In this document: positions 1 to 64,000 of the stretch, in pieces | Position numbering within the stretch: position 1 is the first letter of the stretch | Layout: each line of letters opens with the position of its first letter | DNA from: Kiritimatiellaceae bacterium | GTDB lineage: Bacteria; Verrucomicrobiota; Kiritimatiellia; Kiritimatiellales; Tichowtungiaceae | NCBI GenBank assembly: GCA_013141415.1 | Contig: JABFQY010000003.1 | Span: 457,729-521,728 of the forward strand | Direction of reading: 5' to 3' | DNA length: 64,000 bases | Notes under the pieces: model-generated | Seen by the model: the letters and a program-made list of their open reading frames with translations, nothing else | Told to the model about the DNA's origin: nothing | Database searches by the model: none | Position numbers and translations under genes: made by a program

Positions 1-987
1 CATTACATCGACGCCGTCGGCTTCACCAAACATTTTCCGAAAGGTTCGCCGCAGGCCGTCACGCTGGCCGCTTACCGGCAGAATGCGCAGAACCGCAATA
101 TCGCGCTTGTCGGACGCATCAATCCGCATGTTCCGGATATCGCGATTAACTACACTACCGATGTTCTCCCGCTGGTTCCGACCGGTAGCGCGACGGAGCG
201 CCACATCATCGCCGCCTACGTCAATAAATCGCTTCAGAAATTTGCCGGCGAACAACTCATCGCCTACTGGGCCGAACTGCTCGGTATGGACAAAGAAAAA
301 GCCGCCGCTCTGATCAAAGACCGCCCAACGATGGAAGATAAAGTCCGCTCCAAACTGGCCAAGCGCGGCGGCTTCGGCTACGAGCAGCCGAGCGAAAAAA
401 CGTTCCCGCTGATGGAAGATTTCTGTGCGTGGGTCAAATCGTGTGACGCCATCCCGATGGAATCATGGCTCGATGGAACCAGCGCTGGTGAAAAAGATGC
501 CAAAGCAATTCTAGAATGTTCCGTTTCAAAAGGCACACAGTGCTTCAGCATTGTGCCGGATCGCAACTGGAACATTAAGGATGCGGATCAGAAGGCCGTA
601 AAAGTCGCCAACCTCCGGAAAGTGGTGCAGCTCTGCGACGCAATGGATCTGCCGATCAACATCGGCACCGAAATGAACAAAGGCGGGCTCCCCTTCGTGG
701 ACGATCTGTCCGGCCCAGTGCTGAGCGAATTCAAGCAAAGCTTCATCCGTGGCGCACAGATTCTCGTCGGTCACGCTATCTGCGCCCGTTTCGCCGATTT
801 CGCCTACGTCAGCGATTCCGCAGTCAGCGAATTTAAAACCCGCAAAGCGCGTAATGACTTCTTCGCCGCCGTCGGCGCGCTGCCGCCGGTTGACGCACGA
901 ATCGGCAACGCGTTACGCGCACTCGGAACCAAAGCCGCACACGGCATTATTTTTGATTCAGTCAAAACCGGCTCATGGAAAATTTAA
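1..987 (+). CDS. Partial (3' part): TIM-barrel-like sugar-metabolism protein of unknown function
   Basis: The frame is open from base 1 to a TAA stop, so only the last 328 residues are present and the start lies outside the window. I do not recognise the family firmly. Alternating hydrophobic strands and short polar motifs (WLDGTSAGE, INIGTEMN, ILVGHAICARF) look like a metal-dependent TIM-barrel hydrolase or isomerase, but that is inference. It is followed after 10 bases by a zinc dehydrogenase and then a class II aldolase, each with a good ribosome-binding site, so the three probably form one sugar-catabolic operon. It could equally be a uronate isomerase-like or PHP-like protein. Confidence 0.6.
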   Translation, partial: HYIDAVGFTKHFPKGSPQAVTLAAYRQNAQNRNIALVGRINPHVPDIAINYTTDVLPLVPTGSATERHIIAAYVNKSLQKFAGEQLIAYWAELLGMDKEKAAALIKDRPTMEDKVRSKLAKRGGFGYEQPSEKTFPLMEDFCAWVKSCDAIPMESWLDGTSAGEKDAKAILECSVSKGTQCFSIVPDRNWNIKDADQKAVKVANLRKVVQLCDAMDLPINIGTEMNKGGLPFVDDLSGPVLSEFKQSFIRGAQILVGHAICARFADFAYVSDSAVSEFKTRKARNDFFAAVGALPPVDARIGNALRALGTKAAHGIIFDSVKTGSWKI

Positions 988-997
988 AAGGAGAACA

Positions 998-2044
998 ATG
1001 AAAGCTGCATTGGTTAAAGGAAAAGGGATTGTTGAAGTCGGCGAAGTTCCGACGCCGTCGCCCAAAGCGGGTGAAGTTCTATTGAAAGTCGATGCCTGCG
1101 CGCTGTGCGGCACCGACCAGCGCGTACTGCGCGGCGAAAAAGCGATTTCTGTTCAAATCATCGGGCACGAAATTGCCGGAACGGTCGTCGAACTCGGCGC
1201 GGGAGTTACCGGCGTTAAGGTCGGCGGACGTTACGCAATTCAGGCGGTCATCGGATGCGGCCACTGCCCGCCCTGCAAAGCGAACCGTCAGAACCTGTGT
1301 GACAACACATTTAAAGCAATCGGCTATGCATTTAACGGCGGCTTTGCCGAATACATGATTATGCCAAAAGCCGGCGTTGATCAGGGCTGCCTGATTCCGA
1401 TTCCTGACAGCATGTCCGCCGAAGTCGGCACTCTGCTTGAACCGCTCAGCTGCTCAGTCAACGGTCTGCGCTGCATGCCGATTGAAGAAATGGACACTGT
1501 TGTCATTTTCGGCGCGGGCGTCATCGGCGTTCTCAACGCGCTGGTAGCTCATGCGCGCGGCGCCAAGGAAGTGATTGTGATGAACCGCACTCAGCCGCGA
1601 CTCGATATCATCAAAAAACTCGGCCTGCCGGTTGACCACATCGTCAATCTGGAAGAAAACGATCCGGTCGAATGGATTCGCAAGCACACTAACGGCGTCG
1701 GTGCCGGTGCGGTAATTCTTTCCGCTTCGGAAAAAGCGCTCGTACCGATCGGTATGCAAATGCTCCGCCGCGACGGACATCTTTCGCTCTTTGCCGGAAT
1801 GAATAAAGAAGCTCCGATGGAGCCTCTCAATGTCAATCTGATCCACTACGATGAACTCCACCTGCATGGTGCCAACAGCTCCGTCCGGCGCGACTATATC
1901 GAAGCGGCGGAAATGCTCACCGACGGACGGGTTGACGGTAATTCGCTGATCACTCATACATTCAAACTGGCTGACTTCAAAGAAGCGATGGCCACCCAGC
2001 TCGACCGCGCGTCCGGCTCGATGAAAATTATTATCAAACCGTAA
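998..2044 (+). CDS. Zinc-dependent medium-chain alcohol/polyol dehydrogenase
   Basis: A 348-residue protein of the sorbitol/threonine dehydrogenase type. Catalytic zinc ligands are visible as Cys37 (CGTD), His57-Glu58 (GHE) and Glu148; structural zinc cysteines are at 87, 90, 93 and 101. The Rossmann dinucleotide motif GAGVIG lies at 172-177. The ATG at 998 was chosen because AAGGAG sits just upstream and the protein then begins with the usual MKAALV-type start; a longer upstream reading would overlap the preceding gene. It lies between a partial sugar-metabolism gene and a class II aldolase, which suggests oxidation of a sugar alcohol, aldose or aldehyde intermediate. The exact substrate cannot be read from sequence. 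Confidence 0.9.
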   Translation: MKAALVKGKGIVEVGEVPTPSPKAGEVLLKVDACALCGTDQRVLRGEKAISVQIIGHEIAGTVVELGAGVTGVKVGGRYAIQAVIGCGHCPPCKANRQNLCDNTFKAIGYAFNGGFAEYMIMPKAGVDQGCLIPIPDSMSAEVGTLLEPLSCSVNGLRCMPIEEMDTVVIFGAGVIGVLNALVAHARGAKEVIVMNRTQPRLDIIKKLGLPVDHIVNLEENDPVEWIRKHTNGVGAGAVILSASEKALVPIGMQMLRRDGHLSLFAGMNKEAPMEPLNVNLIHYDELHLHGANSSVRRDYIEAAEMLTDGRVDGNSLITHTFKLADFKEAMATQLDRASGSMKIIIKP

Positions 2045-2062
2045 TCTGTTAAGGAGAATCCT

Positions 2063-2779
2063 ATGTCCCTGCTGAAAAAATACGAAGCCGAAGTCGGAAA
2101 GTTCCTCAAGGTCTGCCACAAACTGGCCGCCAACATGTACGTCACCGGTTTCGGTGGAAACGCCGCATGGAAGCTTGAAAAAGACCTCATCCTGATCACG
2201 CCAACCATGATGAATAAAGGCGACATTCAGAAAGAAGATGTTGTTTTTATTAACGGCAAAGGTGAAACAGTCGAAGGCAAACGCCGTCCGACCGGTGAAC
2301 GTCCGATGTATCTCAAATTTTTTGAAGAACGCCCGGACATCGTCTCTGTGATTCATTGTCACGCGCCCAACGTCGGCTCGTTTGCAATTATGGACGGCCC
2401 GAACCTGTTGATGAGACCCTTTTTCCCGGAAACGACCCACGAAGTCGGTCCGGTGCCGGTTGTTCCGTACGCCGAACCGCTGACACAAAAACTGGCTGAC
2501 AACTTCAGTCCGGTAATCCAAAAATATAACAGCTTTCTGATGGAAAATCATGGACTGGTAACCATGAGTCCCGAACCGATCGACTACACCATGATGAACG
2601 TCGAACTGCTGGAAATGTCTGCGTACTCCATCCTTCAAGCGCTTGCGACCGGCGGGAAGTTAAAAGAGCTTACACACGAAGCCGTCAAGGGACTCGGAAA
2701 TGTAATGCGGGCTCGTAATTGCCCCATGTTCGGCGCGCCTGGCGTGCATAAAACACTTGAAGGAATGTACTTCGAATAA
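2063..2779 (+). CDS. Class II aldolase family protein (rhamnulose/fuculose-phosphate aldolase-like)
   Basis: 238 residues matching the class II aldolase/adducin fold. Metal-binding histidines are seen in HCHAP (His98, His100) and in ENHG (His163), and Glu79 in a GERPMY motif sits where the catalytic acid of fuculose-1-phosphate aldolase is found. Members of this family cleave ketose-1-phosphates of deoxy sugars to dihydroxyacetone phosphate and lactaldehyde. It starts at an ATG preceded by AAGGAG, 18 bases after the dehydrogenase, so it is probably cotranscribed. Together with the convergent second aldolase at 2817-3869 it points to L-fucose or L-rhamnose use, though substrate assignment is inference. 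Confidence 0.85.
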   Translation: MSLLKKYEAEVGKFLKVCHKLAANMYVTGFGGNAAWKLEKDLILITPTMMNKGDIQKEDVVFINGKGETVEGKRRPTGERPMYLKFFEERPDIVSVIHCHAPNVGSFAIMDGPNLLMRPFFPETTHEVGPVPVVPYAEPLTQKLADNFSPVIQKYNSFLMENHGLVTMSPEPIDYTMMNVELLEMSAYSILQALATGGKLKELTHEAVKGLGNVMRARNCPMFGAPGVHKTLEGMYFE

Positions 2780-2816
2780 GAGCATGACTGGGGCGTTTGC
2801 TCCTGAAACTGGAAGT

Positions 2817-3869
2817 CTATTTCATCTGATTGGAGCGGTAAGATTCCACTTCCCAGTTTTCAATAAACTCGCGTGCGCCGGTTGTCATAAACTGAAGTCC
2901 GCCGAAAGCCTCAGCCAGTTGCTGAACCAGCGCACCGTCCTGTGCCAAAACCAGCGCAAGATCAGCCGACTTCTGCGAAGCGCCTGCGCCGAATACGGCA
3001 CCGTCCGCCACAATAACGCGCGGAGAATATCCGTGTTTCTTTTTGAAAGCGGCGATGTGTTCTTCTGTCAGCGTTCCAGTGAACGGATAGGACTTTGAAT
3101 AGACGATGTGATCCGGCGTCACCGGGCCATCCGCCACAGCAAACCGACCGGAAAAGGCAATACTGACACTTTCGCCGTCCAGCAGACGTTTCACGTTTTC
3201 AATCCCGCAGGCAGTCGGCTTGCCCACGAGCAGTTCGGTTGGAACACCTGCGTTGGCATACGCCGCTTTCAAGGTTCCGATGACGTTTGCGTAAAGCCCG
3301 CGAATTTCACCGGCTGTATCGGCCGCAACAAAAACACCATGATTTTCGAGAAAAAGAACGGACGGCTCGCGATTATGAGCGGCACGATACGTTTCAATTT
3401 CGGTGCGAACGTGCATACAAAGTGTATAACCGGGGTCGATGTAACCAATCCAAAGCGCTTCCGGAAAAAGTTTGGCGCAAACTGTTTTTCCGTTTTTTGC
3501 ACACGTCATGCCGTTGACGAGCGCCGGATGGGTATGCACCACAAACGTTGCATTGAACACATTGTGCAGGGGCGCTTCAACAGATGGACGTCCAGATGAA
3601 CCGGACATCACGGCATCGGCCATCACATTTTTCACCAGATCTTCGCGTGAGGCTTTATCGGCGGGCGTTTTCACCGCATAGAGCGCATTGATTTTATGGC
3701 GGTTCATTGCAACAAACGTTTCGGGTTGCAGTCCGCTCAGCGTGGTGCCGGAAGGTTTAATCCAAAGCGTCTCCGCATTTTTACAAGAGGTGTTTCCGCC
3801 TCCGCCCTTCACATAATCAGCGCCACCGAATTCATGCGAGAGTTCCGTTATCGTCGTTAGACTGTCCAT
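2817..3869 (-). CDS. Class II aldolase (rhamnulose-1-phosphate aldolase domain, RhaD/YuxG-like)
   Basis: 350 residues with a class II aldolase domain: glycine-rich GGGGNTS near residue 22, metal-ligand motifs HTHPAL and ENHGV, and a C-terminal tail. It resembles the aldolase half of the bifunctional rhamnulose-1-phosphate aldolase/dehydrogenase family but lacks the short-chain dehydrogenase half. The start ATG has GGAGAA upstream. It converges on the 2063-2779 aldolase with 37 bases between them and is the last gene of the lpxI-esterase-lpxB run, 14 bases after lpxB. The two aldolases are not close copies, so they probably differ in substrate. Confidence 0.85.
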   Translation of the reverse strand: MDSLTTITELSHEFGGADYVKGGGGNTSCKNAETLWIKPSGTTLSGLQPETFVAMNRHKINALYAVKTPADKASREDLVKNVMADAVMSGSSGRPSVEAPLHNVFNATFVVHTHPALVNGMTCAKNGKTVCAKLFPEALWIGYIDPGYTLCMHVRTEIETYRAAHNREPSVLFLENHGVFVAADTAGEIRGLYANVIGTLKAAYANAGVPTELLVGKPTACGIENVKRLLDGESVSIAFSGRFAVADGPVTPDHIVYSKSYPFTGTLTEEHIAAFKKKHGYSPRVIVADGAVFGAGASQKSADLALVLAQDGALVQQLAEAFGGLQFMTTGAREFIENWEVESYRSNQMK

Positions 3870-3883
3870 CGTGTTCTCCTAAA

Positions 3884-5023
3884 TCAGTTGAGTTCATTTG
3901 AAATAATTTCCGCAACACGGCCGGCAGGACGTCCGGAGCCAAGCATTTTTTCCAAGGCTTGGAATTTTTCAATCATCGCTGCGCGCACCGGTGTACTGTT
4001 CATCAGCGGATCAATGGTTGCGACCAGTTCAATCGGACGCATGTGCTGCTGGAGCCTCTCCGGCATAATTTCTTTGCCGGAAACAATGTTGGCGATACCG
4101 AGCCACGGAATGCGGATCAGCGCACGGGCAAACAGATAGTTCAAAAAACCTCCGCGATAAACCAGCACAGTCGGACAGCGCAACAGCGCGGCTTCCAGCG
4201 TCGCTGTGCCGGAGGCGACAAAGGCGGCGTCGGCCTGTTTGAGCACTTCGCGCGCCTTGCCGGACAGAATGGAAATATTGCGCGGTGCTTTACCCGTTTT
4301 TTGCAAGATGGATTCGACCAGTGCAAGGCGGCGCTCCGGAACCGGAATCAAAAACGACACGTCGGAACGCGACTGTTCCAAAAGTTGCGCCGCTTCGAGC
4401 AGCGGAGGCAGAATGTAAATAATTTCCTGTTTCCGGCTTCCGGGCAGCAGAGCGATTTTCTTTTTACCGTTCCATGGCAGCGGCTCCGGATCTTTCGTCC
4501 GGAACTCGCGCAGTTCATCCACCATCGGATGTCCGACGAAATCGACTTTCAGATCAACGCCCTTAAACACATCGACTTCAAACGGAAAAATAACCATCAG
4601 CCGGTCAATAATCTTCGCCATCTTCGGAATACGTCCGCGGTTCCACGCCCAGACCTGCGGGCAGACATAGTAAAGAACTTTGATGCCGCGCCGTTTGAGC
4701 TCGCCAGCAAGGCGCAGGTTAAAGCCCGGATAGTCAACCAGCAGAGCGGCAACCGGTTTGCGCCGATCCGCTTCAGCCAGTATTTCTGAAAATGTCCGCT
4801 TGAAGAACGGATAGCGTTTCAGCACTTCGGCAATGCCGAGCACATCCATTTCCCTCGTGTCATGCAACAGTTCGACGCCTTCGGAACGAAGTTTGTCGCC
4901 GCCGATTCCCCAGAACGTCAGATCGGGCCGTTTTTCCCGAAGCGCACGGATCACATCCGCCGCATGCATGTCACCGGAATCTTCGCCTGCTATGACCAGA
5001 ATGGATTTCACATTTTCTGACAT
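3884..5023 (-). CDS. lpxB: Lipid-A-disaccharide synthase LpxB
   Basis: 379 residues, the usual LpxB length. It joins UDP-2,3-diacylglucosamine to lipid X to give the tetra-acyl disaccharide-1-phosphate core of lipid A at the inner membrane. Recognisable family motifs are the N-terminal AGEDSGD with DMHAADVIRAL, LLVDYPGFN, VCPQVWAW, FVGHPMVDE and LLPGSRKQE. The ATG at 5023 was chosen over an in-frame TTG at 5035. The start lies a few bases after the stop of the upstream esterase gene, so translation is probably coupled. It shares its run with lpxI, whose product makes lipid X, an LpxB substrate. Confidence 0.96.
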   Translation of the reverse strand: MSENVKSILVIAGEDSGDMHAADVIRALREKRPDLTFWGIGGDKLRSEGVELLHDTREMDVLGIAEVLKRYPFFKRTFSEILAEADRRKPVAALLVDYPGFNLRLAGELKRRGIKVLYYVCPQVWAWNRGRIPKMAKIIDRLMVIFPFEVDVFKGVDLKVDFVGHPMVDELREFRTKDPEPLPWNGKKKIALLPGSRKQEIIYILPPLLEAAQLLEQSRSDVSFLIPVPERRLALVESILQKTGKAPRNISILSGKAREVLKQADAAFVASGTATLEAALLRCPTVLVYRGGFLNYLFARALIRIPWLGIANIVSGKEIMPERLQQHMRPIELVATIDPLMNSTPVRAAMIEKFQALEKMLGSGRPAGRVAEIISNELN

Positions 5024-5028
5024 TCTTT

Positions 5029-6096
5029 TTACCAACCGGTTATCTCGCGAACCTTCGCTGCCAGCTCGTCCGCCATTTCGCGATGTTTTTTAACGCTGGG
5101 GTGAAAACTTTTTCCACCCTGATCATCTGAGCCAGCATACTTGGAATAGATCAATACGGATACGTTGTCGAACTGCGCGGCAATCTCAGACAACCAACTC
5201 TGCACAGGGTCATACCTCATAGGACCGATACTCAGAATAATCTTTGAACCCGGAGCATCCGCGCGAAGTCGTTTGATTAAGCGACAGGCTGCATCGACAT
5301 AATCCTCCTTCTTGAGAGGTTCTTTGCCGCTATTCGTGCCGGCGTCGTTCGTGCCCAGATTAATGGCGATGACATCCGGAACAAACTGCGAATGGTTCCA
5401 GGCCGGAGTGGCTGAAGCCGGCAGAGTCCGATCGAAAAGATCCGGGATCGTATCTTCCAGATAATTCTCCGCACCAATATTCCTGTACATACCTTTTCCG
5501 GACCAGCAGACCATCATCAGATCCGCATCGAGAGACCGGGCCGCGATGGCCGCATAGGACAGATAGCCGTTTTCGTTTTCAACTGTATTATTTGCCTGTT
5601 GAGCTGCGGCTTCGTTGGCGTACCCGCAGGTGATCGAGTCGCCGAGAACCAGCAGCTTGTGCTGACGGGGCGCAGGCGCGGAAAAAGCGCCATCCGTCGA
5701 CGCACCAAAACCACCGAAACGAACGACTCCTTTCCCGCTAAGAGCACCTTCACTGCGCCGGAATAAGAGAATGTGATGTTTTTCTCCAGCGGCTAACCCT
5801 GAAGCAATCGGATAGGTGCTTTTCTCCGGGATCACGAGGATGAAGTTTTCTTTACCGTCTACTACGGCGGTAATTCCAACTTTACTGCCGCCTGAGAGTT
5901 CCAATGTGGCAGAAATTTCTGAGCCGGTGAAAATGGTTTCGATCTGGCTCCCGCTCCAGCCAAATTGATAGTCATCGGTAAAACGGCCGACGTAGCGGAT
6001 TGCCGGATCGGCTGGCGATAACACCTTCAGGTCTTCTGCTGACACCCGGCAAACCAGAACAGCAACAACCAACAACACACCAAACAGCTTTTTCAT
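5029..6096 (-). CDS. Secreted SGNH esterase, carbohydrate esterase family 2-like
   Basis: 355 residues. A hydrophobic signal peptide (MKKLFGVLLVVAVLVCRVSA) is followed by a beta-rich N-terminal domain of about 110 residues and an SGNH/GDSL hydrolase domain with GDSITCG (catalytic Ser), GTNDAG and a C-terminal FHPS histidine block. This two-domain order is that of CE2 acetyl esterases, which remove acetyl groups from plant polysaccharides. The ATG at 6096 gives the signal peptide and has GAGGAA upstream. It overlaps the end of lpxI by position, so it sits inside a lipid A gene run, an odd place for a polysaccharide esterase. A role in deacetylating surface glycan is possible but unproven. Confidence 0.85.
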   Translation of the reverse strand: MKKLFGVLLVVAVLVCRVSAEDLKVLSPADPAIRYVGRFTDDYQFGWSGSQIETIFTGSEISATLELSGGSKVGITAVVDGKENFILVIPEKSTYPIASGLAAGEKHHILLFRRSEGALSGKGVVRFGGFGASTDGAFSAPAPRQHKLLVLGDSITCGYANEAAAQQANNTVENENGYLSYAAIAARSLDADLMMVCWSGKGMYRNIGAENYLEDTIPDLFDRTLPASATPAWNHSQFVPDVIAINLGTNDAGTNSGKEPLKKEDYVDAACRLIKRLRADAPGSKIILSIGPMRYDPVQSWLSEIAAQFDNVSVLIYSKYAGSDDQGGKSFHPSVKKHREMADELAAKVREITGW

Positions 6097-6109
6097 TGTT
6101 GTCATTTCC

Positions 6110-6931
6110 TCACTCAATTCTCTTTAATACAACAATACTTATTCCTGCGGCATTTGCTTTTTTTACCACGGCCTCTTTTTCAATCAGAATAGCGCCACTC
6201 TCTTCCAAAGCCAGACAGGTTGCCCCGCTTTTTATCATTGAGCGCAAGGTTTTCATTCCGATGATCGGAATGTCGAAGCGCATATCGTGTCCGGCCTTTG
6301 GAACCTTAACGACAACTGCGCCGCGTCCGCCGAGCTTCCCGCCGCGCCGAATCGCTTTATTAGTGCCTTCAAATGCTTCAATAGCAAGAACCGTCCCTTC
6401 TCTCACAACGACCGTCTGCCCGATATCCAGATGGCTGGTGTCTTTGATAACGCGGCGACCGATCTGGATATCGTTAAGCTCACGCGCATCCGGTGAACGG
6501 GCTGTAAGCAGTCCGGCTGCCGGCATATAGTCCTGCATGAAAGAGCTGGCCGGCAGCACCTTTACCCCGGTCTTTTCGATTTCGGCGGTAATACCGCCGA
6601 GAACCGTGTGTGCATTTTTGACCGGCAGGCTTTTGAGAAGTTCAAGAAGTGCCCTATCCAGTCCAAGACGAAAAATGTTAGCAGGGCTGATTTGACCGGC
6701 CATGACCGCGTGCCGGGCACCGCACGTCTTCAGCACGTCCAGCATCGGCCCCAGACCGACGCGCAGCCAAATGACTTCGTCGGCAACTTGCGCGATCCCG
6801 CGACTGGTTTCTCCTTTGAAAGCAATGGCAATAATACGTTTTACGCCGCGGGAGCGGGCGGCGCAGGCAAGCCGTAACGGGTAGTCGTCCCGTCCGGCAA
6901 TCAGAGCCAGTGTTTCGGGTGTTTCATTCAT
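6110..6931 (-). CDS. lpxI: UDP-2,3-diacylglucosamine pyrophosphatase LpxI
   Basis: 273 residues of the LpxI (DUF1009) family, which hydrolyses UDP-2,3-diacylglucosamine to lipid X and UMP in organisms that lack LpxH. Visible family features are the N-terminal LIAGRDDYPLRLA, the mid-protein GQISP, and a C-terminal domain with RRGGKLGGRGAVVVKV and DIPIIGMKTL. It heads a minus-strand run lpxI, esterase, lpxB, aldolase and is divergent from the MFS gene. The ATG at 6931 is used. Confidence 0.95.
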   Translation of the reverse strand: MNETPETLALIAGRDDYPLRLACAARSRGVKRIIAIAFKGETSRGIAQVADEVIWLRVGLGPMLDVLKTCGARHAVMAGQISPANIFRLGLDRALLELLKSLPVKNAHTVLGGITAEIEKTGVKVLPASSFMQDYMPAAGLLTARSPDARELNDIQIGRRVIKDTSHLDIGQTVVVREGTVLAIEAFEGTNKAIRRGGKLGGRGAVVVKVPKAGHDMRFDIPIIGMKTLRSMIKSGATCLALEESGAILIEKEAVVKKANAAGISIVVLKRIE

Positions 6932-6998
6932 GACAGGGAAAATGGCAGAAGTTTACGTTCCTTGAAACTTTTTTCTCCAGGGTTTGGAAACCATCGGC

Positions 6999-7026
6999 TT
7001 GCTGAAAGGCCTGCCGCTTCTATAAT
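6999..7026 (+). promoter_or_regulatory. Sigma-70-type promoter of a leaderless MFS gene
   Basis: TTGCTG (6999-7004), a 16-base spacer and a perfect TATAAT (7021-7026). The ATG follows only 9 bases after the -10 box and no Shine-Dalgarno sequence precedes it, so the transcript is predicted to begin at or within a few bases of the start codon. Confidence 0.6.
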
Positions 7027-7035
7027 GCGCGGTTT

Positions 7036-8313
7036 ATGAGTTACCCGCCGGAAATAAGAAAGGCCCTGCGTAACATTACAATCGGACAGTGCGCCGGACT
7101 GCTTGGTCCGCTTCTTTTCGGCAACGGGTTCATGCTGGCCTATTTCCTACGGCTGGGCGTCCCCTCCTACCGCATCCTGTTTCTTTTTGCACTACTGCCG
7201 CTGATCAATATGGCGCTGACCCTGCCCTTCGCCTGGACATCAGACCGTTCCGGTAAAAAGAAAATCGGCGGCACCGGTCTTGCGGTTTCTATCATCGGTT
7301 TTTTCATGCTTCCGCTGGCCGCTTTTACTTCACACGATGCTCTGTGGTGGCTGACGGCAGGCATCCTGATTTTTTCCGTCGGCAACGCGGCCAATGGAGC
7401 CAGCTGGTTTGCACTACTGAGTCCACTTGTCCCAGAAGGAATCCGCGGAAGATGGTTTGGACAAATGCGAATGTCCTGGCAGACCACCTCCATTCTTTTT
7501 TCATTGGGACTGACTGTTCTATTGCGCCACAACCCAGAGTTATACATTTTCCAGTTTCTACTGGCGGCGACAGGCATCCTCATGATTGTGCGATTGGCCT
7601 TTTACTCACAAATACCGGAACTGGAACCGGTCAACCCGCATCGCGAAGGGTTCCTTCAGACCGCCGGATCATTGCTGAAAATACAGGACTACACGCGATT
7701 CTGCATTTACGGATTTCTGCTGGCATTTATCAACGGCGTAGCGGGTCTTTTCGGGCTGCTGGAAAAGGAAGTCCTTGGGTTCAGTGACAGCCAGCTGATC
7801 ATGATGGGAAACCTGCTTTCCATCGGCACGATCGCCGGATTTTTTATCGGCGGAAAAATTGTCGACCACTTCGGAACAAAACCCGTTTTCCTCGCGGGTC
7901 ATATCGGTCTTGCCCTCTCGCTAACCGGGATTTTGCTGCGCAACTTTTCACCCTTGGCAATGATCCCGACAATCGGGACGATTTTATTATTATGCGGGGC
8001 GACACAAGGTGCTGTCGGTATTGCCGGCACATCAGAACTGCTGGCGCTGATCCCGTCCAAAAACAAATCGCTCTCAACCGGATTCAACATGACACTTGCG
8101 GCAGCAGGCGCCTCCTTGGCCGGTTTTTTGAACGGACACCTTCTAAAAATAAAATTGCTTCCCGACTCCTGGATACTTTTCGGAAAGTCAATGAGCGCCT
8201 ACGACATACTCTTCATCGGCTTTTTAGCGATGACGGCTCTGATGGCTGTAACACTGGGGCTCGTGCCGACCATCCGGCAGATACGCAGTCAGTGGATACC
8301 TCAAAACAACTGA
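7036..8313 (+). CDS. Major facilitator superfamily transporter
   Basis: 425 residues with about 12 hydrophobic helices and a short cytoplasmic loop after TM2 carrying TSDRSGKKKIGG, the classical MFS loop 2-3 motif (D-R-x-G-[KR]). No substrate motif is recognisable. The gene is divergent from lpxI and convergent with the exonuclease gene at 8322 with only 8 bases between. Its start codon lies 9 bases after a strong -10 box with no ribosome-binding site, so it is probably translated from a leaderless mRNA. A drug or sugar efflux role would be guesswork. Confidence 0.85.
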   Translation: MSYPPEIRKALRNITIGQCAGLLGPLLFGNGFMLAYFLRLGVPSYRILFLFALLPLINMALTLPFAWTSDRSGKKKIGGTGLAVSIIGFFMLPLAAFTSHDALWWLTAGILIFSVGNAANGASWFALLSPLVPEGIRGRWFGQMRMSWQTTSILFSLGLTVLLRHNPELYIFQFLLAATGILMIVRLAFYSQIPELEPVNPHREGFLQTAGSLLKIQDYTRFCIYGFLLAFINGVAGLFGLLEKEVLGFSDSQLIMMGNLLSIGTIAGFFIGGKIVDHFGTKPVFLAGHIGLALSLTGILLRNFSPLAMIPTIGTILLLCGATQGAVGIAGTSELLALIPSKNKSLSTGFNMTLAAAGASLAGFLNGHLLKIKLLPDSWILFGKSMSAYDILFIGFLAMTALMAVTLGLVPTIRQIRSQWIPQNN

Positions 8314-8321
8314 GCTGAAAA

Positions 8322-8936
8322 TTATGCTGTGAGGTGCATGTGAGAGCGATAATAGGCGAGTTCGGCGGCAGAAGCTACGATATCGAAATAGGCGTCGTGC
8401 TGGCGCAGGCGGCGCAGATCCGCTTCCGGGAAATATTTTTTGACGGTTTTCAAATCGTCCTTCTGAAACTCCTCACCTTCCGTCAAATCAAGCCACTGGA
8501 TTTTCAGCGCGGAAACGTCCAGCAGGCGATAGTGCAGCCGTGAAGTGAATACCGGCAGAAATTTCCGGGCGAGTATCCAGTCGGTATGAACACTGTTGCC
8601 AGCCATAAGCGGACGCTTCTGGATGGTTTTGGTCGGCGTGCCGCACCAGCGGTCAACAAAGGCGGTCAGTTTTGAATCAATTTCTTCAACCGGCACAGCA
8701 GCGTTTGACCGGCATTTTTTCACAAGCTCCGGAAGATTTTTTTCCACCCACGGGCTGAGTGGAACGGTTTCGGAAAGCCGGACGTGGAAATTCAGATCCT
8801 CTTCCGGCGGCGTAATGCGTTTGAGGTCTTTATCCGTCAGCATAACGGCGACCTGCAGCAACTGCGCCTCGTCGAGTTCAAGCGACGTAAACTCGGTATC
8901 AAACCAGACGTAGGCGGTTGACGCTTTCCCTGTCAT
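8322..8936 (-). CDS. DEDDh 3'-5' exonuclease, oligoribonuclease-like
   Basis: 204 residues. The DEDD exonuclease motifs are present: FDTEF near the N-terminus (Exo I), a central GNSVHTDWILARK block (Exo II) and HDAYFDI near the C-terminus (Exo III, His-x4-Asp). The order and the 200-residue length match oligoribonuclease (Orn), which degrades short RNA such as pGpG. It differs from standard Orn in detail, so a related DnaQ-like role is possible. Its ATG overlaps the TGA of ackA (ATGA), so it is the last gene of the pta-ackA run. Confidence 0.75.
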   Translation of the reverse strand: MTGKASTAYVWFDTEFTSLELDEAQLLQVAVMLTDKDLKRITPPEEDLNFHVRLSETVPLSPWVEKNLPELVKKCRSNAAVPVEEIDSKLTAFVDRWCGTPTKTIQKRPLMAGNSVHTDWILARKFLPVFTSRLHYRLLDVSALKIQWLDLTEGEEFQKDDLKTVKKYFPEADLRRLRQHDAYFDIVASAAELAYYRSHMHLTA

Positions 8937-10141
8937 TTCTTTTTCGCTTTGAGAATTTCGAAGGTGTCGGAGGCGATCACCTTCTCTTCGTCAGTGTGAA
9001 TAACCAATGCCTTCACCTTGGAGATTTTCGAGGTGATAACGGTTTTGTGAACCTTGTTGGCGCGCTTATCGAGCTTGAGGCCGAGGTAGCCGAAGTTTTC
9101 CAGAACCTTCTCGCGAACCTGCGGAACATTTTCTCCGATGCCAGCTGTAAAAACGATCGCGTTCACGCCGTTCATCACAGCGGCGTAAGCACCGATGTAC
9201 TTTTGAATGGCGTACACAAAAATATCAAGTGCTTCGATACAGCCTTCGTAGCCTTTCTCGCACCCGTCAATCACATCACGCATGTCGCGCTGCCCGCAAA
9301 GACCCAGCAGCCCGCCCTGCTTGTTCATCATGGCGCTGACCTGCTCAGCGCTGAGCCCCTGAGTTTCCATAAGGTGCAAAGGAATGTAGGGATCGAGATC
9401 ACCGGATCGAGTGCCCATCAGAATCCCGGCCAGCGGTGTGAGACCCATGGAGGTGTCCACCGATTTTCCGCCGTCGAACGCAGCGATGGATCCGCCGTTA
9501 CCAAGATGGCAGGTTATAATCTTCAGCTTTTCAATCGGACGCTTCAGTTCTTTCGCCGCCTGTTTGGCAACATAACCGTGCGAGGTGCCGTGAAATCCGT
9601 AACGGCGTATTTTATGGACGGTGTACTGATCCTTCGGCAGTCCGTATAAATAGGCTTTGGGCGGCATAGTTTGATGAATGGCCGTGTCGAACACCGCGAT
9701 TTGAGGCATGTCGGGATACAGCTCATAAATGGCCTGGATGCCCATCAGATTCGGCGGATTGTGCAACGGTGCCAGCACGGAATTTTTACGGATCGCGGAA
9801 ACAACATCGCCGGTGATCAGAACAGAGCCGGTGAAATCTTCACCGCCATGCACCACCCGGTGCCCGACGCCGGACAACTCGCTCAAACTTTTTAACACAC
9901 CTTTTTCAGCATCCGTCAGCAACTGGAAAATGGCATTGATCGCCTTTTTGTGATCGGGCAGATCCAGATACTGATGCTCTTTTTCACAGCCTGGTTTTTT
10001 GCAATCCACGCTGGAGCCGGAAATACCGATGCGCTCCGCCCCGCCCTGCGCCAGTACGGCAAAGTCATGGTCAGTGCCGACAGACTCGTAGAGTTTATAT
10101 TTGATAGAGGATGAGCCTGAATTAATGACTAGAATTTTCAT
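8933..10141 (-). CDS. ackA: Acetate kinase
   Basis: 402 residues, full length for the ASKHA-fold acetate kinase that interconverts acetyl phosphate + ADP and acetate + ATP. Family signatures are the N-terminal VINSGSSSIKYKL, VGHRVVHGG, FDTAIHQTMP, YGFHGTSH, CHLGNGGS, DTSMGLTPL and GTRSGDLDP. It lies directly downstream of pta (20-base gap to the pta stop) on the same strand, giving the usual Pta-AckA overflow and ATP-yielding route, and overlaps the exonuclease gene by four bases. Confidence 0.98.
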   Translation of the reverse strand: MKILVINSGSSSIKYKLYESVGTDHDFAVLAQGGAERIGISGSSVDCKKPGCEKEHQYLDLPDHKKAINAIFQLLTDAEKGVLKSLSELSGVGHRVVHGGEDFTGSVLITGDVVSAIRKNSVLAPLHNPPNLMGIQAIYELYPDMPQIAVFDTAIHQTMPPKAYLYGLPKDQYTVHKIRRYGFHGTSHGYVAKQAAKELKRPIEKLKIITCHLGNGGSIAAFDGGKSVDTSMGLTPLAGILMGTRSGDLDPYIPLHLMETQGLSAEQVSAMMNKQGGLLGLCGQRDMRDVIDGCEKGYEGCIEALDIFVYAIQKYIGAYAAVMNGVNAIVFTAGIGENVPQVREKVLENFGYLGLKLDKRANKVHKTVITSKISKVKALVIHTDEEKVIASDTFEILKAKKK

Positions 10142-10161
10142 TTGCTACCTGTTCGCGTTTG

Positions 10162-11142
10162 TTATTTGAGAGACTGAACCGCCGTGATGGCTACAACACC
10201 GACAATATCTTCAGCACTGCATCCGCGCGACAAATCATTCACCGGTTTTTTCAAACCTTGGAGAACCGGACCGTAGGCTTCGGCTCCGCCGAGGCGCTGC
10301 ACCAGCTTGTAAGCCATATTACCGGCGTTGAGGTCAGGAAAAATCAGCACACGCGCCTCGCCAGCCAGTTCACTCTGCGGGGCTTTGCTTTTGGCAACCT
10401 TTGGGACAATTGCCGCATCGACCTGCAATTCGCCGTCGAGTTTAACCGGCGCGCCGGGAAGTTTGGCCGCCAGCAGTTCTTTGGCTTTGACGGTGGCTTC
10501 GATCACTTTGTCAACCAGCGGGCTGGAAGCTGAACCTTTGGTGGAATAGGAAAGCAGTGCGACGTTAGCGGGAACACCGAATTGCAAAGCGGTCTTTGCG
10601 CTTTGCACTGCAATCTGTGCCAGCTGAGCGGCATCCGGATTTTCGACCAGACCGCAGTCCGAGAAAATATAAGGAACGTTATTCACACACATGAAAAATA
10701 CGCTCGAAATAATTTCGCCCTTTTCCGCAGACTTAATGATCTGAAGCGCAGGCCGGACGGTGTCGGCGGTTGAATGAGCCGCGCCGGAAACCAGCCCATC
10801 GGCCTCACCGTTCTGCACCATCATCATACCGAAATAGTTGACGTCCTTGACGGTTTCTCGCGCCTGATCCAACGTGATTCCTTTGCTCTTGCGGATTTCA
10901 TAAAAAGCAGCAGCGTAGCCTTCCAGCTTATCGGAAGTTTGCGGATTGATAACCGTTATGCCTGCGCTGACGCGAGCCGCGGCTTTTTCATCGCCCAGCA
11001 CAATCACCTTTGCAATTCCCTCATCGGCAATCATATTGGCCGCAGTCGTCACCCGTTCATCCGCCCCTTCCGGGAGAACGATGGTGCGCTGGTTTGCTTT
11101 CGCCTTATTAATCACCGTCTGAATAAACTCACTGCGACTCAT
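10162..11142 (-). CDS. pta: Phosphate acetyltransferase
   Basis: 326 residues, the short single-domain Pta form without the regulatory N-terminal domains of the enterobacterial enzyme. It converts acetyl-CoA and phosphate to acetyl phosphate. Motifs include IVLPEGADERV, DGLVSGAAHSTADTVRPALQ (split across the catalytic loop) and FPDLNAGNMAYKL. The ATG at 11142 was preferred because an AAAGGA ribosome-binding site lies before it; the in-frame ATG at 11160 would place that site inside the gene. It starts just after the rplQ terminator and precedes ackA. Confidence 0.97.
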   Translation of the reverse strand: MSRSEFIQTVINKAKANQRTIVLPEGADERVTTAANMIADEGIAKVIVLGDEKAAARVSAGITVINPQTSDKLEGYAAAFYEIRKSKGITLDQARETVKDVNYFGMMMVQNGEADGLVSGAAHSTADTVRPALQIIKSAEKGEIISSVFFMCVNNVPYIFSDCGLVENPDAAQLAQIAVQSAKTALQFGVPANVALLSYSTKGSASSPLVDKVIEATVKAKELLAAKLPGAPVKLDGELQVDAAIVPKVAKSKAPQSELAGEARVLIFPDLNAGNMAYKLVQRLGGAEAYGPVLQGLKKPVNDLSRGCSAEDIVGVVAITAVQSLK

Positions 11143-11186
11143 TTTCTGAATCCTTTCCATTAAATAAAAATCTGCTGAATGAAATT

Positions 11187-11223
11187 AAAAAGCCTCCTAA
11201 GCGTTTGCTTAAGAGGCTTTTTT
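11187..11223 (-). terminator. Rho-independent terminator of the ribosomal protein operon
   Basis: AAAAAGCCTC (11187-11196) pairs with GAGGCTTTTT (11213-11222), extended by an inner TAAGC/GCTTA stem and a four-base loop. Read on the minus strand the stem ends in a T-run, 23 bases past the rplQ stop. It separates rplQ from pta. Confidence 0.85.
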
Positions 11224-11245
11224 CATAGGGATTCTCCTGCTGAAC

Positions 11246-11626
11246 TTACTTTTTACTTTCGGCCGGTTCAGAAGCTTCCACCCATTCCAGAATAACCATC
11301 TCAGACGCATCGCTCATCCGCGGACCGAGTTTGGTAATCCGTGTATAACCGCCAGCGCGACCGGCAAAGCCGGGGGCGATCTTTTCAAACAACGCCTTAA
11401 CCTGTTCGGGCTGTTTGATCGTAGCGAGCGCCTGACGGCGGGCAGCCAGTGTGCCTGCCTTACCAAGCGTTACCATTTTTTCGGCCAGAGAACGGGTCGC
11501 TTTGGCTTTAGCAAGGGTAGTTTTGATTCGGCTCTCGACAATCAGACTGCACACCTGATTAGCCAGCATCGAGTCGCGATGGGCGCCGGTGCGGCCCAGC
11601 TTCACTGTTTTCTTAAGATGTCTCAT
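11246..11626 (-). CDS. rplQ: 50S ribosomal protein L17
   Basis: 126 residues. The N-terminal MRHLKKTVKLGRTGAHRDSM is the hallmark of L17, which sits near the polypeptide exit of the large subunit. It is the last gene of the infA-rplQ run, 21 bases after rpoA, in the standard bacterial order, and is followed by a strong terminator. A short acidic/lysine tail follows the folded core. Confidence 0.98.
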   Translation of the reverse strand: MRHLKKTVKLGRTGAHRDSMLANQVCSLIVESRIKTTLAKAKATRSLAEKMVTLGKAGTLAARRQALATIKQPEQVKALFEKIAPGFAGRAGGYTRITKLGPRMSDASEMVILEWVEASEPAESKK

Positions 11627-11647
11627 GATAAATCCTCGGTTTATAAA

Positions 11648-12655
11648 CTATTCAATATCTTTGGCGGGCGGCTTGAGCAGGTCGGCGTCAAATGTCATGC
11701 CGAGTGACAGGCCCATATCTACAATCTTCTGCTTGATCTCATTCAGCGACTTTTTACCGAAGTTGCGATACTTGAGCATTTCGGCTTCCGTCTTCTGTGC
11801 CAGTTCGCCGACCGTCGTGATGTTGGCGTTGTTGAGACAGTTGGCGGCACGAACGCTCAGTTCAATTTCGTTCACACTGATATTGAGTTTGCGGCGCAGA
11901 TCTTCTTTTTCGATATCAATCTGTTTTTCGCTGGCTTCGAACTCGATCAGGTCTTTGTCATAGCTGACGAAGATGTCGAGGTGATGGCGCAGGATCGCGG
12001 CGGACATAGTGAGTGCATCGTCCGGAGTCACACGTCCATCGGTCCAAATCTCGATAACGAGCTGGTCGTAGTCGGTGCGGCGGCCGACGCGGCAGGAACC
12101 GACATCGTACTTCACGCGGGAAACCGGGGAAAAGAGCGAGTCGATCGGAATCACACCGATTTCCTGTTCGTCCTTCTTATTGCCTTCAGCCGGGCAGTAG
12201 CCGCGACCGACGCGGGTTTCGATTTCGACTTCAAATTTTCCATTGGTGTCCAGTGTGGCAATGTGATGGTCAGGGTTCAGAACCTGAACGCTGTCATTGC
12301 ACTGAATGTCGCCAGCGGTCACTTCGCCCGGACCTTTAACGCTGATTTTCAGGCGCTGGGGTTCGCGAGTGTAGGACTTCAGCAGAACTTTTTTCAGGTT
12401 GAGAACGATGTCGGTGACATCTTCCACAACACCGGGAAGGTTACAGAATTCGTGTGCAGCACCCTGAATTTTGACGGATGAAATTGCGGTGCCTTCCAGC
12501 GAGGAAAGCAGTACGCGGCGCATGGAGTTACCGATGGTTCGGCCATAGCCGGCTTCAAACGGTTCGGCAACAAATTTGCCGTAGGTTGCGGTGGATGCGG
12601 TTTCGTCTTTGACGACCCGCTTGGGCATTTCGAAACGACCTAATCTGATTGGCAT
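11648..12655 (-). CDS. rpoA: RNA polymerase alpha subunit
   Basis: 335 residues. The N-terminal dimerisation domain carries FEAGYGRTIGNSMRRVLLSS and AHEF; the C-terminal DNA-binding domain carries LSVRAANCLNNANI and NFGKKSLNEIK, the helices that contact UP elements and activators. A GGGAG site precedes the ATG at 12655. Order rpsK-rpoA-rplQ is conventional, but rpsD, which usually sits between rpsK and rpoA, is missing: the 66 bases between them contain no gene. Confidence 0.99.
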   Translation of the reverse strand: MPIRLGRFEMPKRVVKDETASTATYGKFVAEPFEAGYGRTIGNSMRRVLLSSLEGTAISSVKIQGAAHEFCNLPGVVEDVTDIVLNLKKVLLKSYTREPQRLKISVKGPGEVTAGDIQCNDSVQVLNPDHHIATLDTNGKFEVEIETRVGRGYCPAEGNKKDEQEIGVIPIDSLFSPVSRVKYDVGSCRVGRRTDYDQLVIEIWTDGRVTPDDALTMSAAILRHHLDIFVSYDKDLIEFEASEKQIDIEKEDLRRKLNISVNEIELSVRAANCLNNANITTVGELAQKTEAEMLKYRNFGKKSLNEIKQKIVDMGLSLGMTFDADLLKPPAKDIE

Positions 12656-12721
12656 TGTCTTTTTCTCCCAGAACCGGGCATTAACCGGCTCATATGGTTT
12701 AGTTGTCTTTGCTGATTTCGC

Positions 12722-13231
12722 TTAAACGCGCCGCTGTTTTCTCGGGCGGCAGCCGTTATGCGGAACCGGCGTGGTATCTTTAATTGCTGAAACGCGAAGT
12801 CCTGCAGCCTGAATCGCACGCACAGCCGACTCGCGGCCTGCGCCCGGTCCCTGCACCCGGACTTCGACTTCATTCATTCCGTGAGCCATCGCGGCGCGTG
12901 CAGCTTCCTGAGCCACCGTGGTGGCGGCAAAAGCCGTACTCTTACGCGAACCTTTGAACGCACAGCGTCCGGCGCTGCTCCAGGAAATCACCTGCCCGCG
13001 CATGTCGGTAATCGACACGATGCAGTTGTTAAAAGTGGTTTTGATGAAGACGATACCGTACGGCACGTTCTTGGCGCCCTTCATGCGGCGCTTCGGTTTG
13101 CCGTCATCGGCCGCAGGAGCTTCTTCAATCTGAGCAAAAATATCTTTCTGTCTCGGCTTTTTAGTTTCTTCCGCAACGGCGGGTGCTGCCGTTTCGATAG
13201 TTTCTTCTACAGGTTTGGTTTCTTCAGCCAT
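12722..13231 (-). CDS. rpsK: 30S ribosomal protein S11 with acidic N-terminal extension
   Basis: 169 residues against roughly 130 for typical S11. The conserved core begins near residue 50 ([20 protein letters not shown]) and includes [12 protein letters not shown] and the C-terminal [13 protein letters not shown]. The first 45 or so residues are rich in Glu, Ala and Pro ([13 protein letters not shown] and EEAPAAD) and are absent from most S11 proteins. The start has AGGAAA upstream and no internal start would be better placed, so the extension looks real. It lies between rpsM and rpoA. Confidence 0.97.
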
Positions 13232-13252
13232 GAATCGATTTCCTCGGTTAAA

Positions 13253-13669
13253 TTATTTTTTCGGAGCGGGAGCCGTCACTTTGGCGGCTGAACGGGCGTC
13301 TTTACCGCGAACTGCGCCAACCGTGCGGCGGGCACCTTTACGGGTACGGGCATTGGTCTTGGTACGCTGGCCGCGAACCGGCAGGCCGCGGCGGTGGCGG
13401 GTGCCACGATAGGAGTTGATCGAAATCAGACGGCGGATATTCTGTCCGATTTCACGGCGAAGGTCGCCTTCGATCGTGTAGTCGGCGCGAACCGCAGCGG
13501 TCAGTTTGGTAATATCTTCGTCGGTCAAATCATCCGCTTTCTTAGCGGGATCCAGACCGGCTTTAGCAATCACTTCGCGGGAAGTGGTCAGGCCGAGGCC
13601 GTAAACGTAAGTTAAAGCGTATTCGAGACGCTTTTTTCCGGGAATATCAACACCAAGTATACGAGGCAT
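13253..13669 (-). CDS. rpsM: 30S ribosomal protein S13
   Basis: 138 residues. [20 protein letters not shown] at the N-terminus and [20 protein letters not shown] near residue 95 are diagnostic of S13, which bridges to the large subunit and contacts P-site tRNA. The tail past the TRKG motif is lengthened by an Ala/Lys-rich stretch. It has an AAGGAG site and follows rpmJ by 20 bases. Confidence 0.98.
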
Positions 13670-13689
13670 ATAAAACTTGCTCCTTAAAA

Positions 13690-13806
13690 TTAACCCTGAC
13701 GCTGTTTGTGACGCGGGTTGCGTTTGTTGATTACATAAACGCGCCCTTTACGACGCACAATCTTGTCGTCAGCGCTGATCTTTTTAACTGATGCCTTAAC
13801 CTTCAT
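13690..13806 (-). CDS. rpmJ: 50S ribosomal protein L36, cysteine-free form
   Basis: A 38-residue gene read directly from the sequence: it starts [10 protein letters not shown] and ends NPRHKQRQG, both L36 signatures. The zinc-ribbon cysteines of the common form are replaced (SADDK where CRNCK is usual, INKRN where ICSN is usual), so this is the zinc-independent type. It lies 7 bases downstream of infA and 20 bases upstream of rpsM, the classical infA-rpmJ-rpsM order. Confidence 0.95.
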
Positions 13807-13813
13807 AGTTCAC

Positions 13814-14020
13814 CTAAATAATTATCCGCCCGACATTCATACTGTAAGGCGACATTTCCACCTTCACAAAACCGCCCGTTTCCGGCCCTTTTCTCTCCCA
13901 GTCTTCCGTCGCAATGTAAGCCGTAAACCGGTGTCCATTACCTAGTACTGCGCGAAAAGCGTGACTATCTATCACGGCCTCCAACTGAGCGTCCAGTAAA
14001 ATAGTCTCACATTCGTCCAT
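13814..14020 (-). CDS. infA: Translation initiation factor IF-1
   Basis: 68 residues, slightly shorter than the usual 72. The OB-fold pattern is clear: LEAVIDSHAFRAVLGNGH, then TAYIA, then VKVEMSPYSMNVGRI near the C-terminus, aligning with ENGH, TAHIS and VTVELTPYDLSKGRI of the E. coli protein. It is divergent in the first strand and ends two to four residues early. IF-1 blocks the A site during initiation. Position immediately before rpmJ confirms the call. The 123 bases between it and kdpE hold no gene that I can see. Confidence 0.92.
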   Translation of the reverse strand: MDECETILLDAQLEAVIDSHAFRAVLGNGHRFTAYIATEDWERKGPETGGFVKVEMSPYSMNVGRIII

Positions 14021-14143
14021 TTTTAAGAGCGGCTCATCATACAGACCGGTCTTTCACGTACAAGCTTCATTTCCAGAAAATTTGAGCTTGGGATGTTCGC
14101 TTTGTTTTCCGGCCATCGGCACCGTACCCGGCAACCAATTGTG

Positions 14144-14851
14144 CTACAGATTTGCGGGCACGCTCAGGCGGTAACCAATACCCTGCTCGGTGATAATGGT
14201 GTCGGGTTCGCATCCCGCCTGAGTCAGTTTTTTGCGCAGGTGCGTCATGTAAACACGCGTGTACTGAGCCCTGTCTTCGGCTTGCGGCCCCCATACATCG
14301 CGCAACAACTGCCGCTGAGTCACAACCCGGCCCGCATAACGCGCCAATATACCCAGCAATGAAAATTCGGTAGGCGTCAAAGAAATCGTCTTCCCAGCGT
14401 ACTGTGCTTCATGGGCTGCCAAATCAACACAAAGTTTTCCCAGTGACAGCACCGGCGATTCCGCGCCGGCATGAGCCCGGCGCTGAAGAGCCCGAAGCCG
14501 GGCCAGTACTTCGCCGGCTTCAAAAGGTTTGGTTACAAAGTCATCGGCACCGCAATCCAGCGCGGCGATTTTATCATCAGGCGTTTCGCGGACGGAAAGA
14601 ATTAAAACGGGTGTGGATGACCATTCTCTCAGACGTTTCAAGACTGCGATGCCATCCAGATCGGGCAAGCCAAGATCCAAGATGATAAGATCGGGGTGCT
14701 GGTGTGCGGCGGTCTGCAGACCGAGATTACCGTTTTCCGCTTCAATCACCTTATAGCCCGCACCTTCAAGTACAAGGCGGAGAAGTCGGCGTATTTGAGG
14801 CTCATCATCAATAATCAGCGTAACGGGCTGAGCGGAAGCCGAGTGTTTCAT
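14144..14851 (-). CDS. kdpE: KdpE, response regulator for potassium transport
   Basis: 235 residues, OmpR family. The receiver domain has the acidic pair at Asp15-Asp16 and phospho-acceptor Asp59 (LIILDLGLPD), followed by SVRETPDDK and the KPFE lysine. The C-terminal winged helix includes LTPTEFSLLGILARYAG and VYMTHLRKKL. KdpE activates kdpABC when KdpD senses low K+. The ATG overlaps the kdpD stop (ATGA), so the pair is translationally coupled. Confidence 0.96.
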   Translation of the reverse strand: MKHSASAQPVTLIIDDEPQIRRLLRLVLEGAGYKVIEAENGNLGLQTAAHQHPDLIILDLGLPDLDGIAVLKRLREWSSTPVLILSVRETPDDKIAALDCGADDFVTKPFEAGEVLARLRALQRRAHAGAESPVLSLGKLCVDLAAHEAQYAGKTISLTPTEFSLLGILARYAGRVVTQRQLLRDVWGPQAEDRAQYTRVYMTHLRKKLTQAGCEPDTIITEQGIGYRLSVPANL

Positions 14852-17505
14852 TCCTTCATGTCCTTTCTGGTTTCAACCGGTATGCGGATGATGAATTCGG
14901 CCCCACCGTGATCACGGTTACGCGCCTCAACATCCCCTTTCAATGCATGAAGCAGACCGCGACTGATAGACAGCCCCAGACCAAGTCCGCCGGTTTTGCC
15001 GGGCGAGCCGCGATGAAATTTTTCAAAGATACGAACGGTATCAGTCAGTCCGGGGCCTCGATCCATTACCCGGATCACAAGGCTGTTGTTGTGAATAGCG
15101 GCAGACAGTTCGATTGCGGTGCCGGCAGGAGTATGGACAGCAGCGTTGGTGAGCAGGTGGCTGATAGCTTGTGCGCACAGGTTGGCGTCCGTTCTGACAT
15201 AGGAAATGTCTTCTGCAATGTCTGTATTCAAGGAATGTCCGGAAAGACATGCCCCGCAGTTTTGCTGTGCAAGCATCAGTATCTCACCAACTTCACACCA
15301 TTCGGGCCGTGGCTGTACCATTCCGGTTTCAATGCGGGCAGAATCCACCAGAAGAGCAACAACACGTTCAAGACGGATCGAAGCTTCTTCAATTTCTCCG
15401 AGCATGGCATTCACGGCAGAGGATGCCTGTTGCTGTTTTGCGTTGGACAACGCCGTACGAATAATCGCCACCGGTGTTTTCAGTTCATGCGACACATTAT
15501 CAAGTAGCGTTTTGCGCAGCTTCTCAGACTGCTGAATCAGCTCAGCGCGTTGGAAAGCGTCACGAAAATGCTCCTTCTCCAGTGCCAGACCGATCTGAGC
15601 GGCAAACGCTTCCAGCAGTTCCCGCTCCGGCAAAGTCAGGAGTTTACTGTCCGGCAGCCGCAACCCCAATACCCCCATGACGGAAGTGCGCGTTTGCAGC
15701 GGCAGAAAGATTCCCTCCGCCTGCGGCAGCGTATCCGTCCCCTTGCCTGTCGCCTGCCGATGGTCATACGTCCACAGCGCAACGCCGTACTCTTTTTCGG
15801 TCGGAATCCAGGAGCTTACCGGATCCGGCTGTCTGGATAAGCTGCGGTTTTTATCCCTAAGATGAAGAACCGTCGTCGAGCCAAAGAGACCGTCGACCTG
15901 ACGCAGAGCGGCTCGGAGACCATTTTCGAGCGATTCTTCCAGCGTGCAATATTCGGTCAGCTGAAGCAGAGCCTCGGTGCGAAGTTGCCGTTCCCGACCC
16001 GCCCGTTCCCGCTCGCGCAGGCGGCTCGTGAGATGCCCGGAAACCAGCCCCACGATCAACAGCGTGAAAAACATCATCGCGTCATGAAATGTCTGGATAT
16101 TGAAAGTGAAGATCGGCGGAACAAAGAGAAAATTCCAGCATAGCGCACTGAGTCCCGCCATGAACAGAACGGCACCGCGACCGAGAAAAACTGCGGAAAT
16201 AATCACGGCGCAAAGATAAAACAGCGATACGGACCAATAGCCCGCCAACGGCAGTGCGACCCACCCGGTCGCGGTAACCGCAGTCAGAATCATTGCGGCA
16301 GTCAGGAATTCCCGCGCATGCAGAACTGGACGAAGCCGTCGTGCAGGTCCGGGTTGATCGGAGTTTTTCTCCGGACGAACAATATAGAGATCAATGTCTC
16401 CGGCATGACGCAGAAGATAGTCCACCAGATCGCCGCCGTGAAACAGCCTCCGCCACAAAGGCTCCTGCGGTTTACCGACGATAATCTGGCTCACGTTATG
16501 TTCCCGGGCAAGACGCAGCATGGCGATACCAACGTGCGGATCGCTGAGGGTCTCGACCTCCGCCCCCAGCTCACGCGCCAGCGCGAGATTTTTTGTAACC
16601 CGGTTCTTCTCCTCTTCCGACAGAACAAGACCTGTATCAATAAAGACAGCAATCCAGGAAGCATCTTGAGCTGCGGCAATCCGGCGCGTCCAGCGGACAA
16701 GGCTGGCGGAGTACGGGCTGGGGCCGACCCCTACGAGCAACCGTTCTGAAGATTTCCAAGGTCCGCCGATGTCGCGCTCACGCATAAAATCACGCACCTG
16801 CCGATCCACACGTTCGGCGGTATAGCGCAGCGCCATTTCACGCAAGGCAATCAAATTGCCTTCGCGGAAAAAATTATTAGAGGCAGTCGCCGCGCGTTCT
16901 CCCATGTACACCCGACCCTCGGCCAGACGCTTACGGAGCTGTTCAGGCGAAATGTCAATCAACTGGACTTCATCCGCCCGGTCGAACGCCGAATCCGGCA
17001 CCGTTTCTTTCACCGAAATGCCGGTGATCTGCTGAACGACATCCACGCGGCTTTCGATGTGCTGAATATTGACGGTGGTAAAAACTGAGATGCCTTCATC
17101 CAGCAGTTCCAGAACATCCTGATAACGCTTAAGGTGACGGCTGCCCGGTGCATTGGTATGCGCCAATTCATCGACTAAAACAACGGCAGGACGACGCGCC
17201 AGCAAGGCATCAATATCCATCTCCTCCAGCACGATACTTTTATGCGGAACCTTTTTGCGCGGCAGAATTTCAAGCCCCGCAAGCAACGCCTCGGTTTCAG
17301 TCCGCCCATGAGTCTCCACAAGGCCGATAACGACATCAATCCCCGCCTGCTTCTGTTGCTGGGCGGCCTGAAGCATGGCGTAGGTCTTGCCGGCGCCTGC
17401 GCACATTCCCACAAATATTTTAAGCCGTCCGCGTTGCGCCGCCTGAGATTCCCGCTGAATTTCCGCGAGCAGCGCGTCCGGATCAGGTCGTTGCAGGTCG
17501 GTCAT
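14848..17505 (-). CDS. kdpD: KdpD, potassium-sensing histidine kinase
   Basis: 885 residues with full KdpD architecture: N-terminal KdpD domain with Walker A (GMCAGAGKT near residue 33) and VLVDELAHTNAPGSRH, a USP-like domain (about 250-375), four transmembrane helices around 400-500, a GAF domain, then HisKA with the phosphorylated His near residue 672 (NVSHELKTP) and a HATPase domain with GLGLGLSIS. It phosphorylates KdpE under K+ limitation or osmotic stress. It is 40 bases downstream of kdpC in the order kdpABCDE. Confidence 0.97.
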   Translation of the reverse strand: MTDLQRPDPDALLAEIQRESQAAQRGRLKIFVGMCAGAGKTYAMLQAAQQQKQAGIDVVIGLVETHGRTETEALLAGLEILPRKKVPHKSIVLEEMDIDALLARRPAVVLVDELAHTNAPGSRHLKRYQDVLELLDEGISVFTTVNIQHIESRVDVVQQITGISVKETVPDSAFDRADEVQLIDISPEQLRKRLAEGRVYMGERAATASNNFFREGNLIALREMALRYTAERVDRQVRDFMRERDIGGPWKSSERLLVGVGPSPYSASLVRWTRRIAAAQDASWIAVFIDTGLVLSEEEKNRVTKNLALARELGAEVETLSDPHVGIAMLRLAREHNVSQIIVGKPQEPLWRRLFHGGDLVDYLLRHAGDIDLYIVRPEKNSDQPGPARRLRPVLHAREFLTAAMILTAVTATGWVALPLAGYWSVSLFYLCAVIISAVFLGRGAVLFMAGLSALCWNFLFVPPIFTFNIQTFHDAMMFFTLLIVGLVSGHLTSRLRERERAGRERQLRTEALLQLTEYCTLEESLENGLRAALRQVDGLFGSTTVLHLRDKNRSLSRQPDPVSSWIPTEKEYGVALWTYDHRQATGKGTDTLPQAEGIFLPLQTRTSVMGVLGLRLPDSKLLTLPERELLEAFAAQIGLALEKEHFRDAFQRAELIQQSEKLRKTLLDNVSHELKTPVAIIRTALSNAKQQQASSAVNAMLGEIEEASIRLERVVALLVDSARIETGMVQPRPEWCEVGEILMLAQQNCGACLSGHSLNTDIAEDISYVRTDANLCAQAISHLLTNAAVHTPAGTAIELSAAIHNNSLVIRVMDRGPGLTDTVRIFEKFHRGSPGKTGGLGLGLSISRGLLHALKGDVEARNRDHGGAEFIIRIPVETRKDMKE

Positions 17506-17545
17506 GGTTTGAGCCTATCATAACAGAGTTGTTTCGCCACATTTT

Positions 17546-18112
17546 CTATTGCTGCTGATTGAGCGCCAGATTCAGCATCAAAACATTCACCCGCGGCTCG
17601 CCGAGGAAACCGAGCTGCGGCAGTTCAATAGATCTTTCTACCAGCGCCAGCACCGTGTCCGCCGGAATACCGCGCGCGGCGGCGACACGGGAAATCTGTA
17701 TCCGTGCCGCTGCGGGGCTGATGTGCGGATCAAGGCCGCTAGCAGACGTGAAGACCATATCGGACGGCACCGGCACATCAGCGGCCAGATGGTGCGCATC
17801 GCGAAACGCCTTGGCGTTGGCGACGACATTGGATTGCAGTGCGGCGCTGGTCGGGCCGAGGTTGCTGGCGCCCGAAGGTACGGCTGCGTAACCGCCGGCA
17901 GAAGGCCGCGGCCAGAAATATCTGGCGTCCGTGAACGGCTGAGCGAGTAATTCGGAGCCGATCATTTTCCCGTCGCGCTCGATCAGACTGCCGTTGGCCT
18001 TGTCACGGAAGGCAAGTTGCGCCACGCCCGTGACGGCGAGCGGATAAAGCAGACCAGTCAGTACGGTAAAAACGAGTGTCAGCCGCAGCGATTGAAAGAT
18101 GAGTTTGAGCAT
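17546..18112 (-). CDS. kdpC: KdpC, potassium-transporting ATPase subunit C
   Basis: 188 residues with one N-terminal transmembrane helix and the periplasmic KdpC motifs LAQPFTDARYFWPRPSAG, SGASNLGPTS and SGLDPHISPAAA. KdpC stabilises the KdpA-KdpB complex. It lies 14 bases after kdpB. Confidence 0.97.
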   Translation of the reverse strand: MLKLIFQSLRLTLVFTVLTGLLYPLAVTGVAQLAFRDKANGSLIERDGKMIGSELLAQPFTDARYFWPRPSAGGYAAVPSGASNLGPTSAALQSNVVANAKAFRDAHHLAADVPVPSDMVFTSASGLDPHISPAAARIQISRVAAARGIPADTVLALVERSIELPQLGFLGEPRVNVLMLNLALNQQQ

Positions 18113-18126
18113 AGTGTGATCCTTTC

Positions 18127-20205
18127 TTATTTCGCGAAGTGCGTGGCGACCAGGAAGAGGTCGAGCAGTTTGATGAAAATGAACGGCACAATGATTCCGC
18201 CCGCGCCGTAGATCAGCATGTTCTTGCGCAGAATGGCCGCAGCGCCGATCGGCGTATATTTCACGCCGCGCAGCGACAGCGGAATCAGCGCGACAATAAT
18301 CAGCGCGTTGAAAATCACCGCGCTCAGAATCGCGCTTTCCGGCGAATGCAGGTGCATGATGTTCAGCTTCTCAAGCGGGCCGTGACCGCCGGGGCTGGCG
18401 GCGTAGAGCAGGCTGAACATCGCAGGCAGGATGGCGAAATATTTGGAGACGTCGTTGGAGATGCTGAAAGTTGTCAGCGCGCCGCGCGTTATCAACAGCT
18501 GTTTGCCGATCTCGACCACCTCGATGAGTTTGGTCGGATTGCTGTCGAGATCCACCATGTTGCCGGCTTCCCGTGCGGCCTGCGTGCCGGTGTTCATCGC
18601 AACGCCGACATCGGCCTGCGCCAGCGCGGGAGCGTCGTTCGTGCCATCACCGATCATGGCGATAAGCCGTCCGTCAGATTGTTCCTGACGGATGCGCGCC
18701 AGTTTGTCTTCCGGTGTAGCTTCGGCAATAAAGTCATCCACGCCCGCCTCGGCGGCAATGGCGGCGGCGGTGAGCGGATTGTCGCCGGTGATCATCACCG
18801 TGCGCACGCCCATCTTGCGCAACTGGGCAAAGCGTTCGCGGATGCCGCCCTTGACGACATCCTTGAGGCGGATGACGCCGAGTACGCGAGCTCCTTCGAC
18901 CACGACCAGCGGCGTACCGCCCGCGCGGGAAACCTCATTCACCGCTTCCTCGACGGCCTTCGGATAGAGCCCGCCCTGCTCTTCGACGAAACGGCGCACC
19001 GCCTCGGCGGCACCTTTCCGGATGCGGCGCGGCGCGGCACCGGTTTCCGCATCCAAGTCCAAACCGCTCATGCGCGTCTGTGCCGTGAACGGAATAAACC
19101 GCGCATGCGGCTCGGCAACTTCGCGTCCGCGCAACCCGTATTTTTCCTTGGCCAGCACGACGATGGAACGGCCCTCCGGCGTTTCGTCAGCCAGAGAGGA
19201 AAGTTGCGCGGCGTCAGCGACCTCCTCAATTTTGACGCCGGGAGCCGGAATGAATTCTGTCGCCATCCGGTTACCCAGCGTGATGGTGCCGGTTTTGTCG
19301 AGCAGCAACACATCCACATCACCGGCGGCTTCGACGGCGCGTCCGCTGGTGGCGAGTACATTGCGGCGCATCAGCCGGTCGATACCGGCAATGCCGATGG
19401 CGCTGAGCAGTCCGCCGATGGTCGTGGGAATCAGGCAGACGATCAGTGCCATCAGCACCGGCAGGGTTGTGAGCACGACATCTTTTTGTCCGGCGGAGGC
19501 CTCGTTGTAGCGGGCATAAACCGGAAGCGTCAGAACCACCAGAATGAACAACGCGGTCAGGCTGACCAGTACGATGTTCAGCGCGATTTCGTTCGGCGTC
19601 TTCTGCCGTCGCGCGCCCTCGATCATCGAGATCATCCGGTCGAGAAAGGAGTGTCCCGCTTCAGCCGTGACACGCACAACGATGCGGTCGCTGATAACCC
19701 GTGTGCCGCCGGTGACGGCGCTGCGATCGCCGCCGCTCTCGCGGATCACCGGCGCGGATTCGCCTGTGATCGCTGATTCATCCACCGTGGCGATGCCTTC
19801 GACAATCTCACCGTCGGCCGGAAGTATATCGCCGGTCTCGCAGACGAATAAATCGCCGATTTTTAAATCCGGCCCGGCTGCGGCAACCTCTTTGCCGCCG
19901 ACCAGCTTACGCGCCAGCGTTTTGGTTCGCATCTTGCGCAGTGCATCGGCGTGCGCCTTTCCGCGGCCTTCTGCCATTGCTTCGGCGAAATTGGCGAACA
20001 GGCAGGTGAACCAGAGCCACAGGCAGATTTGCAGATTGAATGAAGAGCATTCGCGGAACAGGAACAGCGTGCTCAGAATCGCTCCAACCCAGACAACCAG
20101 CATGACCAGATTCTTGACCTCATCGCGCGGATGCAATTTTTTGAAGGCATCCAGGACGGCCCGCCGCACCAGTGCGGAGTATTGGATTTCTACTTTTGTA
20201 CTCAT
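18127..20205 (-). CDS. kdpB: KdpB, catalytic P-type ATPase subunit
   Basis: 692 residues. The P-type ATPase signatures are present: [10 protein letters not shown] near residue 300 with the phosphorylated Asp, TGES in the actuator domain, KGAAEAV in the nucleotide-binding domain, and [12 protein letters not shown] in the hinge. KdpB hydrolyses ATP to drive K+ uptake through KdpA. The start has AAGGAG upstream, 9 bases after kdpA. Confidence 0.98.
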
Positions 20206-20214
20206 GACAGCTCC

Positions 20215-21909
20215 TTAAAATGCGCGGCCCGTTAACATCAACCCATGCTCGACGATCGGCCCCAGACAGAGCGCCGGGAAAAATGTCAGTGCGCCGATGA
20301 TCATAATTACACCGAGCAGTACGCAGGCAAACGTCAGCCCGTTGGTCGGAAAGGTGCCGGGCGATGCCGGCACGGTTTTCTTGGCGGCCAGATGACCGGC
20401 GATGGCCAGAACGGCGAAGATCACGCCGAAGCGGCCCAGCAGCATCGCCGCGCCGAGTGTGAGATTGTAAAAATACGTATTGGCATTGAGCCCTGCGAAA
20501 GCGCTGCCGTTATTGTTCGATGCCGAAGCAAAGGCGTAAAAGATTTCGCTCAGGCCGTGCGGCCCGCCGTTGGTCAGGCTCGACAGCCCGGCCGCCGCGT
20601 TGCACGCGACCGCCGAGCCGAGCAGAATCAGCGTGTTCGGAATGAGAATCGCCGCTACCGCCCAGGTGGCTTCCCACGCCTGGATTTTTTTGCCGAGGTA
20701 TTCCGGCGTACGGCCGACCATCAGCCCGGCGATAAAGACCGCAATCAGCACATGCATCAGCATACCGTAGAGCCCGGCGCCAACGCCGCCGAAGGCGATG
20801 CATCCGAGCATGATATTCCACAGCGGCATCATCCCCGCCAGCGGCATAAAGCTGTCGTGCATCGCGTTGACCGCGCCGCAGGAGGTGCCCGTTGTCGCAA
20901 CGGCAAACAGCACGCTGTTCATTACGCCAAACCTCGTCTCTTTCCCTTCAAGCAGCGGGCCGGTTTGACTAAGCACCGGATTCGGCTGAGACTCTGCCCA
21001 CCACGCCACGGCAACACTTCCTGCCAGCAGCACCAGCATCACGCCGAAAAGACACCACGCGTGCCGCCGGTCACCGATCAGCAGACCGAACGCAAAAACC
21101 AGCGAAGCCGGAACGATCAGCAGGCCGAACATTTCGAGAAAATTAGATACCGGCGTGGGATTTTCGAACGGATGCGCGCTGTTCTGGCCGAAGAACCCGC
21201 CGCCGTTTGTGCCGATGTGCTTGATGGCAATCTGCGATGCCGCAGGTCCGAGCGGGATCACCATCTCTGCGCCTGACAGCGCGGTCGCATTCGCATAGGG
21301 CTTGAGATTCTGCACTACGCCCTGACTGGTCAGCGCAACGGCGAGAAGCATCGCCAGCGGCAGCAGCACATAAACCGTTGCGCGGGTAACGTCCACCCAG
21401 AAACTGCCAAGCGTCTTTGCCGAGGCGCGCTTCAGCCCGCGCGCCAGAGCCACCAGCACCGCGATGCCGGTCGCAGCGCTGAGGAAATTATGCACCGCCA
21501 GTCCGACCATCTGCGTGAAATAGCTCATCGTGCTTTCGCCTGCATACGCCTGCCAGTTCGTGTTCGTGATAAAACTGATTGCCGTGTTAAGCGCCAGCGC
21601 CCACGGGACATTCGGCAGCTTTTGCGGATTCAGCGGTAGCCACGCCTGTGCCATCTGGAGTGCCATCAGCGTGACGAGGCCGATGAGGTTGAAAATCAGC
21701 ACCGCCCAAAAGTAGCGTTGCCACGGCATTTCCTCATCCGCGCGCACGCCGCCGAGTTTATAAATCCACTTCTCCAGCGGACGCAGCCAACCCGCGAAAC
21801 GCGGCGGGCGACCATCCAGTACCTTAGACAGATAGATGCCGAGGAGCGGAGAGAGCGCGAGCAGCGCGCCGAAAAATGCGATCACCTGCAACCATTCAGT
21901 TGTTTTCAT
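20215..21909 (-). CDS. kdpA: KdpA, potassium-binding channel-like subunit
   Basis: 564 residues, about ten transmembrane helices, and KdpA selectivity-filter-like segments such as ITNTNWQAY, GTNGGGFFGQNSAHPFENPTP (in two loops), TTGTSCGAVN and ASASNNNGSAFAGL. It is the first gene of the kdp operon. I see no kdpF-like small reading frame upstream, and the start has no clear ribosome-binding site, so the N-terminus is the least secure part of this call. Confidence 0.97.
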   Translation of the reverse strand: MKTTEWLQVIAFFGALLALSPLLGIYLSKVLDGRPPRFAGWLRPLEKWIYKLGGVRADEEMPWQRYFWAVLIFNLIGLVTLMALQMAQAWLPLNPQKLPNVPWALALNTAISFITNTNWQAYAGESTMSYFTQMVGLAVHNFLSAATGIAVLVALARGLKRASAKTLGSFWVDVTRATVYVLLPLAMLLAVALTSQGVVQNLKPYANATALSGAEMVIPLGPAASQIAIKHIGTNGGGFFGQNSAHPFENPTPVSNFLEMFGLLIVPASLVFAFGLLIGDRRHAWCLFGVMLVLLAGSVAVAWWAESQPNPVLSQTGPLLEGKETRFGVMNSVLFAVATTGTSCGAVNAMHDSFMPLAGMMPLWNIMLGCIAFGGVGAGLYGMLMHVLIAVFIAGLMVGRTPEYLGKKIQAWEATWAVAAILIPNTLILLGSAVACNAAAGLSSLTNGGPHGLSEIFYAFASASNNNGSAFAGLNANTYFYNLTLGAAMLLGRFGVIFAVLAIAGHLAAKKTVPASPGTFPTNGLTFACVLLGVIMIIGALTFFPALCLGPIVEHGLMLTGRAF

Positions 21910-21963
21910 GTCACAAGATTAAAGGTGGGACCTCAGACAGCCTAATTAAAAGACCGCGCCGGT

Positions 21964-21983
21964 ATGTTAAAAAAACATTAAAA
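21964..21983. promoter_or_regulatory. Possible operator between kdpA and the phospholipase D gene
   Basis: An AT-rich inverted repeat (ATGTT and AACAT arms around a run of A/T) lies in the 124-base divergent gap, about 55-75 bases upstream of kdpA. Its position and T-rich character fit a KdpE-type site, but the match to the known E. coli KdpE site is only general. Confidence 0.25.
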
Positions 21984-21999
21984 CAACCAACCTGATTCA

Positions 22000-22027
22000 T
22001 TGGAAAAAAGTTAGCGCCTGTTATTCT
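22000..22027 (+). promoter_or_regulatory. Promoter of a probably leaderless phospholipase D gene
   Basis: TTGGAA (22000-22005), a 16-base spacer and TATTCT (22022-22027). The GTG start at 22034 follows only 6 bases after the -10 box, with no ribosome-binding site. Confidence 0.45.
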
Positions 22028-22033
22028 CCGCCC

Positions 22034-23404
22034 GTGAAAGTTTATCTTCCTATCCTCTGCGCCATCCTGTTCTGTGCCGGATGTTCCACCACCGGGCGGC
22101 AGCTGGCCTATGACAACACCGTACAGGTGGCCAAGCGCCCGTTCAGCGATACGGCCGAACTGGGCTGGCGCGTTAAAACCTTCTGGACGGAAGAAACCTC
22201 CGCCGTCTGGCGGCGCTACATTAGTTTTCCGCTACTCAGCCTGCACGATATTCCGGACGTAAAACCGGTACCGGCGCCAATGAAGCGTACGGTGATGTCC
22301 AAATGGCTCCGGCGAAAAACCGGCCCACCGGCTGAAGGCACCGCCCGACTGCTGCTCAACGGCGAAAACTTTTTTCCGCAGTTTGAAGAATCAATCCGTA
22401 CCGCCACCAACCGCATCGATCTGAAAACCTACATCTTCGACAACGACGACGTCGCCAAGCAAACCGCCGACCTGCTCAAAGCCCGCAGCCATGAAATCAA
22501 CGTACGGATTCTCTACGACTCATTCGGAACCCGTCACGCATGGGACGTCAACGCGCCGTCACTGCCGACCAACACGGTTTATGAAGTGGATGACATGATC
22601 CGGTATCTGGAAAAGGATTCCGGTATTGAACTGCGCCGTGCCTGCCATACGTTGCTCACCTCCGAGCACTCAAAATATTTTCTCATTGACCGGCGGATCG
22701 CCTATTTCGGCGGCATGAATATCGGCCGCGAATACCGCTATGACTGGCGCGACGCCATGTTCGAACTTTCCGGCCCCGTCGTCGGCGCACTCGAAACCAA
22801 CTTTGAGCGCTCATGGACGCTTGCCAGCGGCGACACCTTCACGCTGTTTAAACTGCCGAAGCCGCACGCGCCGGACTATTCCGGAACCAACGAACTTTAT
22901 CTGACACCCACCACGCCGATGAAAGCGTATCTCTACCGCGGACAATTGCGCGCCATCGAACACGCCAAACAGAGTATCTACCTCGAAAATCCTTACCTGT
23001 GGAACTCGTCCATCGTTTACCAGCTCTGCGCGGCGCGCAAACGCGGCGTTGACGTTCGCGTCACCATTCCGCGCGACGTCAACCACGGTATCGGCATCGC
23101 CGCCAACAAACTGACCGTCAAACGGCTGCTCGATAACGGCGTACGCGTTTTTGTTTATCCGGGGATGACGCACGTCAAAGCCGCCGTCTATGACCAGTGG
23201 GCCTGCTTCGGCTCAGCCAACTTCGACGACCTCAGCCTGCACAAAAACTACGAGCTGAATATCTTCACCGACAATCCGGCAATTGTCTGTCAGGTTAAAA
23301 AGGACTTGCTCGAAGGCGGACAGAGACTTTCAACCGAAATTCACGATGCCGGCGAAATCAGCTGGATGGATACGTTCACCGCCAGTCTCTCCCAGTATTT
23401 GTAG
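22034..23404 (+). CDS. Phospholipase D-family lipoprotein (cardiolipin synthase-like)
   Basis: 456 residues. A lipoprotein signal peptide ends in the lipobox CAGC (LFCAGCS). Two HKD motifs are intact: HSKYFLID near residue 213 with GGMNIG, and HVKAAVYD near residue 378 with GSANFD. The paired HKD layout is that of PLD-type phosphatidyltransferases such as ClsC and of nucleases. With a lipid anchor a role in envelope phospholipid metabolism is likely. The start is GTG; the TAG stop lies within the GTAG foot of a REP hairpin. Confidence 0.85.
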   Translation: MKVYLPILCAILFCAGCSTTGRQLAYDNTVQVAKRPFSDTAELGWRVKTFWTEETSAVWRRYISFPLLSLHDIPDVKPVPAPMKRTVMSKWLRRKTGPPAEGTARLLLNGENFFPQFEESIRTATNRIDLKTYIFDNDDVAKQTADLLKARSHEINVRILYDSFGTRHAWDVNAPSLPTNTVYEVDDMIRYLEKDSGIELRRACHTLLTSEHSKYFLIDRRIAYFGGMNIGREYRYDWRDAMFELSGPVVGALETNFERSWTLASGDTFTLFKLPKPHAPDYSGTNELYLTPTTPMKAYLYRGQLRAIEHAKQSIYLENPYLWNSSIVYQLCAARKRGVDVRVTIPRDVNHGIGIAANKLTVKRLLDNGVRVFVYPGMTHVKAAVYDQWACFGSANFDDLSLHKNYELNIFTDNPAIVCQVKKDLLEGGQRLSTEIHDAGEISWMDTFTASLSQYL

Positions 23405-23439
23405 TGGCTAGCAGGAAAACACGCTGAAGCGTGGACTAC
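23401..23439. repeat. REP-type hairpin at the 3' end of the phospholipase D gene
   Basis: GTAGT at 23401 and ACTAC at 23435-23439 close the unit. Inside, CACGCTGAAGCGTG forms a stem. Read on the minus strand it has the REP grammar: GTAG foot then hairpin. The first GTAG supplies the TAG stop of the upstream gene. Confidence 0.6.
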
Positions 23440-23468
23440 GAACACCGCAAGGTGCGCGAATTCTGTTT

Positions 23469-23491
23469 GTAGTACAGGCTTCAGCCTGCTC
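23469..23491 (+). repeat. REP hairpin, GTAG followed by CAGGC/GCCTG stem
   Basis: GTAGTACAGGCTTCAGCCTG has the GTAG foot and a CAGGCT/AGCCTG stem, a variant of the hairpin family at 25087 and 60077. It directly abuts a decayed copy of the murJ 3' end. Confidence 0.7.
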
Positions 23492-23492
23492 A

Positions 23493-23530
23493 TCCCTTCC
23501 GTCGCAAGACGGCGTTAAAAGACCAGATCG
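23493..23530 (-). pseudogene. Decayed fragment of the murJ 3' end (copy 3)
   Basis: On the minus strand this reads as the last dozen codons of murJ (GTC-TTT-T-AAC-GCC-GTC and CGACGGAAGGGATGA) with a one-base insertion that breaks the frame. It matches the better preserved fragment at 23932-23993 and the true murJ end at 25131-25190. Confidence 0.6.
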
Positions 23531-23534
23531 ACTG

Positions 23535-23567
23535 CGGTCAAGTATAAGTCAACTTATCGGTCAAGTG
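23535..23567. repeat. GTCAAGT iteron block, left copy
   Basis: Three spaced copies of a GGTCAAGT-like heptamer in 33 bases. The same arrangement, with 27 of 33 positions identical, recurs at 25019-25051 upstream of the Fic gene. This copy overlaps the stop codon of the small membrane protein gene. Confidence 0.7.
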
Positions 23568-23847
23568 GGTTTCTTTTGGATTTCCGAGTCCAAATAATTC
23601 CCGCAACAACGCCAACCAAAATCCATTGTACGAAAAAAAAGATAGGAATAAGAATAAACCCTGAACACCCGTACGGCGGAAGTCTCATCATAACCCACGC
23701 GTAGATCATGACCCATGCCGGTATATGGATGCATCGGATCACAACATTGCAATCATCCCAAATCCCAAAATTACCTGACAAAAACATTGCGGACACCACG
23801 AAGATGCCAATAAGAAATCCAATGAATGTTGTTAAAGCCAATTTCAT
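23554..23847 (-). CDS. Small integral membrane protein of unknown function
   Basis: 97 residues with three to four hydrophobic segments (around residues 3-25, 38-55 and 65-87) and a basic tail. I recognise no family. The hydrophobic pattern and the absence of stops support a real gene, but no clear ribosome-binding site is seen. It lies between two decayed murJ 3' ends and next to the Fic gene, so it may belong to an acquired cassette. Confidence 0.55.
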   Translation of the reverse strand: MKLALTTFIGFLIGIFVVSAMFLSGNFGIWDDCNVVIRCIHIPAWVMIYAWVMMRLPPYGCSGFILIPIFFFVQWILVGVVAGIIWTRKSKRNPLDR

Positions 23848-23931
23848 ATCAATACCCCTGACAGTTTACTGGAAAAGATTGCCGCCGAATCCTGGAGTGC
23901 ATTCTTTTCTCCTCCCTCATTTCTTTCGGTC

Positions 23932-23993
23932 TCATCCCTTCCGGCGCAGGACGGCGTTGAAGACCTGCGCGGCTTCGCGGCGGCAGAGCAGGA
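23932..23993 (-). pseudogene. Duplicate of the murJ 3' end (copy 2)
   Basis: On the minus strand this reads LLCRREAAQVFNAVLRRKG and a TGA stop, nearly identical to the C-terminus of MurJ encoded at 25131-25190 (LLCRREAAQVFNAVVRRKK). The homology stops abruptly at the stop codon of the Fic gene. It is a displaced or foreign copy of the gene end with no upstream coding region. Confidence 0.85.
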
Positions 23994-25001
23994 TTATCCT
24001 TTCAGCACATACCGTCCGTTTTTCGGCGTACCTACCCGTTTAATAAGCCCGGCTTTAATCAGCGGATTCAACGCATCCATTGCTCCCTGTTTGGAAATGC
24101 CAAGGCCGTCCCAGATTTCGCGCGGACTGAGGCTGCCCTTCGCCCGGAGCAGGTGCAGCAACTGTTCCTGCTTCGGTCGCAACACCAGTTTCGAAGCGCT
24201 TTTGGACGCCGCAAACTGCTGAATGCGCTGCCACACCCGTTCCAGTGTCTGCTGCAATCCTTCGGCGTTGTATTCCAGCCACGAGGTCAAATCTTCTCCC
24301 TGCTGACGCACCGCCTGCAATGCCGCGTAGTAACGCGGACGATCTTCCCAGTAATATTCATCCACCGAAAAAATATGGTGTGAGTCAAAACCCCGCCGAT
24401 ACAGTTCCCATAAAGCCAAAGCCCGGCCGGTACGGCCATTGCCGTCGGCAAAAGGATGAATATCTTCAAAACGGTAATGCAAGATGGCGGAGCTCAACAC
24501 CGGCGACATATCCGTCGAGTTTTTGTTCCACCACTCCAGCAATTCAAACATCAAACCCGACACATCATCCGGCGGCGGCGGAACGTGCGGCCCGACCCGC
24601 ACCCGGATTGTACGATAAGTTCCTGCCTCGCCTTGATCCATAACCTGTCCGGCCATGATGGCATGGAGCCGGAACAGATCCTCGTGCGTGAGCTTCTTCT
24701 TGGTCGCATTCTTTTCGATATGGCGAAGCGCGGCGAAATAGTTCAGCACTTCGCGACGGTCACGTGAAGGTACAGGTACCGGTTCTTCCTGAGCTTCCAC
24801 CGCCCTCACCTGTTCCAGCGTGAGCGGGTTACCCTCAATTGCCGTGGAAGAATGGGCGTTCCGGGCGCGTGAATCCTTCTGCAAAGCAGGAATCCAAGAG
24901 ACCTGTACCGTCGCACTTTGAATCTGTTCGCGTAAGGCCGCGATGGACTCCACGCGGGAAAGTAACGCCGGTGAAATAGTAAACTTCGGCTGATAACTCA
25001 T
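23994..25001 (-). CDS. Fic family protein (AMP-transferase) with winged-helix domain
   Basis: 335 residues. An N-terminal inhibitory-type helix SSTAIEGN (the [ST]xxxE[GN] motif) precedes the Fic core with HPFADGNGRTGRAL, the full HxFx(D/E)GNGRxxR motif, so AMPylation activity is expected. The last 70 residues form a winged helix (SPREIWDGLGISKQGAMDAL), common in Fic proteins that regulate their own transcription. Iterated GTCAAGT sequences overlap its promoter. No ribosome-binding site is visible and the start lies 7 bases from a -10 box. No separate antitoxin gene is adjacent, which fits the intramolecular inhibitory helix type. Confidence 0.93.
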   Translation of the reverse strand: MSYQPKFTISPALLSRVESIAALREQIQSATVQVSWIPALQKDSRARNAHSSTAIEGNPLTLEQVRAVEAQEEPVPVPSRDRREVLNYFAALRHIEKNATKKKLTHEDLFRLHAIMAGQVMDQGEAGTYRTIRVRVGPHVPPPPDDVSGLMFELLEWWNKNSTDMSPVLSSAILHYRFEDIHPFADGNGRTGRALALWELYRRGFDSHHIFSVDEYYWEDRPRYYAALQAVRQQGEDLTSWLEYNAEGLQQTLERVWQRIQQFAASKSASKLVLRPKQEQLLHLLRAKGSLSPREIWDGLGISKQGAMDALNPLIKAGLIKRVGTPKNGRYVLKG

Positions 25002-25007
25002 GGAGGG

Positions 25008-25051
25008 ACTCTACTCGTCGGTCAAGTATGGGTCAAGCAATTGGTCAAGTG
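25008..25051 (-). promoter_or_regulatory. Fic gene promoter overlapped by GTCAAGT iterons
   Basis: On the minus strand the three iterons read CTTGACC. The middle one supplies a -35 (TTGACC, 25031-25036), followed by a 17-base spacer and TAGAGT (25008-25013); the ATG follows 6 bases later. A repressor binding the iterons would block the promoter, and the winged helix of Fic is an obvious candidate. Confidence 0.55.
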
Positions 25052-25086
25052 ATTTTCTATCGAAATTTTAATCGGTACTGATCAAT

Positions 25087-25134
25087 GTAGGACAGGCTTC
25101 CAGCCTGTCTGGACAGGCAGGATGCCTGTCCTAC
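25087..25134. repeat. REPIN: two GTAG hairpins in inverted orientation
   Basis: GTAG at 25087 is followed by GACAGGCTTCCAGCCTGTC, then the mirror unit ends in CCTGTCCTAC at 25134. Both ends are GTAG feet facing outward as GTAG...CTAC. The right CTAC contains the TAG stop codon of murJ (25131-25133). The first half has the same hairpin as the ends of the xseA insertion. Confidence 0.85.
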
Positions 25135-26705
25135 TTTTTCCGCCGGACGACGGCGTTGAAGACCTGGGCGGCTTCGCGGCGGCAAAGCAGGACAGAGGCG
25201 AGCAGATAAACGATCATGCCGCCGGCGATGGCGCCGCCGACAGAAATAAACTGCGTCAGTTTTCCGGCGAGGTGATTATTCAGTGCCTGAAAAATCCAGC
25301 CGTGAACGAAGATTACCGTCGCGCCCATAATCACGGCGGCGATCAGCGCGCGTCCGGCTCCGGCCAGTACCGACAGCCAGCCGGGCGATCCGATGCGACG
25401 TCCGAGCCGCCAGCCGAGCGTCAGTCCGTTGAAGGCTTCCGATACGACCGCTGAACCGGCGAGGCTCATGGCTTTGTATTCGGTCGGCAACGATAGCGTG
25501 AAAATCAGGTTGAGCGAAAAGTTGATGCCGACGCTGTAGAGTCCGTTGCGATACGGCGTGCGGGTGTCGCCCAGTCCGTAGAAGGCCGGAACAAAAACTT
25601 TGGCCAGTCCGAAAAAGAAAAGGCCCGGCGCATAAACGCGCAGTACCGATGCCGTTCGATCCACGGAATCGACATCAAAATTGCCCCACCCCAAAAGCAT
25701 TTCAGTGACCGGACGGGCCAGCGCCATCAGGCCGACCGCCGCCGGTATCATGACAAACAAAAGCATCCGCAGGGCGCGGTTGATGGTCAGGCGGATACGT
25801 TCCTCTTCGCCGACGGCGGCGTGGTTGGAGAATACCGGAAGCAAAACGGTGCTCATGGCGGTGGCAAGAATGCCCTGCGGAAAGTAGAGCAGGCGTTCAG
25901 CGAAATACATGGTAGCGGCGGCCCACGGCGTCGCCCAGCGCGCCATGATGCTGTTGATGGTCATGTTAACTTGCGAAACGGACTGGCCGAGCGCGGTCGG
26001 CGCCATCAGGCCGATGAAGCGGGTGACCTGCGGATCCTTTGCATTCAGATCGACGCCCGGCCGCCAGCCGAGCCGGTACATGGCGGGAATTTGCGCCGCC
26101 AGCTGTACCGCGCCCGCCACTAGCACGCCGAACGCGACGCCGGCGATTTGATCTTCCGGTGTTGCACCCATCCGCGGGCAAACGAAAATCACAAAGGCGA
26201 TCCAGGTAATGTTCAGCAGGCAGGGGGTAAAGGAAGCCAGCGCGAATTTGCCGAAGCTGTTGAGGATTCCCTGAGACAGCGCGGTCAGGCAGATGAAAAA
26301 GAGGTACGGAAGCATGATGCGCAGAAGCGGCAACGTCTGCGTTCCTTTGCGGAAGGCTTCGACCAGCGGCGGAAAAAAGGTGATGCCGATGCCGATCAGA
26401 ACAATGACGATCAGAATCGCGCCGATCAGCGTCAATACCCGGCGGGCGAACCGCCAGGCCGCCGTCTCGCCTTCTTTGGCACGAACCGCTGAAAAAACCG
26501 GCACAAAGGCAGAGGAAAGCGCCCCTTCGCCGAATAGCGCACGAAACATGTTCGGGATGCGAAAGGCGACGACAAAGTCGGACATCACCGCACTGGTGCC
26601 GAAGGCGGCGGCGGTGACGGTTTCGCGCAGCAGACCGAGAAGACGGCTCAGCATGGTGAACAGGCTGACGGTTCCAACCGAGCGGAATAATTTACGGTGT
26701 TCCAT
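25131..26705 (-). CDS. murJ: Lipid II flippase MurJ
   Basis: 524 residues with about 14 transmembrane helices. Family motifs are SVGTVSLFTMLSRLLGLLRE at the N-terminus, ALFGEGALSSAFVPVFS, and FFGLAKVFVPAFYGLGDTRTPY around the tenth helix. MurJ flips lipid II across the inner membrane for peptidoglycan synthesis. The ATG at 26705 was preferred over an in-frame TTG 21 bases upstream. Its last codons run into a REPIN that provides the stop. It is divergent from the lpxC-like gene. Confidence 0.95.
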   Translation of the reverse strand: MEHRKLFRSVGTVSLFTMLSRLLGLLRETVTAAAFGTSAVMSDFVVAFRIPNMFRALFGEGALSSAFVPVFSAVRAKEGETAAWRFARRVLTLIGAILIVIVLIGIGITFFPPLVEAFRKGTQTLPLLRIMLPYLFFICLTALSQGILNSFGKFALASFTPCLLNITWIAFVIFVCPRMGATPEDQIAGVAFGVLVAGAVQLAAQIPAMYRLGWRPGVDLNAKDPQVTRFIGLMAPTALGQSVSQVNMTINSIMARWATPWAAATMYFAERLLYFPQGILATAMSTVLLPVFSNHAAVGEEERIRLTINRALRMLLFVMIPAAVGLMALARPVTEMLLGWGNFDVDSVDRTASVLRVYAPGLFFFGLAKVFVPAFYGLGDTRTPYRNGLYSVGINFSLNLIFTLSLPTEYKAMSLAGSAVVSEAFNGLTLGWRLGRRIGSPGWLSVLAGAGRALIAAVIMGATVIFVHGWIFQALNNHLAGKLTQFISVGGAIAGGMIVYLLASVLLCRREAAQVFNAVVRRKK

Positions 26706-26722
26706 AAAGTTTGTCTGATTTT

Positions 26723-26737
26723 CCAAAGTTTGGAACT
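26723..26737. promoter_or_regulatory. TTCCAA/TTGGAA palindrome in the murJ-lpxC-like divergent gap
   Basis: TTCCAAAGTTTGGAA is a near-perfect palindrome centred in the 99-base gap between two envelope genes. A TATAGA that could serve as -10 for the plus-strand gene lies shortly after it. Similar palindromes lie upstream of the MFS gene (6975-6990) and near nadD (51302-51316). Confidence 0.35.
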
Positions 26738-26804
26738 CGCAAGACTATAGAGGCTTTCGTATCTTACAACACGAAATTTAATGATCTAACCACGGACTGA
26801 ACCT

Positions 26805-27836
26805 ATGAGTAAAACTCCAGGCCGCCTGCTGGCGGGCAATGAAGAAATCCTTGCCGCTTCCTATGAGGAGTTCAACCGGATTCCGGTTGATCTCGACCTG
26901 ACCGACCAGCCAAGTCACCCTCCCCGCACCCAGCAGAAGACCATCGCTGAAGCGGTCAGCGTTTCCGGGCCGGGAACTTTCGCGGGAAAATCCACCACGA
27001 CGATCACGTTCGCGCCGACCGACCGCGAAGGCTGGTGGCTGGATCGCACCGACCTGCCCAACTCTCTGCCGATTCGCGTGGCGATTGACAACGTCTGGAC
27101 GACCGGTTCCATCGTCAGCAACATCGTGCTGCGCGCCGGCGGACCGCATAACTATGTCCGCATGGTGGAACATATCATTTCGCTTCGCATGGGCATGGAT
27201 ATCGACAATCTGATGATCAAAATTGATTCCGGCGATCCGCCGCTGTTTGCACGCGGCAGTCTTGATTTGATTGAAGCGCTCGACCGTGCCGGGCGGCGGA
27301 CGGTGAACCGTCCGGTGAATTATGTGACCGTTAAAGAGCCGGTCACGCTCTGCTGGGATCACGGACAGTTCCTGACCATCGCACCGCATACCGGATCCGT
27401 ACCGAAGCTGACGGTGGATGCCGCTGTTAACTTTCCGAACGCCATCGGACAGCAACGCATCCAGTTCCCGGTTAACTTCACCAATATTCAAACCGGCGCG
27501 GAGGCGCGCACCAACACGCCGTACGGAAAAACGCTTTACTGCAAAACCATCGGCAAAATTTTCGCCGACGTTCGCAATCTCGGCTACACCGACCAGAATA
27601 TCCTGATTGCCGGAAAAACCCGTTATCACAATCAGCCGCGCCTGATTCGTAACGGAAAGTCTCTGGAGCCGGTTTGGCACCGGGGCGTACTCGATCTGCT
27701 GGCGGCGGTTGCACTGATCCCCGACGCTCGGTTCGCCGGAGAAATCACTTCCTACAAGGCCGGACATCGCCTGGACTGCGATATGATCACGCAACTCTAC
27801 CTCAACGATCTTCTGGTTTCAGTCAGCGGCAAATGA
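26805..27836 (+). CDS. LpxC-like deacetylase with altered active site
   Basis: 343 residues that align along the whole UDP-3-O-acyl-N-acetylglucosamine deacetylase fold. The first catalytic block is kept (MVEHI for the VEHL Glu-His pair) and the last histidine is kept (YKAGHRL for YKSGHAL). In the middle block the ligand pair reads WHRGVLD where LpxC has RHKMLD, so His and Asp are five instead of four residues apart, and the following Asp of the DAIGDL motif is Ala. The MDGSA motif is also degraded (ARGSL). It overlaps lpxL, so a lipid A-related role is plausible. It may be a divergent LpxC or an inactive paralogue. Confidence 0.75.
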   Translation: MSKTPGRLLAGNEEILAASYEEFNRIPVDLDLTDQPSHPPRTQQKTIAEAVSVSGPGTFAGKSTTTITFAPTDREGWWLDRTDLPNSLPIRVAIDNVWTTGSIVSNIVLRAGGPHNYVRMVEHIISLRMGMDIDNLMIKIDSGDPPLFARGSLDLIEALDRAGRRTVNRPVNYVTVKEPVTLCWDHGQFLTIAPHTGSVPKLTVDAAVNFPNAIGQQRIQFPVNFTNIQTGAEARTNTPYGKTLYCKTIGKIFADVRNLGYTDQNILIAGKTRYHNQPRLIRNGKSLEPVWHRGVLDLLAAVALIPDARFAGEITSYKAGHRLDCDMITQLYLNDLLVSVSGK

Positions 27837-28726
27837 ATCCGTTCAGAGAAAAAACCGAATACGCACTGGTTAAAGGACTCATCGTCTGTCTGAAGCCCCT
27901 GCCGACAAAAATCATCACGTCGGCCTTCCGGTTGTTCGGTGATCTTTTTTTTCTGCTCGGCTTCCGCCGGCGCAACCTGACGCTGAAGAATCTGGCGATC
28001 GCTTTCCCGGAGAAAAGCCGGAAGGAACGCGTCCGGATTGCGCGGCGGGCGTTTTTGAATATGGCCGAGTTCACCGGCGATAGTTTTCTTCTAATGGCCG
28101 GAAAGCTCAGCCCCGAAGAGATCCTTTCCATGGTGGACGATGCACAACTGGAAAAATACAAAACGATGCGAAACGCGTCCGGCAAAGGCGCCCTCCACAT
28201 CACCGGGCATCTCGGCAACTGGGAACTGATGGCACAGTACGGCGCACTCCAAGGATTGGAATCGCATGTGGTCGCCCGCAAGGGAAGCAATCAGCTGATT
28301 GATGACCGGATTGTAACGCCGCTGCGGACGCGGTACGGCAACAAGGTTTTCTACAAAGAAAACGCCATGATCAATACGGTCAAAGCCCTGAAGCGCAACG
28401 AAGCGGTTTCGTTTCTGATCGACCAGAGAATCGGGCCGAAAGAAGGCGTTCCTGTTCAATTTTTCGGGCAGAGCGTTCTGGCGGTGGCCTCCTGTGCGGC
28501 ACTGCAAATCCGGTTTGATCCGCTGGTTATTCCGGTTTTTCTGATGAAGACATCGCGCCGCCGCTATAAGCTGATTATCGGCGATGCCATCCAGTGGAAC
28601 GATGACGGGTCTCCGCAGGAAGAACAGATTCAAAAACTGACTCAGCACTATCAGCGTGTCATTGAGGAAACGATCCGGCAGTATCCCGACCAGTGGTTCT
28701 GGATGCATAACCGCTGGAGGCTGTGA
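27833..28726 (+). CDS. lpxL: Lipid A biosynthesis acyltransferase (LpxL/HtrB family)
   Basis: 297 residues. An N-terminal membrane helix precedes the HTGHLGNWE-type acyltransferase block (ITGHLGNWELM; His-x4-Asp/Glu variant) and QRIGPKEGVPVQFFG. The family adds secondary acyl chains to Kdo-lipid A at the inner membrane. The ATG overlaps the stop of the LpxC-like gene (ATGA) and its stop overlaps the next start (TGATG), so three genes are tightly coupled. LpxL versus LpxM specificity cannot be told. Confidence 0.9.
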   Translation: MNPFREKTEYALVKGLIVCLKPLPTKIITSAFRLFGDLFFLLGFRRRNLTLKNLAIAFPEKSRKERVRIARRAFLNMAEFTGDSFLLMAGKLSPEEILSMVDDAQLEKYKTMRNASGKGALHITGHLGNWELMAQYGALQGLESHVVARKGSNQLIDDRIVTPLRTRYGNKVFYKENAMINTVKALKRNEAVSFLIDQRIGPKEGVPVQFFGQSVLAVASCAALQIRFDPLVIPVFLMKTSRRRYKLIIGDAIQWNDDGSPQEEQIQKLTQHYQRVIEETIRQYPDQWFWMHNRWRL

Positions 28727-29688
28727 TGAAGGCATTGCTTTTAACCGATGGTAAACCCGGTCACGAAAATCAGTCCATTGCTCTCTGTCGACACTTGGGA
28801 TTGACGTATGAGATTGTCACGGTTTCCTATTCTAGGAAATCCGCCAAAGCGCTCTCCTATCTCTTCGACCGCCTCGGAATCTACACGGAAAAGATATTTC
28901 AGATTGCCGATTTCAGATTGCCGACTGCTGACTTTGACTTTGTAATTTCGACCGGCTCGACGACTTTCTATCCGAACAAGGTTCTCGCCCGGAAGCTGGG
29001 TCTTCCAAACATCGCCATTCTGAATCCAAAAGGCTATCGCCCAAATTTCACATGGATTCTCTGTCCGGCTTACGACCATCCGCCAAAACGGAAAAACATC
29101 ATCGAACTGCCGCTCAATCTTTGCGCCGCTGACCCATCGTTCTTCGTCGAAAAAGCGGATGAGTTTAAAAAATTATATAAACCGGCCAAGCCGGCGGCGG
29201 TTGGATTTATCATCGGCGGACCGAACGCGATATCGACGATTGACGCCGCCGCGCTCAAGCAACAGCTGGAAAAAACGTTTGCCCTCACCGAAGGTTGCGA
29301 ACGCTGGGTGACCACGTCGCGCCGCACTCCGGCGGATGTCGAAGCCGTGATTGAATCCCTGCCGTTCGACTACCGGCTGATCAACTCGCGCGATCCGTAC
29401 AATCCGGTTCCGGCATTCATTCAGCTCTGCGACCGGCTGTTCGTCACCAGCGATTCCGCCTCCATGGTCAGCGAATGTGCCAGCTTCGGTACGGCCTCTG
29501 TAGAAATCCTGATGAACCGGCAAACCAAAACGCCGAACAAGTTTCAGGAACTCATCCGCGGATTGGAAAACCTCAACGCAGTCCATGTTTTTGATGAAAC
29601 TCTTGGTGCGGCGAGCCGCAAAATCCACCTCTCCGCTCTACTGAAAGAACACCTCAAACCGCTAATAAAAATTAAGCAGAATCATTAA
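28726..29688 (+). CDS. ELM1/GtrOC1-family protein (DUF1022)
   Basis: 320 residues of the ELM1-like family: N-terminal LLTDGKPGHENQ, central FVISTGS, IIGGPNA and the C-terminal VTSDSASMVSECA. The fold resembles GT-B glycosyltransferases and bacterial members sit among lipopolysaccharide genes, as here after lpxL, so glycosyl transfer to lipid A or core is plausible but not shown. An in-frame 14-base tandem repeat at 28898-28925 lengthens a loop. The ATG at 28726 was preferred to a GTG one codon before. Confidence 0.8.
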   Translation: MKALLLTDGKPGHENQSIALCRHLGLTYEIVTVSYSRKSAKALSYLFDRLGIYTEKIFQIADFRLPTADFDFVISTGSTTFYPNKVLARKLGLPNIAILNPKGYRPNFTWILCPAYDHPPKRKNIIELPLNLCAADPSFFVEKADEFKKLYKPAKPAAVGFIIGGPNAISTIDAAALKQQLEKTFALTEGCERWVTTSRRTPADVEAVIESLPFDYRLINSRDPYNPVPAFIQLCDRLFVTSDSASMVSECASFGTASVEILMNRQTKTPNKFQELIRGLENLNAVHVFDETLGAASRKIHLSALLKEHLKPLIKIKQNH

Positions 29689-29717
29689 CAGCATAATCAT
29701 TCAGGAGCAGCCTCCTT

Positions 29718-30515
29718 ATGCCTATAACCTGCAAATTCACGCCGCGAATCCTGTCACAGGATGAGTTTCATGCTGTTGATAAAATAGTAATGAGACATGC
29801 CTTTGACATCCAAAACGAGATGGGTCGGCTATTTGACGAGACGATTTATCAAAACGAACTGGCATTCCGCTGTAGAGTTCATGGATTAGAAGTTCTTACT
29901 GAGGGCGTAATCAGCGTCGAATACAGAGATTTCCGCAAACTGTATTTTCTGGATATGCTCGCGAACAACGGTGGGATATACGAACTCAAAGCAACCACAG
30001 CACTGAACAATAATAATGACCTCCAACTGATCAACTACCTCCTTCTCGCGGGACTGCATCACGGTAAACTAATCAATTTCGGACCTACTTCTGTTGAACA
30101 CCGGTTTATTTCTACATCGCTCACACCAGAAGATAGAAAAAACGTCTCTCTCGACACTCGACGTTGGAAGGGCTCTGACTCAGAAGATATTATTCTCAGC
30201 GATGTACTTAGCAGCATGCTTGAAGACTGGGGTCTTTTCCTGAGTGTTGATCTCTACACGGAAGCCATAAAACATTTTCTCGGCAGCAACCGTAAACTCT
30301 GCTCAGTTGCAGTCTCCTCCGAAGGAAGATTGTTGGGCCACCAAAAACTCGCTTTGTTAAACGAGGGCACAGGCCTTCACATCTCCGCCATCGCGAAACA
30401 CCACCCCTCCTACGAAATACATCTTGAAAAACTCTTTTCATACACCCCTCTGAGGAGGATTCAATGGCTGAATTTCAACAAAAACATAGTTCAAATGATC
30501 ACTCTCCAGAAATGA
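29718..30515 (+). CDS. GxxExxY family protein (PD-(D/E)XK nuclease-like)
   Basis: 265 residues. The N-terminal half carries the GxxExxY pattern in divergent form (MGRLFDETIYQNEL), YELKA with the nuclease Glu-x-Lys, and QLINYLLLAGLHHGKLINFG, all typical of the family. The C-terminal half, about 120 residues, is an extra domain I do not recognise. The function of GxxExxY proteins is unknown; they are common as scattered single genes in PVC and other bacteria. Its AT-richer codon use than neighbours suggests transfer. Confidence 0.75.
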   Translation: MPITCKFTPRILSQDEFHAVDKIVMRHAFDIQNEMGRLFDETIYQNELAFRCRVHGLEVLTEGVISVEYRDFRKLYFLDMLANNGGIYELKATTALNNNNDLQLINYLLLAGLHHGKLINFGPTSVEHRFISTSLTPEDRKNVSLDTRRWKGSDSEDIILSDVLSSMLEDWGLFLSVDLYTEAIKHFLGSNRKLCSVAVSSEGRLLGHQKLALLNEGTGLHISAIAKHHPSYEIHLEKLFSYTPLRRIQWLNFNKNIVQMITLQK

Positions 30516-30590
30516 TTCTGCTGTCAATGGTTCTACCAACACTCTATTCCCTGACCCTCAAAAAAAATGATTCTGCTGTCAATTGTTCTG
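30511..30590. repeat. Direct repeat flanking the end of the GxxExxY gene
   Basis: ATGATTCTGCTGTCAAT followed by a TTCT box occurs at 30512-30535 and again at 30567-30590, 55 bases apart. The first copy overlaps the stop of the GxxExxY gene. This leaves under 25 bases of unique sequence before the next gene. Confidence 0.7.
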
Positions 30591-30613
30591 CTGAAACATG
30601 CTAACTTCCCCCC

Positions 30614-31720
30614 ATGCACATTGTCCAAATACTTCCGGAACTGAATCAGGGCGGCGTCGAACGCGGCGCCGTCGAACTGAACCGCGAACTGGTCAGGCGC
30701 GGACACCGAAGTACCGTCATTTCCGCAGGCGGCAGTCAGGTTGCACAAATTGAAAAAGATGGCGGACGGCACATCACCCTCGATGTCTGCTCCAAGAATC
30801 CACTCACCGTTCCAAAAAGAGTTTCTGATCTCCGTCGTCTGATCTCCGACCTCTCGCCTGATATTCTCCATGCCCGCAGCCGCGTTCCGGCCTGGCTGTG
30901 TTTCTTTGCTAATAAGAAACTGAACATTCCCTTCGTCACCACCGTGCATGGATTCAATAGCATCAGCAAATACAGCAAAATCATGACCCAAGGCGACGCC
31001 GTCATCTGCGTCAGTAATCCGGTCAAAAAGTTTATTCAGGGAAACTACGGCACGCCGGAAGAAAAGATCACCGTCATCCACCGAGGAATCGATCCGGCAG
31101 AATTTGACCCCGCGAAGCTCGATCAAAGCTGGATCGACGCGTTCAAAACGAAATACGACCTGAACGGAAAATTCATTATTACCGCTGTCGGGCGCATCAC
31201 GGAACTGAAAGATTACGAAACCTTCATCCGCGCCGTCGCCGCCTGCGCGCAGAAAATTCCGGAACTCCGCGGACTGATCGTCGGCGGCGTGCGGCACGAT
31301 AAGCAGGCCTATTACGAACGGCTTCTTGCACTGGTTAAAGAGTTGCACGCGGAAAAGCAGATCGTCTTCGCCGGCAGTCACAGTCAAATGCCGGAAATCT
31401 ACGCTCTGAGCGACATCCTGGTTTCCTGCTCCAAAAAGCCGGAAAGTTTCGGCCGCACACTGATTGAGGCCATGGCCATGAACACTCCGGTAATCGCCAC
31501 CCGTCACGGCGGCGCACTGGATATCATCGAAGAAGGGCTTAACGGATTTCTTGTGTCGCCCGGCAATGTGAACGAACTGGCCGAGGCGATCCGCAGGCAG
31601 AAAGAAATTCCGCGCACCGGCCTGCGGGAATATGTCCTCGGCCATTTCACTCTGGAAAAAATGGTTGAAACAACAATCGATGTGTATAAAAAGGCTTTTG
31701 AGCAACACGCCCAAGGCTAG
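30614..31720 (+). CDS. Glycosyltransferase family 4 protein
   Basis: 368 residues with GT-B fold: N-terminal ILPELNQGGVERGAVELNREL acceptor-domain start, and a C-terminal nucleotide-sugar domain with AVGRITELKDYETFIRA and the EX7E-type block ESFGRTLIEAMAMNTPVIAT. Family members transfer a sugar from a nucleotide donor during LPS or capsule synthesis. It begins the plus-strand glycan run. Confidence 0.93.
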   Translation: MHIVQILPELNQGGVERGAVELNRELVRRGHRSTVISAGGSQVAQIEKDGGRHITLDVCSKNPLTVPKRVSDLRRLISDLSPDILHARSRVPAWLCFFANKKLNIPFVTTVHGFNSISKYSKIMTQGDAVICVSNPVKKFIQGNYGTPEEKITVIHRGIDPAEFDPAKLDQSWIDAFKTKYDLNGKFIITAVGRITELKDYETFIRAVAACAQKIPELRGLIVGGVRHDKQAYYERLLALVKELHAEKQIVFAGSHSQMPEIYALSDILVSCSKKPESFGRTLIEAMAMNTPVIATRHGGALDIIEEGLNGFLVSPGNVNELAEAIRRQKEIPRTGLREYVLGHFTLEKMVETTIDVYKKAFEQHAQG

Positions 31721-31748
31721 TCTGCAATTTGTGATATATGAGGTATAA

Positions 31749-32513
31749 ATGAATAATCAACTGGTAAATGTAATCTGTTTCAAATGGGGAACGCGCTACG
31801 GCGTTCACTACGTCAATAATCTGTATGCCGGAGTCAAGAAACACCTTCATCGCCCGTTCCGCTTTGTGTGTGTTACAGATAATCCGGAGGGGCTGGCGCA
31901 GGGAATAGAGACGGCACCGATTCCAGAAAACCCCGGTCTGCCCGCATGGCCGAATGTGTTTCTGAAAATGCTGATCACAGCAGATGGATTTGCAAACCTG
32001 AAGGGCCCTACGCTCTTTTGCGATATCGACATCGCCATCATTGATGACATCGACTGTTTTTTCGATTACATGCCGGGTAAAAACATCATAATCCACAACT
32101 GGATTGAGGCTCGGAAACAAATATTCCGCAAACGTCCGGCTATCGGCAACTCATCCGCATTCCGCTTTGAGGCCGGAAAATCACAGTATATCTGCGATAC
32201 ATTCCTGCGGGAAAAAGAACGTGCCATTGACCGGAGTATTTTCTGCACCGAACAGGCTTTTCTAACCTATGCCATGAAAGAGCGAACCTGGTGGCCTGAA
32301 AAATGGGTTCGCAGTTTCAAGCGCCACAGCATGCGTATCTTCCCGTTCAACCTGATTCTTCAGCCCGTCCTGCCCAAACAGACACGCATTCTCGTTTTCC
32401 ACGGCAAACCGGATCCGGATGAAGCGATACAGGGCTACAAAGGAAAGCGCCCGCATCATCACACCTGCCCCGCTCCATGGATCACAGAATACTGGCCGCA
32501 AGAGAAATTCTGA
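31749..32513 (+). CDS. Putative GT-A-type glycosyltransferase
   Basis: 254 residues. A central FCDIDIAIIDDID segment contains DxD motifs expected for a metal-dependent nucleotide-sugar binding site, and the N-terminus (FKWGTRYGVHYVNNLYAGV) looks like the first strand and helix of a GT-A fold. I do not recognise the exact family; it recalls GT8-like and DUF-type capsule enzymes. A GAGG site precedes the ATG. It sits between a GT4 and a GT10 gene, so a glycan role is likely. Confidence 0.65.
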   Translation: MNNQLVNVICFKWGTRYGVHYVNNLYAGVKKHLHRPFRFVCVTDNPEGLAQGIETAPIPENPGLPAWPNVFLKMLITADGFANLKGPTLFCDIDIAIIDDIDCFFDYMPGKNIIIHNWIEARKQIFRKRPAIGNSSAFRFEAGKSQYICDTFLREKERAIDRSIFCTEQAFLTYAMKERTWWPEKWVRSFKRHSMRIFPFNLILQPVLPKQTRILVFHGKPDPDEAIQGYKGKRPHHHTCPAPWITEYWPQEKF

Positions 32514-32516
32514 AAC

Positions 32517-33545
32517 ATGAACAGTACGACACTCATCCGGGTCAAGCTGGCGGCCAGAGGCAGAAGTCTTGAAGGCGGCACCAATTTGGCAGCCCAATGT
32601 CCTGGGAATCAGCCTCAATGGGGAACCTGCCGGTTTAATGCCGCCCCGTTCAGCCGCGAATATGACTGGCTGGTTGTCATGGATGATCTATCGCCCATTC
32701 TGCCCGGCCTGAAAGAAGAACTGGCCTGTCCGCGAGAGAACACCATTCTAATCACATCAGAGCCTTCTTCCGTTGCCCGGTACGGCAAGGCCTTCGCCGC
32801 ACAGTTCGGCCATATTCTGACCAGTCAGGAGGAATGGGCGCTGCCGCACCGGAATGCCATCCGCTCGCAAACCGGCAATCTCTGGTTCTACGGAAAATCC
32901 TATGATGAAGTCTGTCAGGAATCTCCGATATCCAAAACCGGGCTGATCTCCACGGTCTGCTCATCCAAACGGCAGGCCCACACGATGCATGCCCGGCGTT
33001 ATGACTTCACGCAACGCCTCAAAGCCGAACTGCCGGCTCTCGAAATTTTCGGACACGGCGTCCGGTTTATTGAGAAAAAAGCAGACGCATTGGATCCTTA
33101 TAAATTTCATCTGGCCGTTGAAAACCATATTGCAAAGCACCACTGGACCGAAAAACTGGCCGACGCCTTTCTCGGCTATACCGTACCGATCTACTGCGGC
33201 TGCCCGAACGTTTTTGACTATTTTCCAAAAGAGAGCGTCATCCAGATCGACATCAACGACTTCGAAGGATCCCTCAAAACCATTCGCCGGATACTGACTA
33301 CCGATGGGGAATACGAACGCCGCCTTGAAGCCGTCAAGGAAGCCCGGCAACTTGTCATCGAAAAATATAACCTTCCGGCCATGCTCAGCCGGATCATTGA
33401 AAATGCGGTGCCTCCGCCGGCAGACGCGGAAAAAGGAGAAATCTACAACCGGCGCATCATGCGGGTGCGCCATCCTGCCGAATTTGTCCGCTTTGCTGTC
33501 TGGCGCGGCCGGAACTTTCTGCGAAGCATCAGGAAATATTCCTAA
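32517..33545 (+). CDS. Glycosyltransferase family 10 (alpha-1,3/4-fucosyltransferase-like)
   Basis: 342 residues. The C-terminal half has the GT10 donor-binding signature: YKFHLAVENH, then WTEKLADAFLGYTVPIYCGCPN and DYFPKESVIQID. The N-terminal half is divergent, with no obvious acceptor-domain match. Family members transfer fucose (or a related deoxy sugar) from GDP. It starts three bases after the previous gene. A second GT10 gene lies at 34654. Confidence 0.85.
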   Translation: MNSTTLIRVKLAARGRSLEGGTNLAAQCPGNQPQWGTCRFNAAPFSREYDWLVVMDDLSPILPGLKEELACPRENTILITSEPSSVARYGKAFAAQFGHILTSQEEWALPHRNAIRSQTGNLWFYGKSYDEVCQESPISKTGLISTVCSSKRQAHTMHARRYDFTQRLKAELPALEIFGHGVRFIEKKADALDPYKFHLAVENHIAKHHWTEKLADAFLGYTVPIYCGCPNVFDYFPKESVIQIDINDFEGSLKTIRRILTTDGEYERRLEAVKEARQLVIEKYNLPAMLSRIIENAVPPPADAEKGEIYNRRIMRVRHPAEFVRFAVWRGRNFLRSIRKYS

Positions 33546-33644
33546 AGAATATACGGCCCGATAAATTCGAATATCCAGAGAACTTTTTCACTAGTGCTGA
33601 AAACGTAGACCGGGATATTCAGGCAAATGTACTTTAAAGGGGCT

Positions 33645-33782
33645 ATGCATTCATTAATACACATTACATATACAGCAGAAGGCTCAACGGGCAATTTGAG
33701 CTTGCGCAGCCGTATTGGAGTCTCTACTTTACGGTCGTTGGCAGATGAGAAATTGACCTTCGATTTCGACACCCTGAGATGA
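33645..33782 (+). CDS. Possible 45-residue small protein
   Basis: The 266-base gap between the GT10 and FkbM-like genes holds an open frame with GGGG eight bases before an ATG. It reads MHSLIHITYTAEGSTGNLSL at the start and has mixed composition. I recognise no homologue. It may equally be a decayed fragment of a glycan gene; the rest of the gap shows nothing. Confidence 0.25.
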   Translation: MHSLIHITYTAEGSTGNLSLRSRIGVSTLRSLADEKLTFDFDTLR

Positions 33783-33811
33783 CAAGGTTCAGTTAACCGG
33801 AGTTTCCCTAT

Positions 33812-34615
33812 ATGGGTAGTTATCACACAAAACAGGTTCTAACAAAAATCGGTATTTTCCCGGGGGATACCACGCCCGTTGCCGACCTGAGATCACTGGT
33901 ACAGGCGTTGCGTGTTACTGCGATTAAAAAAGATATGATTCGGATAGGTCCCGATAAAGACGGGGGATATCTGCTGCCTGACGATCTTGATGGGGTTCTA
34001 CATTGTTTTTCACCGGGAGTTGCAGACTGCAGTGACTTCGAACTGGATATGGTGAATCGGGGAATGCTGGCTTTTTTGGCAGACCGGTCCGTGGATGGCC
34101 CTGCAGTCGAACATCCCCGGTTCCGATTCATCAAAAAGTTTCTCGCTTCTATCGACGATCCGGCAGACGGGTTGATCACTCTGGATACGTGGTATCATGA
34201 AGAGCTGGGATCCCTTTCTAACAACTCGCCCGATGCCATACTTCAGATGGACATTGAAGGATGCGAGTATGAAGTGATCCACAATATGTCCGAATCGTTG
34301 CTCAACAAATTTCGTGTACTTGTCATTGAATTCCATAAGTTGCATCAACTGACCGACGAGTACTCCTTTAAGTGGATGAGCCGGGCATTTTTTAAGTTAC
34401 TGAGAACCCATGCGGTTGTTCATCTGCACCCGAACAACAATCGTCGCGCAATTTCTTACGGCGGACTGGCAATCCCGTCTACGATGGAATTTACGTTCCT
34501 GCGGCGAGATCGAATTCAGCCGGCCAATCATACCCCCGTATTTCCGAATCAACTGGATCGAAAAACCATAAAAACAAAGCCCGACCTGGCTCTACCGACT
34601 TGCTGGTACGCATAA
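33812..34615 (+). CDS. FkbM-like methyltransferase family protein
   Basis: 267 residues. IRIGPDKDGGYLLPDDL resembles the FkbM-type cofactor entry and LQMDIEGCEYEVIHNM is the family's characteristic acidic helix (DIEGxExxxL). FkbM-like enzymes O-methylate sugars in surface glycans. The glycine-rich SAM loop is weakly conserved. It lies between two GT10 genes. Confidence 0.75.
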   Translation: MGSYHTKQVLTKIGIFPGDTTPVADLRSLVQALRVTAIKKDMIRIGPDKDGGYLLPDDLDGVLHCFSPGVADCSDFELDMVNRGMLAFLADRSVDGPAVEHPRFRFIKKFLASIDDPADGLITLDTWYHEELGSLSNNSPDAILQMDIEGCEYEVIHNMSESLLNKFRVLVIEFHKLHQLTDEYSFKWMSRAFFKLLRTHAVVHLHPNNNRRAISYGGLAIPSTMEFTFLRRDRIQPANHTPVFPNQLDRKTIKTKPDLALPTCWYA

Positions 34616-34653
34616 CGGTCATAGCAGCAAGCCATCCGCCATGGAGCGCCTAA

Positions 34654-35664
34654 ATGAAAGATGAAAAACTTAGCGTCCGTATTGCGGCAGTTGATTTTGG
34701 TTCAGAAAAATTCATGCTCGGAATGGTTCTTAAGCTTGCCGAATACCGTTATACGTTCGAAATCACTACCGACCGCGATGCGGATTATGTATTCCACTCT
34801 AACTCCGGCCATGATGTTTTAAAATACAGTGGCGTGCGCATCTTCATTACTGGTGAAAATGTGACGCCTAATTTCGCCGTCAGTGACTATGCGATGGCTT
34901 TTGATCAACTGACATTCGGCGACCGCTACATCTGGCTTCCACTTATCCGGCTTTACCATGAAGCCTATCCTGTACTGACCGCTCCACGGCCGTCGGTCGA
35001 CGAAATTTTTCGTAACAAAACAGATTTCTGTGCCTATGTTATGTCCAACACAACAAACAGCGCGGAGGAACGCATCCGGATCTTCGATCTGCTCTCCGCC
35101 TACAAACCCGTCAACTCCGGCGGACGCTGGCGCAATAATGTTGGTGGACGGGTCGCGGATAAACTGGCATTTCAGTCAAAGCATAAATTTGTGATAGCTT
35201 TTGAAAACTGCTCGCACCCTGGCTACCTGACCGAAAAATTCGCCGAGGCCGCAGCGGCAAATGCCGTTCCGGTCTACTGGGGAGATCCAACCATCGGAAA
35301 GCTGTTCAACGCAAAAGCCTTTATCAACTGCCATGATTTCCAAACTCTGGAGGAAGCGGTTGAACAGGTTAAACGGATTGATCAGGACGATAACCTCTAC
35401 CGGCAGATGCTGGCAGAGCCATGGTTCCCGGGAGGAATCGAGCCGGAATGCCTGCGCGACAAAGCCTTCGCGGACTTCCTCTCAAATATTTTTGATCAGG
35501 ATCCAAAGACCGCCTTCCGCCGCAACCGCGGACGCTGGGGTCTGAAAAATGAACAGAATCTGTACGATATGTGCCACCGCCCGTATATTCACGGCTATAA
35601 ACTTTTCCGCAAAGGCTGGCGAAACTTCTGCCACACATTTCTACCCCGCCGCAAAATGCATTAA
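34654..35664 (+). CDS. Glycosyltransferase family 10 (fucosyltransferase-like), second copy
   Basis: 336 residues. GT10 motifs: [11 protein letters not shown] in the N-terminal half, then [22 protein letters not shown] and [11 protein letters not shown]. This copy matches the family better than the one at 32517, from which it differs throughout, so it is not a recent duplicate. It is predicted to transfer fucose from GDP-fucose onto a surface glycan. Confidence 0.9.
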
Positions 35665-35677
35665 GAAAGATCTCCGT

Positions 35678-36421
35678 ATGAAAATCCACGCCTACATAAT
35701 CAATCTGCAACATGCGACCAAGCGCTGGGAGCACATGCGCAATAATCTGGAATCCCTGGGCATTCCCTACACCCGGATTGAAGCGGTTTATGGCGACCAG
35801 CTTGCCGATCCAGTTGAGGGGTATAACGAACATAAGTACAATGTCCTCACCGGAAAAGTTACCAACAAACGCGAAATCGGATGCTACTTCAGCCACATGA
35901 AGGCAATGGAAGAATTTCTCAAGAGCGATCAACCTTATGCATTGATTCTTGAGGACGACGTCACCCTTCCCAAAGAAATCGAACAACTGCTTGCCAGCGC
36001 CATTCAACATGGGAAACACTGGGAGATGATTCGGCTGACCTCATCGAGAAACAGCACCTTTCTTCCTTTTGCCCGGCTATCGGAAAATCATGAGCTGGCT
36101 TATAATCTCCGGGTATTGAAAAACACCGGAGCCTACTTTGTGAACCGCCATGCCGCACGCTGTTGCACGACAAAAATGCTTCCCATGTGCCTCCCGTATG
36201 ACGTGGCACTGGATCGCGACTGGGATTACGGCTTTAAAACCGCATGTATTGCGCCGCTGCCGGTTAAACTCGAAGCAGAATTCCCCGGACAGATTCCCAG
36301 AGCAAAACGAATCTACTTCTACCGTGCCACAACCTTCCACCTTTTCCACCTGCTTACATGGTTTGAACGGCGCTTCCATAGATACCGCTATTTACGGGAT
36401 GCACGGACGCGCAGGAGATAA
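35678..36421 (+). CDS. Glycosyltransferase family 25 protein
   Basis: 247 residues. The family features are YIINLQHATKRWEHM at the start, REIGCYFSHMKAMEEFL, and the donor-site LILEDDV. GT25 enzymes include LPS beta-galactosyltransferases such as LgtB/LgtE. The ATG at 35678 was chosen because the upstream reading would overlap the GT10 gene and this start gives the standard N-terminus. It abuts the next gene. Confidence 0.9.
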   Translation: MKIHAYIINLQHATKRWEHMRNNLESLGIPYTRIEAVYGDQLADPVEGYNEHKYNVLTGKVTNKREIGCYFSHMKAMEEFLKSDQPYALILEDDVTLPKEIEQLLASAIQHGKHWEMIRLTSSRNSTFLPFARLSENHELAYNLRVLKNTGAYFVNRHAARCCTTKMLPMCLPYDVALDRDWDYGFKTACIAPLPVKLEAEFPGQIPRAKRIYFYRATTFHLFHLLTWFERRFHRYRYLRDARTRRR

Positions 36422-37255
36422 ATGATGATTGTGGTCCGAATAACTGGAGGACTGGGTAATCAGATGTTCCAATACGCATTTGCACGAGCACTGCAATCCC
36501 GGGGAAAAAAGGTAATTGCCCAATGGCACGGAAGTCGCACCATATTACGGCATTGGGAACTTGATGCCGCATTTGACTTGCCTTTATCGAAAAAAATCAC
36601 CGTCACCAACACCCATTCTCTGCTGAATATTTATGCGTGGGCTTTGCGCAAAACCAGCCGACAGCGCGAACCTGCCGATATGAGTTTCAATCCGCGCTTT
36701 CTGGAAATAAATGGCGGCTATATTGACGGCTATTGGCAGACAGAAAAATATTTTGCCGATATCGCAGAAACGATTCGGAACGATTTCCAATTCAAACCTC
36801 TCTCAGGGACTGAAAATCTCCGGTTGCAGACAATCATCGCCGCCCGCCCCTGCGTCTCGGTACATGTCCGCAGAAGCGACTATGTGGGACATTCTGGACT
36901 GGGCGATATCTGCACCCCAGATTATTATCGCCGGGCTCTCGGAAAACTTAATTCCATTTATCCCGGTTGCACCCCGATCATTTTTTCTGACGACATACCG
37001 TACTGCCGCGGCCTTTTCGCCGGACAGGAGGCCGTTTATACCGGATGGAATTGCGGGGCAAACAGCTGGATGGATATGGCACTCATGTCGCAGTGTACCC
37101 ACCACATTATCGCCAACAGCTCGTTTAGCTGGTGGGGTGCATGGCTCAGCTCAAAAAATAACAAGCTCACTATAGCGCCTAATCGATGGTTCACCGAAAC
37201 CTCAGAATCAACCAATAGGGATATCTACCCTGACCAGTGGATTTTAATTGAATAA
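36422..37255 (+). CDS. Glycosyltransferase family 11 (alpha-1,2-fucosyltransferase)
   Basis: 277 residues with all GT11 signatures: GGLGNQMFQYAFARAL at the N-terminus, VHVRRSDYV in the middle (the HxRRxD motif) and IIANSSFSWWGAWLS near residue 235. It transfers fucose from GDP-fucose in alpha-1,2 linkage. With two GT10 genes in the same run, a fucose-rich O-antigen or capsule is predicted. Confidence 0.95.
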   Translation: MMIVVRITGGLGNQMFQYAFARALQSRGKKVIAQWHGSRTILRHWELDAAFDLPLSKKITVTNTHSLLNIYAWALRKTSRQREPADMSFNPRFLEINGGYIDGYWQTEKYFADIAETIRNDFQFKPLSGTENLRLQTIIAARPCVSVHVRRSDYVGHSGLGDICTPDYYRRALGKLNSIYPGCTPIIFSDDIPYCRGLFAGQEAVYTGWNCGANSWMDMALMSQCTHHIIANSSFSWWGAWLSSKNNKLTIAPNRWFTETSESTNRDIYPDQWILIE

Positions 37256-37295
37256 AGCAGTGCTGCAGAACCATAGACATTCCTGAGGAATAAAT

Positions 37296-37853
37296 ATGAT
37301 GACTAGATTATTAAAAAAAATTAGGAAAAAATATTGGAACATAAAACGAAAGCATTCTGTGAAGTGTGAAGTAGCAACAGGAACTTGTTTCGGTCGAGGA
37401 TGCTTTGTCGATGCCAAGTCGCAAGTGGGCTCATATACATCAATCAACACCTATTCAATCGTAACCAAAACTTCAATCGGAAATTACTGCTCCATCGGAA
37501 ACTTCGTCACAATAGGCCCGGGCGAACACGATATGGGGAGAATAAGTACGAGTTCTATATTTTATAAAAATCCCTACGAGGAACTGACACAAAAAAGGTG
37601 CGTCATTGGGAACGATGTATGGATCGGGAATTTTGCTTTTATTCGAAGAGGTGTAACCATTGGCGATGGTGCCGTTATTGGAGCGCATGCGGTAGTCACG
37701 CAAGACGTCCCCCCGTTTGCAATCGTCGCAGGAGTTCCTGCAAGAATGATAAGAATGCGTTTTGATGAAGAAAAGATGCACCGCATTATGGCATCACAAT
37801 GGTGGAACTTACCCATTAATGAAGCTTCGCGCGCAGTGGAGCTATTAAAATGA
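37296..37853 (+). CDS. Hexapeptide-repeat O-acetyltransferase (CatB/WbbJ type)
   Basis: 185 residues with left-handed beta-helix repeats ([46 protein letters not shown]) and the catalytic-type His in GEHDM. The [13 protein letters not shown] end is standard for the family. It likely O-acetylates a sugar of the glycan. Base use is more AT-rich than its neighbours. GAGGAA precedes the start. Confidence 0.88.
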
Positions 37854-37925
37854 TAAATGCATAAATGTACGACGGAATATGAACCGCTGGGTTTAGTGCA
37901 ATGATGATAAGAATCTTGATTCGGC

Positions 37926-38534
37926 CTACTTACTGCGGGCAATAAAGATATCATGTTCGATGTGCCAGCGCAGATTATTCCTGCGCGCCCAGTCAACTAA
38001 GCAGTCAATATCGGGATAATCGGCATATGCAGGGATTGAAGGATCGAAGCAACGGATGTCATCAATCAGCACCGTCACAGATTCGAAGCGTGATAGATTT
38101 TTTTCGATATTTTCCAGCTCATCACGTACAGGACAATCACTCGGCCCCTGATGCGTACTGCCGCCGGAATAATGTCCATCAAGCCAGAAGTTCACTTTAC
38201 CGCTCAACGTCGGCAGCAACGTCGGGAACACTCCCTCCGACAACCCGTGAATGACGCGGATGCGAGAGTCATTATGAAACCGTTTCTCGGCTCGTTCGAA
38301 CAATGTTCGTTCCGGTTCAATGGTGTAGACCATTTTTGATACAGATGCCAATAATGCAGCAGTATCACCAAGAAAAGTGCCGGTCTCAACCCATGTAGCG
38401 TTCCTGGCCCCCAGCCGCAATAAAATGCTCCGTTTAATCCATGTGGGGCTCGGAGACTCATAGCCGCGCGCCATCCACTTCCTGTATTCCCGTCGCGTCC
38501 TCAATTTTTCATTTAGATTGCCAAGGATGCCCAT
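37926..38534 (-). CDS. Class I SAM-dependent methyltransferase-like protein
   Basis: 202 residues. WVETGTFLGDTAALLA with VYTIEPERTLFERA resembles motif I and the following acidic strand of class I methyltransferases, and VNFWLDGHYSGG plus VLIDDIRCF resemble the later strands of TylF/MTase-24-like enzymes. It is the only minus-strand gene within the glycan run. The ATG at 38534 has GGGAAGAT upstream. Confidence 0.7.
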   Translation of the reverse strand: MGILGNLNEKLRTRREYRKWMARGYESPSPTWIKRSILLRLGARNATWVETGTFLGDTAALLASVSKMVYTIEPERTLFERAEKRFHNDSRIRVIHGLSEGVFPTLLPTLSGKVNFWLDGHYSGGSTHQGPSDCPVRDELENIEKNLSRFESVTVLIDDIRCFDPSIPAYADYPDIDCLVDWARRNNLRWHIEHDIFIARSK

Positions 38535-38701
38535 AATCTTCCCCACTTATTCCAACAATCACCGGCGAGCCGCACAAGGCCGCCTGTCATGGAAATAGGT
38601 TTTAGCATTACGCCTGATAGTGTCCACGATTTTTGTATATTTATTTCAATATCATTAAAATCCGGGATTCAATCATAGACACGGATCCATGATTGCGATG
38701 T

Positions 38702-38764
38702 GTTCTGTACGAAGATTACGGCTCAACGGCACGGCTCTATCAGCACCCGGAGCTGAAAATCTGA
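38702..38764 (+). pseudogene. Short C-terminal gene remnant in a 341-base gap
   Basis: Within the gap 38535-38875 a 20-codon frame reads VLYEDYGSTARLYQHPELKI and then a stop. It looks like the end of a lost protein because it has natural amino acid composition while the DNA upstream is AT-rich and closed in all frames. I cannot name the parent. The rest of the gap shows no gene. Confidence 0.3.
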
Positions 38765-38875
38765 TTGACTGTTCTATCTTGCTGCACGATAGATAACACA
38801 TTGATTTGCAGGATAATCAGCATCCGCGCTGAATCCCTTTGCGACTTATTCCGCCCACAATGTAGTAATGGTATT

Positions 38876-39736
38876 ATGACGTCTGACATTTTCAATAAAC
38901 TGCGGTCTCTTGAAGACGCCCTTCGTGATTACACCGGAAGTTCCCGCCCGCTTCCGGCGGTACTAAATCAACGTCGGTTGAATATTTTAGCGACACACCT
39001 CGGATATCACCCCGCGACTCCTTGTCCTGCAGTATATGTGGTCGGAGACAGTCACAGCGCTTTCTTCTCCGGAGCTGAAGCTCTGCTGTTCCACAAGGCG
39101 TATCGTGTTTTTACAGGATTTTTCCGGGTCACGCATATCAATGTGTGTACCGAACTGCTTCCGGTTTTCCGTGTTTTTCATCTTGGTGCAGCAACAGCCT
39201 GGCAGGCCGCCTCAAAAGGCTCATCTGAACGTGCCTGTGAAAAATTGAATGTACTGCTGAGAAAAAAGGTCATTCCGAAAGGCGCAACGATTCTGCTCGT
39301 TTTCGGAGAAATTGATATCCGGTGCCACATCCCCAAGGCGATCCTGTCCGGAAAAAAATCCACAGAAGAAGCGGTTAACTCAACCGTTGATCGCTTCCTT
39401 AAACTGCCCCTTGATTTAAAGGAACGGGGATACCGCCCTGTTATATGGCTACCCGCTTTAAACGCCAAACTCCCTCCCACTGAAGATATTGAAAACACTG
39501 CATCCCTGCCGGCCATCGGGCCTCAATCGCTGCGTGATGAACTCACCCGGCTCTATTGCAGCATCCTGAAAGAAAAAGCTTCCTCATGCGGACTGAAAAC
39601 CAGCGGATTATCCACTGATGTTTCAGTTCCTGAAGAAGATCGTTATCTGGACTCGGTGCATCTTTCGCAAAACCTGATGCCAAAAGCGCTGGAAGTTCTA
39701 ATTGATGACGGCGTGCTGCCAATCATTCCAGCATAA
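38876..39736 (+). CDS. SGNH-hydrolase-like protein
   Basis: 286 residues from the ATG at 38876. YVVGDSHSAFFSG gives the GDS nucleophile block with a histidine after it, LVFGEIDIRCH stands where the Asn/Gly blocks lie, and YLDSVHLSQ gives the C-terminal Asp-x-x-His dyad. No signal peptide is seen. Related proteins are encoded in glycan clusters and may add or remove acyl groups. It precedes msbA in convergent orientation with 20 bases between. Confidence 0.65.
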   Translation: MTSDIFNKLRSLEDALRDYTGSSRPLPAVLNQRRLNILATHLGYHPATPCPAVYVVGDSHSAFFSGAEALLFHKAYRVFTGFFRVTHINVCTELLPVFRVFHLGAATAWQAASKGSSERACEKLNVLLRKKVIPKGATILLVFGEIDIRCHIPKAILSGKKSTEEAVNSTVDRFLKLPLDLKERGYRPVIWLPALNAKLPPTEDIENTASLPAIGPQSLRDELTRLYCSILKEKASSCGLKTSGLSTDVSVPEEDRYLDSVHLSQNLMPKALEVLIDDGVLPIIPA

Positions 39737-39756
39737 GAATGATCCATCGCTTCCAT

Positions 39757-41520
39757 TTATTCTATAAACTGCTTGTCATAAAGGCTCTTATAGAGTGCAT
39801 CCGCAACGTAAAGTTCCGCATGCGTTCCGGAAGCGCGCACCATCCCGTTCTCCATCACAATAATGCGGTCGGCCATTCGGATCGTGCTGAACCGGTGAGC
39901 AATCAGGATGACGGTTTTCCCCTGTACCAACTCATTCAGCGCCAGCTGTACCTTCTCTTCGCTTTCGGAGTCCAGTGACGAGGTGGCTTCGTCCATAATC
40001 AGCACCGGCGCGTTTTTAAGAAACGCCCTGGCAATCGCAATCCGCTGCTTCTGACCGCCGGAGAGCCTCGCACCACGTTCACCGACCATCGTTTCGTAGC
40101 CTTCTTCAAACTGTGTGACAAAATCGTGTACAAAAGCGTGACGCGCGGCGGTTTCAACTTCTGCATCCGTCGCATTCTGCCGTCCCAGCCGGATGTTGTT
40201 GCGAATCGTATCGTTGAAAAGCACTGTATCCTGAGAAACGATTGAAACATGGGCACGCAAATCATTCTTCGAATAAGACCGTACATCTGTTCCGCCGATC
40301 CGTATACGGCCTTCATCCACATCGTAAAACCGCGGGATCAGGTTTACAAAAGTCGACTTGCCGGCACCGCTCGGGCCGACCAGCGCCACGGTGGTACCCG
40401 CCGGAATCGTCAGGTCAATATTCTTAAGCACCGGTTCATCTGCGTAGGCGAACGTGACATTCTCAAACCCGATTCCGGCTTTCCCCGGAAGAAACGGCAC
40501 AGGGTTCTTTGCATTCAGCACAGTGTCTTCGGCGTGAAGTATATATTCGATACGTTTCACAGAAGCTTCCCCGACTTTGAGCAACCGGTGAATGGCACCC
40601 AGTTTTTTGATCGGGTCATAGGTCATGTACAGCGCTGTCAGCAACGGAAGAATATCCTGAATTCCCATGTTGGCTCGTGCCACATAGAAAATAGCCCCCG
40701 ACACCCCGCAGGCGGAAATCCACTCAATCGTCGGAGCCAGCATATTGCCGTACTTTGCGGTCTTGATAGTATATACAGCCATCCGGTTCAGTAGCGCCGA
40801 AAAACGGGTGTTCTCCCGTTCCTGGAGATTGAAAGCCCGCACCTCACGCACCGCGCTGAGATTTTCATTCAGTGCGGTTGCAATATTTCCGGCGCTGTCC
40901 TGCAGCTGGCAGGCGCGGGCCAGCAGGCGCTTACCTACATAGCGGATCGGCAACACGCAAAGCGGAATAATGGCCAGCGCGAAAAGAATAAAGAGCATCT
41001 CTTTTTTCTGCACGGCCATATAAATCAAAGCTCCGATTGCCCCGATAAAGGCAATCGGCTGTTTCAGCAGCTCGTTCGAGAACTGGGTCACCACAATCTG
41101 CACCGTTGTCGCATCGCCATTGACCCGTGCCATCAGATCGCCAATTCGTGATTTCCCAAAAAAGGCCAGCGGCAGTTCCTGAAGTTTCCGGTAGAGCCGT
41201 TCCTGCAACTGAACCAGCACCCGCGCACCGCAGAAAGCAGCCAGATACTGATTAAAAAATTGACTGACTCCTTTTAATAGAAATGCCAAGGGAAGCATTC
41301 CGACCACTCCAGCCAGCATCCAACCCGTGGGCGGAGTTTCTCCGAACACCTTCGGCAGAATTTTATAGGCCATAAACGGAAACCCGAATCCGCCGACCGC
41401 GCCTGTAATCGTCCCGAAAATTAATGCCCCAGCAAAGTGCCACTTAACCGGTTTAAGCAGAACGAAATAAGGGGCAAACATCCGGAACAGTTGCGGAACT
41501 TTAAGATCAGCTTTTTTCAT
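39757..41520 (-). CDS. msbA: Lipid A export ABC transporter MsbA
   Basis: 587 residues, the fused permease-ATPase type. Six transmembrane helices (residues about 15-330) are followed by the nucleotide-binding domain with Walker A GPSGAGKST, signature LSGGQKQRIAIARA, Walker B VLIMDEATSSLD and switch His in LIAHRFS. It flips core-lipid A across the inner membrane. Position beside lpxK and the glycan run supports MsbA over a general exporter. Confidence 0.92.
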   Translation of the reverse strand: MKKADLKVPQLFRMFAPYFVLLKPVKWHFAGALIFGTITGAVGGFGFPFMAYKILPKVFGETPPTGWMLAGVVGMLPLAFLLKGVSQFFNQYLAAFCGARVLVQLQERLYRKLQELPLAFFGKSRIGDLMARVNGDATTVQIVVTQFSNELLKQPIAFIGAIGALIYMAVQKKEMLFILFALAIIPLCVLPIRYVGKRLLARACQLQDSAGNIATALNENLSAVREVRAFNLQERENTRFSALLNRMAVYTIKTAKYGNMLAPTIEWISACGVSGAIFYVARANMGIQDILPLLTALYMTYDPIKKLGAIHRLLKVGEASVKRIEYILHAEDTVLNAKNPVPFLPGKAGIGFENVTFAYADEPVLKNIDLTIPAGTTVALVGPSGAGKSTFVNLIPRFYDVDEGRIRIGGTDVRSYSKNDLRAHVSIVSQDTVLFNDTIRNNIRLGRQNATDAEVETAARHAFVHDFVTQFEEGYETMVGERGARLSGGQKQRIAIARAFLKNAPVLIMDEATSSLDSESEEKVQLALNELVQGKTVILIAHRFSTIRMADRIIVMENGMVRASGTHAELYVADALYKSLYDKQFIE

Positions 41521-41645
41521 GGGGCAGGTTGTACCACGGAACTCGCTGAGGCTCCAAGCCTTTCACCTCACGCTTTTCCGGTGCGCATGCGGGCTTCGGC
41601 AGATACGGTGGTTCACCCGCCAGTAATGAATGAGAGCCGTTTTCA

Positions 41646-41995
41646 TCATTTATAGGGCCACGATGAAGTTAAAGAAGAAACTGGAAGTGTACTCACCCGC
41701 TCGGCCAGCAGATAGGATTTTTCGCCGGGATAAACCACCCAGAGGTGAGCCATATCCAAGTCTGTAGTTGCACTTTTCATAGACGGGGTCAGCCGGGGTG
41801 CACTGCCATACTTCACCTCGACGGCCCAGTTTTGTCCCTTTGCCTGCCAAAAAAGACCCACCTCCGCACCGGAGTGTGTCGCCAAAAAAGACAGTTCCTC
41901 ATTTCGTTTACCAATAGCGCGAGCCACCGATTCAAAGGAAAACCCTTCCCAGGATGCCCCCAGCTTAACGATTGGAACGTCATGTTTCTTTATGG
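41646..41995 (-). pseudogene. Truncated DUF4143/AAA-type ATPase C-terminus
   Basis: About 115 residues read KLGASWEGFSFESVARAI, then ATHSGAEVGLFWQAKG and WAVEVKYG near the end, the C-terminal nuclease-like domain of DUF4143 ATPases. The ATPase part is gone: the reading frame enters a GTAG REP hairpin at 41998 and no further homology is seen. A leftover of a mobile-type ATPase gene. Confidence 0.75.
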
Positions 41996-41997
41996 TT

Positions 41998-42030
41998 GTA
42001 GGACGCGCTTCCCGTACTCGGGAGCGTGTG
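41998..42030 (+). repeat. REP hairpin, GTAG plus CTTCCCG/CGGGAG stem
   Basis: GTAGGACGCGCTTCCCGTAC and its mirrored arm (CGGGAGCGTGT) form a GTAG-footed hairpin. Nearly the same sequence recurs at 45554. It separates two gene fragments, the DUF4143 remnant and the msbA-like remnant. Confidence 0.8.
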
Positions 42031-42033
42031 GTA

Positions 42034-42094
42034 ACCCTTTTCAAACTGCATTACAAAATCATGTACAAAGGCGTGGCGTGCGGCGGTCTCGGCC
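42034..42094 (-). pseudogene. msbA-like gene fragment
   Basis: On the minus strand the 60 bases read AETAARHAFVHDFVMQFEKG, nearly the same as VETAARHAFVHDFVTQFEEG inside MsbA (encoded at 40098-40158). Clear silent and replacement differences show that this is a diverged copy from a second MsbA-type ATPase gene, cut off by the adjacent REP hairpin. Confidence 0.8.
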
Positions 42095-42102
42095 TTAAGA
42101 AG

Positions 42103-43251
42103 TTATTTGAAACAGATGCGGTCGATCCAGTCATGGAAGGCATCGGAGCCGGAAAGCATTTCAATTTCCACGCGCAGGAAGATAACCGGAAGATCGCAAC
42201 GGTCGAGGAGCGGAAACCGCACGGCATCTTTTTCGGTGGTGACAATCAGTTCGGCTCCGGCTTCGACGGCCTGGTTGATCGTCTCGATGATCTCCTGCTG
42301 GGTGTAGCGGTGATGGTCGGCATACTGCGCGCTATGGACGATTTCCGCACCGAGCTTACGCACTCCGTTTTCAAAACTCTCCGGCACCGCAATCCCGGAA
42401 ACCGCCGCCACTTTTTTGCCCTGCAGAAAATCGAGCCCGGTCTGTTCGCGGGTATAAAGGTTTTCCAGATATTTTGAACTGTGGCGGCACTCGGAAATTT
42501 CGGCGTGCTGGTTCAGTTCCCGAAGTTTCGCCTTCAGCTCCGGCGCCCCTTCCGGCGGACATTTTGTAATAAAAATAAAACCCGCCCGTTTCAAATTGCG
42601 CATCGGCTCACGCAGCAGTCCGCGCGGCAGAACGCGGTCATAGCCGAACGGATTGGTATAATCGACCAGCACAATATCCAGCCGGTGCTGGAGTTTCAGA
42701 TACTGGAAGCCATCGTCGAGCACCAGAGTATCGCAGCCGAAATGCTTAATCGCATATTTGCCGGACTTCACGCGGTCTTTATCCACCAGCACGACGACGT
42801 CCGGCAGGTTGGACGCCAGCATGTACGGCTCGTCACCGGCGAGATCGGAGTTCAGCAAGAGCCGTTCTCCATCGGACACGACGCGCGGCAGCTGCTTTTC
42901 TTTTTTCAGAAGCTTTTCCCACAGCGGCGTCTTCCGGCTCTTATAACCGCGGCTCAGAATGGCGACTTTGCGCCCTTTCTGCTGAAGCGAGCGGGCAAAC
43001 GTTTCCACAATCGGCGTTTTACCGGTTCCGCCGACCGTCACGTTACCGACGCTGATCACCTGACAGCCCAGCGTATTGGCGCGGATGATCCGGTGCCGGT
43101 ACAGCAGTAGCCGCACCTGCACGATCACAGAAAAAAGCCATGAAAGCGTTTTGAGGAAGCCGCGCAGACAGGCGGCGCGCTTGCCGCGCACCTCCTTGGA
43201 GATCACTTTCAGTAATCTCTGTTCCAGCCTTTCGTTCGAGCGGTTCGGCAT
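42103..43251 (-). CDS. lpxK: Tetraacyldisaccharide 4'-kinase LpxK
   Basis: 382 residues. One membrane helix precedes the Walker A loop (VISVGNVTVGGTGKTPIVE), followed by LSRGYKS, the DDGFQ Walker B-like block (LVLDDGFQYLKL) and GRLREP-like LPRGLLREP. LpxK phosphorylates lipid A disaccharide at the 4' position. It is about 40 residues longer than E. coli LpxK, mostly at the N-terminus. Six bases separate it from the upstream metallo-hydrolase gene. Confidence 0.95.
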   Translation of the reverse strand: MPNRSNERLEQRLLKVISKEVRGKRAACLRGFLKTLSWLFSVIVQVRLLLYRHRIIRANTLGCQVISVGNVTVGGTGKTPIVETFARSLQQKGRKVAILSRGYKSRKTPLWEKLLKKEKQLPRVVSDGERLLLNSDLAGDEPYMLASNLPDVVVLVDKDRVKSGKYAIKHFGCDTLVLDDGFQYLKLQHRLDIVLVDYTNPFGYDRVLPRGLLREPMRNLKRAGFIFITKCPPEGAPELKAKLRELNQHAEISECRHSSKYLENLYTREQTGLDFLQGKKVAAVSGIAVPESFENGVRKLGAEIVHSAQYADHHRYTQQEIIETINQAVEAGAELIVTTEKDAVRFPLLDRCDLPVIFLRVEIEMLSGSDAFHDWIDRICFK

Positions 43252-43257
43252 AAAATC

Positions 43258-44031
43258 CTATCCTTCTAAAATCAGCAACTCACTGACGCCGTCGGCGCCG
43301 GTCAGCCGCACCGTGACATGCGTATGCCCGGCCTCGGCCAGCAGAGTTTCAAAGGCCGTTCGGGCGTGATGCGGACTGTTACAATCTGAACTCAGGTGCG
43401 CAAGAAAAAGATGCTGCAACCCTTCACCGGCGATTTCAGCCATCAGCCCCGCCGCCGCCCGGTTAGAAAGATGCCCTTGATTGCCCCGAATGCGCTGTTT
43501 AAGGCTCCACGGGCGATCCGCTTCGTGCAGCAGCGTCTCGTCGTGGTTGGCCTCGATCACCACCGCGTCGCATTTACGCAGCCGTTCGCGCAGGGCATTG
43601 GTCACCATTCCGATGTCGGTCGCAATGCCGACCTTCCGGCTTCCCGCCGAAAAAACGAAGCCGACAGGATCGTTGGCATCGTGCGGCACCGGAAAAGGAT
43701 GAATGGAAAAGTTGCCGATGGTGAACGGCGATCCGGTGATAAACCGGGATCCTTTTATATCGCCGCCGATCACTTCGAAGGTTCCGGCATTGGCATAAAC
43801 CGGAATGCCGTGGCTTTTCTGGAGTACGCGGATACCGGTAATATGGTCGCCGTGTTCATGGCTCACGCAGATCGCATCAATATTCTCGATCCGCTCGCCG
43901 ATCTGCGCCAGCCGCTCAGCCGTTTTACGCGCTGAAAGCCCCGCATCCACCAGAATGCGCGTCGTTTCAGTGCCGATAAACGTGCAGTTGCCGGAACTGC
44001 CGCTGGCCAATACACAAAGTTTCAATGTCAT
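43258..44031 (-). CDS. MBL-fold metallo-hydrolase, WalJ/YycJ-like
   Basis: 257 residues. LASGSSGNC at the N-terminus, the zinc-binding HEHGDHI (HxHxDH) and later VPHDA and EANHDETLL match the YycJ/WalJ subgroup of metallo-beta-lactamase-fold proteins, some of which act as 5'-3' exonucleases linked to cell wall control and repair. It is divergent from rpoN and cotranscribed with lpxK. Confidence 0.85.
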   Translation of the reverse strand: MTLKLCVLASGSSGNCTFIGTETTRILVDAGLSARKTAERLAQIGERIENIDAICVSHEHGDHITGIRVLQKSHGIPVYANAGTFEVIGGDIKGSRFITGSPFTIGNFSIHPFPVPHDANDPVGFVFSAGSRKVGIATDIGMVTNALRERLRKCDAVVIEANHDETLLHEADRPWSLKQRIRGNQGHLSNRAAAGLMAEIAGEGLQHLFLAHLSSDCNSPHHARTAFETLLAEAGHTHVTVRLTGADGVSELLILEG

Positions 44032-44121
44032 AAGCGTTAAATTGGATGTTACAGCCGGAGCTGTTGTGTGTTATTTATCAGCCGGTAATTGTCAGACAGG
44101 ACAGGAAGTTTGTAAACCCAA

Positions 44122-45537
44122 ATGGCGGAACAGTATCTAGGTCAAATTCAGGTGCAGCGGATGGAGCAGTCGCTCACTCCGCAGATGCTCCAATCCCTGA
44201 AAATTCTGCAAGTCCCGATTCTCGACCTCCAAACCATGATCCGCGAGGAAATGGATCAAAACCCCACCCTCGAGCGCGAAGCCCCCGAAGTGGAACAGTC
44301 CACCGATTTCGACGAGGCCGCCCGCGAAGAACTGCGCGAGGAGCGGGAAATCGGCGAACTGACCGAGCTGGCCGAGTGGGACGCCGACTTCCGCAGTAAC
44401 CGCGAAGTCGCCCGCTCTCAGGGCGACGACGAACGCTATCAGTTCATGATGGATTCCATCGAAGGCGCCGCCTCGCTTCAGGAACATCTCCTTCAGCAGC
44501 TCACCCTCGCCGGACTCGATGCCCGCGAACGCGGCATTGCCGAAGTCATCATCGGCAGTATTGACGACGACGGCTACCTCCAGCTCGATCTCGACGGCAT
44601 TATCGGCTCCACGCCCGAATTTCCCGAAGAACTGTTCGAACGCATCATCACCGTCATTCAAGGTTTCGACCCCGTCGGCGTCGGCGCACGCGACCTGAAA
44701 GAGTGCCTTCTGCTCCAGCTTCGCCACCAAGGCCGGGGCGAATCGCTGGAAGCCATCCTTGTGCGCGACCATCTCGACAAACTCGGCGCCCACCAGTACG
44801 AGCAGATTGCCCGCGCCATGCGCCTGCCGATTGAAAAAATCAAAGAACTCTCCGCCGCCATCGCCGACCTCGACCCGAAACCCGGCCGCAACTACACCGC
44901 CGACAAAACCGAATACGTCATTCCGGAAATTTCGGTCGAGAAAAAAGGCGGCGTCTGGACCGTCACCCAGAATAAAAGTCCCTACCCGCGCCTGTTCATC
45001 AGCCAGAAATATCTCGAGCTGCTGAAGGACAAAGCCGTTGCCGCCGACACCCGCAAATATATCCGCGAAAAAATCGCTAAGAGTAAATTTTTCATCCGCA
45101 GCATCGACCAGCGGCAGGACACCATCTACCGCCTTGCCTGCGAGATTGTCCGCGTTCAGGAGGACTTTCTCGAAGAAGGCATTTCCGGCCTGAAACCGCT
45201 CACCATGAAACAGGTCGCCGAAATTCTGGAAGTCCACGAAACCACCGTCAGCCGCGCCTGCAACGGAAAATATATGGCCACGCCGCAGGGCACCTTCGAG
45301 TTCAAATACTTCTTCACCACCGGCGTTGCCCAGGCCGACGGACGGATCATCTCCAACGCGTCCATCAAAAGCGCGCTGGCCGCCATCGTCCGCACTGAAA
45401 GCAAGCGCCACCCGCTTTCCGACCAACGGATCGCCGACGAACTTTCCAAGCAGGGATTCGATATCGCCCGCCGCACCGTCGTCAAATACCGCGAACAGCT
45501 CAAAATCCTCCCCGCCCGCCTCCGCCGACAAACTTGA
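44122..45537 (+). CDS. rpoN: RNA polymerase sigma-54 factor
   Basis: 471 residues. Region I is glutamine-rich (QRMEQSLTPQMLQSLKILQ), followed by an acidic region II, a core-binding domain, a helix-turn-helix (EILEVHETTVSRACNGKY) and the RpoN box ARRTVVKYRE near the C-terminus. Sigma-54 requires AAA+ activators to open promoters. A GTAG hairpin pair lies 17 bases past its stop. Confidence 0.97.
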   Translation: MAEQYLGQIQVQRMEQSLTPQMLQSLKILQVPILDLQTMIREEMDQNPTLEREAPEVEQSTDFDEAAREELREEREIGELTELAEWDADFRSNREVARSQGDDERYQFMMDSIEGAASLQEHLLQQLTLAGLDARERGIAEVIIGSIDDDGYLQLDLDGIIGSTPEFPEELFERIITVIQGFDPVGVGARDLKECLLLQLRHQGRGESLEAILVRDHLDKLGAHQYEQIARAMRLPIEKIKELSAAIADLDPKPGRNYTADKTEYVIPEISVEKKGGVWTVTQNKSPYPRLFISQKYLELLKDKAVAADTRKYIREKIAKSKFFIRSIDQRQDTIYRLACEIVRVQEDFLEEGISGLKPLTMKQVAEILEVHETTVSRACNGKYMATPQGTFEFKYFFTTGVAQADGRIISNASIKSALAAIVRTESKRHPLSDQRIADELSKQGFDIARRTVVKYREQLKILPARLRRQT

Positions 45538-45553
45538 TGAAACATTTAAAATT

Positions 45554-45626
45554 GTAGGACGCGCTTCCCGTATTCGGGAGCGTGTGCTGAACACAGGCTC
45601 TCTGGATACAGAGAAGCCTGTCCTAC
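45554..45626. repeat. REPIN downstream of rpoN
   Basis: Begins GTAGGACGCGCTTCCCG at 45554 and ends GCCTGTCCTAC at 45626, so both ends carry the GTAG foot in inverted orientation. The left hairpin matches 41998-42030, the right hairpin the GACAGGC family. A composite of two REP types. Confidence 0.8.
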
Positions 45627-45651
45627 AAGTAAAAAAATACTACGCCCCGCC

Positions 45652-46239
45652 ATGACAAACCTTCACATCACCAAAGACGAAATCAACCGCCTGCCGATGA
45701 AGCAGTATGAAGGCCCGATTCACCTGATCCGCACGCCGGACGACGCGGAGCGCGCCGCCGTAAGGCTGAAGAAAGAGACTCTGCTGGGATTCGACACCGA
45801 AACCCGACCGACCTTCCGCGTCGGCGAATATTACCAGCCGTCCCTTCTGCAACTGGCGACCGGAACCGAAGTCTTCCTGTTTCAGATCAAACTCACCGGT
45901 CTGACCAGCGGACTGTGCGAAGTACTTTCCAGCCTGGACATCATCAAAACCGGCGTGTCCATCCGCTCCGACGTCAGCGAACTGCGCAAACTGACCGCCT
46001 TTGAACCGGCCGGATTTGTCGAACTGGCGGAACACGCCAAAAGAGCGCACATCAAAAACCTCGGACTGCGCGGACTGGCCGCCCTGCTGCTGGGCTTCCG
46101 CGTTTCAAAACGGGAACAGACTTCCAACTGGGCGAAAAACGAACTGACCGAATCCCAGATCCGCTACGCCGCCACCGACGCCTGGCTCGGCCGCGAAATC
46201 TACCGGCACATGGACGGACTTGGGCTGATCAAAAGTTAA
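45652..46239 (+). CDS. RNase D-like 3'-5' exonuclease domain protein
   Basis: 195 residues. The DEDDy exonuclease motifs are LGFDTETRP (Exo I), a central IKTGVSIRSDVSEL (Exo II) and IRYAATDAWLGREIY (Exo III, with the Tyr four residues before the Asp). Only the nuclease domain is present, without the HRDC domain of RNase D. Single-domain proteins of this kind process RNA 3' ends or DNA. It ends four bases inside the convergent osmC-like gene. Confidence 0.85.
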   Translation: MTNLHITKDEINRLPMKQYEGPIHLIRTPDDAERAAVRLKKETLLGFDTETRPTFRVGEYYQPSLLQLATGTEVFLFQIKLTGLTSGLCEVLSSLDIIKTGVSIRSDVSELRKLTAFEPAGFVELAEHAKRAHIKNLGLRGLAALLLGFRVSKREQTSNWAKNELTESQIRYAATDAWLGREIYRHMDGLGLIKS

Positions 46240-46670
46240 ACGGCGGAAATTTTAACCGGCGCGCCGTTGAGCAAATTGAAAGAAACCGGGCAGCGGGCAT
46301 CGACTTCGTGAATGAAGGCTTCTTTTTCTTCCGCCGTCAGGTCGGCGTCAACATCTACCAATATCCGAAATTCCTTAAAGCCGACCGGATCGTCCGTCGG
46401 TTTGCCGAGCAGGCCATCCGTGTTGATGTCGCCTTCGACGGTGATTTTCATGCCGCGCAGCGCAATCCGCTTCTGCATCGCAACGATCCGTCCGATGGTG
46501 CCGATGCATCCGGCCAGCGAAACCAGTAGGTAATCGAGCGGCGTCGGTCCGGCATCCGTTCCGCCCGCGTTCGCCGGCTGATCGACAATCACCTTGTGCC
46601 CGTGCACCGAACTCTCCAGCTTAAACTTCGCATCCAGCACCGATTCCACTTTTACCGTTTTTATCGCCAC
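46236..46670 (-). CDS. OsmC family protein
   Basis: 144 residues from a GTG with AAAAGGAGA upstream. TPLDYLLVSLAGCIGTIGRIVAMQ contains the redox-active Cys of the first OsmC motif, and VDARCPVSFNLLNG holds the second Cys. OsmC/Ohr proteins reduce organic hydroperoxides, though the distant members may bind other ligands. It follows priA on the same strand after a cluster of hairpins. Confidence 0.88.
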   Translation of the reverse strand: MAIKTVKVESVLDAKFKLESSVHGHKVIVDQPANAGGTDAGPTPLDYLLVSLAGCIGTIGRIVAMQKRIALRGMKITVEGDINTDGLLGKPTDDPVGFKEFRILVDVDADLTAEEKEAFIHEVDARCPVSFNLLNGAPVKISAV

Positions 46671-46701
46671 AGCTTTCTCCTTTTAAACCCCATTATGGAC
46701 T

Positions 46702-46792
46702 GCGGCGGCTTGCCGCCGCTTTCACAGGCGAAGCTTGCTTCGCCCGCTCACCGAAGCAAGCTTCGGTAACCAAAGCGCAGGCAAGCCTGCGC
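46702..46792. repeat. Cluster of four perfect short hairpins
   Basis: In 91 bases: GCGGCGGC/GCCGCCGC (46702-46719), GGCGAAG/CTTCGCC (46727-46744), CCGAAG/CTTCGG (46751-46766) and GCGCAGGC/GCCTGCGC (46775-46792). They lie between priA and the osmC-like gene. No GTAG foot is present, so they are a different palindromic family from the REPs elsewhere. Confidence 0.85.
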
Positions 46793-46806
46793 ACTCCAAA
46801 CCTTTT

Positions 46807-49704
46807 TCACAATAACGAAGTTGCATCCACATCCACCGTCACCTTAACCGTCTTCGGCAGTTTCATCATTCCGAACGCCGCGCGGATGGCGTCATTCATC
46901 GTTTTCGTCCGCGCCGCCCGCAACAGAATCTGCCAGCGGTATTCGCCGCGCATCCGGGAAATCGGCGCAGGGATGGCCGGTGAAAGTACAATTCCACCCG
47001 CCGCCGTTTTTTCTAAACATTGGAAAAGCTTCTCCGCCGTCGCTTCCACCTCGGCCTCGTTTTTGCCGCGCAGTGTAATGCAGGTCAAATGAGTATAAGG
47101 CGGATAACCCAGCTCTTTGCGGAAGGCCATCTCCTGTTCGCAGAAACCTTCAAAATCCATTCGCCGCGCGGCCTGTACCGCCGGATGGTGCGGCGTGTAG
47201 GTTTGCACGATCACCTCGCCAGCCGCCTCGCCGCGCCCGGCGCGGCCCGCTACCTGCGTCAGCAGTTGAAATACCCGCTCCCCGGCGCGGAAGTCGGCCA
47301 TGTGCAACGCGTGGTCAGGATTCACCACGCCGACCAGCGTGACGTTCGGAAAATCCAATCCTTTGGCGATCATCTGCGTGCCGATCAGAATATCGATTTT
47401 GCCGGTGCGGAATTTTGCCAGTACATCGCGGTGCGCATTCTTGCGGCGCATCGTGTCGGAATCCATCCGCTCGATCCGCGCTTTCGGAAACAGCTTTAAC
47501 ATCACTTCTTCAATTTTTTCCGTACCGGCGCCGCCGTGGCGGAACTTGTCGGACTTACACTCCGGACAGCGCACCGGCACCGGTTTTTCTTCGCCGCAGA
47601 TGTGGCAGACCAGCTTTGCCCGCGCCTTATGAAACGTCATGCCGACACTGCAATGCTCGCATTCCGCCACATAGCCGCAGTCAGGACAGATCAGCGACGA
47701 AGCGAATCCGCGCCGGTTCAGGAAAATCATCGTCTGTTCGGCGCGGTCAATCCGGATGCGGATGGCTTCGACCAGCTCGCGAGAAAACAGCACCGGCTTA
47801 CCTTCCCGCTCTGCCGCAATGCGCATGTCCACAATATGGATCGGCGGCATCCGGCGGTCGTCCACGCGGATCGGCAGTTCGACGTAGCGGTATTTGCCGC
47901 TCTTCGCATTGGCGTAGGATTCCAGCGCGGGCGTCGCCGTACCCAGCACGACGGCGCACTTTTCCATTCTGCCGCGCATCACGGCGGTGTCGCGGGCGCT
48001 GTAGCGCGGCACTTCGTCCTGCTTGTAGGTCGGCTCGTGCTCTTCGTCCACCACGATCAGGCCGAGATTATGAACCGGCGCAAACAGCGCCGAACGTGCG
48101 CCGACCACAATCTGCGCTTCGCCGGAGCGGATGCGGTGCCACTCGTCGTAGCGTTCGCCGTCGGACAGCGAGCTGTGCAGAACGGCCACCCGCTCCGGCT
48201 TATCGGCAAAGCGCGAGCGGAAACGGTCAACGGTCTGCGGCGTCAGCGCGATTTCAGGCACCAGTACAATCGCGCCTTTGCCCTGCTCCAGCGCATGGGA
48301 AATCGCCTGTAAATAAACTTCCGTCTTGCCGGAACCGGTCACGCCGTGAAGAAGCAATACCGGCGGATCGGTTTCGTCCATCGCTTCGACAATCTGTTTC
48401 AGTGCCACGGACTGCTGTTCCATCAGCGCCAGCGGTTCGGTCTTGAGCAGTTCAACGCCTTCGTGCGGATCGCGGTAAACCGACTCGTTGGAAATCGTCA
48501 CCAGGCCCTTTTTCTCCAGCGTTTTGATGGTTGCCGCAGAAACTTCCGCCGCAACCGTCAGCTCCATTAGGAGCATCGAACCGGCGCGTTGAAGAAGATC
48601 AATTATTTTTTGCTGTTTGGGAGTTAACGTAGACGCGACGCCCCCGTCGCGTTCTTCTCTCTTAAAAATGCTGTATGTCCCTGATGCAAGCCCTTTGGGG
48701 TTTTCTTCAATATACCGCCTGAACTTTTCCAGACTCTCCGGACTGCGCACGATATGGTCAAATGACCCCTTCTGCCAAACCGACTCAGACTGTCCTGTCA
48801 GTTTCTTGATCTTCCGGGCAGATATTGATTTCCACGCCTGAACAATCGCGGAAAGAGTGTGGTCTCCAAGAGGAGAGACCAAAACATGGACATGATTCGG
48901 CATAACAATATAACTTCGGAGATCATACTGCACACCCTGCTTTGCATACAGTGCATCAACAACAGGCTTGCGTAGTTCCGGTCTTTGAAAAACGCAGAAA
49001 CCAGATCCCTGATCAAGCCAGCGCTCGAAGCGTTCTGTAAAACAAGTTCGGTATGTCTGTTGCCACTCAGCTAAATGCGACGAGGGCGTCGCATCTACGT
49101 TGTCTTCTGTAGACACGACGCCCTCGTCGCGTCCTGCCGCTGGTTTAGGGTTTTCAGCAAGCCATTCATCCCGTTCCTTCTGCCACTGCTTCAGCTTTTC
49201 CTGCGGCAAAGAGTCAGCCAGCCGGAAAGTCACGAAATAGGTAGTGCCGTCCTGCCGCCAGTGCGAAAGGCTGCCGCCAGAAGAATGAGAAACAGCCAAG
49301 GATAAATCAAAACTGTTAAAACGCGACGAGGGCGTCGCGTCTACATTCAGAGAAACCGTCAGCTGTTTCTTGCCGCCACTTTCTTTGTTGCGGACAACGG
49401 CGGGAAGCAGAGTCCGCACGCAGGTTTCGAATGGTGCCAAATAGTAAGAAGACATCCAGCGCGCTAACTCCATGACCGATTCGGTAACCAGCGACTTTTC
49501 GCCCAGTACTTTACCGATGGGTTTGAGATCACCAAAAGCCGACTTATCCGCAAAACCGACCACGAAGCCGGTCACCGTCCGCGACCGGAACGGCACTTCG
49601 ACCCGCGAGCCGATCTCGACCAGCGGACGGAGCGGCTCGGGAATCAGATAGTCGAACTCACGGTCCAGCGAGAGGTCAACAGCGACTTTGGCAATGCGGT
49701 TCAT
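46807..49704 (-). CDS. priA: Primosomal helicase PriA with an in-frame transposase domain insertion
   Basis: 965 residues against about 730 for PriA. Residues 1-120 are the 3' DNA-end binding domain; residues from about 360 resume with the winged helix (TPKQQKIIDLL), Walker A GVTGSGKTE (residues 454-462), DEEH, four zinc CxxC pairs (CPDC, CEHC, CHIC, CPEC) and the C-terminal WRWQILL-type block. Residues 121-358 are a complete Y1 transposase domain of REP-associated type (HUH His271/His273, Tyr331), flanked by REP hairpins that are themselves translated. Removing them leaves 726 residues, a normal PriA. The frame has no stop. The ATG at 49704 gives the standard PriA start. Whether the fusion protein works or is processed is unknown. 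Confidence 0.95.
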   Translation of the reverse strand: MNRIAKVAVDLSLDREFDYLIPEPLRPLVEIGSRVEVPFRSRTVTGFVVGFADKSAFGDLKPIGKVLGEKSLVTESVMELARWMSSYYLAPFETCVRTLLPAVVRNKESGGKKQLTVSLNVDATPSSRFNSFDLSLAVSHSSGGSLSHWRQDGTTYFVTFRLADSLPQEKLKQWQKERDEWLAENPKPAAGRDEGVVSTEDNVDATPSSHLAEWQQTYRTCFTERFERWLDQGSGFCVFQRPELRKPVVDALYAKQGVQYDLRSYIVMPNHVHVLVSPLGDHTLSAIVQAWKSISARKIKKLTGQSESVWQKGSFDHIVRSPESLEKFRRYIEENPKGLASGTYSIFKREERDGGVASTLTPKQQKIIDLLQRAGSMLLMELTVAAEVSAATIKTLEKKGLVTISNESVYRDPHEGVELLKTEPLALMEQQSVALKQIVEAMDETDPPVLLLHGVTGSGKTEVYLQAISHALEQGKGAIVLVPEIALTPQTVDRFRSRFADKPERVAVLHSSLSDGERYDEWHRIRSGEAQIVVGARSALFAPVHNLGLIVVDEEHEPTYKQDEVPRYSARDTAVMRGRMEKCAVVLGTATPALESYANAKSGKYRYVELPIRVDDRRMPPIHIVDMRIAAEREGKPVLFSRELVEAIRIRIDRAEQTMIFLNRRGFASSLICPDCGYVAECEHCSVGMTFHKARAKLVCHICGEEKPVPVRCPECKSDKFRHGGAGTEKIEEVMLKLFPKARIERMDSDTMRRKNAHRDVLAKFRTGKIDILIGTQMIAKGLDFPNVTLVGVVNPDHALHMADFRAGERVFQLLTQVAGRAGRGEAAGEVIVQTYTPHHPAVQAARRMDFEGFCEQEMAFRKELGYPPYTHLTCITLRGKNEAEVEATAEKLFQCLEKTAAGGIVLSPAIPAPISRMRGEYRWQILLRAARTKTMNDAIRAAFGMMKLPKTVKVTVDVDATSLL
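48629..49344 (-). mobile_element. RAYT/REP element inserted in frame in priA
   Basis: Inverted REP hairpins bound the unit: on the gene strand it opens GTAGACGCGACGCCC at 49344 and closes with the mirror copy ending GTCTAC at 48629. Between them lies a transposase of the REP-associated tyrosine family: TYFVTFRLADSLP near the start, IVMPNHVHVLVSP with the HUH pair, and FRRYIEENP with the catalytic Tyr. The 716-base span is one short of a multiple of three. A further REPIN sits inside the transposase (49077-49131). The element is read as part of PriA. Confidence 0.92.
49077..49131. repeat. REPIN inside the priA-borne transposase
   Basis: Two hairpins of the ACGCGACG/CGTCGCG family, CGACGAGGGCGTCGC...CTAC (49077-49098) and GTAG...CCCTCGTCGCG (49109-49131), with a 10-base spacer. 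The GTAG feet face each other, opposite to the order at 51369. It adds about 18 translated residues to a loop where the xseA transposase has none. Confidence 0.85.
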
Positions 49705-49742
49705 TGGGAACAGAGAGTAGCCACGAAGAGCACGAAAAGACA

Positions 49743-49768
49743 CAAAAAATAAGCGGCCAAAGCCGCTT
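49743..49768 (-). terminator. Rho-independent terminator between yjbQ and priA
   Basis: AAGCGGC (49751-49757), loop CAAA and GCCGCTT (49762-49768), followed on the minus strand by a six-T run. It overlaps the yjbQ stop, so priA is expected to need its own promoter. Confidence 0.8.
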
Positions 49769-50183
49769 AATCTCCAATGATTTTCACGAGGACGCGCTTG
49801 TCGCGCAGGCCGTCGAATTCGCCGTAGAAAATCTGCTCCCACGGGCCGAAGTCGAGCTTTCCGCCGGTGACGGCGCAGACGACTTCGCGCCCCATGATCT
49901 GTCGTTTCAGGTGGGCATCGGCGTTGTCCTCAAACCCGTTGTGCGCGTACTGGCTATGTGGTTTTTCCGGCGCCAGCTTTTCGAGCCATTTGTCGAAATC
50001 CTGATGCAATCCGCCTTCGTCGTCGTTGATGAAAACGCTGGCGGTGATATGCATGGCATTGACGAGACAAAGTCCTTCTTTGATTCCGCTTTCGCGCAGA
50101 CACCCGTTCACTTCAGGAGTGATGTTGATAAAGGCGCGCCGACGCGGCGCTTTAAACCAGAGTTCTTTGCGATAGGATTTCAC
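49767..50183 (-). CDS. yjbQ: YjbQ/UPF0047 family protein
   Basis: 138 residues from a GTG with AGGAG upstream. Family motifs: [26 protein letters not shown] and [16 protein letters not shown], including the His/Glu cluster of the metal site. Family members have thiamine-phosphate synthase side activity but no settled role. It is the third gene of the nadD-rsfS-yjbQ operon and its stop overlaps a terminator. Confidence 0.9.
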
Positions 50184-50203
50184 TGGCCGCTCCTGTCAAC
50201 GGT

Positions 50204-50698
50204 TCAGGCTTTCGGCAGCGCGATACGCTTAGCGTCGTTCCAAAGTTTTTCGAGGTCGTATAGATTGCGCATCTCAAAACTGAAAACGTGAATCATCACG
50301 CCGTCGTAGTCCACGATGACCCAGCCGCTGTCGCCGGTTCCGGCGGCGCGGTAGCCTTCGTACTGCTCGTTTTTGCAGAGGCGCTGAAGACCGTCGCTCA
50401 ACGCCTTGAGGTGCGGAGCATTGGCGGCGGTGGCGATGATGAAATAATCATACAGACTGGACAACGGACGCATGTCGAGTATGGCGATATTCTCGGCCTT
50501 TCTGTCGTCCAGGAACTTGACCGCCTTCTGCACAACCTCCGACAATGGCCCCGCTTTGGGAGCCGCCTTCTTCGGCACGGCCTTGGCGGGTTTTACGACT
50601 GGCTTCGCCTTGGGGGCGGCCTTGGCAGCTTTTTTGACCGGTTTCGAGGCGACAGCTTTTTTAACCACCTTTTTCTTCGTCACTTTTTTCTCAGCCAT
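50204..50698 (-). CDS. rsfS: Ribosomal silencing factor RsfS with lysine/alanine-rich N-terminal tail
   Basis: 164 residues. The C-terminal 105 residues are RsfS (VVQKAVKFLDDRKAENIAILDM, YDYFIIATA, GVMIHVFSFEMRNLYDLEKLW), which binds L14 and blocks subunit joining in starvation. The first 55-60 residues are a repetitive Lys/Ala/Pro tail (PKKAAPKA, KPVKKAAKA) resembling histone H1 tails and absent from most RsfS proteins. The ATG at 50698 overlaps the end of nadD (ATGGCTGA), so the two are coupled. Confidence 0.93.
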   Translation of the reverse strand: MAEKKVTKKKVVKKAVASKPVKKAAKAAPKAKPVVKPAKAVPKKAAPKAGPLSEVVQKAVKFLDDRKAENIAILDMRPLSSLYDYFIIATAANAPHLKALSDGLQRLCKNEQYEGYRAAGTGDSGWVIVDYDGVMIHVFSFEMRNLYDLEKLWNDAKRIALPKA

Positions 50699-51311
50699 AT
50701 AATCCATGCTCCGCAATATACATTTCCACTTCTGGCGGCACAAGGTAGCGGATACTCAGCCCTTCCGCCAGCCTCATCCGGATATCAGAGGCGGAAATTT
50801 CGATCTCGTGAATCCGGATCAAACGCTCCATCAGCCGGGTTTTCCAAGGCTCGGAAAGCTTAATCTTTGCCGCAATCTGCGCCGAATCCTCACCGCCACG
50901 CGCAAACGGTACGATGGTACACATTTCGAGCAGTTGATCCACATTCCGCCACGCATGGAGAATGGTCAGCGAATCAAGCCCGACAATGAAAAACAGCTCC
51001 GCGCCGGGATGCTCGGACTGGACCTGCGTCATCGTATCGAAGGTGTAGGAAACCCCGCCGCGCTGAAGCTCCATATCCGAAACCTCAAAGCTCAGATTTC
51101 CCTCCGTGGCCAATTGAAGCATTTCGAACCGGTGACGCCCTTCGGCCAGCGCCTTGCCCTGCTTATGCGGCGGCACGGCGGCGGGCACAAAAATCAGACG
51201 GTCGAGCTCCAGCTGTTCTACGGCGTCCTGTGCAATCGTCAGATGTCCCATGTGCACCGGATCAAACGATCCGCCGAACACCCCGATCCGCTCTCTGTTT
51301 TTTCCAGACAT
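50691..51311 (-). CDS. nadD: Nicotinate-nucleotide adenylyltransferase
   Basis: 206 residues. GVFGGSFDPVHMGHL holds the nucleotidyltransferase HxGH motif and ISASDIRMRLAEG the ISxTxxR motif near the C-terminus. NadD makes deamido-NAD from nicotinate mononucleotide. It begins the nadD-rsfS operon commonly seen in bacteria. No ribosome-binding site is evident; the start is close to a phrase-like repeat that may hold the promoter. Confidence 0.95.
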   Translation of the reverse strand: MSGKNRERIGVFGGSFDPVHMGHLTIAQDAVEQLELDRLIFVPAAVPPHKQGKALAEGRHRFEMLQLATEGNLSFEVSDMELQRGGVSYTFDTMTQVQSEHPGAELFFIVGLDSLTILHAWRNVDQLLEMCTIVPFARGGEDSAQIAAKIKLSEPWKTRLMERLIRIHEIEISASDIRMRLAEGLSIRYLVPPEVEMYIAEHGLYG

Positions 51312-51315
51312 TGGA

Positions 51316-51352
51316 AAATTTTTACCACAGAAAACACAGAAAACACGGAAAA
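51316..51352 (-). promoter_or_regulatory. Phrase-like repeat upstream of nadD, possible promoter
   Basis: On the minus strand it reads TTCCGTGTTTTCTGTG followed by TTTTCTGTGGTAAAAAT, seven bases before the nadD ATG. A related phrase, TTTTCGTGCTCTTCGTGGC followed by TACTCT, precedes the priA start. TGTGGTAAAAAT could act as an extended -10, giving a very short or absent leader. Confidence 0.35.
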
Positions 51353-51368
51353 TCTAATGTTTGGAAAC

Positions 51369-51431
51369 GTAGACGCGACGCCCTCGTCGCGTTTCTTAAC
51401 TGGAACAACGCGACGAGGGCGTCGCGTCTAC
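51369..51431. repeat. REPIN of the priA-insert family in intergenic DNA
   Basis: GTAGACGCGACGCCC... (51369-51391) and its mirror ending GTCTAC (51409-51431), 17 bases apart. The orientation is the same as the two ends of the priA insertion, so this looks like a transposase-free (MITE-like) version of that element. It lies between nadD and the GH5 gene. Confidence 0.9.
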
Positions 51432-51549
51432 ATTCGGGAAAATCTTTACCAGCCTGCCGCGCCGTAGCCATACGAAGGCGGGCCGCCGCACTTGCCGCCG
51501 CGCCTGTCAACTGCTACAAGTCAGAGATTCTCAGAAAAGGAGCCAGCTC

Positions 51550-52554
51550 ATGCGGAAATTCATACTGCTGTTCATCCTGCTCGCCGCATCAGTTCACGCT
51601 GGGTCTTATCCCGGACTCAAAGTACAGGGGCGGTACCTTTACGACCCTGCCGGTGATCGGATTACCCTGCGCGGCGCCAATGCCATGATTGTCTTCTGGG
51701 ACCGCTACGGAGAAAACAATTATGCCGAACTCGCAAAGACCGGCGCCAACTGCTGCCGCATTTTCTGGTCGACGGGACACGAGTCGGAACCCGTCATGCC
51801 GGCATCGGATCTGGACAAGACGCTGAGTAATTGCATCAAAAACAAAATGATCCCGATCGTGAGCGTATGGGATGCTACCGGTGACTGGAGCAAATTCCAG
51901 AAGTGCGTGGATTACTGGACCCGCCCGGACGTTTCGGCGGTTTTGAAAAAACATGAAAAATATCTTCTGCTGAACATTGGCAATGAAGTCGGCACGGTCG
52001 TCAGCAATGAAGTGTTCCGCGAAAATTATAAAACCGCCGTAAACCAAATCCGGAAAGCCGGCATTCACGTTCCGCTGATCATTGATGCCGACGGCTACGG
52101 CCGTAATGCAAAAACCCTGCTGGAAAACGGACCGTATCTGCTGGCCGAAGACCCCGATCAAAACCTCATTTTCTCGTGGCACCTGTGGGATCCGATGAAG
52201 TACGGCGGCGGCTCCACCGATTCAATCCGCAAGTTCATCGACGGCTCAATTGAAAAAGACATCTGCTTCATCGTCGGCGAGTTTGGCCCCACCGAATTCG
52301 GCGACCAGCCCGCCTCCGGCAAAGTGAACTGGGAATACCTGATTGAATACGCCGACAAAAAAGATATCGGCTGGCTGGCCTGGGTATGGAACTTTTCGGA
52401 CCGCCACTCCATCGTCAACCCGGCCACCGGAAAATTCGGCGACTGGACCAACTCGCCCTGGGGCGAACAGGTCGCCGTCGCCAGTCCTTACAGCATAAAA
52501 AACACAGCCAAGAAAACACAGTGGCTGGAGAACGGCGTCAAAGGCGCGAAATGA
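51550..52554 (+). CDS. Secreted glycoside hydrolase family 5-like enzyme
   Basis: 334 residues with a signal peptide (MRKFILLFILLAASVHA). The (beta/alpha)8 enzyme shows LLLNIGNEVG with the acid/base Glu around residue 142, WHLWDP, and FIVGEFGPTEFG with the nucleophile Glu around 239, as in GH5 mannanases and endoglucanases. AAAGGAG precedes the ATG. It probably degrades external beta-mannan or beta-glucan. A GH5 subfamily cannot be assigned by eye. Confidence 0.85.
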   Translation: MRKFILLFILLAASVHAGSYPGLKVQGRYLYDPAGDRITLRGANAMIVFWDRYGENNYAELAKTGANCCRIFWSTGHESEPVMPASDLDKTLSNCIKNKMIPIVSVWDATGDWSKFQKCVDYWTRPDVSAVLKKHEKYLLLNIGNEVGTVVSNEVFRENYKTAVNQIRKAGIHVPLIIDADGYGRNAKTLLENGPYLLAEDPDQNLIFSWHLWDPMKYGGGSTDSIRKFIDGSIEKDICFIVGEFGPTEFGDQPASGKVNWEYLIEYADKKDIGWLAWVWNFSDRHSIVNPATGKFGDWTNSPWGEQVAVASPYSIKNTAKKTQWLENGVKGAK

Positions 52555-52566
52555 ATTCCTTCTAGC

Positions 52567-52583
52567 GTGGAAGCGGCTTCCAC
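52567..52583. repeat. Small perfect hairpin between the GH5 gene and gatB
   Basis: GTGGAAG-CGG-CTTCCAC. It lies 13 bases past the GH5 stop and 32 before the gatB stop, and may help end both convergent transcripts although no strong T-run follows. Confidence 0.45.
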
Positions 52584-52614
52584 TTTGAGCTCTTGGCGGC
52601 TTTGCGCAAGGACT

Positions 52615-54039
52615 TCAGGCGTCCAGCTTCTTCTTCAGCATGGCGATGACGGTTGGCGGATTGGCTTTGCCTTTGCTCTGTTTCATGACGTAGCCCATGA
52701 GGGAATTAATAGAAGCCGGATTGCCCGCTTTATAATCCGCGACGGCTTTGGCGTTTCCGGCGATGGCTTCTTCGGCCCATTTTTCGAGCGCGCTGTCGTC
52801 GTTGACCTGCGCCATGCATTTGGCTTCGACCACTGCTTTCGGGTCGCCGCCTTCGGCAAAAAGAATTTCAATCAGCTCATTGGCCGCACTGGAACTAATG
52901 GTTCCGCCGCCGACCAGATCAGCGACCTGCGCCAGCGTTTCCGGTGTCAACTGGCTTTCGTCAACGCTGATGCTTTTCTCGGTAGCGAGGCTGGCGACTT
53001 TTCCCATCATGTAGTTTGAAACCAGCTTGTACTGCTTGGTTTTGTGGCAGGCGGCGTCGAAGAAATCCGAGATGTGTTTTTCGGCGGTGAGGACTTTGGC
53101 GTCGTAGTCGGGCAGGCCAAGTTCTTTGACGTAGCGTTCGCGCCGCTGAACCGGCAGTTCCGGCAGTTCGGATTTCCACTGAGCAATCTGCGCGGCGGAA
53201 ATTTCGACGGGAAGCAGATCGGGCTCGGGGAAATAGCGGTAGTCGTGCGCGTCTTCTTTGGTGCGCTGGGAAAACGTTTCGCCGCGGTCGGAGTCGTAGC
53301 CGCGCGTTTCCTGAACCACTTTGCCGCCATTTTCGATCAATTCGATCTGGCGCGCGATTTCATACTTGATAGCCTCGACGATGAAACTGGGCGAATTCAT
53401 GTTTTTAATTTCGACCTTGGCGCCGAGCTTTTCCTGTCCGACCGGACGGACACTGACGTTGACGTCGGAGCGCATGTGCCCTTTTTCGAGGTCGCAGTCG
53501 GAAATGCCACCGTATTCCATGATCAGCTTGAGGGCCTGAATATAAGCGAAAGCGTCGTCAGCCGAATGCATGCACGGCGTGGAGACAATTTCCATCAACG
53601 CGGTACCGGCACGGTTATAGTCGATCAGACTGCCGCTGGCGGCGTGCGTATTCTTGGCGGCGTTTTCTTCCTGATGAATCCGCTCCAAGGTGAAAGTTTT
53701 CAGCTCGCCGTTCACTTCCGTCACAATCTTTCCGCCGAGGCAGAGCGGCCGGTCGGCCTGCGTGATCTGGTAGTTTTTGGACATGTCGGGATAAAAATAG
53801 TTTTTGCGATCCCACTTGGAGTGCGGATTGATTTCGCAACCGAGCAGCAGTCCCGCCTTGCAGCAGAGTTCGATGGCTCTGGCGTTGAGCACCGGAAGCG
53901 CGCCAGGATAGCCGAGGCAGACCGGACACACATTAGTGTTCGGTTCCGCGCCGTACTCGTGCTTACAGCCGCAGAACATTTTCGTCCGCGTCTTCTGCAT
54001 CACATGGGTCTCAAGTCCAATACAGGCTTCGTATTTCAT
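52615..54039 (-). CDS. gatB: Aspartyl/glutamyl-tRNA amidotransferase subunit B
   Basis: 474 residues. Signatures: CIGLETHVMQKTRTKMFC, CPVCLGYPGALPVLN, SKWDRKNYFYPDMSKNYQI and the C-terminal YqeY/GatB tail. GatB activates the misacylated tRNA for amidation with ammonia from GatA. The ATG at 54039 was preferred over a TTG two codons earlier. Last gene of gatC-gatA-gatB. Confidence 0.98.
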   Translation of the reverse strand: MKYEACIGLETHVMQKTRTKMFCGCKHEYGAEPNTNVCPVCLGYPGALPVLNARAIELCCKAGLLLGCEINPHSKWDRKNYFYPDMSKNYQITQADRPLCLGGKIVTEVNGELKTFTLERIHQEENAAKNTHAASGSLIDYNRAGTALMEIVSTPCMHSADDAFAYIQALKLIMEYGGISDCDLEKGHMRSDVNVSVRPVGQEKLGAKVEIKNMNSPSFIVEAIKYEIARQIELIENGGKVVQETRGYDSDRGETFSQRTKEDAHDYRYFPEPDLLPVEISAAQIAQWKSELPELPVQRRERYVKELGLPDYDAKVLTAEKHISDFFDAACHKTKQYKLVSNYMMGKVASLATEKSISVDESQLTPETLAQVADLVGGGTISSSAANELIEILFAEGGDPKAVVEAKCMAQVNDDSALEKWAEEAIAGNAKAVADYKAGNPASINSLMGYVMKQSKGKANPPTVIAMLKKKLDA

Positions 54040-54049
54040 AATCAATTTT

Positions 54050-55513
54050 CTAAAATTTCGGTTTCTGGCGGTGCCATTCCGTCGTCTGTTCGTAGGCGTG
54101 GCCGACCTTGAGGATGCTCGGCTCCATAAACGAGTCGCCGAGAATCTGGAGCCCGATCGGCAGACCCGCTTTGGAAAATCCGCACGGGACGCTCAGCCCG
54201 CAGATACCCGCAAGATTGACCGGCGTGGTCAGAATATCGTCGAGATACATCTTGAGCGGATCGCTGGTCTTCTCGCCGATTTTATACGCCGGTGTCGGAG
54301 TGACCGGCGCGAGAATCGCGTCGCAATGAGCAGATGCGGCTCTAAAATCATTATGAATCAGCGTACGGACTTTCTGGGCGCGCAGGTAATAGGCATCGTA
54401 GTAGCCGCTCGACAGCACATAGGTGCCGAGAATGATGCGGCGTTTGACCTCGGGGCCGAAACCGGCGGCGCGGGTTTTGCCGTAGAGTTCAATCGGATCG
54501 GCCCCGTCTTTGCGCAGTCCGTAACGGATGCCGTCGAAGCGCGCGAGGTTGGCGGAAGCTTCCGCTGTGGCGATGATGTAATAGACCGCAATCGCATACT
54601 TCGAGTGCGGCAGGCTGATGTCCACAATCTTCGCGCCAAGCTTTTTACAATGTTCGATCGCGTTGCGGACCGCTGTTTCGACTTCCGGATCCATCCCTTC
54701 GACGAAATATTCCTTCGGCAGGCCGAGCTGCATCCCCTTCAAACTGTGGTCATCGGTCAGATCTTTTGAATAGTCTGGAACGGGCAAATCGACCGTGGTG
54801 GAATCCATAGGATCTTTACCGGCCATTGCGGTGAGCAGAATGGCGGCATCCCTGACCGTCTTGGTGATCGGACCGATCTGGTCGAGCGATGAGGCGAAAG
54901 CGGTCAGGCCATAGCGGGAAATCATGCCGTAGGTCGGCTTAAGGCCGACGCATCCGCAGAAGGCGGCGGGCTGGCGGATCGATCCGCCGGTATCGGAGCC
55001 GAGTGCGGCAATCGCTTCATCCGCGGCGACGCTGGCGGCCGAACCGCCGGAGGAACCGCCGGGAACGTGGTCGGTATTCCACGGATTACGGGTCTTTTTG
55101 AAAGCCGAGCTTTCCGTGCTCGAACCCATGGCGAACTCGTCCATGTTGACGCGACCGAGAAAAACAGCGCCCGCTTCGCGCAGTTTGGCGATGGCCGTGG
55201 CGTCGTACGGCGCAACGTAACCCTCGATAATCTTCGACGAACAGGTGCAAGGCTGACCTTTGACGTTCAGCAAGTCTTTGATCGCCAGCGGAATGCCAAG
55301 TAGCGCGCCCTTTTTACCAGCGGCACGCGCCTTGTCGGCGGCTTCGGCCTGTGCCAGTGCGGCGGCGCGGTCGATGGTCAGGTAGGCACCGATCTTTCCG
55401 TCATGCGCGTCAATCGCGGCCAGCACGTCGTTGACGATTTGCACCGAAGTGCATTTTCCCTGCTCCAGCAGGTCGGAAAGTTCAGAAATAGTTTTTGTGT
55501 TTAGTCCGGCCAT
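54050..55513 (-). CDS. gatA: Aspartyl/glutamyl-tRNA amidotransferase subunit A
   Basis: 487 residues. The amidase signature is complete: Lys in [11 protein letters not shown], and [16 protein letters not shown] with [14 protein letters not shown] supplying the cis and nucleophile serines. GatA hydrolyses glutamine and channels ammonia to GatB. Starts three bases after the gatC stop. Confidence 0.98.
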
Positions 55514-55515
55514 GA

Positions 55516-55806
55516 TTATTCCATAATTTTCGGGACGAGAATCTGCCCGTCGCGGGCGGCGGGGGCGTTGGCGATAACGGCGTCGTGATCAAGTGAAGTC
55601 CGGGGAGTATCTTCGCGAAGCACATTGACCAGCGCCATGGCGTGCGCCGTCGGCTCGACGTTCGACACGTCGAGTTCGCCAAGCTGCTCGACGTAGGTGA
55701 GCACTTGATCGAGCTGTCCCTGAAACAGTTCCGCCTCGCCGTCGGCAAGGTGAATCCGCGCCAGATGCGCGATATAGGAAACGTCCATATGTGTTGAGTC
55801 GGCCAT
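55516..55806 (-). CDS. gatC: Aspartyl/glutamyl-tRNA amidotransferase subunit C
   Basis: 96 residues, typical Gat[13 protein letters not shown] at the N-terminus, then [16 protein letters not shown] and VEPTAHAM, ending [11 protein letters not shown]. It ties GatA to GatB. The ATG at 55806 has TTTGGAGAA upstream and gives the family length; the longer upstream reading would overlap the promoter. Confidence 0.95.
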
Positions 55807-55828
55807 GCTTTTCTCCAAATGAGGCCGA

Positions 55829-55857
55829 ACTATAGACAGGCCGCCGAAACGGGGCAA
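55829..55857 (-). promoter_or_regulatory. Promoter of gatCAB
   Basis: On the minus strand: TTGCCC (55852-55857), 17-base spacer, TATAGT (55829-55834). It lies 23 bases upstream of the gatC ATG, leaving room for the ribosome-binding site. Confidence 0.6.
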
Positions 55858-55929
55858 GCGGCAACTGCGTTGCGGCCTGCTTGATCCGAAGGACTGGCAA
55901 ACTTTGAGAAATACACAAACAAGAAGTAA

Positions 55930-56012
55930 AGCCGGAACTTAGGGCGTACTCGCCCGTAGATCCGGCTTGTAAGCCTGAAAGCCGGACCCACGGCTTCGCC
56001 TGAGTTCCGGCT
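55930..56012. repeat. Paired GCCGGA hairpins with a GTAG foot
   Basis: AGCCGGAACT at 55930 and AGTTCCGGCT at 56003-56012 close the unit. Inside are two hairpins with identical AGCCGGA/TCCGGCT feet (55930-55967 and 55980-56012), the first enclosing GGGCG/CGCCC. GTAG at 55956 is followed by a TCCGGCTT/AAGCCGGA stem, the same grammar as the other REPs. A further REP family. Confidence 0.7.
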
Positions 56013-56036
56013 ATACCGACAGCTCAATCGCGAAAT

Positions 56037-56078
56037 GCCCCAACAATTCATCCGCAACGCTGTTGCCTGCGTTGGGGC
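56037..56078 (+). other. Nested stem-loop before the M42 peptidase gene
   Basis: GCCCCAAC (56037-56044) pairs with GTTGGGGC (56071-56078), enclosing a second stem GCAAC/GTTGC (56054-56066). A six-T run follows at 56085-56090, about 45 bases before the ATG at 56133. It could be a terminator for incoming plus-strand transcription or an attenuator; no plus-strand gene precedes it. Confidence 0.5.
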
Positions 56079-56132
56079 TTGCTGTTTTTTCCAATCCTTG
56101 AAAAACTCCCCGCCCAATTCAGAGAGGACTCC

Positions 56133-57203
56133 ATGAACAAAACATCGAAACAATTTCTCGCGGATATGATCAACGCCATCAGCCCGTCCGGCTATGAACA
56201 CTGCGCGGCGGCCGTCTGGAAAGAATACGCCAAGCCATTCGCCGACCGGGTTGAAACCGACGTTCACGGCAATTCACATGCGGTGATCAATTCCGGCGGA
56301 AAAGTCAAAGTGATGCTGGCCGGTCACTACGACGAAATCGGCTTCCTGATTTCCCATATCGACGACAAAGGGTTTCTCTGGATTGCCCCGATCGGCGGCT
56401 GGGATCCGCAGATCGCGCAGGGCCAGCGGGTGGATATCATCGGCAACGGCGGCAAAGTGGTGCGCGGAGCGGTCGGCAAAATCGCCATTCACCTGCAGGA
56501 AGCTGAACAGCGCAAAAAGGTTTCCGAAATCAAAGACCTCTGGGTCGATATCGGCGTGAAGAACAAAAAAGAAGCAGAAGCGCTGGTCAGTATCGGCGAC
56601 CCTCTGGTCATCCAATACGGCTTTGAAGAACTGCAAAACGGCCGCGCCGTCGGTCGCGCCTTTGACGACCGGGCCGGAGCCTTCGCGATTCTGGAGGCGG
56701 GCCGCCTGCTCGCCAAAATGAGCACACAGTGCGAAGTGCATGTCGTGGCGACCGTTCAGGAAGAAATCGGCCTGCGCGGGGCGCGGACGGCGGCGTTCGG
56801 TATCGAACCGGATGTCGGTATTGCTGTGGATGTCACCTTCGCCACCGACCATCCGAACATCGGCAACGTACTGCATCAGGAAGGTAAAGTGGAACTCGAC
56901 GGCGGACCGGTCGTCACCCGCGGCCCGAACATCAATCACAAGCTGTTCGACCTGATTATTAAAACCGCCAAAGAAGAAAAAATCCCGGTGCAGATCGTCG
57001 CTGAAGCGCGCGGCACCGGAACCGACGCCAACGCCATTCAACTTAACCGTGCCGGTGTCGCCACCGCGCTCATCAGCATTCCGCTGCGCTACATGCACAG
57101 TCCGTGCGAACTGCTGAGTCTCGCCGATCTGGAAGCTGTTTCTAAACTGCTGGCCGCCGTGGTCGCTAAAATCACTCCGCGCACCAACTTCATTCCGTTC
57201 TAA
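56133..57203 (+). CDS. M42 family metallopeptidase (glutamyl aminopeptidase-like)
   Basis: 356 residues. Metal-site motifs include AGHYDEIGFLIS with the His-x-Asp pair, FDDRAGAFAILEA, the catalytic TVQEEIGLRGAR (Glu-Glu) and DVTFATDHP. M42 enzymes are cytosolic, dodecameric aminopeptidases. GAGAGGA precedes the ATG at 56133. The trmB gene begins immediately after its stop. Confidence 0.93.
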   Translation: MNKTSKQFLADMINAISPSGYEHCAAAVWKEYAKPFADRVETDVHGNSHAVINSGGKVKVMLAGHYDEIGFLISHIDDKGFLWIAPIGGWDPQIAQGQRVDIIGNGGKVVRGAVGKIAIHLQEAEQRKKVSEIKDLWVDIGVKNKKEAEALVSIGDPLVIQYGFEELQNGRAVGRAFDDRAGAFAILEAGRLLAKMSTQCEVHVVATVQEEIGLRGARTAAFGIEPDVGIAVDVTFATDHPNIGNVLHQEGKVELDGGPVVTRGPNINHKLFDLIIKTAKEEKIPVQIVAEARGTGTDANAIQLNRAGVATALISIPLRYMHSPCELLSLADLEAVSKLLAAVVAKITPRTNFIPF

Positions 57204-57204
57204 A

Positions 57205-57795
57205 ATGAGCGCCCCCGACACTCTGCGTATTTTTCCGGAACAGTGGCTAAACCCGATTGATTTCCGGAACAGCTTCGATCAGCCGGAACGCCCGTTCGAA
57301 ATCGACCTCGGCTGCGGCAAAGGCCGGTTCCTGCTGGCGCGCGCGCGCAAGTTTACGGAAACCAATATTCTCGGAATCGACCGCCTGATGAATCGTATCA
57401 AGCGGCTTGATAAAAAAATCGTGCGGCACGGTCTGTTCAACGCCCGCGTCCTGCGCGGCGACGGTTATTACACCGTCACGTATCTCGTGCCGCCGGAAAG
57501 CGTGGACACCTATTACGTTTTCTATCCCGATCCGTGGCCGAAAGGAAAGCACCACCACAACCGCATCTTCAACGAACTGTTCATGGATGCCATCGCACGC
57601 ACGCTGAAGCCCGGCGGAAAACTCCACGCCTCAACCGACCACCTGCCCTACTTTCAGGAAATCTGCAAACTGATTAAAGCCGACAGCCGCTTCGAAGAAA
57701 CTGAAACCTTCGTTCCGTCCGAGGATGAAGTGTCCGATTTTGAACTGATCTTCGCCCACAAAACACCCGGCCGCTGTTCGTTCGTCCGGAAATGA
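57205..57795 (+). CDS. trmB: tRNA (guanine-N7)-methyltransferase TrmB
   Basis: 196 residues. EIDLGCGKGRFLL is the SAM-binding motif, and VFYPDPWPKGKHHHNRIFN is the TrmB-specific substrate loop. It makes m7G46 in tRNA. It begins one base after the M42 stop, so the two are probably cotranscribed. Confidence 0.96.
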   Translation: MSAPDTLRIFPEQWLNPIDFRNSFDQPERPFEIDLGCGKGRFLLARARKFTETNILGIDRLMNRIKRLDKKIVRHGLFNARVLRGDGYYTVTYLVPPESVDTYYVFYPDPWPKGKHHHNRIFNELFMDAIARTLKPGGKLHASTDHLPYFQEICKLIKADSRFEETETFVPSEDEVSDFELIFAHKTPGRCSFVRK

Positions 57796-57807
57796 CGAAG
57801 GAAAGCG

Positions 57808-58005
57808 TTAATAATGCGGCGGGCGGTCGTGGCCGCCGATGTCGTTTGATTCGGAGCTGGCGGCGAGTTTTTCTTCGAGGAGTTCAACCCGGGCCGTTAG
57901 CCGCTTGACCTCAAGTTGTTGCTGGTACATCTCCGCGCTAAGATCCTCCAGCATCCGGCTCTGATCCGAATAAAGCATTTCCAACTTGGTCAGCCGATTT
58001 TCCAT
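57808..58005 (-). CDS. slyX: SlyX family protein
   Basis: 65 residues: a heptad-rich coiled coil (LTKLEMLYSDQSRMLEDLSA and following) ending in RPPHY, the family's characteristic C-terminal PPHY. Function unknown. Located just downstream of ppa on the same strand with a 4-base gap. Confidence 0.88.
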   Translation of the reverse strand: MENRLTKLEMLYSDQSRMLEDLSAEMYQQQLEVKRLTARVELLEEKLAASSESNDIGGHDRPPHY

Positions 58006-58009
58006 ACGA

Positions 58010-58621
58010 TCAGCCGCCGTAGGTTTCTTCGTAGTCGGCCTGCGCGGCTTTGATCACTTCTTTGGCCCGATCGGCACCATAGAGTTCGATCACCTGCACA
58101 TTGGCTTCGCCGCCAGCGGGACGTTTGTAGGTTTCAAAATAGTGGAGCAGGCGGTCGAGCAGAACCTTGCGAACCTGATCGACACTGTTGACGTGCGACC
58201 AGAACTGATCTTCGTGCAGGACAGCAATGATTTTATCGTCAGCCTCGCCGTGATCGACCATCTGGACTCCGCCAATGACGCGGGCGTGCAGGATGACTTC
58301 GCCACGGTTAATCGGCCGTTCGGTGATAACACAGACATCCAGCGGGTCGCCGTCGCCGCGCTCTGAGGTGGGGGACAGTTTTTTCACCCGCGCGCCGCAA
58401 TAGGTTTTCGGAATGAAGCCGTAAAGGGTCGGCGGCATCGACGAAGTCAGCTGAGGGCGGTCAACCAGAAGATAGCCGGTGGTTTTGTCCACTTCGTACT
58501 TCACCGAGTCAAACGGCGTCATTTCGATATAGGCATTGACGACATCGGGGGCCTGTTCGCCAATATCAAGACCATGCCACGGATGCGGGCGCCAGCGGTA
58601 GAAAGTTTGTGGAAAGCTCAT
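58010..58621 (-). CDS. ppa: Inorganic pyrophosphatase, family I
   Basis: 203 residues. The catalytic DGDPLDVCV (Asp-x-Asp-Pro-x-Asp) and [10 protein letters not shown] identify family I pyrophosphatase; KYEVDKTTG holds the Glu-x-x-Lys contact. It hydrolyses pyrophosphate to pull biosynthesis forward. It is somewhat longer than the E. coli enzyme at both ends. Confidence 0.94.
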
Positions 58622-58718
58622 GGTTTAGACATTCGTAAATCCACCTGTTTTTGGCGAGTACATAGTTACAGGATAAAAATAAAGTGCCCCTGTCCGCCTC
58701 TTATGGCATGGTGTGCGC

Positions 58719-59489
58719 ATGAAAATCCTCTTTACAGGCGATATGGTCGGCAGTGCGGGTCGGCAGGTTTTTCAGCGTGTGACCGACCGGCTGCGCGCCG
58801 AAGGCCGGATCGATCTCGTGATCGCTAACGCCGAGAATGCCGCCGGAGGACGCGGGCCTTCGCCGGAAATCGTCGAGGCGCTTTTCGCCGCCGGAGCCGC
58901 CGCGCTAACGCTCGGCGACCACGCATGGGACGATAAAAACCTGACCAGCCTACTGGAAACCGAAACACGACTGATCCGTCCGGCGAATTTTCCGCCCGCC
59001 GCCGCAGGCCGCGGAATGACAACCATCGAAACCGACGAAGGGCCGATCTGCATTATCTCGCTGATCGGGCGCGTTTTTCTAGATCCGGCCGACTGCCCGT
59101 TCCGCGCCGCCGACCGGCTGATCGGCATGAGCAAAGCCAAAACCATTCTGATTGATTTCCACGCCGAGGCGACCTCGGAAAAAATCGCGCTGGGCCGCTA
59201 CCTCGACGGACGCGTCACCGCCCTGCTCGGAACGCACACTCACGTTCAGACGTCGGACGAAAACATCCTGCCGAACGGCACGGCTTATATCACCGACCTC
59301 GGTATGACCGGCCCGAAAGATTCCGTGATCGGCCGCGAAGTGGAGCCGGTTATTCAGCGCTTTATCACCGGCATGCCGCAAAAGTTTGATACGTCAAATA
59401 AAGATCCGGCGCTCGAAGGCGTCATTCTGGATATCGATATCAAAACCGGCAAGGCCCGCTCGATTGAACGGATTCGCGAAAGAGCCTGA
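58719..59489 (+). CDS. ymdB: YmdB family metallophosphoesterase
   Basis: 256 residues. MKILFTGDMVGSAGR at the N-terminus, IANAENAAGG, LGDHAWDDK and LLGTHTHVQTSDE supply the di-metal ligands of the YmdB family, 2',3'-cyclic nucleotide phosphodiesterases. The ATG at 58719 was preferred to an upstream in-frame GTG. Its stop overlaps the xseA start (TGATG). Confidence 0.93.
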   Translation: MKILFTGDMVGSAGRQVFQRVTDRLRAEGRIDLVIANAENAAGGRGPSPEIVEALFAAGAAALTLGDHAWDDKNLTSLLETETRLIRPANFPPAAAGRGMTTIETDEGPICIISLIGRVFLDPADCPFRAADRLIGMSKAKTILIDFHAEATSEKIALGRYLDGRVTALLGTHTHVQTSDENILPNGTAYITDLGMTGPKDSVIGREVEPVIQRFITGMPQKFDTSNKDPALEGVILDIDIKTGKARSIERIRERA

Positions 59490-61411
59490 TGGAAGAAACG
59501 CGGAAAATTTACAGCGTCGCCGAACTCAACCGCGCCGCGCGGTTTACGCTCGAAAACGGCATCGGCGAAGTGTGGGTCGAGGGCGAAATCTCGCGCCTGA
59601 CACGCCAGTCGAGCGGTCATTGGTATTTCACTCTCAAGGACGAAGCCGCCGCCGTTTCCTGCGCCATGTTTAAACAGAATAACGCCGCCGCGACGTTCGA
59701 GCCGAAGGACGGACTTAAGGTGCGTGTTCTCGCACAAGCCAGCCTCTACGAGCCGCGCGGAAGTTATCAGCTCATTGTCCGCAAGATGGAAGAAGCCGGT
59801 AAAGGCTCGCTTCAGGAGCAGTTCGAAAAACTGAAAGCCAAGCTGTCCGCCGAAGGGCTGTTCGACGCCAGCCGTAAAAAACCGCTACCGCTTCTGCCGC
59901 AAAAAATCGGCGTGGTCACCTCGCCCACCGGCGCGGCGATCCGCGATATCATCAACGTGCTGACACGGCGGTTTCCGAATATTGAAATCCTGCTCGCGCC
60001 GGTTACCGTGCAAGGCGAAGGCGCGGCGGAAAAAATTGCCGCCGCAATTGATTATTTGAATACATACAACAGGAAAGTAGGACAGGCTTCCAGCCTGTCC
60101 ACAGAGAGTGAGAAGTTCTTCACCCCATGGCTCCCTGTCGATATAGAAAAGCGTCATCTACCGCATTGGAATCAGGACAATGCCTCCTACTTTGTCACCT
60201 TCCGGCTGGCTGATTCACTGCCGCATGAAAAACTCCAGCTCTGGCAACAGGAGCGCATCCAATGGCTAAAGTCGCATGACGAACCTTATTCTAAAAACGA
60301 ACTAACGGAATATTCGAAACTGTTCAGCGAACGGATTAATCAATGGCTGGACGTCGGTTCGGGATCCTGTCTGTTGGCCGAGAAGCAAAACGCGTCCGTT
60401 GTAGAAGCCGCAATGCAACATTTCGACGGCAATCGCTACCGGCTGGGCTCATACGTGATAATGGCCAACCATGTTCACGTCCTTGTCTCACCACTGCCCG
60501 GCAATAACTTGGCAGATATTCTTCATTCGTGGAAATCGTTCACAGCAAATCGGATTAATGAACAAACCGGGCGACGCGGTGCCGTATGGCAGGATGAATC
60601 ATACGACCACATTGTGCGAAGCCCGGAACAACTGTCTTTTTATAACGACTACATTCGGAAAAATCTCAATCAGTCGAAAGAAACGGCTGTGGCACGAATA
60701 GACAGGCTGGAAGCCTGTCCTACTTTGCCGATCGATCTCATTATTGTCGGGCGCGGCGGCGGAAGTATTGAAGACCTTTGGGCGTTCAACGAAGAAGTCG
60801 TGGCGCGAGCCATCGCCGCATCGCGGATTCCGGTCATCTCGGCGGTCGGCCACGAAATTGATTTTACGATCAGCGATTTCGTCGCCGATGTGCGCGCGCC
60901 AACACCATCAGCGGCGGCCGAGCTGGCCGTGCCGGTCAAAGCCGAACTGGAAATGCAGATTGTGCGGTTGGCCGCGCGGCTCGGCGGTTCACTGCAAAAT
61001 CAGGTTCATATTCTGCGTGAGCGGATTCCCGGATTTCGTCAGACCATGGTTCATGCACTGACGGACGGGCTCCGGTTACGACAGCAAAAGGTGGATGAAA
61101 CCAGCCGAACGCTTGCCGAGTGTTTGAAGAATGCGGTAACAATTCAAAAACAACGCCTGCCCGGATTGCAACAGACTATGGATCACCGGATGGAAAGTGC
61201 GGTGGCAGAACGGAAACAGAATCTGCGCAGGCTGGAATCTCAACTGCGTGCATTAAGCCCGCTGGCCGTGCTGGATCGCGGTTACAGCCTGACACAGACG
61301 GAAGACGGCACCGTTGTGCGTGATATCGCGCAGATCAGAGCAGGCGGAACAGTTCGTACGCGATTGGCAAAAGGGACGTTCATTTCAGAAGTCAAAAAGA
61401 AGGAGGCATGA
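59489..61411 (+). CDS. xseA: Exonuclease VII large subunit with an in-frame transposase domain insertion
   Basis: 640 residues against roughly 400-460 for XseA. Residues 1-100 are the OB-fold (YSVAELNRAARFTLE, GEISRLTRQSSGHWYFTLKD); the catalytic domain begins near 130 (KIGVVTSPTGAAIRDI) and is broken after TVQGEGAAEKIAAAIDYL. It resumes at residue 413 with LPIDLIIVGRGGGSIEDLWAFN, followed by the coiled-coil C-terminus. Residues 197-412 are a complete REP-associated Y1 transposase domain (HUH His328/His330, Tyr388). Without the insert the length is about 424 residues, normal for XseA. The insertion lies in a loop between a helix and the next strand of the catalytic fold. The whole frame is open. 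Confidence 0.95.
   Translation: MEETRKIYSVAELNRAARFTLENGIGEVWVEGEISRLTRQSSGHWYFTLKDEAAAVSCAMFKQNNAAATFEPKDGLKVRVLAQASLYEPRGSYQLIVRKMEEAGKGSLQEQFEKLKAKLSAEGLFDASRKKPLPLLPQKIGVVTSPTGAAIRDIINVLTRRFPNIEILLAPVTVQGEGAAEKIAAAIDYLNTYNRKVGQASSLSTESEKFFTPWLPVDIEKRHLPHWNQDNASYFVTFRLADSLPHEKLQLWQQERIQWLKSHDEPYSKNELTEYSKLFSERINQWLDVGSGSCLLAEKQNASVVEAAMQHFDGNRYRLGSYVIMANHVHVLVSPLPGNNLADILHSWKSFTANRINEQTGRRGAVWQDESYDHIVRSPEQLSFYNDYIRKNLNQSKETAVARIDRLEACPTLPIDLIIVGRGGGSIEDLWAFNEEVVARAIAASRIPVISAVGHEIDFTISDFVADVRAPTPSAAAELAVPVKAELEMQIVRLAARLGGSLQNQVHILRERIPGFRQTMVHALTDGLRLRQQKVDETSRTLAECLKNAVTIQKQRLPGLQQTMDHRMESAVAERKQNLRRLESQLRALSPLAVLDRGYSLTQTEDGTVVRDIAQIRAGGTVRTRLAKGTFISEVKKKEA
60077..60723 (+). mobile_element. 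RAYT/REP element inserted in frame in xseA
   Basis: The unit opens GTAGGACAGGCTTCC at 60077 and closes with the inverted copy ending GCCTGTCCTAC at 60723. Between lies a REP-associated tyrosine transposase: SYFVTFRLADSLP, VIMANHVHVLVSP with the HUH pair, VWQDESYDHIVRSPEQ and YNDYIRKN with the catalytic Tyr. The 647-base span is one short of a multiple of three, as in the priA unit. Both hairpins are translated within XseA. The transposase is intact. Confidence 0.93.
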
Positions 61412-61644
61412 GTATGGCCGAAAAAACGGTAGATTTTGAAAAATCGCTCGAACGGCTCGAAGCCATTGTTGAAGAAATGGAAGGCGGTGACCTTTCGCTT
61501 GAACAGATGATCAAGCATTTCGAGGAAGGCTCTAAGCTGGTTACACTTTGCTCCGGCAAACTCAACGAGGTGGAGCAGAAGATCGAGAAGCTGGTGAAAA
61601 AAGGCGGCGTATTATCTGCCGAACCGTTCGACCCGGATAAATAA
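61408..61644 (+). CDS. xseB: Exonuclease VII small subunit
   Basis: 78 residues: FEKSLERLEAIVEEMEGGDLSLE is the XseB motif, followed by a heptad helix. It starts within the xseA stop (ATGA), so the subunits are coupled. It binds XseA to form the single-strand-specific exonuclease. Confidence 0.96.
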   Translation: MSMAEKTVDFEKSLERLEAIVEEMEGGDLSLEQMIKHFEEGSKLVTLCSGKLNEVEQKIEKLVKKGGVLSAEPFDPDK

Positions 61645-61699
61645 AAAAGGTTTCCGGACTCCGGACCTGAGCTATTGCGAAAGTGCTTTTGGTATCCAA

Positions 61700-61727
61700 A
61701 AAGAAGCGCCCCAGCTAAGGGGCGCGA
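61700..61727 (-). terminator. Hairpin terminator between xseB and the CBS gene
   Basis: GCGCCCC (61706-61712) pairs with GGGGCGC (61719-61725). On the minus strand the stem is followed by TTCTTTTT, so it terminates the CBS gene transcript. A second imperfect stem around 61649-61672 ends in a T-run on the minus strand. Confidence 0.65.
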
Positions 61728-61758
61728 TAAACCTTTTCCCTGAACCTCGAAACAATTT

Positions 61759-62196
61759 TTACATGCCGGGGCCGGCAATGTAGCTTTGCAGGTTTTTGAT
61801 CACGAATTCTTTTTCCTGAATCATGAATTTGACAATATCACCGATGGAAATCACCCCGACAACCTGATCGCCATCCAGCACGGGCAGGTGGCGAATGCGC
61901 TTGTCTGTCATCAGCTCCATACAGCTTTCCAGCGTAGTATCGGCCTTCACCGTAGTCAGCTTGGTGGACATGATTTCACTGACTTTAGTGCCCTTGCCGC
62001 ATTTGTCCTTTAGATAGACTTTGCGGATTACGTCACGCTCAGAAAAAATTCCGACCAGTTTATTCCCGTCCATAACCAGCGCAGTTCCGGCCGACTTTTC
62101 AGCCATTTTGGAAATCGCGTCGCGAATAGCGGTTTCGGGAGATACGGAAATCAGTTCTTTGCCCTTTTTCTCAAGCAGTTTAGCAACGTTAGCCAT
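61759..62196 (-). CDS. CBS-domain-pair protein
   Basis: 145 residues made of two CBS domains (ISVSPETAIRDAISKMAE, then VSEIMSTKLTTVKADTTLES with IGDIVKFMI near the end). Stand-alone CBS pairs bind adenine nucleotides and act as sensors. A consensus promoter and terminator enclose the gene alone. Confidence 0.9.
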   Translation of the reverse strand: MANVAKLLEKKGKELISVSPETAIRDAISKMAEKSAGTALVMDGNKLVGIFSERDVIRKVYLKDKCGKGTKVSEIMSTKLTTVKADTTLESCMELMTDKRIRHLPVLDGDQVVGVISIGDIVKFMIQEKEFVIKNLQSYIAGPGM

Positions 62197-62237
62197 GTCA
62201 TTATCCTTTCTGTTGAAAATCGCTGTCTTCAGTTTTT

Positions 62238-62266
62238 ATTATACGGGGCGCGCCGCCTCCATACAA
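62238..62266 (-). promoter_or_regulatory. Sigma-70-type promoter of the CBS gene
   Basis: On the minus strand: TTGTAT (62261-62266), 17-base spacer, perfect TATAAT (62238-62243), about 40 bases upstream of the ATG, which has AAAGGA in front of it. Confidence 0.7.
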
Positions 62267-62277
62267 GGTTTAGTCGT

Positions 62278-63144
62278 TTATAGAACGCCCGCTGACACCA
62301 TCGCCTTCTGCAAAGTTTCCTTATCTGTCGCGCTCATCTCGCAAAGCGGCAGGCGGTAAACCTCTTCGATTTTACCCATCATGGCCAGCGCGGCCTTGAC
62401 CGGAATCGGATTGGTGTCAACGAACATGGCATCAAAAAGCTTCACGTACTGGTTATGGAGAAGTTGAGCGGCATCCCAGTTGCCTTCCAGAGCGGTGTGG
62501 ATGAGCGAAGCCACCACACCCGGCACCACGTTTGAGGCCACGCTGATTACGCCGATCGCGCCGTCACGCATCATCGGTAGCGCCAGAGCGTCGTCGCCGG
62601 AAAGCACTTCAAGGTCACAGACATCCAGTGTCTGGCGAACCCGTTCCACCTTGCCGCCCGCCTCTTTGACCGCCACCACGTTCGGATGAGTCGCCAGCCG
62701 TGCTACGGTTTCGATGGCAATTTCGCGGCTCGTACGGCCCGGAACGTTATAAAGTACCACCGGCAAACCGATATCGGCGACCATTGAAAAATGGCGGAAA
62801 AGCCCTTCCTGATTCGGCTTGTTGTAATACGGCGTTACCTGAAGCGTGGCATCCACGCCCAGCTCCTTGGCCAGCGTCGTCAGTTCGACCGCCTCGGCGG
62901 TTGAATTGGCGCCCGTTCCGGCAATCACCAGCACACGGCCATGAACCGCTTTGACGGTTTCTTCGATCACCTTCATGTGCTCGTCGTTGTTGAGAGTCGG
63001 CGACTCGCCGGTCGTACCGACCGGCACAATTCCGTCAATTCCGTTTTCGATCTGAAATTCGATCAGCTCGCGATAGCGGACGAAGTCAACTGATCCGTCC
63101 GCGTTGAACGGAGTGACAATCGCTGTATGGGCTCCTTGTAGCAT
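62278..63144 (-). CDS. dapA: 4-hydroxy-tetrahydrodipicolinate synthase
   Basis: 288 residues. VGTTGESPTL, YYNKPNQEGLFRHF with the catalytic Tyr, and VVAVKEAGG with the Schiff-base Lys are the DapA signature. It condenses pyruvate with aspartate semialdehyde in lysine and peptidoglycan precursor synthesis. The ATG at 63144 follows AAGGAG; an upstream GTG would contain that site. It lies downstream of lysA on the same strand. Confidence 0.97.
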   Translation of the reverse strand: MLQGAHTAIVTPFNADGSVDFVRYRELIEFQIENGIDGIVPVGTTGESPTLNNDEHMKVIEETVKAVHGRVLVIAGTGANSTAEAVELTTLAKELGVDATLQVTPYYNKPNQEGLFRHFSMVADIGLPVVLYNVPGRTSREIAIETVARLATHPNVVAVKEAGGKVERVRQTLDVCDLEVLSGDDALALPMMRDGAIGVISVASNVVPGVVASLIHTALEGNWDAAQLLHNQYVKLFDAMFVDTNPIPVKAALAMMGKIEEVYRLPLCEMSATDKETLQKAMVSAGVL

Positions 63145-63173
63145 GATGTTCTCCTTAGGCACGAGACTATGCG

Positions 63174-64000
63174 CTATACCTTAAATTTATTCAAACCAGC
63201 AAAATCAAGCGTGGCAAAATAATCCTGAACCGTTTCGGCGCGACGGATCTGGACGACCTCGCCGTTTTCGCGCAACAACAGTTCGGCGGAGCGCAATTTG
63301 CCGTTGTAGTTAAAGCCCATCGCATGTCCGTGTGCACCGGCATCGTGAATCACCACGAGGTCGCCGATTTCAACCGGCGGCAGCGCACGGTTGATGGCGA
63401 ACTTATCGTTGTTTTCGCAAAGCGATCCGGTTACATCACAGACGAAGTCATGCGGCAGGTTTTCTTTCCCAGGCACGGTAATGTGGTGGTAAGCACCATA
63501 GAGTGCCGGACGCATCAAGTTCGCCATGCAGGCATCGAGACCGACGTACTGCTTATAGGTGTTCTTTTTGTGAAGCACGCGGCTGACCAGCCAGCCGAAG
63601 GGGCCGGTCACCATCCGCCCGCATTCCAGCCGCACGTCGAGCGGGCCGAGCCCGGCTTTTTCAATTTTCTCGGTATAAAGCTTGCGGATGCCTTCGCCAA
63701 CAAGCGCCAGATCGACCGGCTTTTGCTCCGGCTTGTACGGAATGCCGATTCCTCCGCCAATGTTGACGAATTCAAATTCAATTCCCAGTTCGGCGGAAAG
63801 TTCGCCAACCAGATCAAACAGCAGATGCGCTGTTTCGATGAAATAGGTCGCGTCGAGTTCGTTCGAAGCCACCATCGTGTGCAGGCCGAAACGTTTCACA
63901 CCTTTGTCGCGCAGAATCCGGTAGCCTTCAAAAAGCTGCGGGCGGGTGAAGCCGTACTTCGCCTCTTCAGGATGGCCGATAATCGCGTTGCCGCCTTTCA
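63174..64000 (-). CDS. lysA: Diaminopimelate decarboxylase, C-terminal part
   Basis: About 275 residues; the gene runs past the window edge and lacks its N-terminus with the PLP lysine. FVNIGGGIGIPY is the glycine loop that holds the PLP phosphate, ECGRMVTGPFG corresponds to EPGR, and VTGSLCENNDKFA is the active-site Cys-Glu motif. LysA makes lysine from meso-diaminopimelate. PLP-dependent arginine/carboxynorspermidine decarboxylases share these motifs, but adjacency to dapA supports LysA. Confidence 0.88.
   Translation of the reverse strand, partial: KGGNAIIGHPEEAKYGFTRPQLFEGYRILRDKGVKRFGLHTMVASNELDATYFIETAHLLFDLVGELSAELGIEFEFVNIGGGIGIPYKPEQKPVDLALVGEGIRKLYTEKIEKAGLGPLDVRLECGRMVTGPFGWLVSRVLHKKNTYKQYVGLDACMANLMRPALYGAYHHITVPGKENLPHDFVCDVTGSLCENNDKFAINRALPPVEIGDLVVIHDAGAHGHAMGFNYNGKLRSAELLLRENGEVVQIRRAETVQDYFATLDFAGLNKFKV

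Follow-up and report, generated by a model that had tools for sequence, protein, structure and literature searches.

In-frame RAYT genes flanked by REP palindromes inside priA, xseA and other bacterial host genes

Results

The priA locus and its insert

The window, i.e., the whole stretch of DNA that was analysed, covers 64,000 nt of contig JABFQY010000003.1 (assembly GCA_013141415.1) of a Kiritimatiellaceae bacterium with a genome size of 2.2 Mb, and the features described below are collected in Table 1. The priA open reading frame is uninterrupted over its full length, and a whole-genome search showed that it is the single priA of this Kiritimatiellota genome. Its product contains all Pfam domains of PriA and, in addition, a Y1_Tnp domain at residues 258-335. 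The fusion as a whole passed the NCBIfam PriA equivalog model with 894 bits against a cut-off of 813, and it shows the features that define a PriA, namely the 3' DNA-binding domain, the helicase, the Zn ribbon, the C-terminal domain and the full-length equivalog score. In the alignment to solved PriA structures, residues 4-106 correspond to the 3' DNA-binding domain and residues 361-960 to the remainder, and the insert lies between chain residues 106 and 135 of the solved protein, i.e., in the linker between the 3' DNA-binding and winged-helix domains.

An earlier note, made from the sequence alone, had claimed that a RAYT is inserted in this linker, that the insert spans 48629-49344, that the HUH histidines (271 and 273) and Tyr331 are intact, and that PriA has its normal length once the insert is set aside. 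All four claims held: the location by the Pfam domains and the alignment to solved PriA, the coordinates by the exact GTAG...CTAC ends of two inverted REPs, the active site by an alignment of 40 sequences and by relatives, and the length by the domain hits, the structure alignment and the equivalog score. The flanking REPs as a unit, the nested REP pair and the xseA case were absent from that note and are added here.

Table 1. Positions of the in-frame RAYT fusions, their REPs and related features in the window
Feature	Position	Strand	Remarks
priA::RAYT fusion ORF	46810-49704	minus	965 aa; stop codon 46807-46809
REP-RAYT-REP element in priA	48629-49344		716 bp, GTAG...CTAC; boundary agrees with relatives
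Left-end REP (5' in gene), GTAGACGCGACGCCCTCGTCGCG	49322-49344	minus	Read as NVDATPSSR; DNA hairpin z -4.3
Right-end REP (3' in gene), inverted copy	48629-48651	plus	93% complementary over 28 nt
Nested inverted REP pair (REPIN)	49076-49131		In frame inside RAYT; low-confidence loop in model
RAYT catalytic core in PriA	48697-49269	minus	Residues 146-336; modelled pLDDT ~90-97
HUH motif codons H271-V272-H273	48886-48894	minus	Histidines invariant in alignment
Catalytic Tyr331 codon	48712-48714	minus	Alignments of relatives
Solitary REP pair, PriA-RAYT family	51369-51431		Outside annotated genes
xseA::RAYT fusion ORF	59489-61411	plus	640 aa; second in-frame case; xseA 469 bits, cut-off 180
REP-RAYT-REP element in xseA	60077-60723		GTAGGACAGG...CCTGTCCTAC
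RAYT core inside XseA	60155-60667	plus	49% identical to PriA-embedded RAYT
Back-to-back REP pair, xseA family	25087-25134		At end of MurJ-like gene
MurJ-like gene	25131-26726	minus	

The RAYT domain model matched the E. coli TnpA_REP bound to a REP hairpin (4er8; E 1.4e-5, TMt 0.56), and in the 40 aligned sequences H271 and H273 are invariant and Tyr331 is nearly invariant. Against the named NCBIfam RAYT model the PriA-embedded RAYT scored 60 bits, which is under the cut-off of 80. Structure prediction of the 965-residue protein, which the earlier note had proposed as a check, gave a confident RAYT and a PriA part of low confidence; the model is silent on the PriA fold because only two PriA sequences were in the AF2 alignment for the whole fusion, and viral contigs, scanned for more, yielded no PriA. 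That the PriA part works is likely, as argued from its conservation.

REP ends of the priA element

The GTAG feet of the two inverted REPs fall at 49344 and 48629, with 0 expected by chance. This REP family has 68 genomic copies in the 2.2 Mb (0 in the reversed-pattern control). REPs form footed hairpins with z values of -4 to -9, about -4 for the family of the priA element. Nested in-frame REPs inside the RAYT are also present in genomes G003 and G004, and in the window copy the nested pair lies upstream of the HUH motif and not between HUH and Tyr. Several PriA-family REPs of the same genome were also seen in long open frames of 423-925 aa (eleven loci), which may point to REP-only in-frame insertions in other genes.

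Further in-frame cases in the same genome

In xseA, the second in-frame case, the insertion is located inside a domain, between AIxYLN and IDLMIVGRGGG, and the element is flanked by a different REP family with 34 genomic copies (reversed-pattern control, 0). A B12-binding radical-SAM gene in another part of the genome contains a third in-frame RAYT with its own third REP family (17 copies; reversed-pattern control, 0), whose foot is GTAT/GTAC, while the other families are GT[AG]G-footed. The REPs of all three RAYTs are scattered over the genome, one family per RAYT.

Two side observations concern these families. The TAG stop codon of the MurJ-like gene is supplied by the GTAG foot of the back-to-back xseA-family REP pair at its end. 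In the order, the B12-radical-SAM gene has two RAYT insertion sites, one between the B12 and SAM domains and one near the C-terminus.

Distribution over host genes and phyla

Within the genus (14 genomes), well-scoring RAYT relatives (E < 1e-40) lie in frames of 545-1080 aa with one exception, a decaying copy in a 368-aa frame with a TAG; in the genus, this RAYT lineage is therefore found only in frame inside other ORFs, apart from that copy. Across the order, most matches belong to frames 446-1198 aa long, and free-standing genes (207-289 aa) are the minority. The hosts in the order are PriA, XseA, the CCA-adding enzyme, B12-radical SAM, HypF, mevalonate diphosphate decarboxylase (mvaD) and a methyltransferase. 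Beyond the order they include CarB, LeuRS (leuS), a second class I tRNA synthetase, MetH, adenosine deaminase, an oxidoreductase pair and restriction enzymes of the Eco57I, MmeI and HsdR types, in Verrucomicrobiota, Bacteroidota, Ignavibacteriales, Planctomycetota and Pseudomonadota. A phylum survey of 388 genomes detected the RAYT family in 76, and about 50 of the 128 matches are in frames >420 aa; some of these may lack a real host. The priA insert is not an isolated insertion at a domain boundary, as it appeared in the earlier note, but one example of a class that recurs at fixed sites in many genes, in some cases within a domain.

Restriction enzymes were frequent RAYT hosts outside the order, and in several phyla Eco57I-type methylase/restriction proteins have a RAYT inside them, following the first ~500 residues (seven loci). 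At six loci the RAYT instead forms the C-terminal tail of a TatD, MgsA/RarA, fumarase-like or Fic-like protein; such tail cases (TatD, MgsA/RarA, fumarase-like, FabA-like and Fic-like) were kept separate from true internal insertions. Four candidate hosts were discarded because their frames were spurious extensions that lacked host homology.

Active site, selection and translation

All 75 embedded in-frame RAYT cores retain the two histidines, the Trp and the Asn (Tyr+4), and 74 of the 75 retain the Tyr. Pairwise dN/dS values of RAYT are mostly 0.05-0.16 and close to those of the hosts. RAYT is under purifying selection, with the reservation that several dS values are saturated, and clocks are weak because its synonymous sites are near saturation. 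The earlier note had named the loss of catalytic residues in close relatives, pointing to a decaying gene, as its refutation, and this was not borne out by the conserved residues and the purifying selection. Some copies are nevertheless inactive or decaying. In the priA RAYT of G003 the catalytic Tyr is replaced by His with the HUH motif intact, and this copy is still in frame and probably dead; the hypF of G008 has a TAG upstream of the remaining RAYT part and is a decaying fusion. For the priA pair of G003 and G004, dS was 2.46 in the RAYT and 0.43 in the surrounding host gene, which suggests a separate history of the insert.

An ATG upstream of the core occurs in 21 of 64 embedded copies as compared to 43 of 49 standalone copies, and the PriA, XseA and radical-SAM copies of the window's own genome have no ATG or GTG ahead of the core within the insert; therefore the transposase is probably made within the host protein. 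About two thirds of the embedded copies have a GTG or ATG within 48 codons around the core start, and internal initiation remains possible for some of them.

Alleles at one site

At the priA site all alleles follow directly after KKQLxVSL. The empty site, which the earlier note had proposed to look for in PriA of relatives, was found in G015, G025 and G034. G001 and G012 have a degenerate or single palindrome (in G012 with GTGGAAGCGGCAGGGATGCCGCTTCCAC), G007, G035 and others have a REP pair only, and the remaining alleles carry RAYT lineage I or II. The xseA site likewise occurs as empty (YLN-TRDD-IDL), with a short degenerate REP remnant (G008), with REP pairs (G026, G035 and G039) and with two RAYT types. 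It is possible that the scar and REP-only alleles are independent REP insertions instead of losses.

Lineages and exchange between hosts

The tree of 132 RAYT cores groups by host gene, requiring 19 changes as compared to 66 after shuffling, and none of 200 shuffles was as low. The xseA RAYTs form one clade (100/88) and those of the CCA-adding enzyme another (97/82), and the priA RAYTs split into two clades, with both families represented in each. On the PriA host tree, the states lineage I, lineage II and none need 13 changes against 13.6 in shuffled trees, i.e., they are scattered as if random, and close hosts can carry different RAYTs in priA, as in G000 and G013 with a host identity of 0.89 and a RAYT identity of 0.56. 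Near-identical REPs accompany priA lineage I in both families.

For xseA, the hosts of family f2 form a clade at 100/100 in the host tree, and the RAYTs of two f2 genomes, G036 and G037, are placed with those of family f1 (99/99). G000 and G037 are 0.71 identical in RAYT and 0.52 in host, and G036 and G041 are 0.57 identical in RAYT and 0.79 in host. The AU test rejected a single f2 RAYT clade (p = 0.033), which is modest support, and the grouping had been noticed before testing. In the xseA of G036 and G037 the f1-type RAYT is accompanied by f1-type REPs, and both xseA RAYT types share exact nucleotide ends, AATAAA/GTAGG...CCTAC/TTTACCGAT (slashes mark the junctions). Our results show that the whole REP-RAYT-REP unit has been exchanged between families at an identical xseA junction, with the modest support of the AU test kept in mind.

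Discussion

The reading that we prefer is that of an in-frame, non-splicing passenger element, REP-RAYT-REP, which moves among orthologous sites; we consider it likely, with a probability of roughly 0.74, and no experiment shows transposition, cleavage or expression. What is established is the in-frame residence in dozens of genomes and many genes, the purifying selection, the intact active sites, the lack of an upstream start codon in many copies, the host-gene-specific lineages, the patchy occupancy and, in xseA, the exchange of the whole unit at one and the same junction. The mechanism itself is proposed. The transposase would have no gene of its own and would be translated solely within the host protein, as an internal domain, from the promoter, start and stop of the host, and the flanking GTAG- or GTGG-footed palindromes would be read in frame as short linkers. 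Without splicing, the HUH/Tyr nuclease would keep its active site within the host protein, and the position of the element in a linker or loop would let the host protein stay functional. Since the host gene is needed, a frameshift, a nonsense mutation or a sloppy deletion of the element would be selected against, and this selection against disruptive loss would hold the element in place. Insertions that keep the frame in tolerant loops would survive, and the needed host gene would then protect the element. Loss would be confined to in-frame deletions with a palindrome scar or a REP pair left behind, and gain or exchange would take place at the same site in the orthologous genes of other species. 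The fusion protein would bind GTAG-footed hairpins as single strands, as TnpA_REP does, and would mobilise itself and REP pairs. That the fusion protein itself cuts the REP hairpins and drives the movement is inferred, as cleavage has no biochemical data, and loss by deletion between the end REPs is likewise an inference. A bolder reading would see here a distinct class of obligately intragenic, translated, non-splicing HUH transposons homing to fixed codons of essential genes, with the host protein as the transposase carrier and essentiality as the protection from loss; we hold it possible, though somewhat less likely than not.

Several other explanations need to be weighed. The RAYT could be a co-opted domain, that is, a domesticated accessory nuclease, maintained vertically and of benefit to the host, for example at forks via PriA or on ssDNA via XseA. 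The purifying selection and intact active sites fit with this, PriA and XseA both work on forks or ssDNA, and RAYTs in general act like housekeeping genes (PMC8266576). However, occupied sites are spread over the host tree in a patchy, random fashion, sister species have a different RAYT or none at the same site, and the hosts, including the CCA-adding enzyme, HypF, CarB, LeuRS, MetH and restriction enzymes, have no common function, so that co-option is unlikely. Ordinary homologous recombination of priA or xseA alleles between species, without transposition, could account for the patchiness within the genus, but the xseA hosts of the two families are only 0.50-0.55 identical at C-terminal residues and remain separate clades, and the switch of the xseA RAYT and its REPs falls at the GTAG foot; this explanation we also regard as improbable.

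Even less probable are two further alternatives. A plain relic would be a neutral in-frame insertion, a decaying chance survivor that stays open only for the frame of the host. The Tyr to His change in G003, the TAG in the G008 hypF and the solitary palindrome scars would agree with it, but the low dN/dS (with saturating dS) and the HUH motif intact in every embedded core do not, because a constraint on the frame only would not preserve amino acids; for the family as a whole the relic is already largely refuted. A spliced or bypassed insert (intein, intron or translational bypass) would yield a mature PriA without the insert, and the fixed-site, same-gene and patchy pattern is typical of inteins and group I introns. 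Against it, host, REPs and RAYT share one continuous frame, no intein domain was present among the Pfam hits, the only ~25-50 residues between host and RAYT core are too short for one, and an Rfam intron/ribozyme search of 46700-61500 (14.8 kb) gave no match.

The passenger element bears directly on the question of RAYT mobility. TnpA_REP acts on single-stranded hairpins with cleavage between C and T, RAYTs are seen as domesticated, single-copy transposases, and evidence of tnpA_REP mobility has been stated to be lacking (all PMC8266576). The host-gene lineages, the patchy occupancy and the exchange between families at an identical junction make this mobility testable. The embedded RAYTs also provide natural multi-site evidence of the places at which a domain of ~240 residues is tolerated in helicases, tRNA enzymes and nucleases, and they explain a class of chimeric annotations thrown out by surveys, as the survey of Quentin 2018 dropped unexpectedly long proteins as fusions or annotation errors (PMC6006769).

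Among known systems, RAYT/TnpA_REP subclass 2.4 (Quentin 2018, PMC6006769; RAYT group 4 of Bertels) and its REPtrons share with the window RAYT the HUH and Tyr core, the NH[IFV]H, WQ and YIxNNP motifs, the GT[AG]G-footed long or double-foot REPs and in-frame REPs nested in the tnpA_REP gene, which were already known in this subclass (PMC6006769). Subclass 2.4 has been described as free-standing genes, whereas the RAYTs of the present study form internal parts of other proteins. Intragenic in-frame REPs (Di Nocera 2013, PMC3733652) and the Rickettsia palindromic elements cited in that paper are, like here, in-frame palindromes in housekeeping or repair genes, tolerated in linkers or loops, but they were not reported to include a transposase gene within the host ORF, and here an autonomous transposase is embedded. 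In-frame REPs in genes are thus already known, but the open literature searched, subscription papers being outside the scope, gave no earlier report of whole RAYT genes residing within the reading frame of a host gene. IStrons are generally known as an insertion sequence combined with a group I intron (they are noted in PMC3984707), and like the present elements they bear a transposase and spare the host gene; they splice at the RNA level, whereas the priA/xseA region has no RNA family match. Inteins and homing endonuclease introns have in common with the embedded RAYTs the fixed sites in conserved genes, the site-specific lineages, the patchy occupancy, the movement between species and an internal nuclease. 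The difference is that the insert described here has no splicing domain, intron or ribozyme, and its nuclease is HUH/Y1 and not a homing endonuclease. Besides RNA splicing by introns and protein splicing by inteins, staying in the mature protein would thus be a third way of living inside an essential gene.

Follow-up and report, generated by a model that had tools for sequence, protein, structure and literature searches.

The REPIN at positions 51369-51431 of the window (the whole stretch of 64,000 nucleotides analysed here) is probably a non-autonomous element of a 29-copy family, whose cognate transposase, acting in trans, would be the RAYT that lies in frame inside PriA. The REPIN itself is of a familiar type and not unusual within it; what is new is the protein-embedded RAYT that probably serves it. 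An initial annotation had proposed a non-autonomous REPIN mobilised by the PriA-borne transposase, and this proposal is supported by a census of REP-bounded RAYTs, by co-occurrence across genomes, and by bare REPINs at the priA site of relatives.

The forward REP, GTAGACGCGACGCCCTCGTCGCGT, occupies positions 51369-51392 and its reverse complement occupies positions 51408-51431, as read directly from the sequence. The 63-nt element (plus strand) consists of two REPs, inverted head to head, with a short spacer and a GTAG tag at each outer end. Its loop measures 15 nt with 24-base arms and 17 with 23-base arms, and the 17 bases given between the hairpins in the initial annotation are correct for the latter. 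Folded as single-stranded DNA, the element has a predicted energy of -35.8 kcal/mol, versus a shuffle mean of -12.3 (z = -11.2), and none of 200 shuffles equalled it. It is confirmed that 51369-51431 is a genuine REPIN with a stable single-strand hairpin.

The REPIN is intergenic and lies between two divergent genes: a nadD-like nucleotidyltransferase (50691..51311, minus strand), whose start at 51311 is 57 bp away, and, on the opposite side, a GH5 cellulase-like gene (51550..52554, plus strand), whose start at 51550 is 118 bp away. The region upstream of nadD was read in 11 relatives from the genus, and no clean empty site was found; only G008 retains a recognisable nadD upstream context, with remnants of another REP family in it. 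A TTTCCAATGTTTGGAAA-like palindromic motif occurs in the window at 47006-47027, at 51297-51318 and in the left flank of the REPIN, and is also present upstream of nadD in relatives.

The genome (2.22 Mb in 7 contigs, 95.5% complete) contains 68 copies of the hairpin core GCGACGNNNNCGTCGC versus zero for a backwards control pattern, hence the copies are not due to chance. From fetched genome stretches, 29 forward-reverse REPINs of the 51369 type were read, plus two of a related GTGTCC type. The genome-wide count suggested by the initial annotation therefore yields a multicopy family, although 29 REPINs and 68 hairpins are modest in comparison with the hundreds reported elsewhere. Twelve of the 29 REPINs are in frame within genes, distributed among eight unrelated hosts: an AddB-like PD-(D/E)XK nuclease (three REPINs), TilS and PrmC (two each), MetG, a Mur ligase, LigA (near its end), a HAD hydrolase, and a DFP/CoaBC protein. 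The family of each host was assigned with Pfam, and the more specific gene names are our own reading. One of the REPINs in the AddB-like ORF (L041, C5:90755-90864) contains in its loop a second palindromic repeat, which resembles that of the RAYT at C6:123743, and the same ORF additionally holds an XseA-type REPIN.

Among 23 distinct REPINs, the arms are 95.6% identical on average, whereas the loops are barely more alike than shuffled loops. With loops that are nearly unrelated between such similar arms, there is no sign that whole units moved recently, which counts against the explanation preferred here. Conserved arms with unconserved loops would also be expected if the REPINs were immobile relics or host signals, with arms maintained through selection or gene conversion, and if the PriA-RAYT were a domesticated protein with the REPs as its binding sites. 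RAYTs have indeed been described as domesticated and vertically inherited (PMC8049555). We regard this reading as unlikely, given the REPINs in frame in eight unrelated genes and the history of the priA site described below. Two pairs of REPINs have identical loops (C3:549963 and 550987; C7:21424 and 21625); the second pair also has common flanks, which makes local duplication likely rather than separate insertion.

The priA gene (46807..49704, minus strand) encodes a protein of 965 aa, counted from a Met at position 49704, with the RAYT embedded in frame between the 3'-binding domain (3'BD) and the winged-helix/helicase part, and no stop codon interrupts this frame. From outer REP to outer REP, the element spans 48629..49344 (minus strand). 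The outer REPs are a forward copy with one mismatch (48629..48652, plus strand), read on the coding strand as ERDGGVAST, and an exact reverse copy (49321..49344, minus strand), read as NVDATPSSR. Both match the 51369 REPIN in sequence and orientation, in line with the initial annotation, which had described its hairpins as those of the priA insertion. Two further REPs lie in the RAYT linker: a reverse copy with two mismatches (49075..49098, minus strand) and a forward copy with one (49109..49132, plus strand). All four REPs are translated, and since the REP ends contain no stop in this frame, host protein and transposase would be made as one polypeptide. An imperfect 47-nt inverted repeat, belonging to another GC-rich palindromic family, lies just past the priA 3' end (46696-46798).

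The PriA RAYT presents an HUH motif (NHVH) and a catalytic-type Tyr (in YIEENP), and its C-terminal part is covered by Pfam Y1_Tnp, which the fusion matches with 35.7 bits (cut-off 23). Against NCBIfam REP_Tyr_transpos (NF047646) the fusion scores 60.4, below a cut-off of 80 that is a name-giving threshold rather than a biological feature. Modelled alone with AlphaFold, the RAYT yielded a confident fold (mean pLDDT 83.5), and its best PDB match, both by sequence and by fold, is 4er8, a TnpAREP bound to a REP hairpin, with 14% identity in the structural match. The model of the whole fusion was weak (mean pLDDT 57.9, pTM 0.34) and was set aside. The RAYT dN/dS ranges from 0.04 to 0.16 across the six pairs with finite dS, one of seven pairs having given infinity. 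Two other readings of the insert were rejected. No intein/Hint domain was matched by Pfam in the PriA fusion or in the 45 other RAYT-bearing ORFs scanned, which argues against an intein; RNA splicing was discarded as well, given that a spliced insert needs no open frame.

The initial annotation correctly pointed to the transposase embedded in PriA, yet two other embedded RAYTs of the same genome were missed. The first is in xseA (59489..61411, plus strand), where a second in-frame RAYT element (60074..60726, plus strand) is bounded by perfect 26-nt terminal inverted repeats and belongs to a different REP family, with 23 exact copies genome-wide. The second, outside the window, is in a B12-radical-SAM gene, and its REP is scarcely amplified: six hairpins are found in the genome, four of them at its own locus. 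The XseA-RAYT family also has a REPIN at window positions 25087-25135, whose loop is 2 nt long.

Given 15 Y1_Tnp matches exist genome-wide, another RAYT, be it a stand-alone gene or the domain within XseA or the radical-SAM protein, could be what mobilises the 51369 REPIN. Three of these matches (C1:442862, C6:123743 and C1:104659) are within about 1.2 kb of a family REPIN, which is more than expected by a rough estimate. Nevertheless, the PriA match is the only one bounded by the 51369-type REP. The initial annotation had suggested a check for a stand-alone RAYT of the same family; in this genome, 95.5% complete, the other 14 matches are without this REP at their ends. Moreover, the RAYTs at C1:442862, C6:123743 and C3:579741, as well as those in XseA and the radical-SAM gene, each have hairpins of their own. 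No homolog of the stand-alone RAYTs at C1:442862 and C6:123743 reaches E <= 1e-12 in G010 or G037, despite the 11 and 10 REP copies these genomes carry, and G029, with 48 copies, holds just a 44% partial match to C6:123743. Mobilisation by another RAYT is thus improbable.

The association between the REP and the PriA-RAYT was measured on 43 genomes from two families, at the level of Kiritimatiellales, by counting exact REP copies outside the RAYT's own locus; the two priA copies of G010 were subtracted. The six carriers of a type-A PriA-RAYT present 45 (G000), 48 (G029), 11 (G010), 10 (G037), 0 (G017) and 0 (G003) copies. The 37 non-carriers present 0-8, with 24 of them having none and 13 having 1-8. 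The difference yields p = 0.008 in a Mann-Whitney test and p = 0.015 in a within-family rank permutation. In G003, the catalytic Tyr of the RAYT is replaced by His, the sole Tyr-less case among 97 embedded RAYTs, and re-counting this genome as a non-carrier gives p = 0.0015, in a test chosen after the data were seen. As a single case, this Tyr loss could be a consequence of the missing REP copies rather than their cause. G017 is an exception: its type-A RAYT is intact, yet no CCCY REPs exist outside priA, and its other REPs have TCCY loops. REPs with the same stem and a TCCY loop are abundant in G017 (14) and in G031 (13).

The XseA RAYT offers a second pairing: carriage of its subclade 2, taken from the RAYT tree, is associated with its own GTAGGACAGGCT REP with p = 6e-6. 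The cross-pairings of each RAYT with the other's REP show no association over the 43 genomes (p = 0.16 and 0.22), and XseA carriage does not track the 51369-type REP, which further argues against the XseA RAYT as its mobiliser. Hence, REP copies outside priA track the PriA-RAYT lineage, and the XseA-embedded RAYT tracks its own REP.

A match to the PriA 3'BD exists in 36 of 45 genomes, and the linker was examined in 32 of them, with G018, G021, G036 and G044 left out. It contains a RAYT in 17 genomes (in G029, split over two contigs), none in 13, and is unreadable in two. At the DNA level, G004 and G025 have a bare in-frame REPIN at the site; G008 has a single REP there, and G020 lacks any insert. 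Among relatives, one and the same priA site can therefore be empty or hold one REP, a bare REPIN or the whole element. In the RAYT tree, sequences group by host gene: the ten CCA rows form one clade (98/93), the nine XseA rows another (95/76), and the 17 PriA rows fall into two lineages. Mapping the six type-A rows onto the tree of the host PriA takes six changes, a number equal to that of shuffled labels. Between G010 and G003, dS is 2.3 for the RAYT, to be read only as "larger than" since values above about 1.5 are near saturation, versus 0.36 for PriA; in the type-C pair G031-G038, it is 0.92 for the RAYT and 1.00 for PriA. The mismatch with the host tree and these dS contrasts indicate that in some lineages the occupant of the priA site has been exchanged time and again, by transposition or by recombination via the priA flanks, whereas in others it has been passed on by descent. 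Such gain, loss and replacement of the RAYT, in conflict with the host tree, argues against the domesticated protein considered above.

The RAYT family resides in frame inside several host genes, including PriA, XseA, CCA transferase, LeuRS, ClpB, CarB and HsdR. In relatives, hosts comprise CCA transferase, mevalonate-diphosphate decarboxylase, a CmoB-like methyltransferase, HypF, restriction enzymes, and others. Among named genomes, 52 of the best 80 of 345 relatives are embedded, being flanked on each side by an open frame of 80 residues or more; these 80 relatives are the closest to the PriA-embedded query and constitute a non-random sample. Pfam was applied to 30 ORFs of the first set, 28 of which show a host family. 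In the second set, 15 of the 52 embedded ORFs were scanned, and their hosts include ClpB, LeuRS, CarB, HsdR, MmeI and SNF2. Perfect terminal inverted repeats of at least 14 nt were found at 32 of the 52 embedded loci, versus 0 of 50 control windows; the 20 loci without them include the Roseibacillus LeuRS. The catalytic Tyr is present in 96 of 97 embedded copies, a count for which 70 and 68 rows were merged, 12 presumed duplicate loci left out, and 18 unclear rows kept separate. The HUH count is partly ascertained, because one search pattern contains NH.

Given most of these genomes are draft MAGs, the embedded RAYTs might be artefacts of assembly or annotation, or pairs of unrelated adjacent genes mistaken for a single one. 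This is very improbable and largely refuted: the identical join, at one codon position in PriA, recurs in independent assemblies, host Pfam domains flank the RAYT on both sides, and the join is also seen on long contigs and in a named strain, Roseibacillus persicicus KCTC 12988, whose RAYT is embedded in LeuRS.

In the preferred explanation, in which the PriA-embedded RAYT serves the 51369 REPIN, the HUH Y1 domain would act in trans on single-stranded, GTAG-tagged REP hairpins, and the priA element would be the autonomous form of the family (REPtron). From the evidence above, we infer that cleavage and mobilisation of REPINs of the 51369 type are the work of the PriA-RAYT fusion itself. In-frame residence presumably protects the frame of the transposase from decay. 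A broader proposal, which we hold with more doubt than confidence, is that protein-embedded REPtrons may be a widespread, homing-like selfish class, in which a complete HUH transposase, with palindromic ends that can be translated, enters important genes at fixed positions, is produced within the host protein, mobilises REPINs from there, and keeps its frame because losing it would break the host gene. If true, its fusion to PriA could deliver the transposase to the single-stranded DNA of restarting forks. The long persistence of single-copy RAYTs and REPINs has been presented as an open question (PMC8049555), and in-frame residence in genes that are hard to lose offers a concrete, testable answer. 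The results also show that a transposase of 200 residues can be accommodated in enzymes such as PriA, LeuRS, ClpB and CarB. Annotators should be warned that such long proteins have been treated as errors; a survey of TnpA proteins, for instance, discarded unexpectedly long ones, taking them for fusions or mistakes of annotation (PMC6006769).

The literature already describes REPINs and RAYTs, GTAG tags, REPs within tnpAREP genes, and in-frame REPs in repair genes. For whole RAYTs in frame inside host genes, no published description was found in a search that covered few subscription journals and preprints. Rickettsia palindromic elements, like the REPs described here, are palindromic mobile DNA translated within host proteins, yet, unlike the priA element, they carry no transposase. 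Intragenic GTAG REPs of Opitutus terrae and others are similarly in frame in DNA-repair and tRNA genes, and such REPs also occur in the PVC group; as described in the available portion of that study, they are REPs alone, mostly of 20-30 residues, with no RAYT in the host gene (PMC3733652). TnpAREP subclass 2.4 has REPs inside the tnpAREP gene, comparable to the PriA RAYT linker, although no surrounding host gene is described in the accessible sections of the source (PMC6006769). The E. coli TnpAREP (PDB 4er8) shares the HUH Y1 fold and the GTAG-tagged REP hairpins, but is presented, in the part of the article drawn on here, as a free protein, with no fusion to a host enzyme (PMC8266576). The REPINs of Pseudomonas fluorescens SBW25 are alike in having two inverted REPs, a less conserved spacer and one joint hairpin, and movement in trans by a single-copy RAYT has been proposed for them (PMC3116915). 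Unlike in SBW25, as far as the consulted text of that work describes it, the likely RAYT here lies within a host replication gene and is co-translated with it, and 12 of 29 REPINs are in frame in genes.
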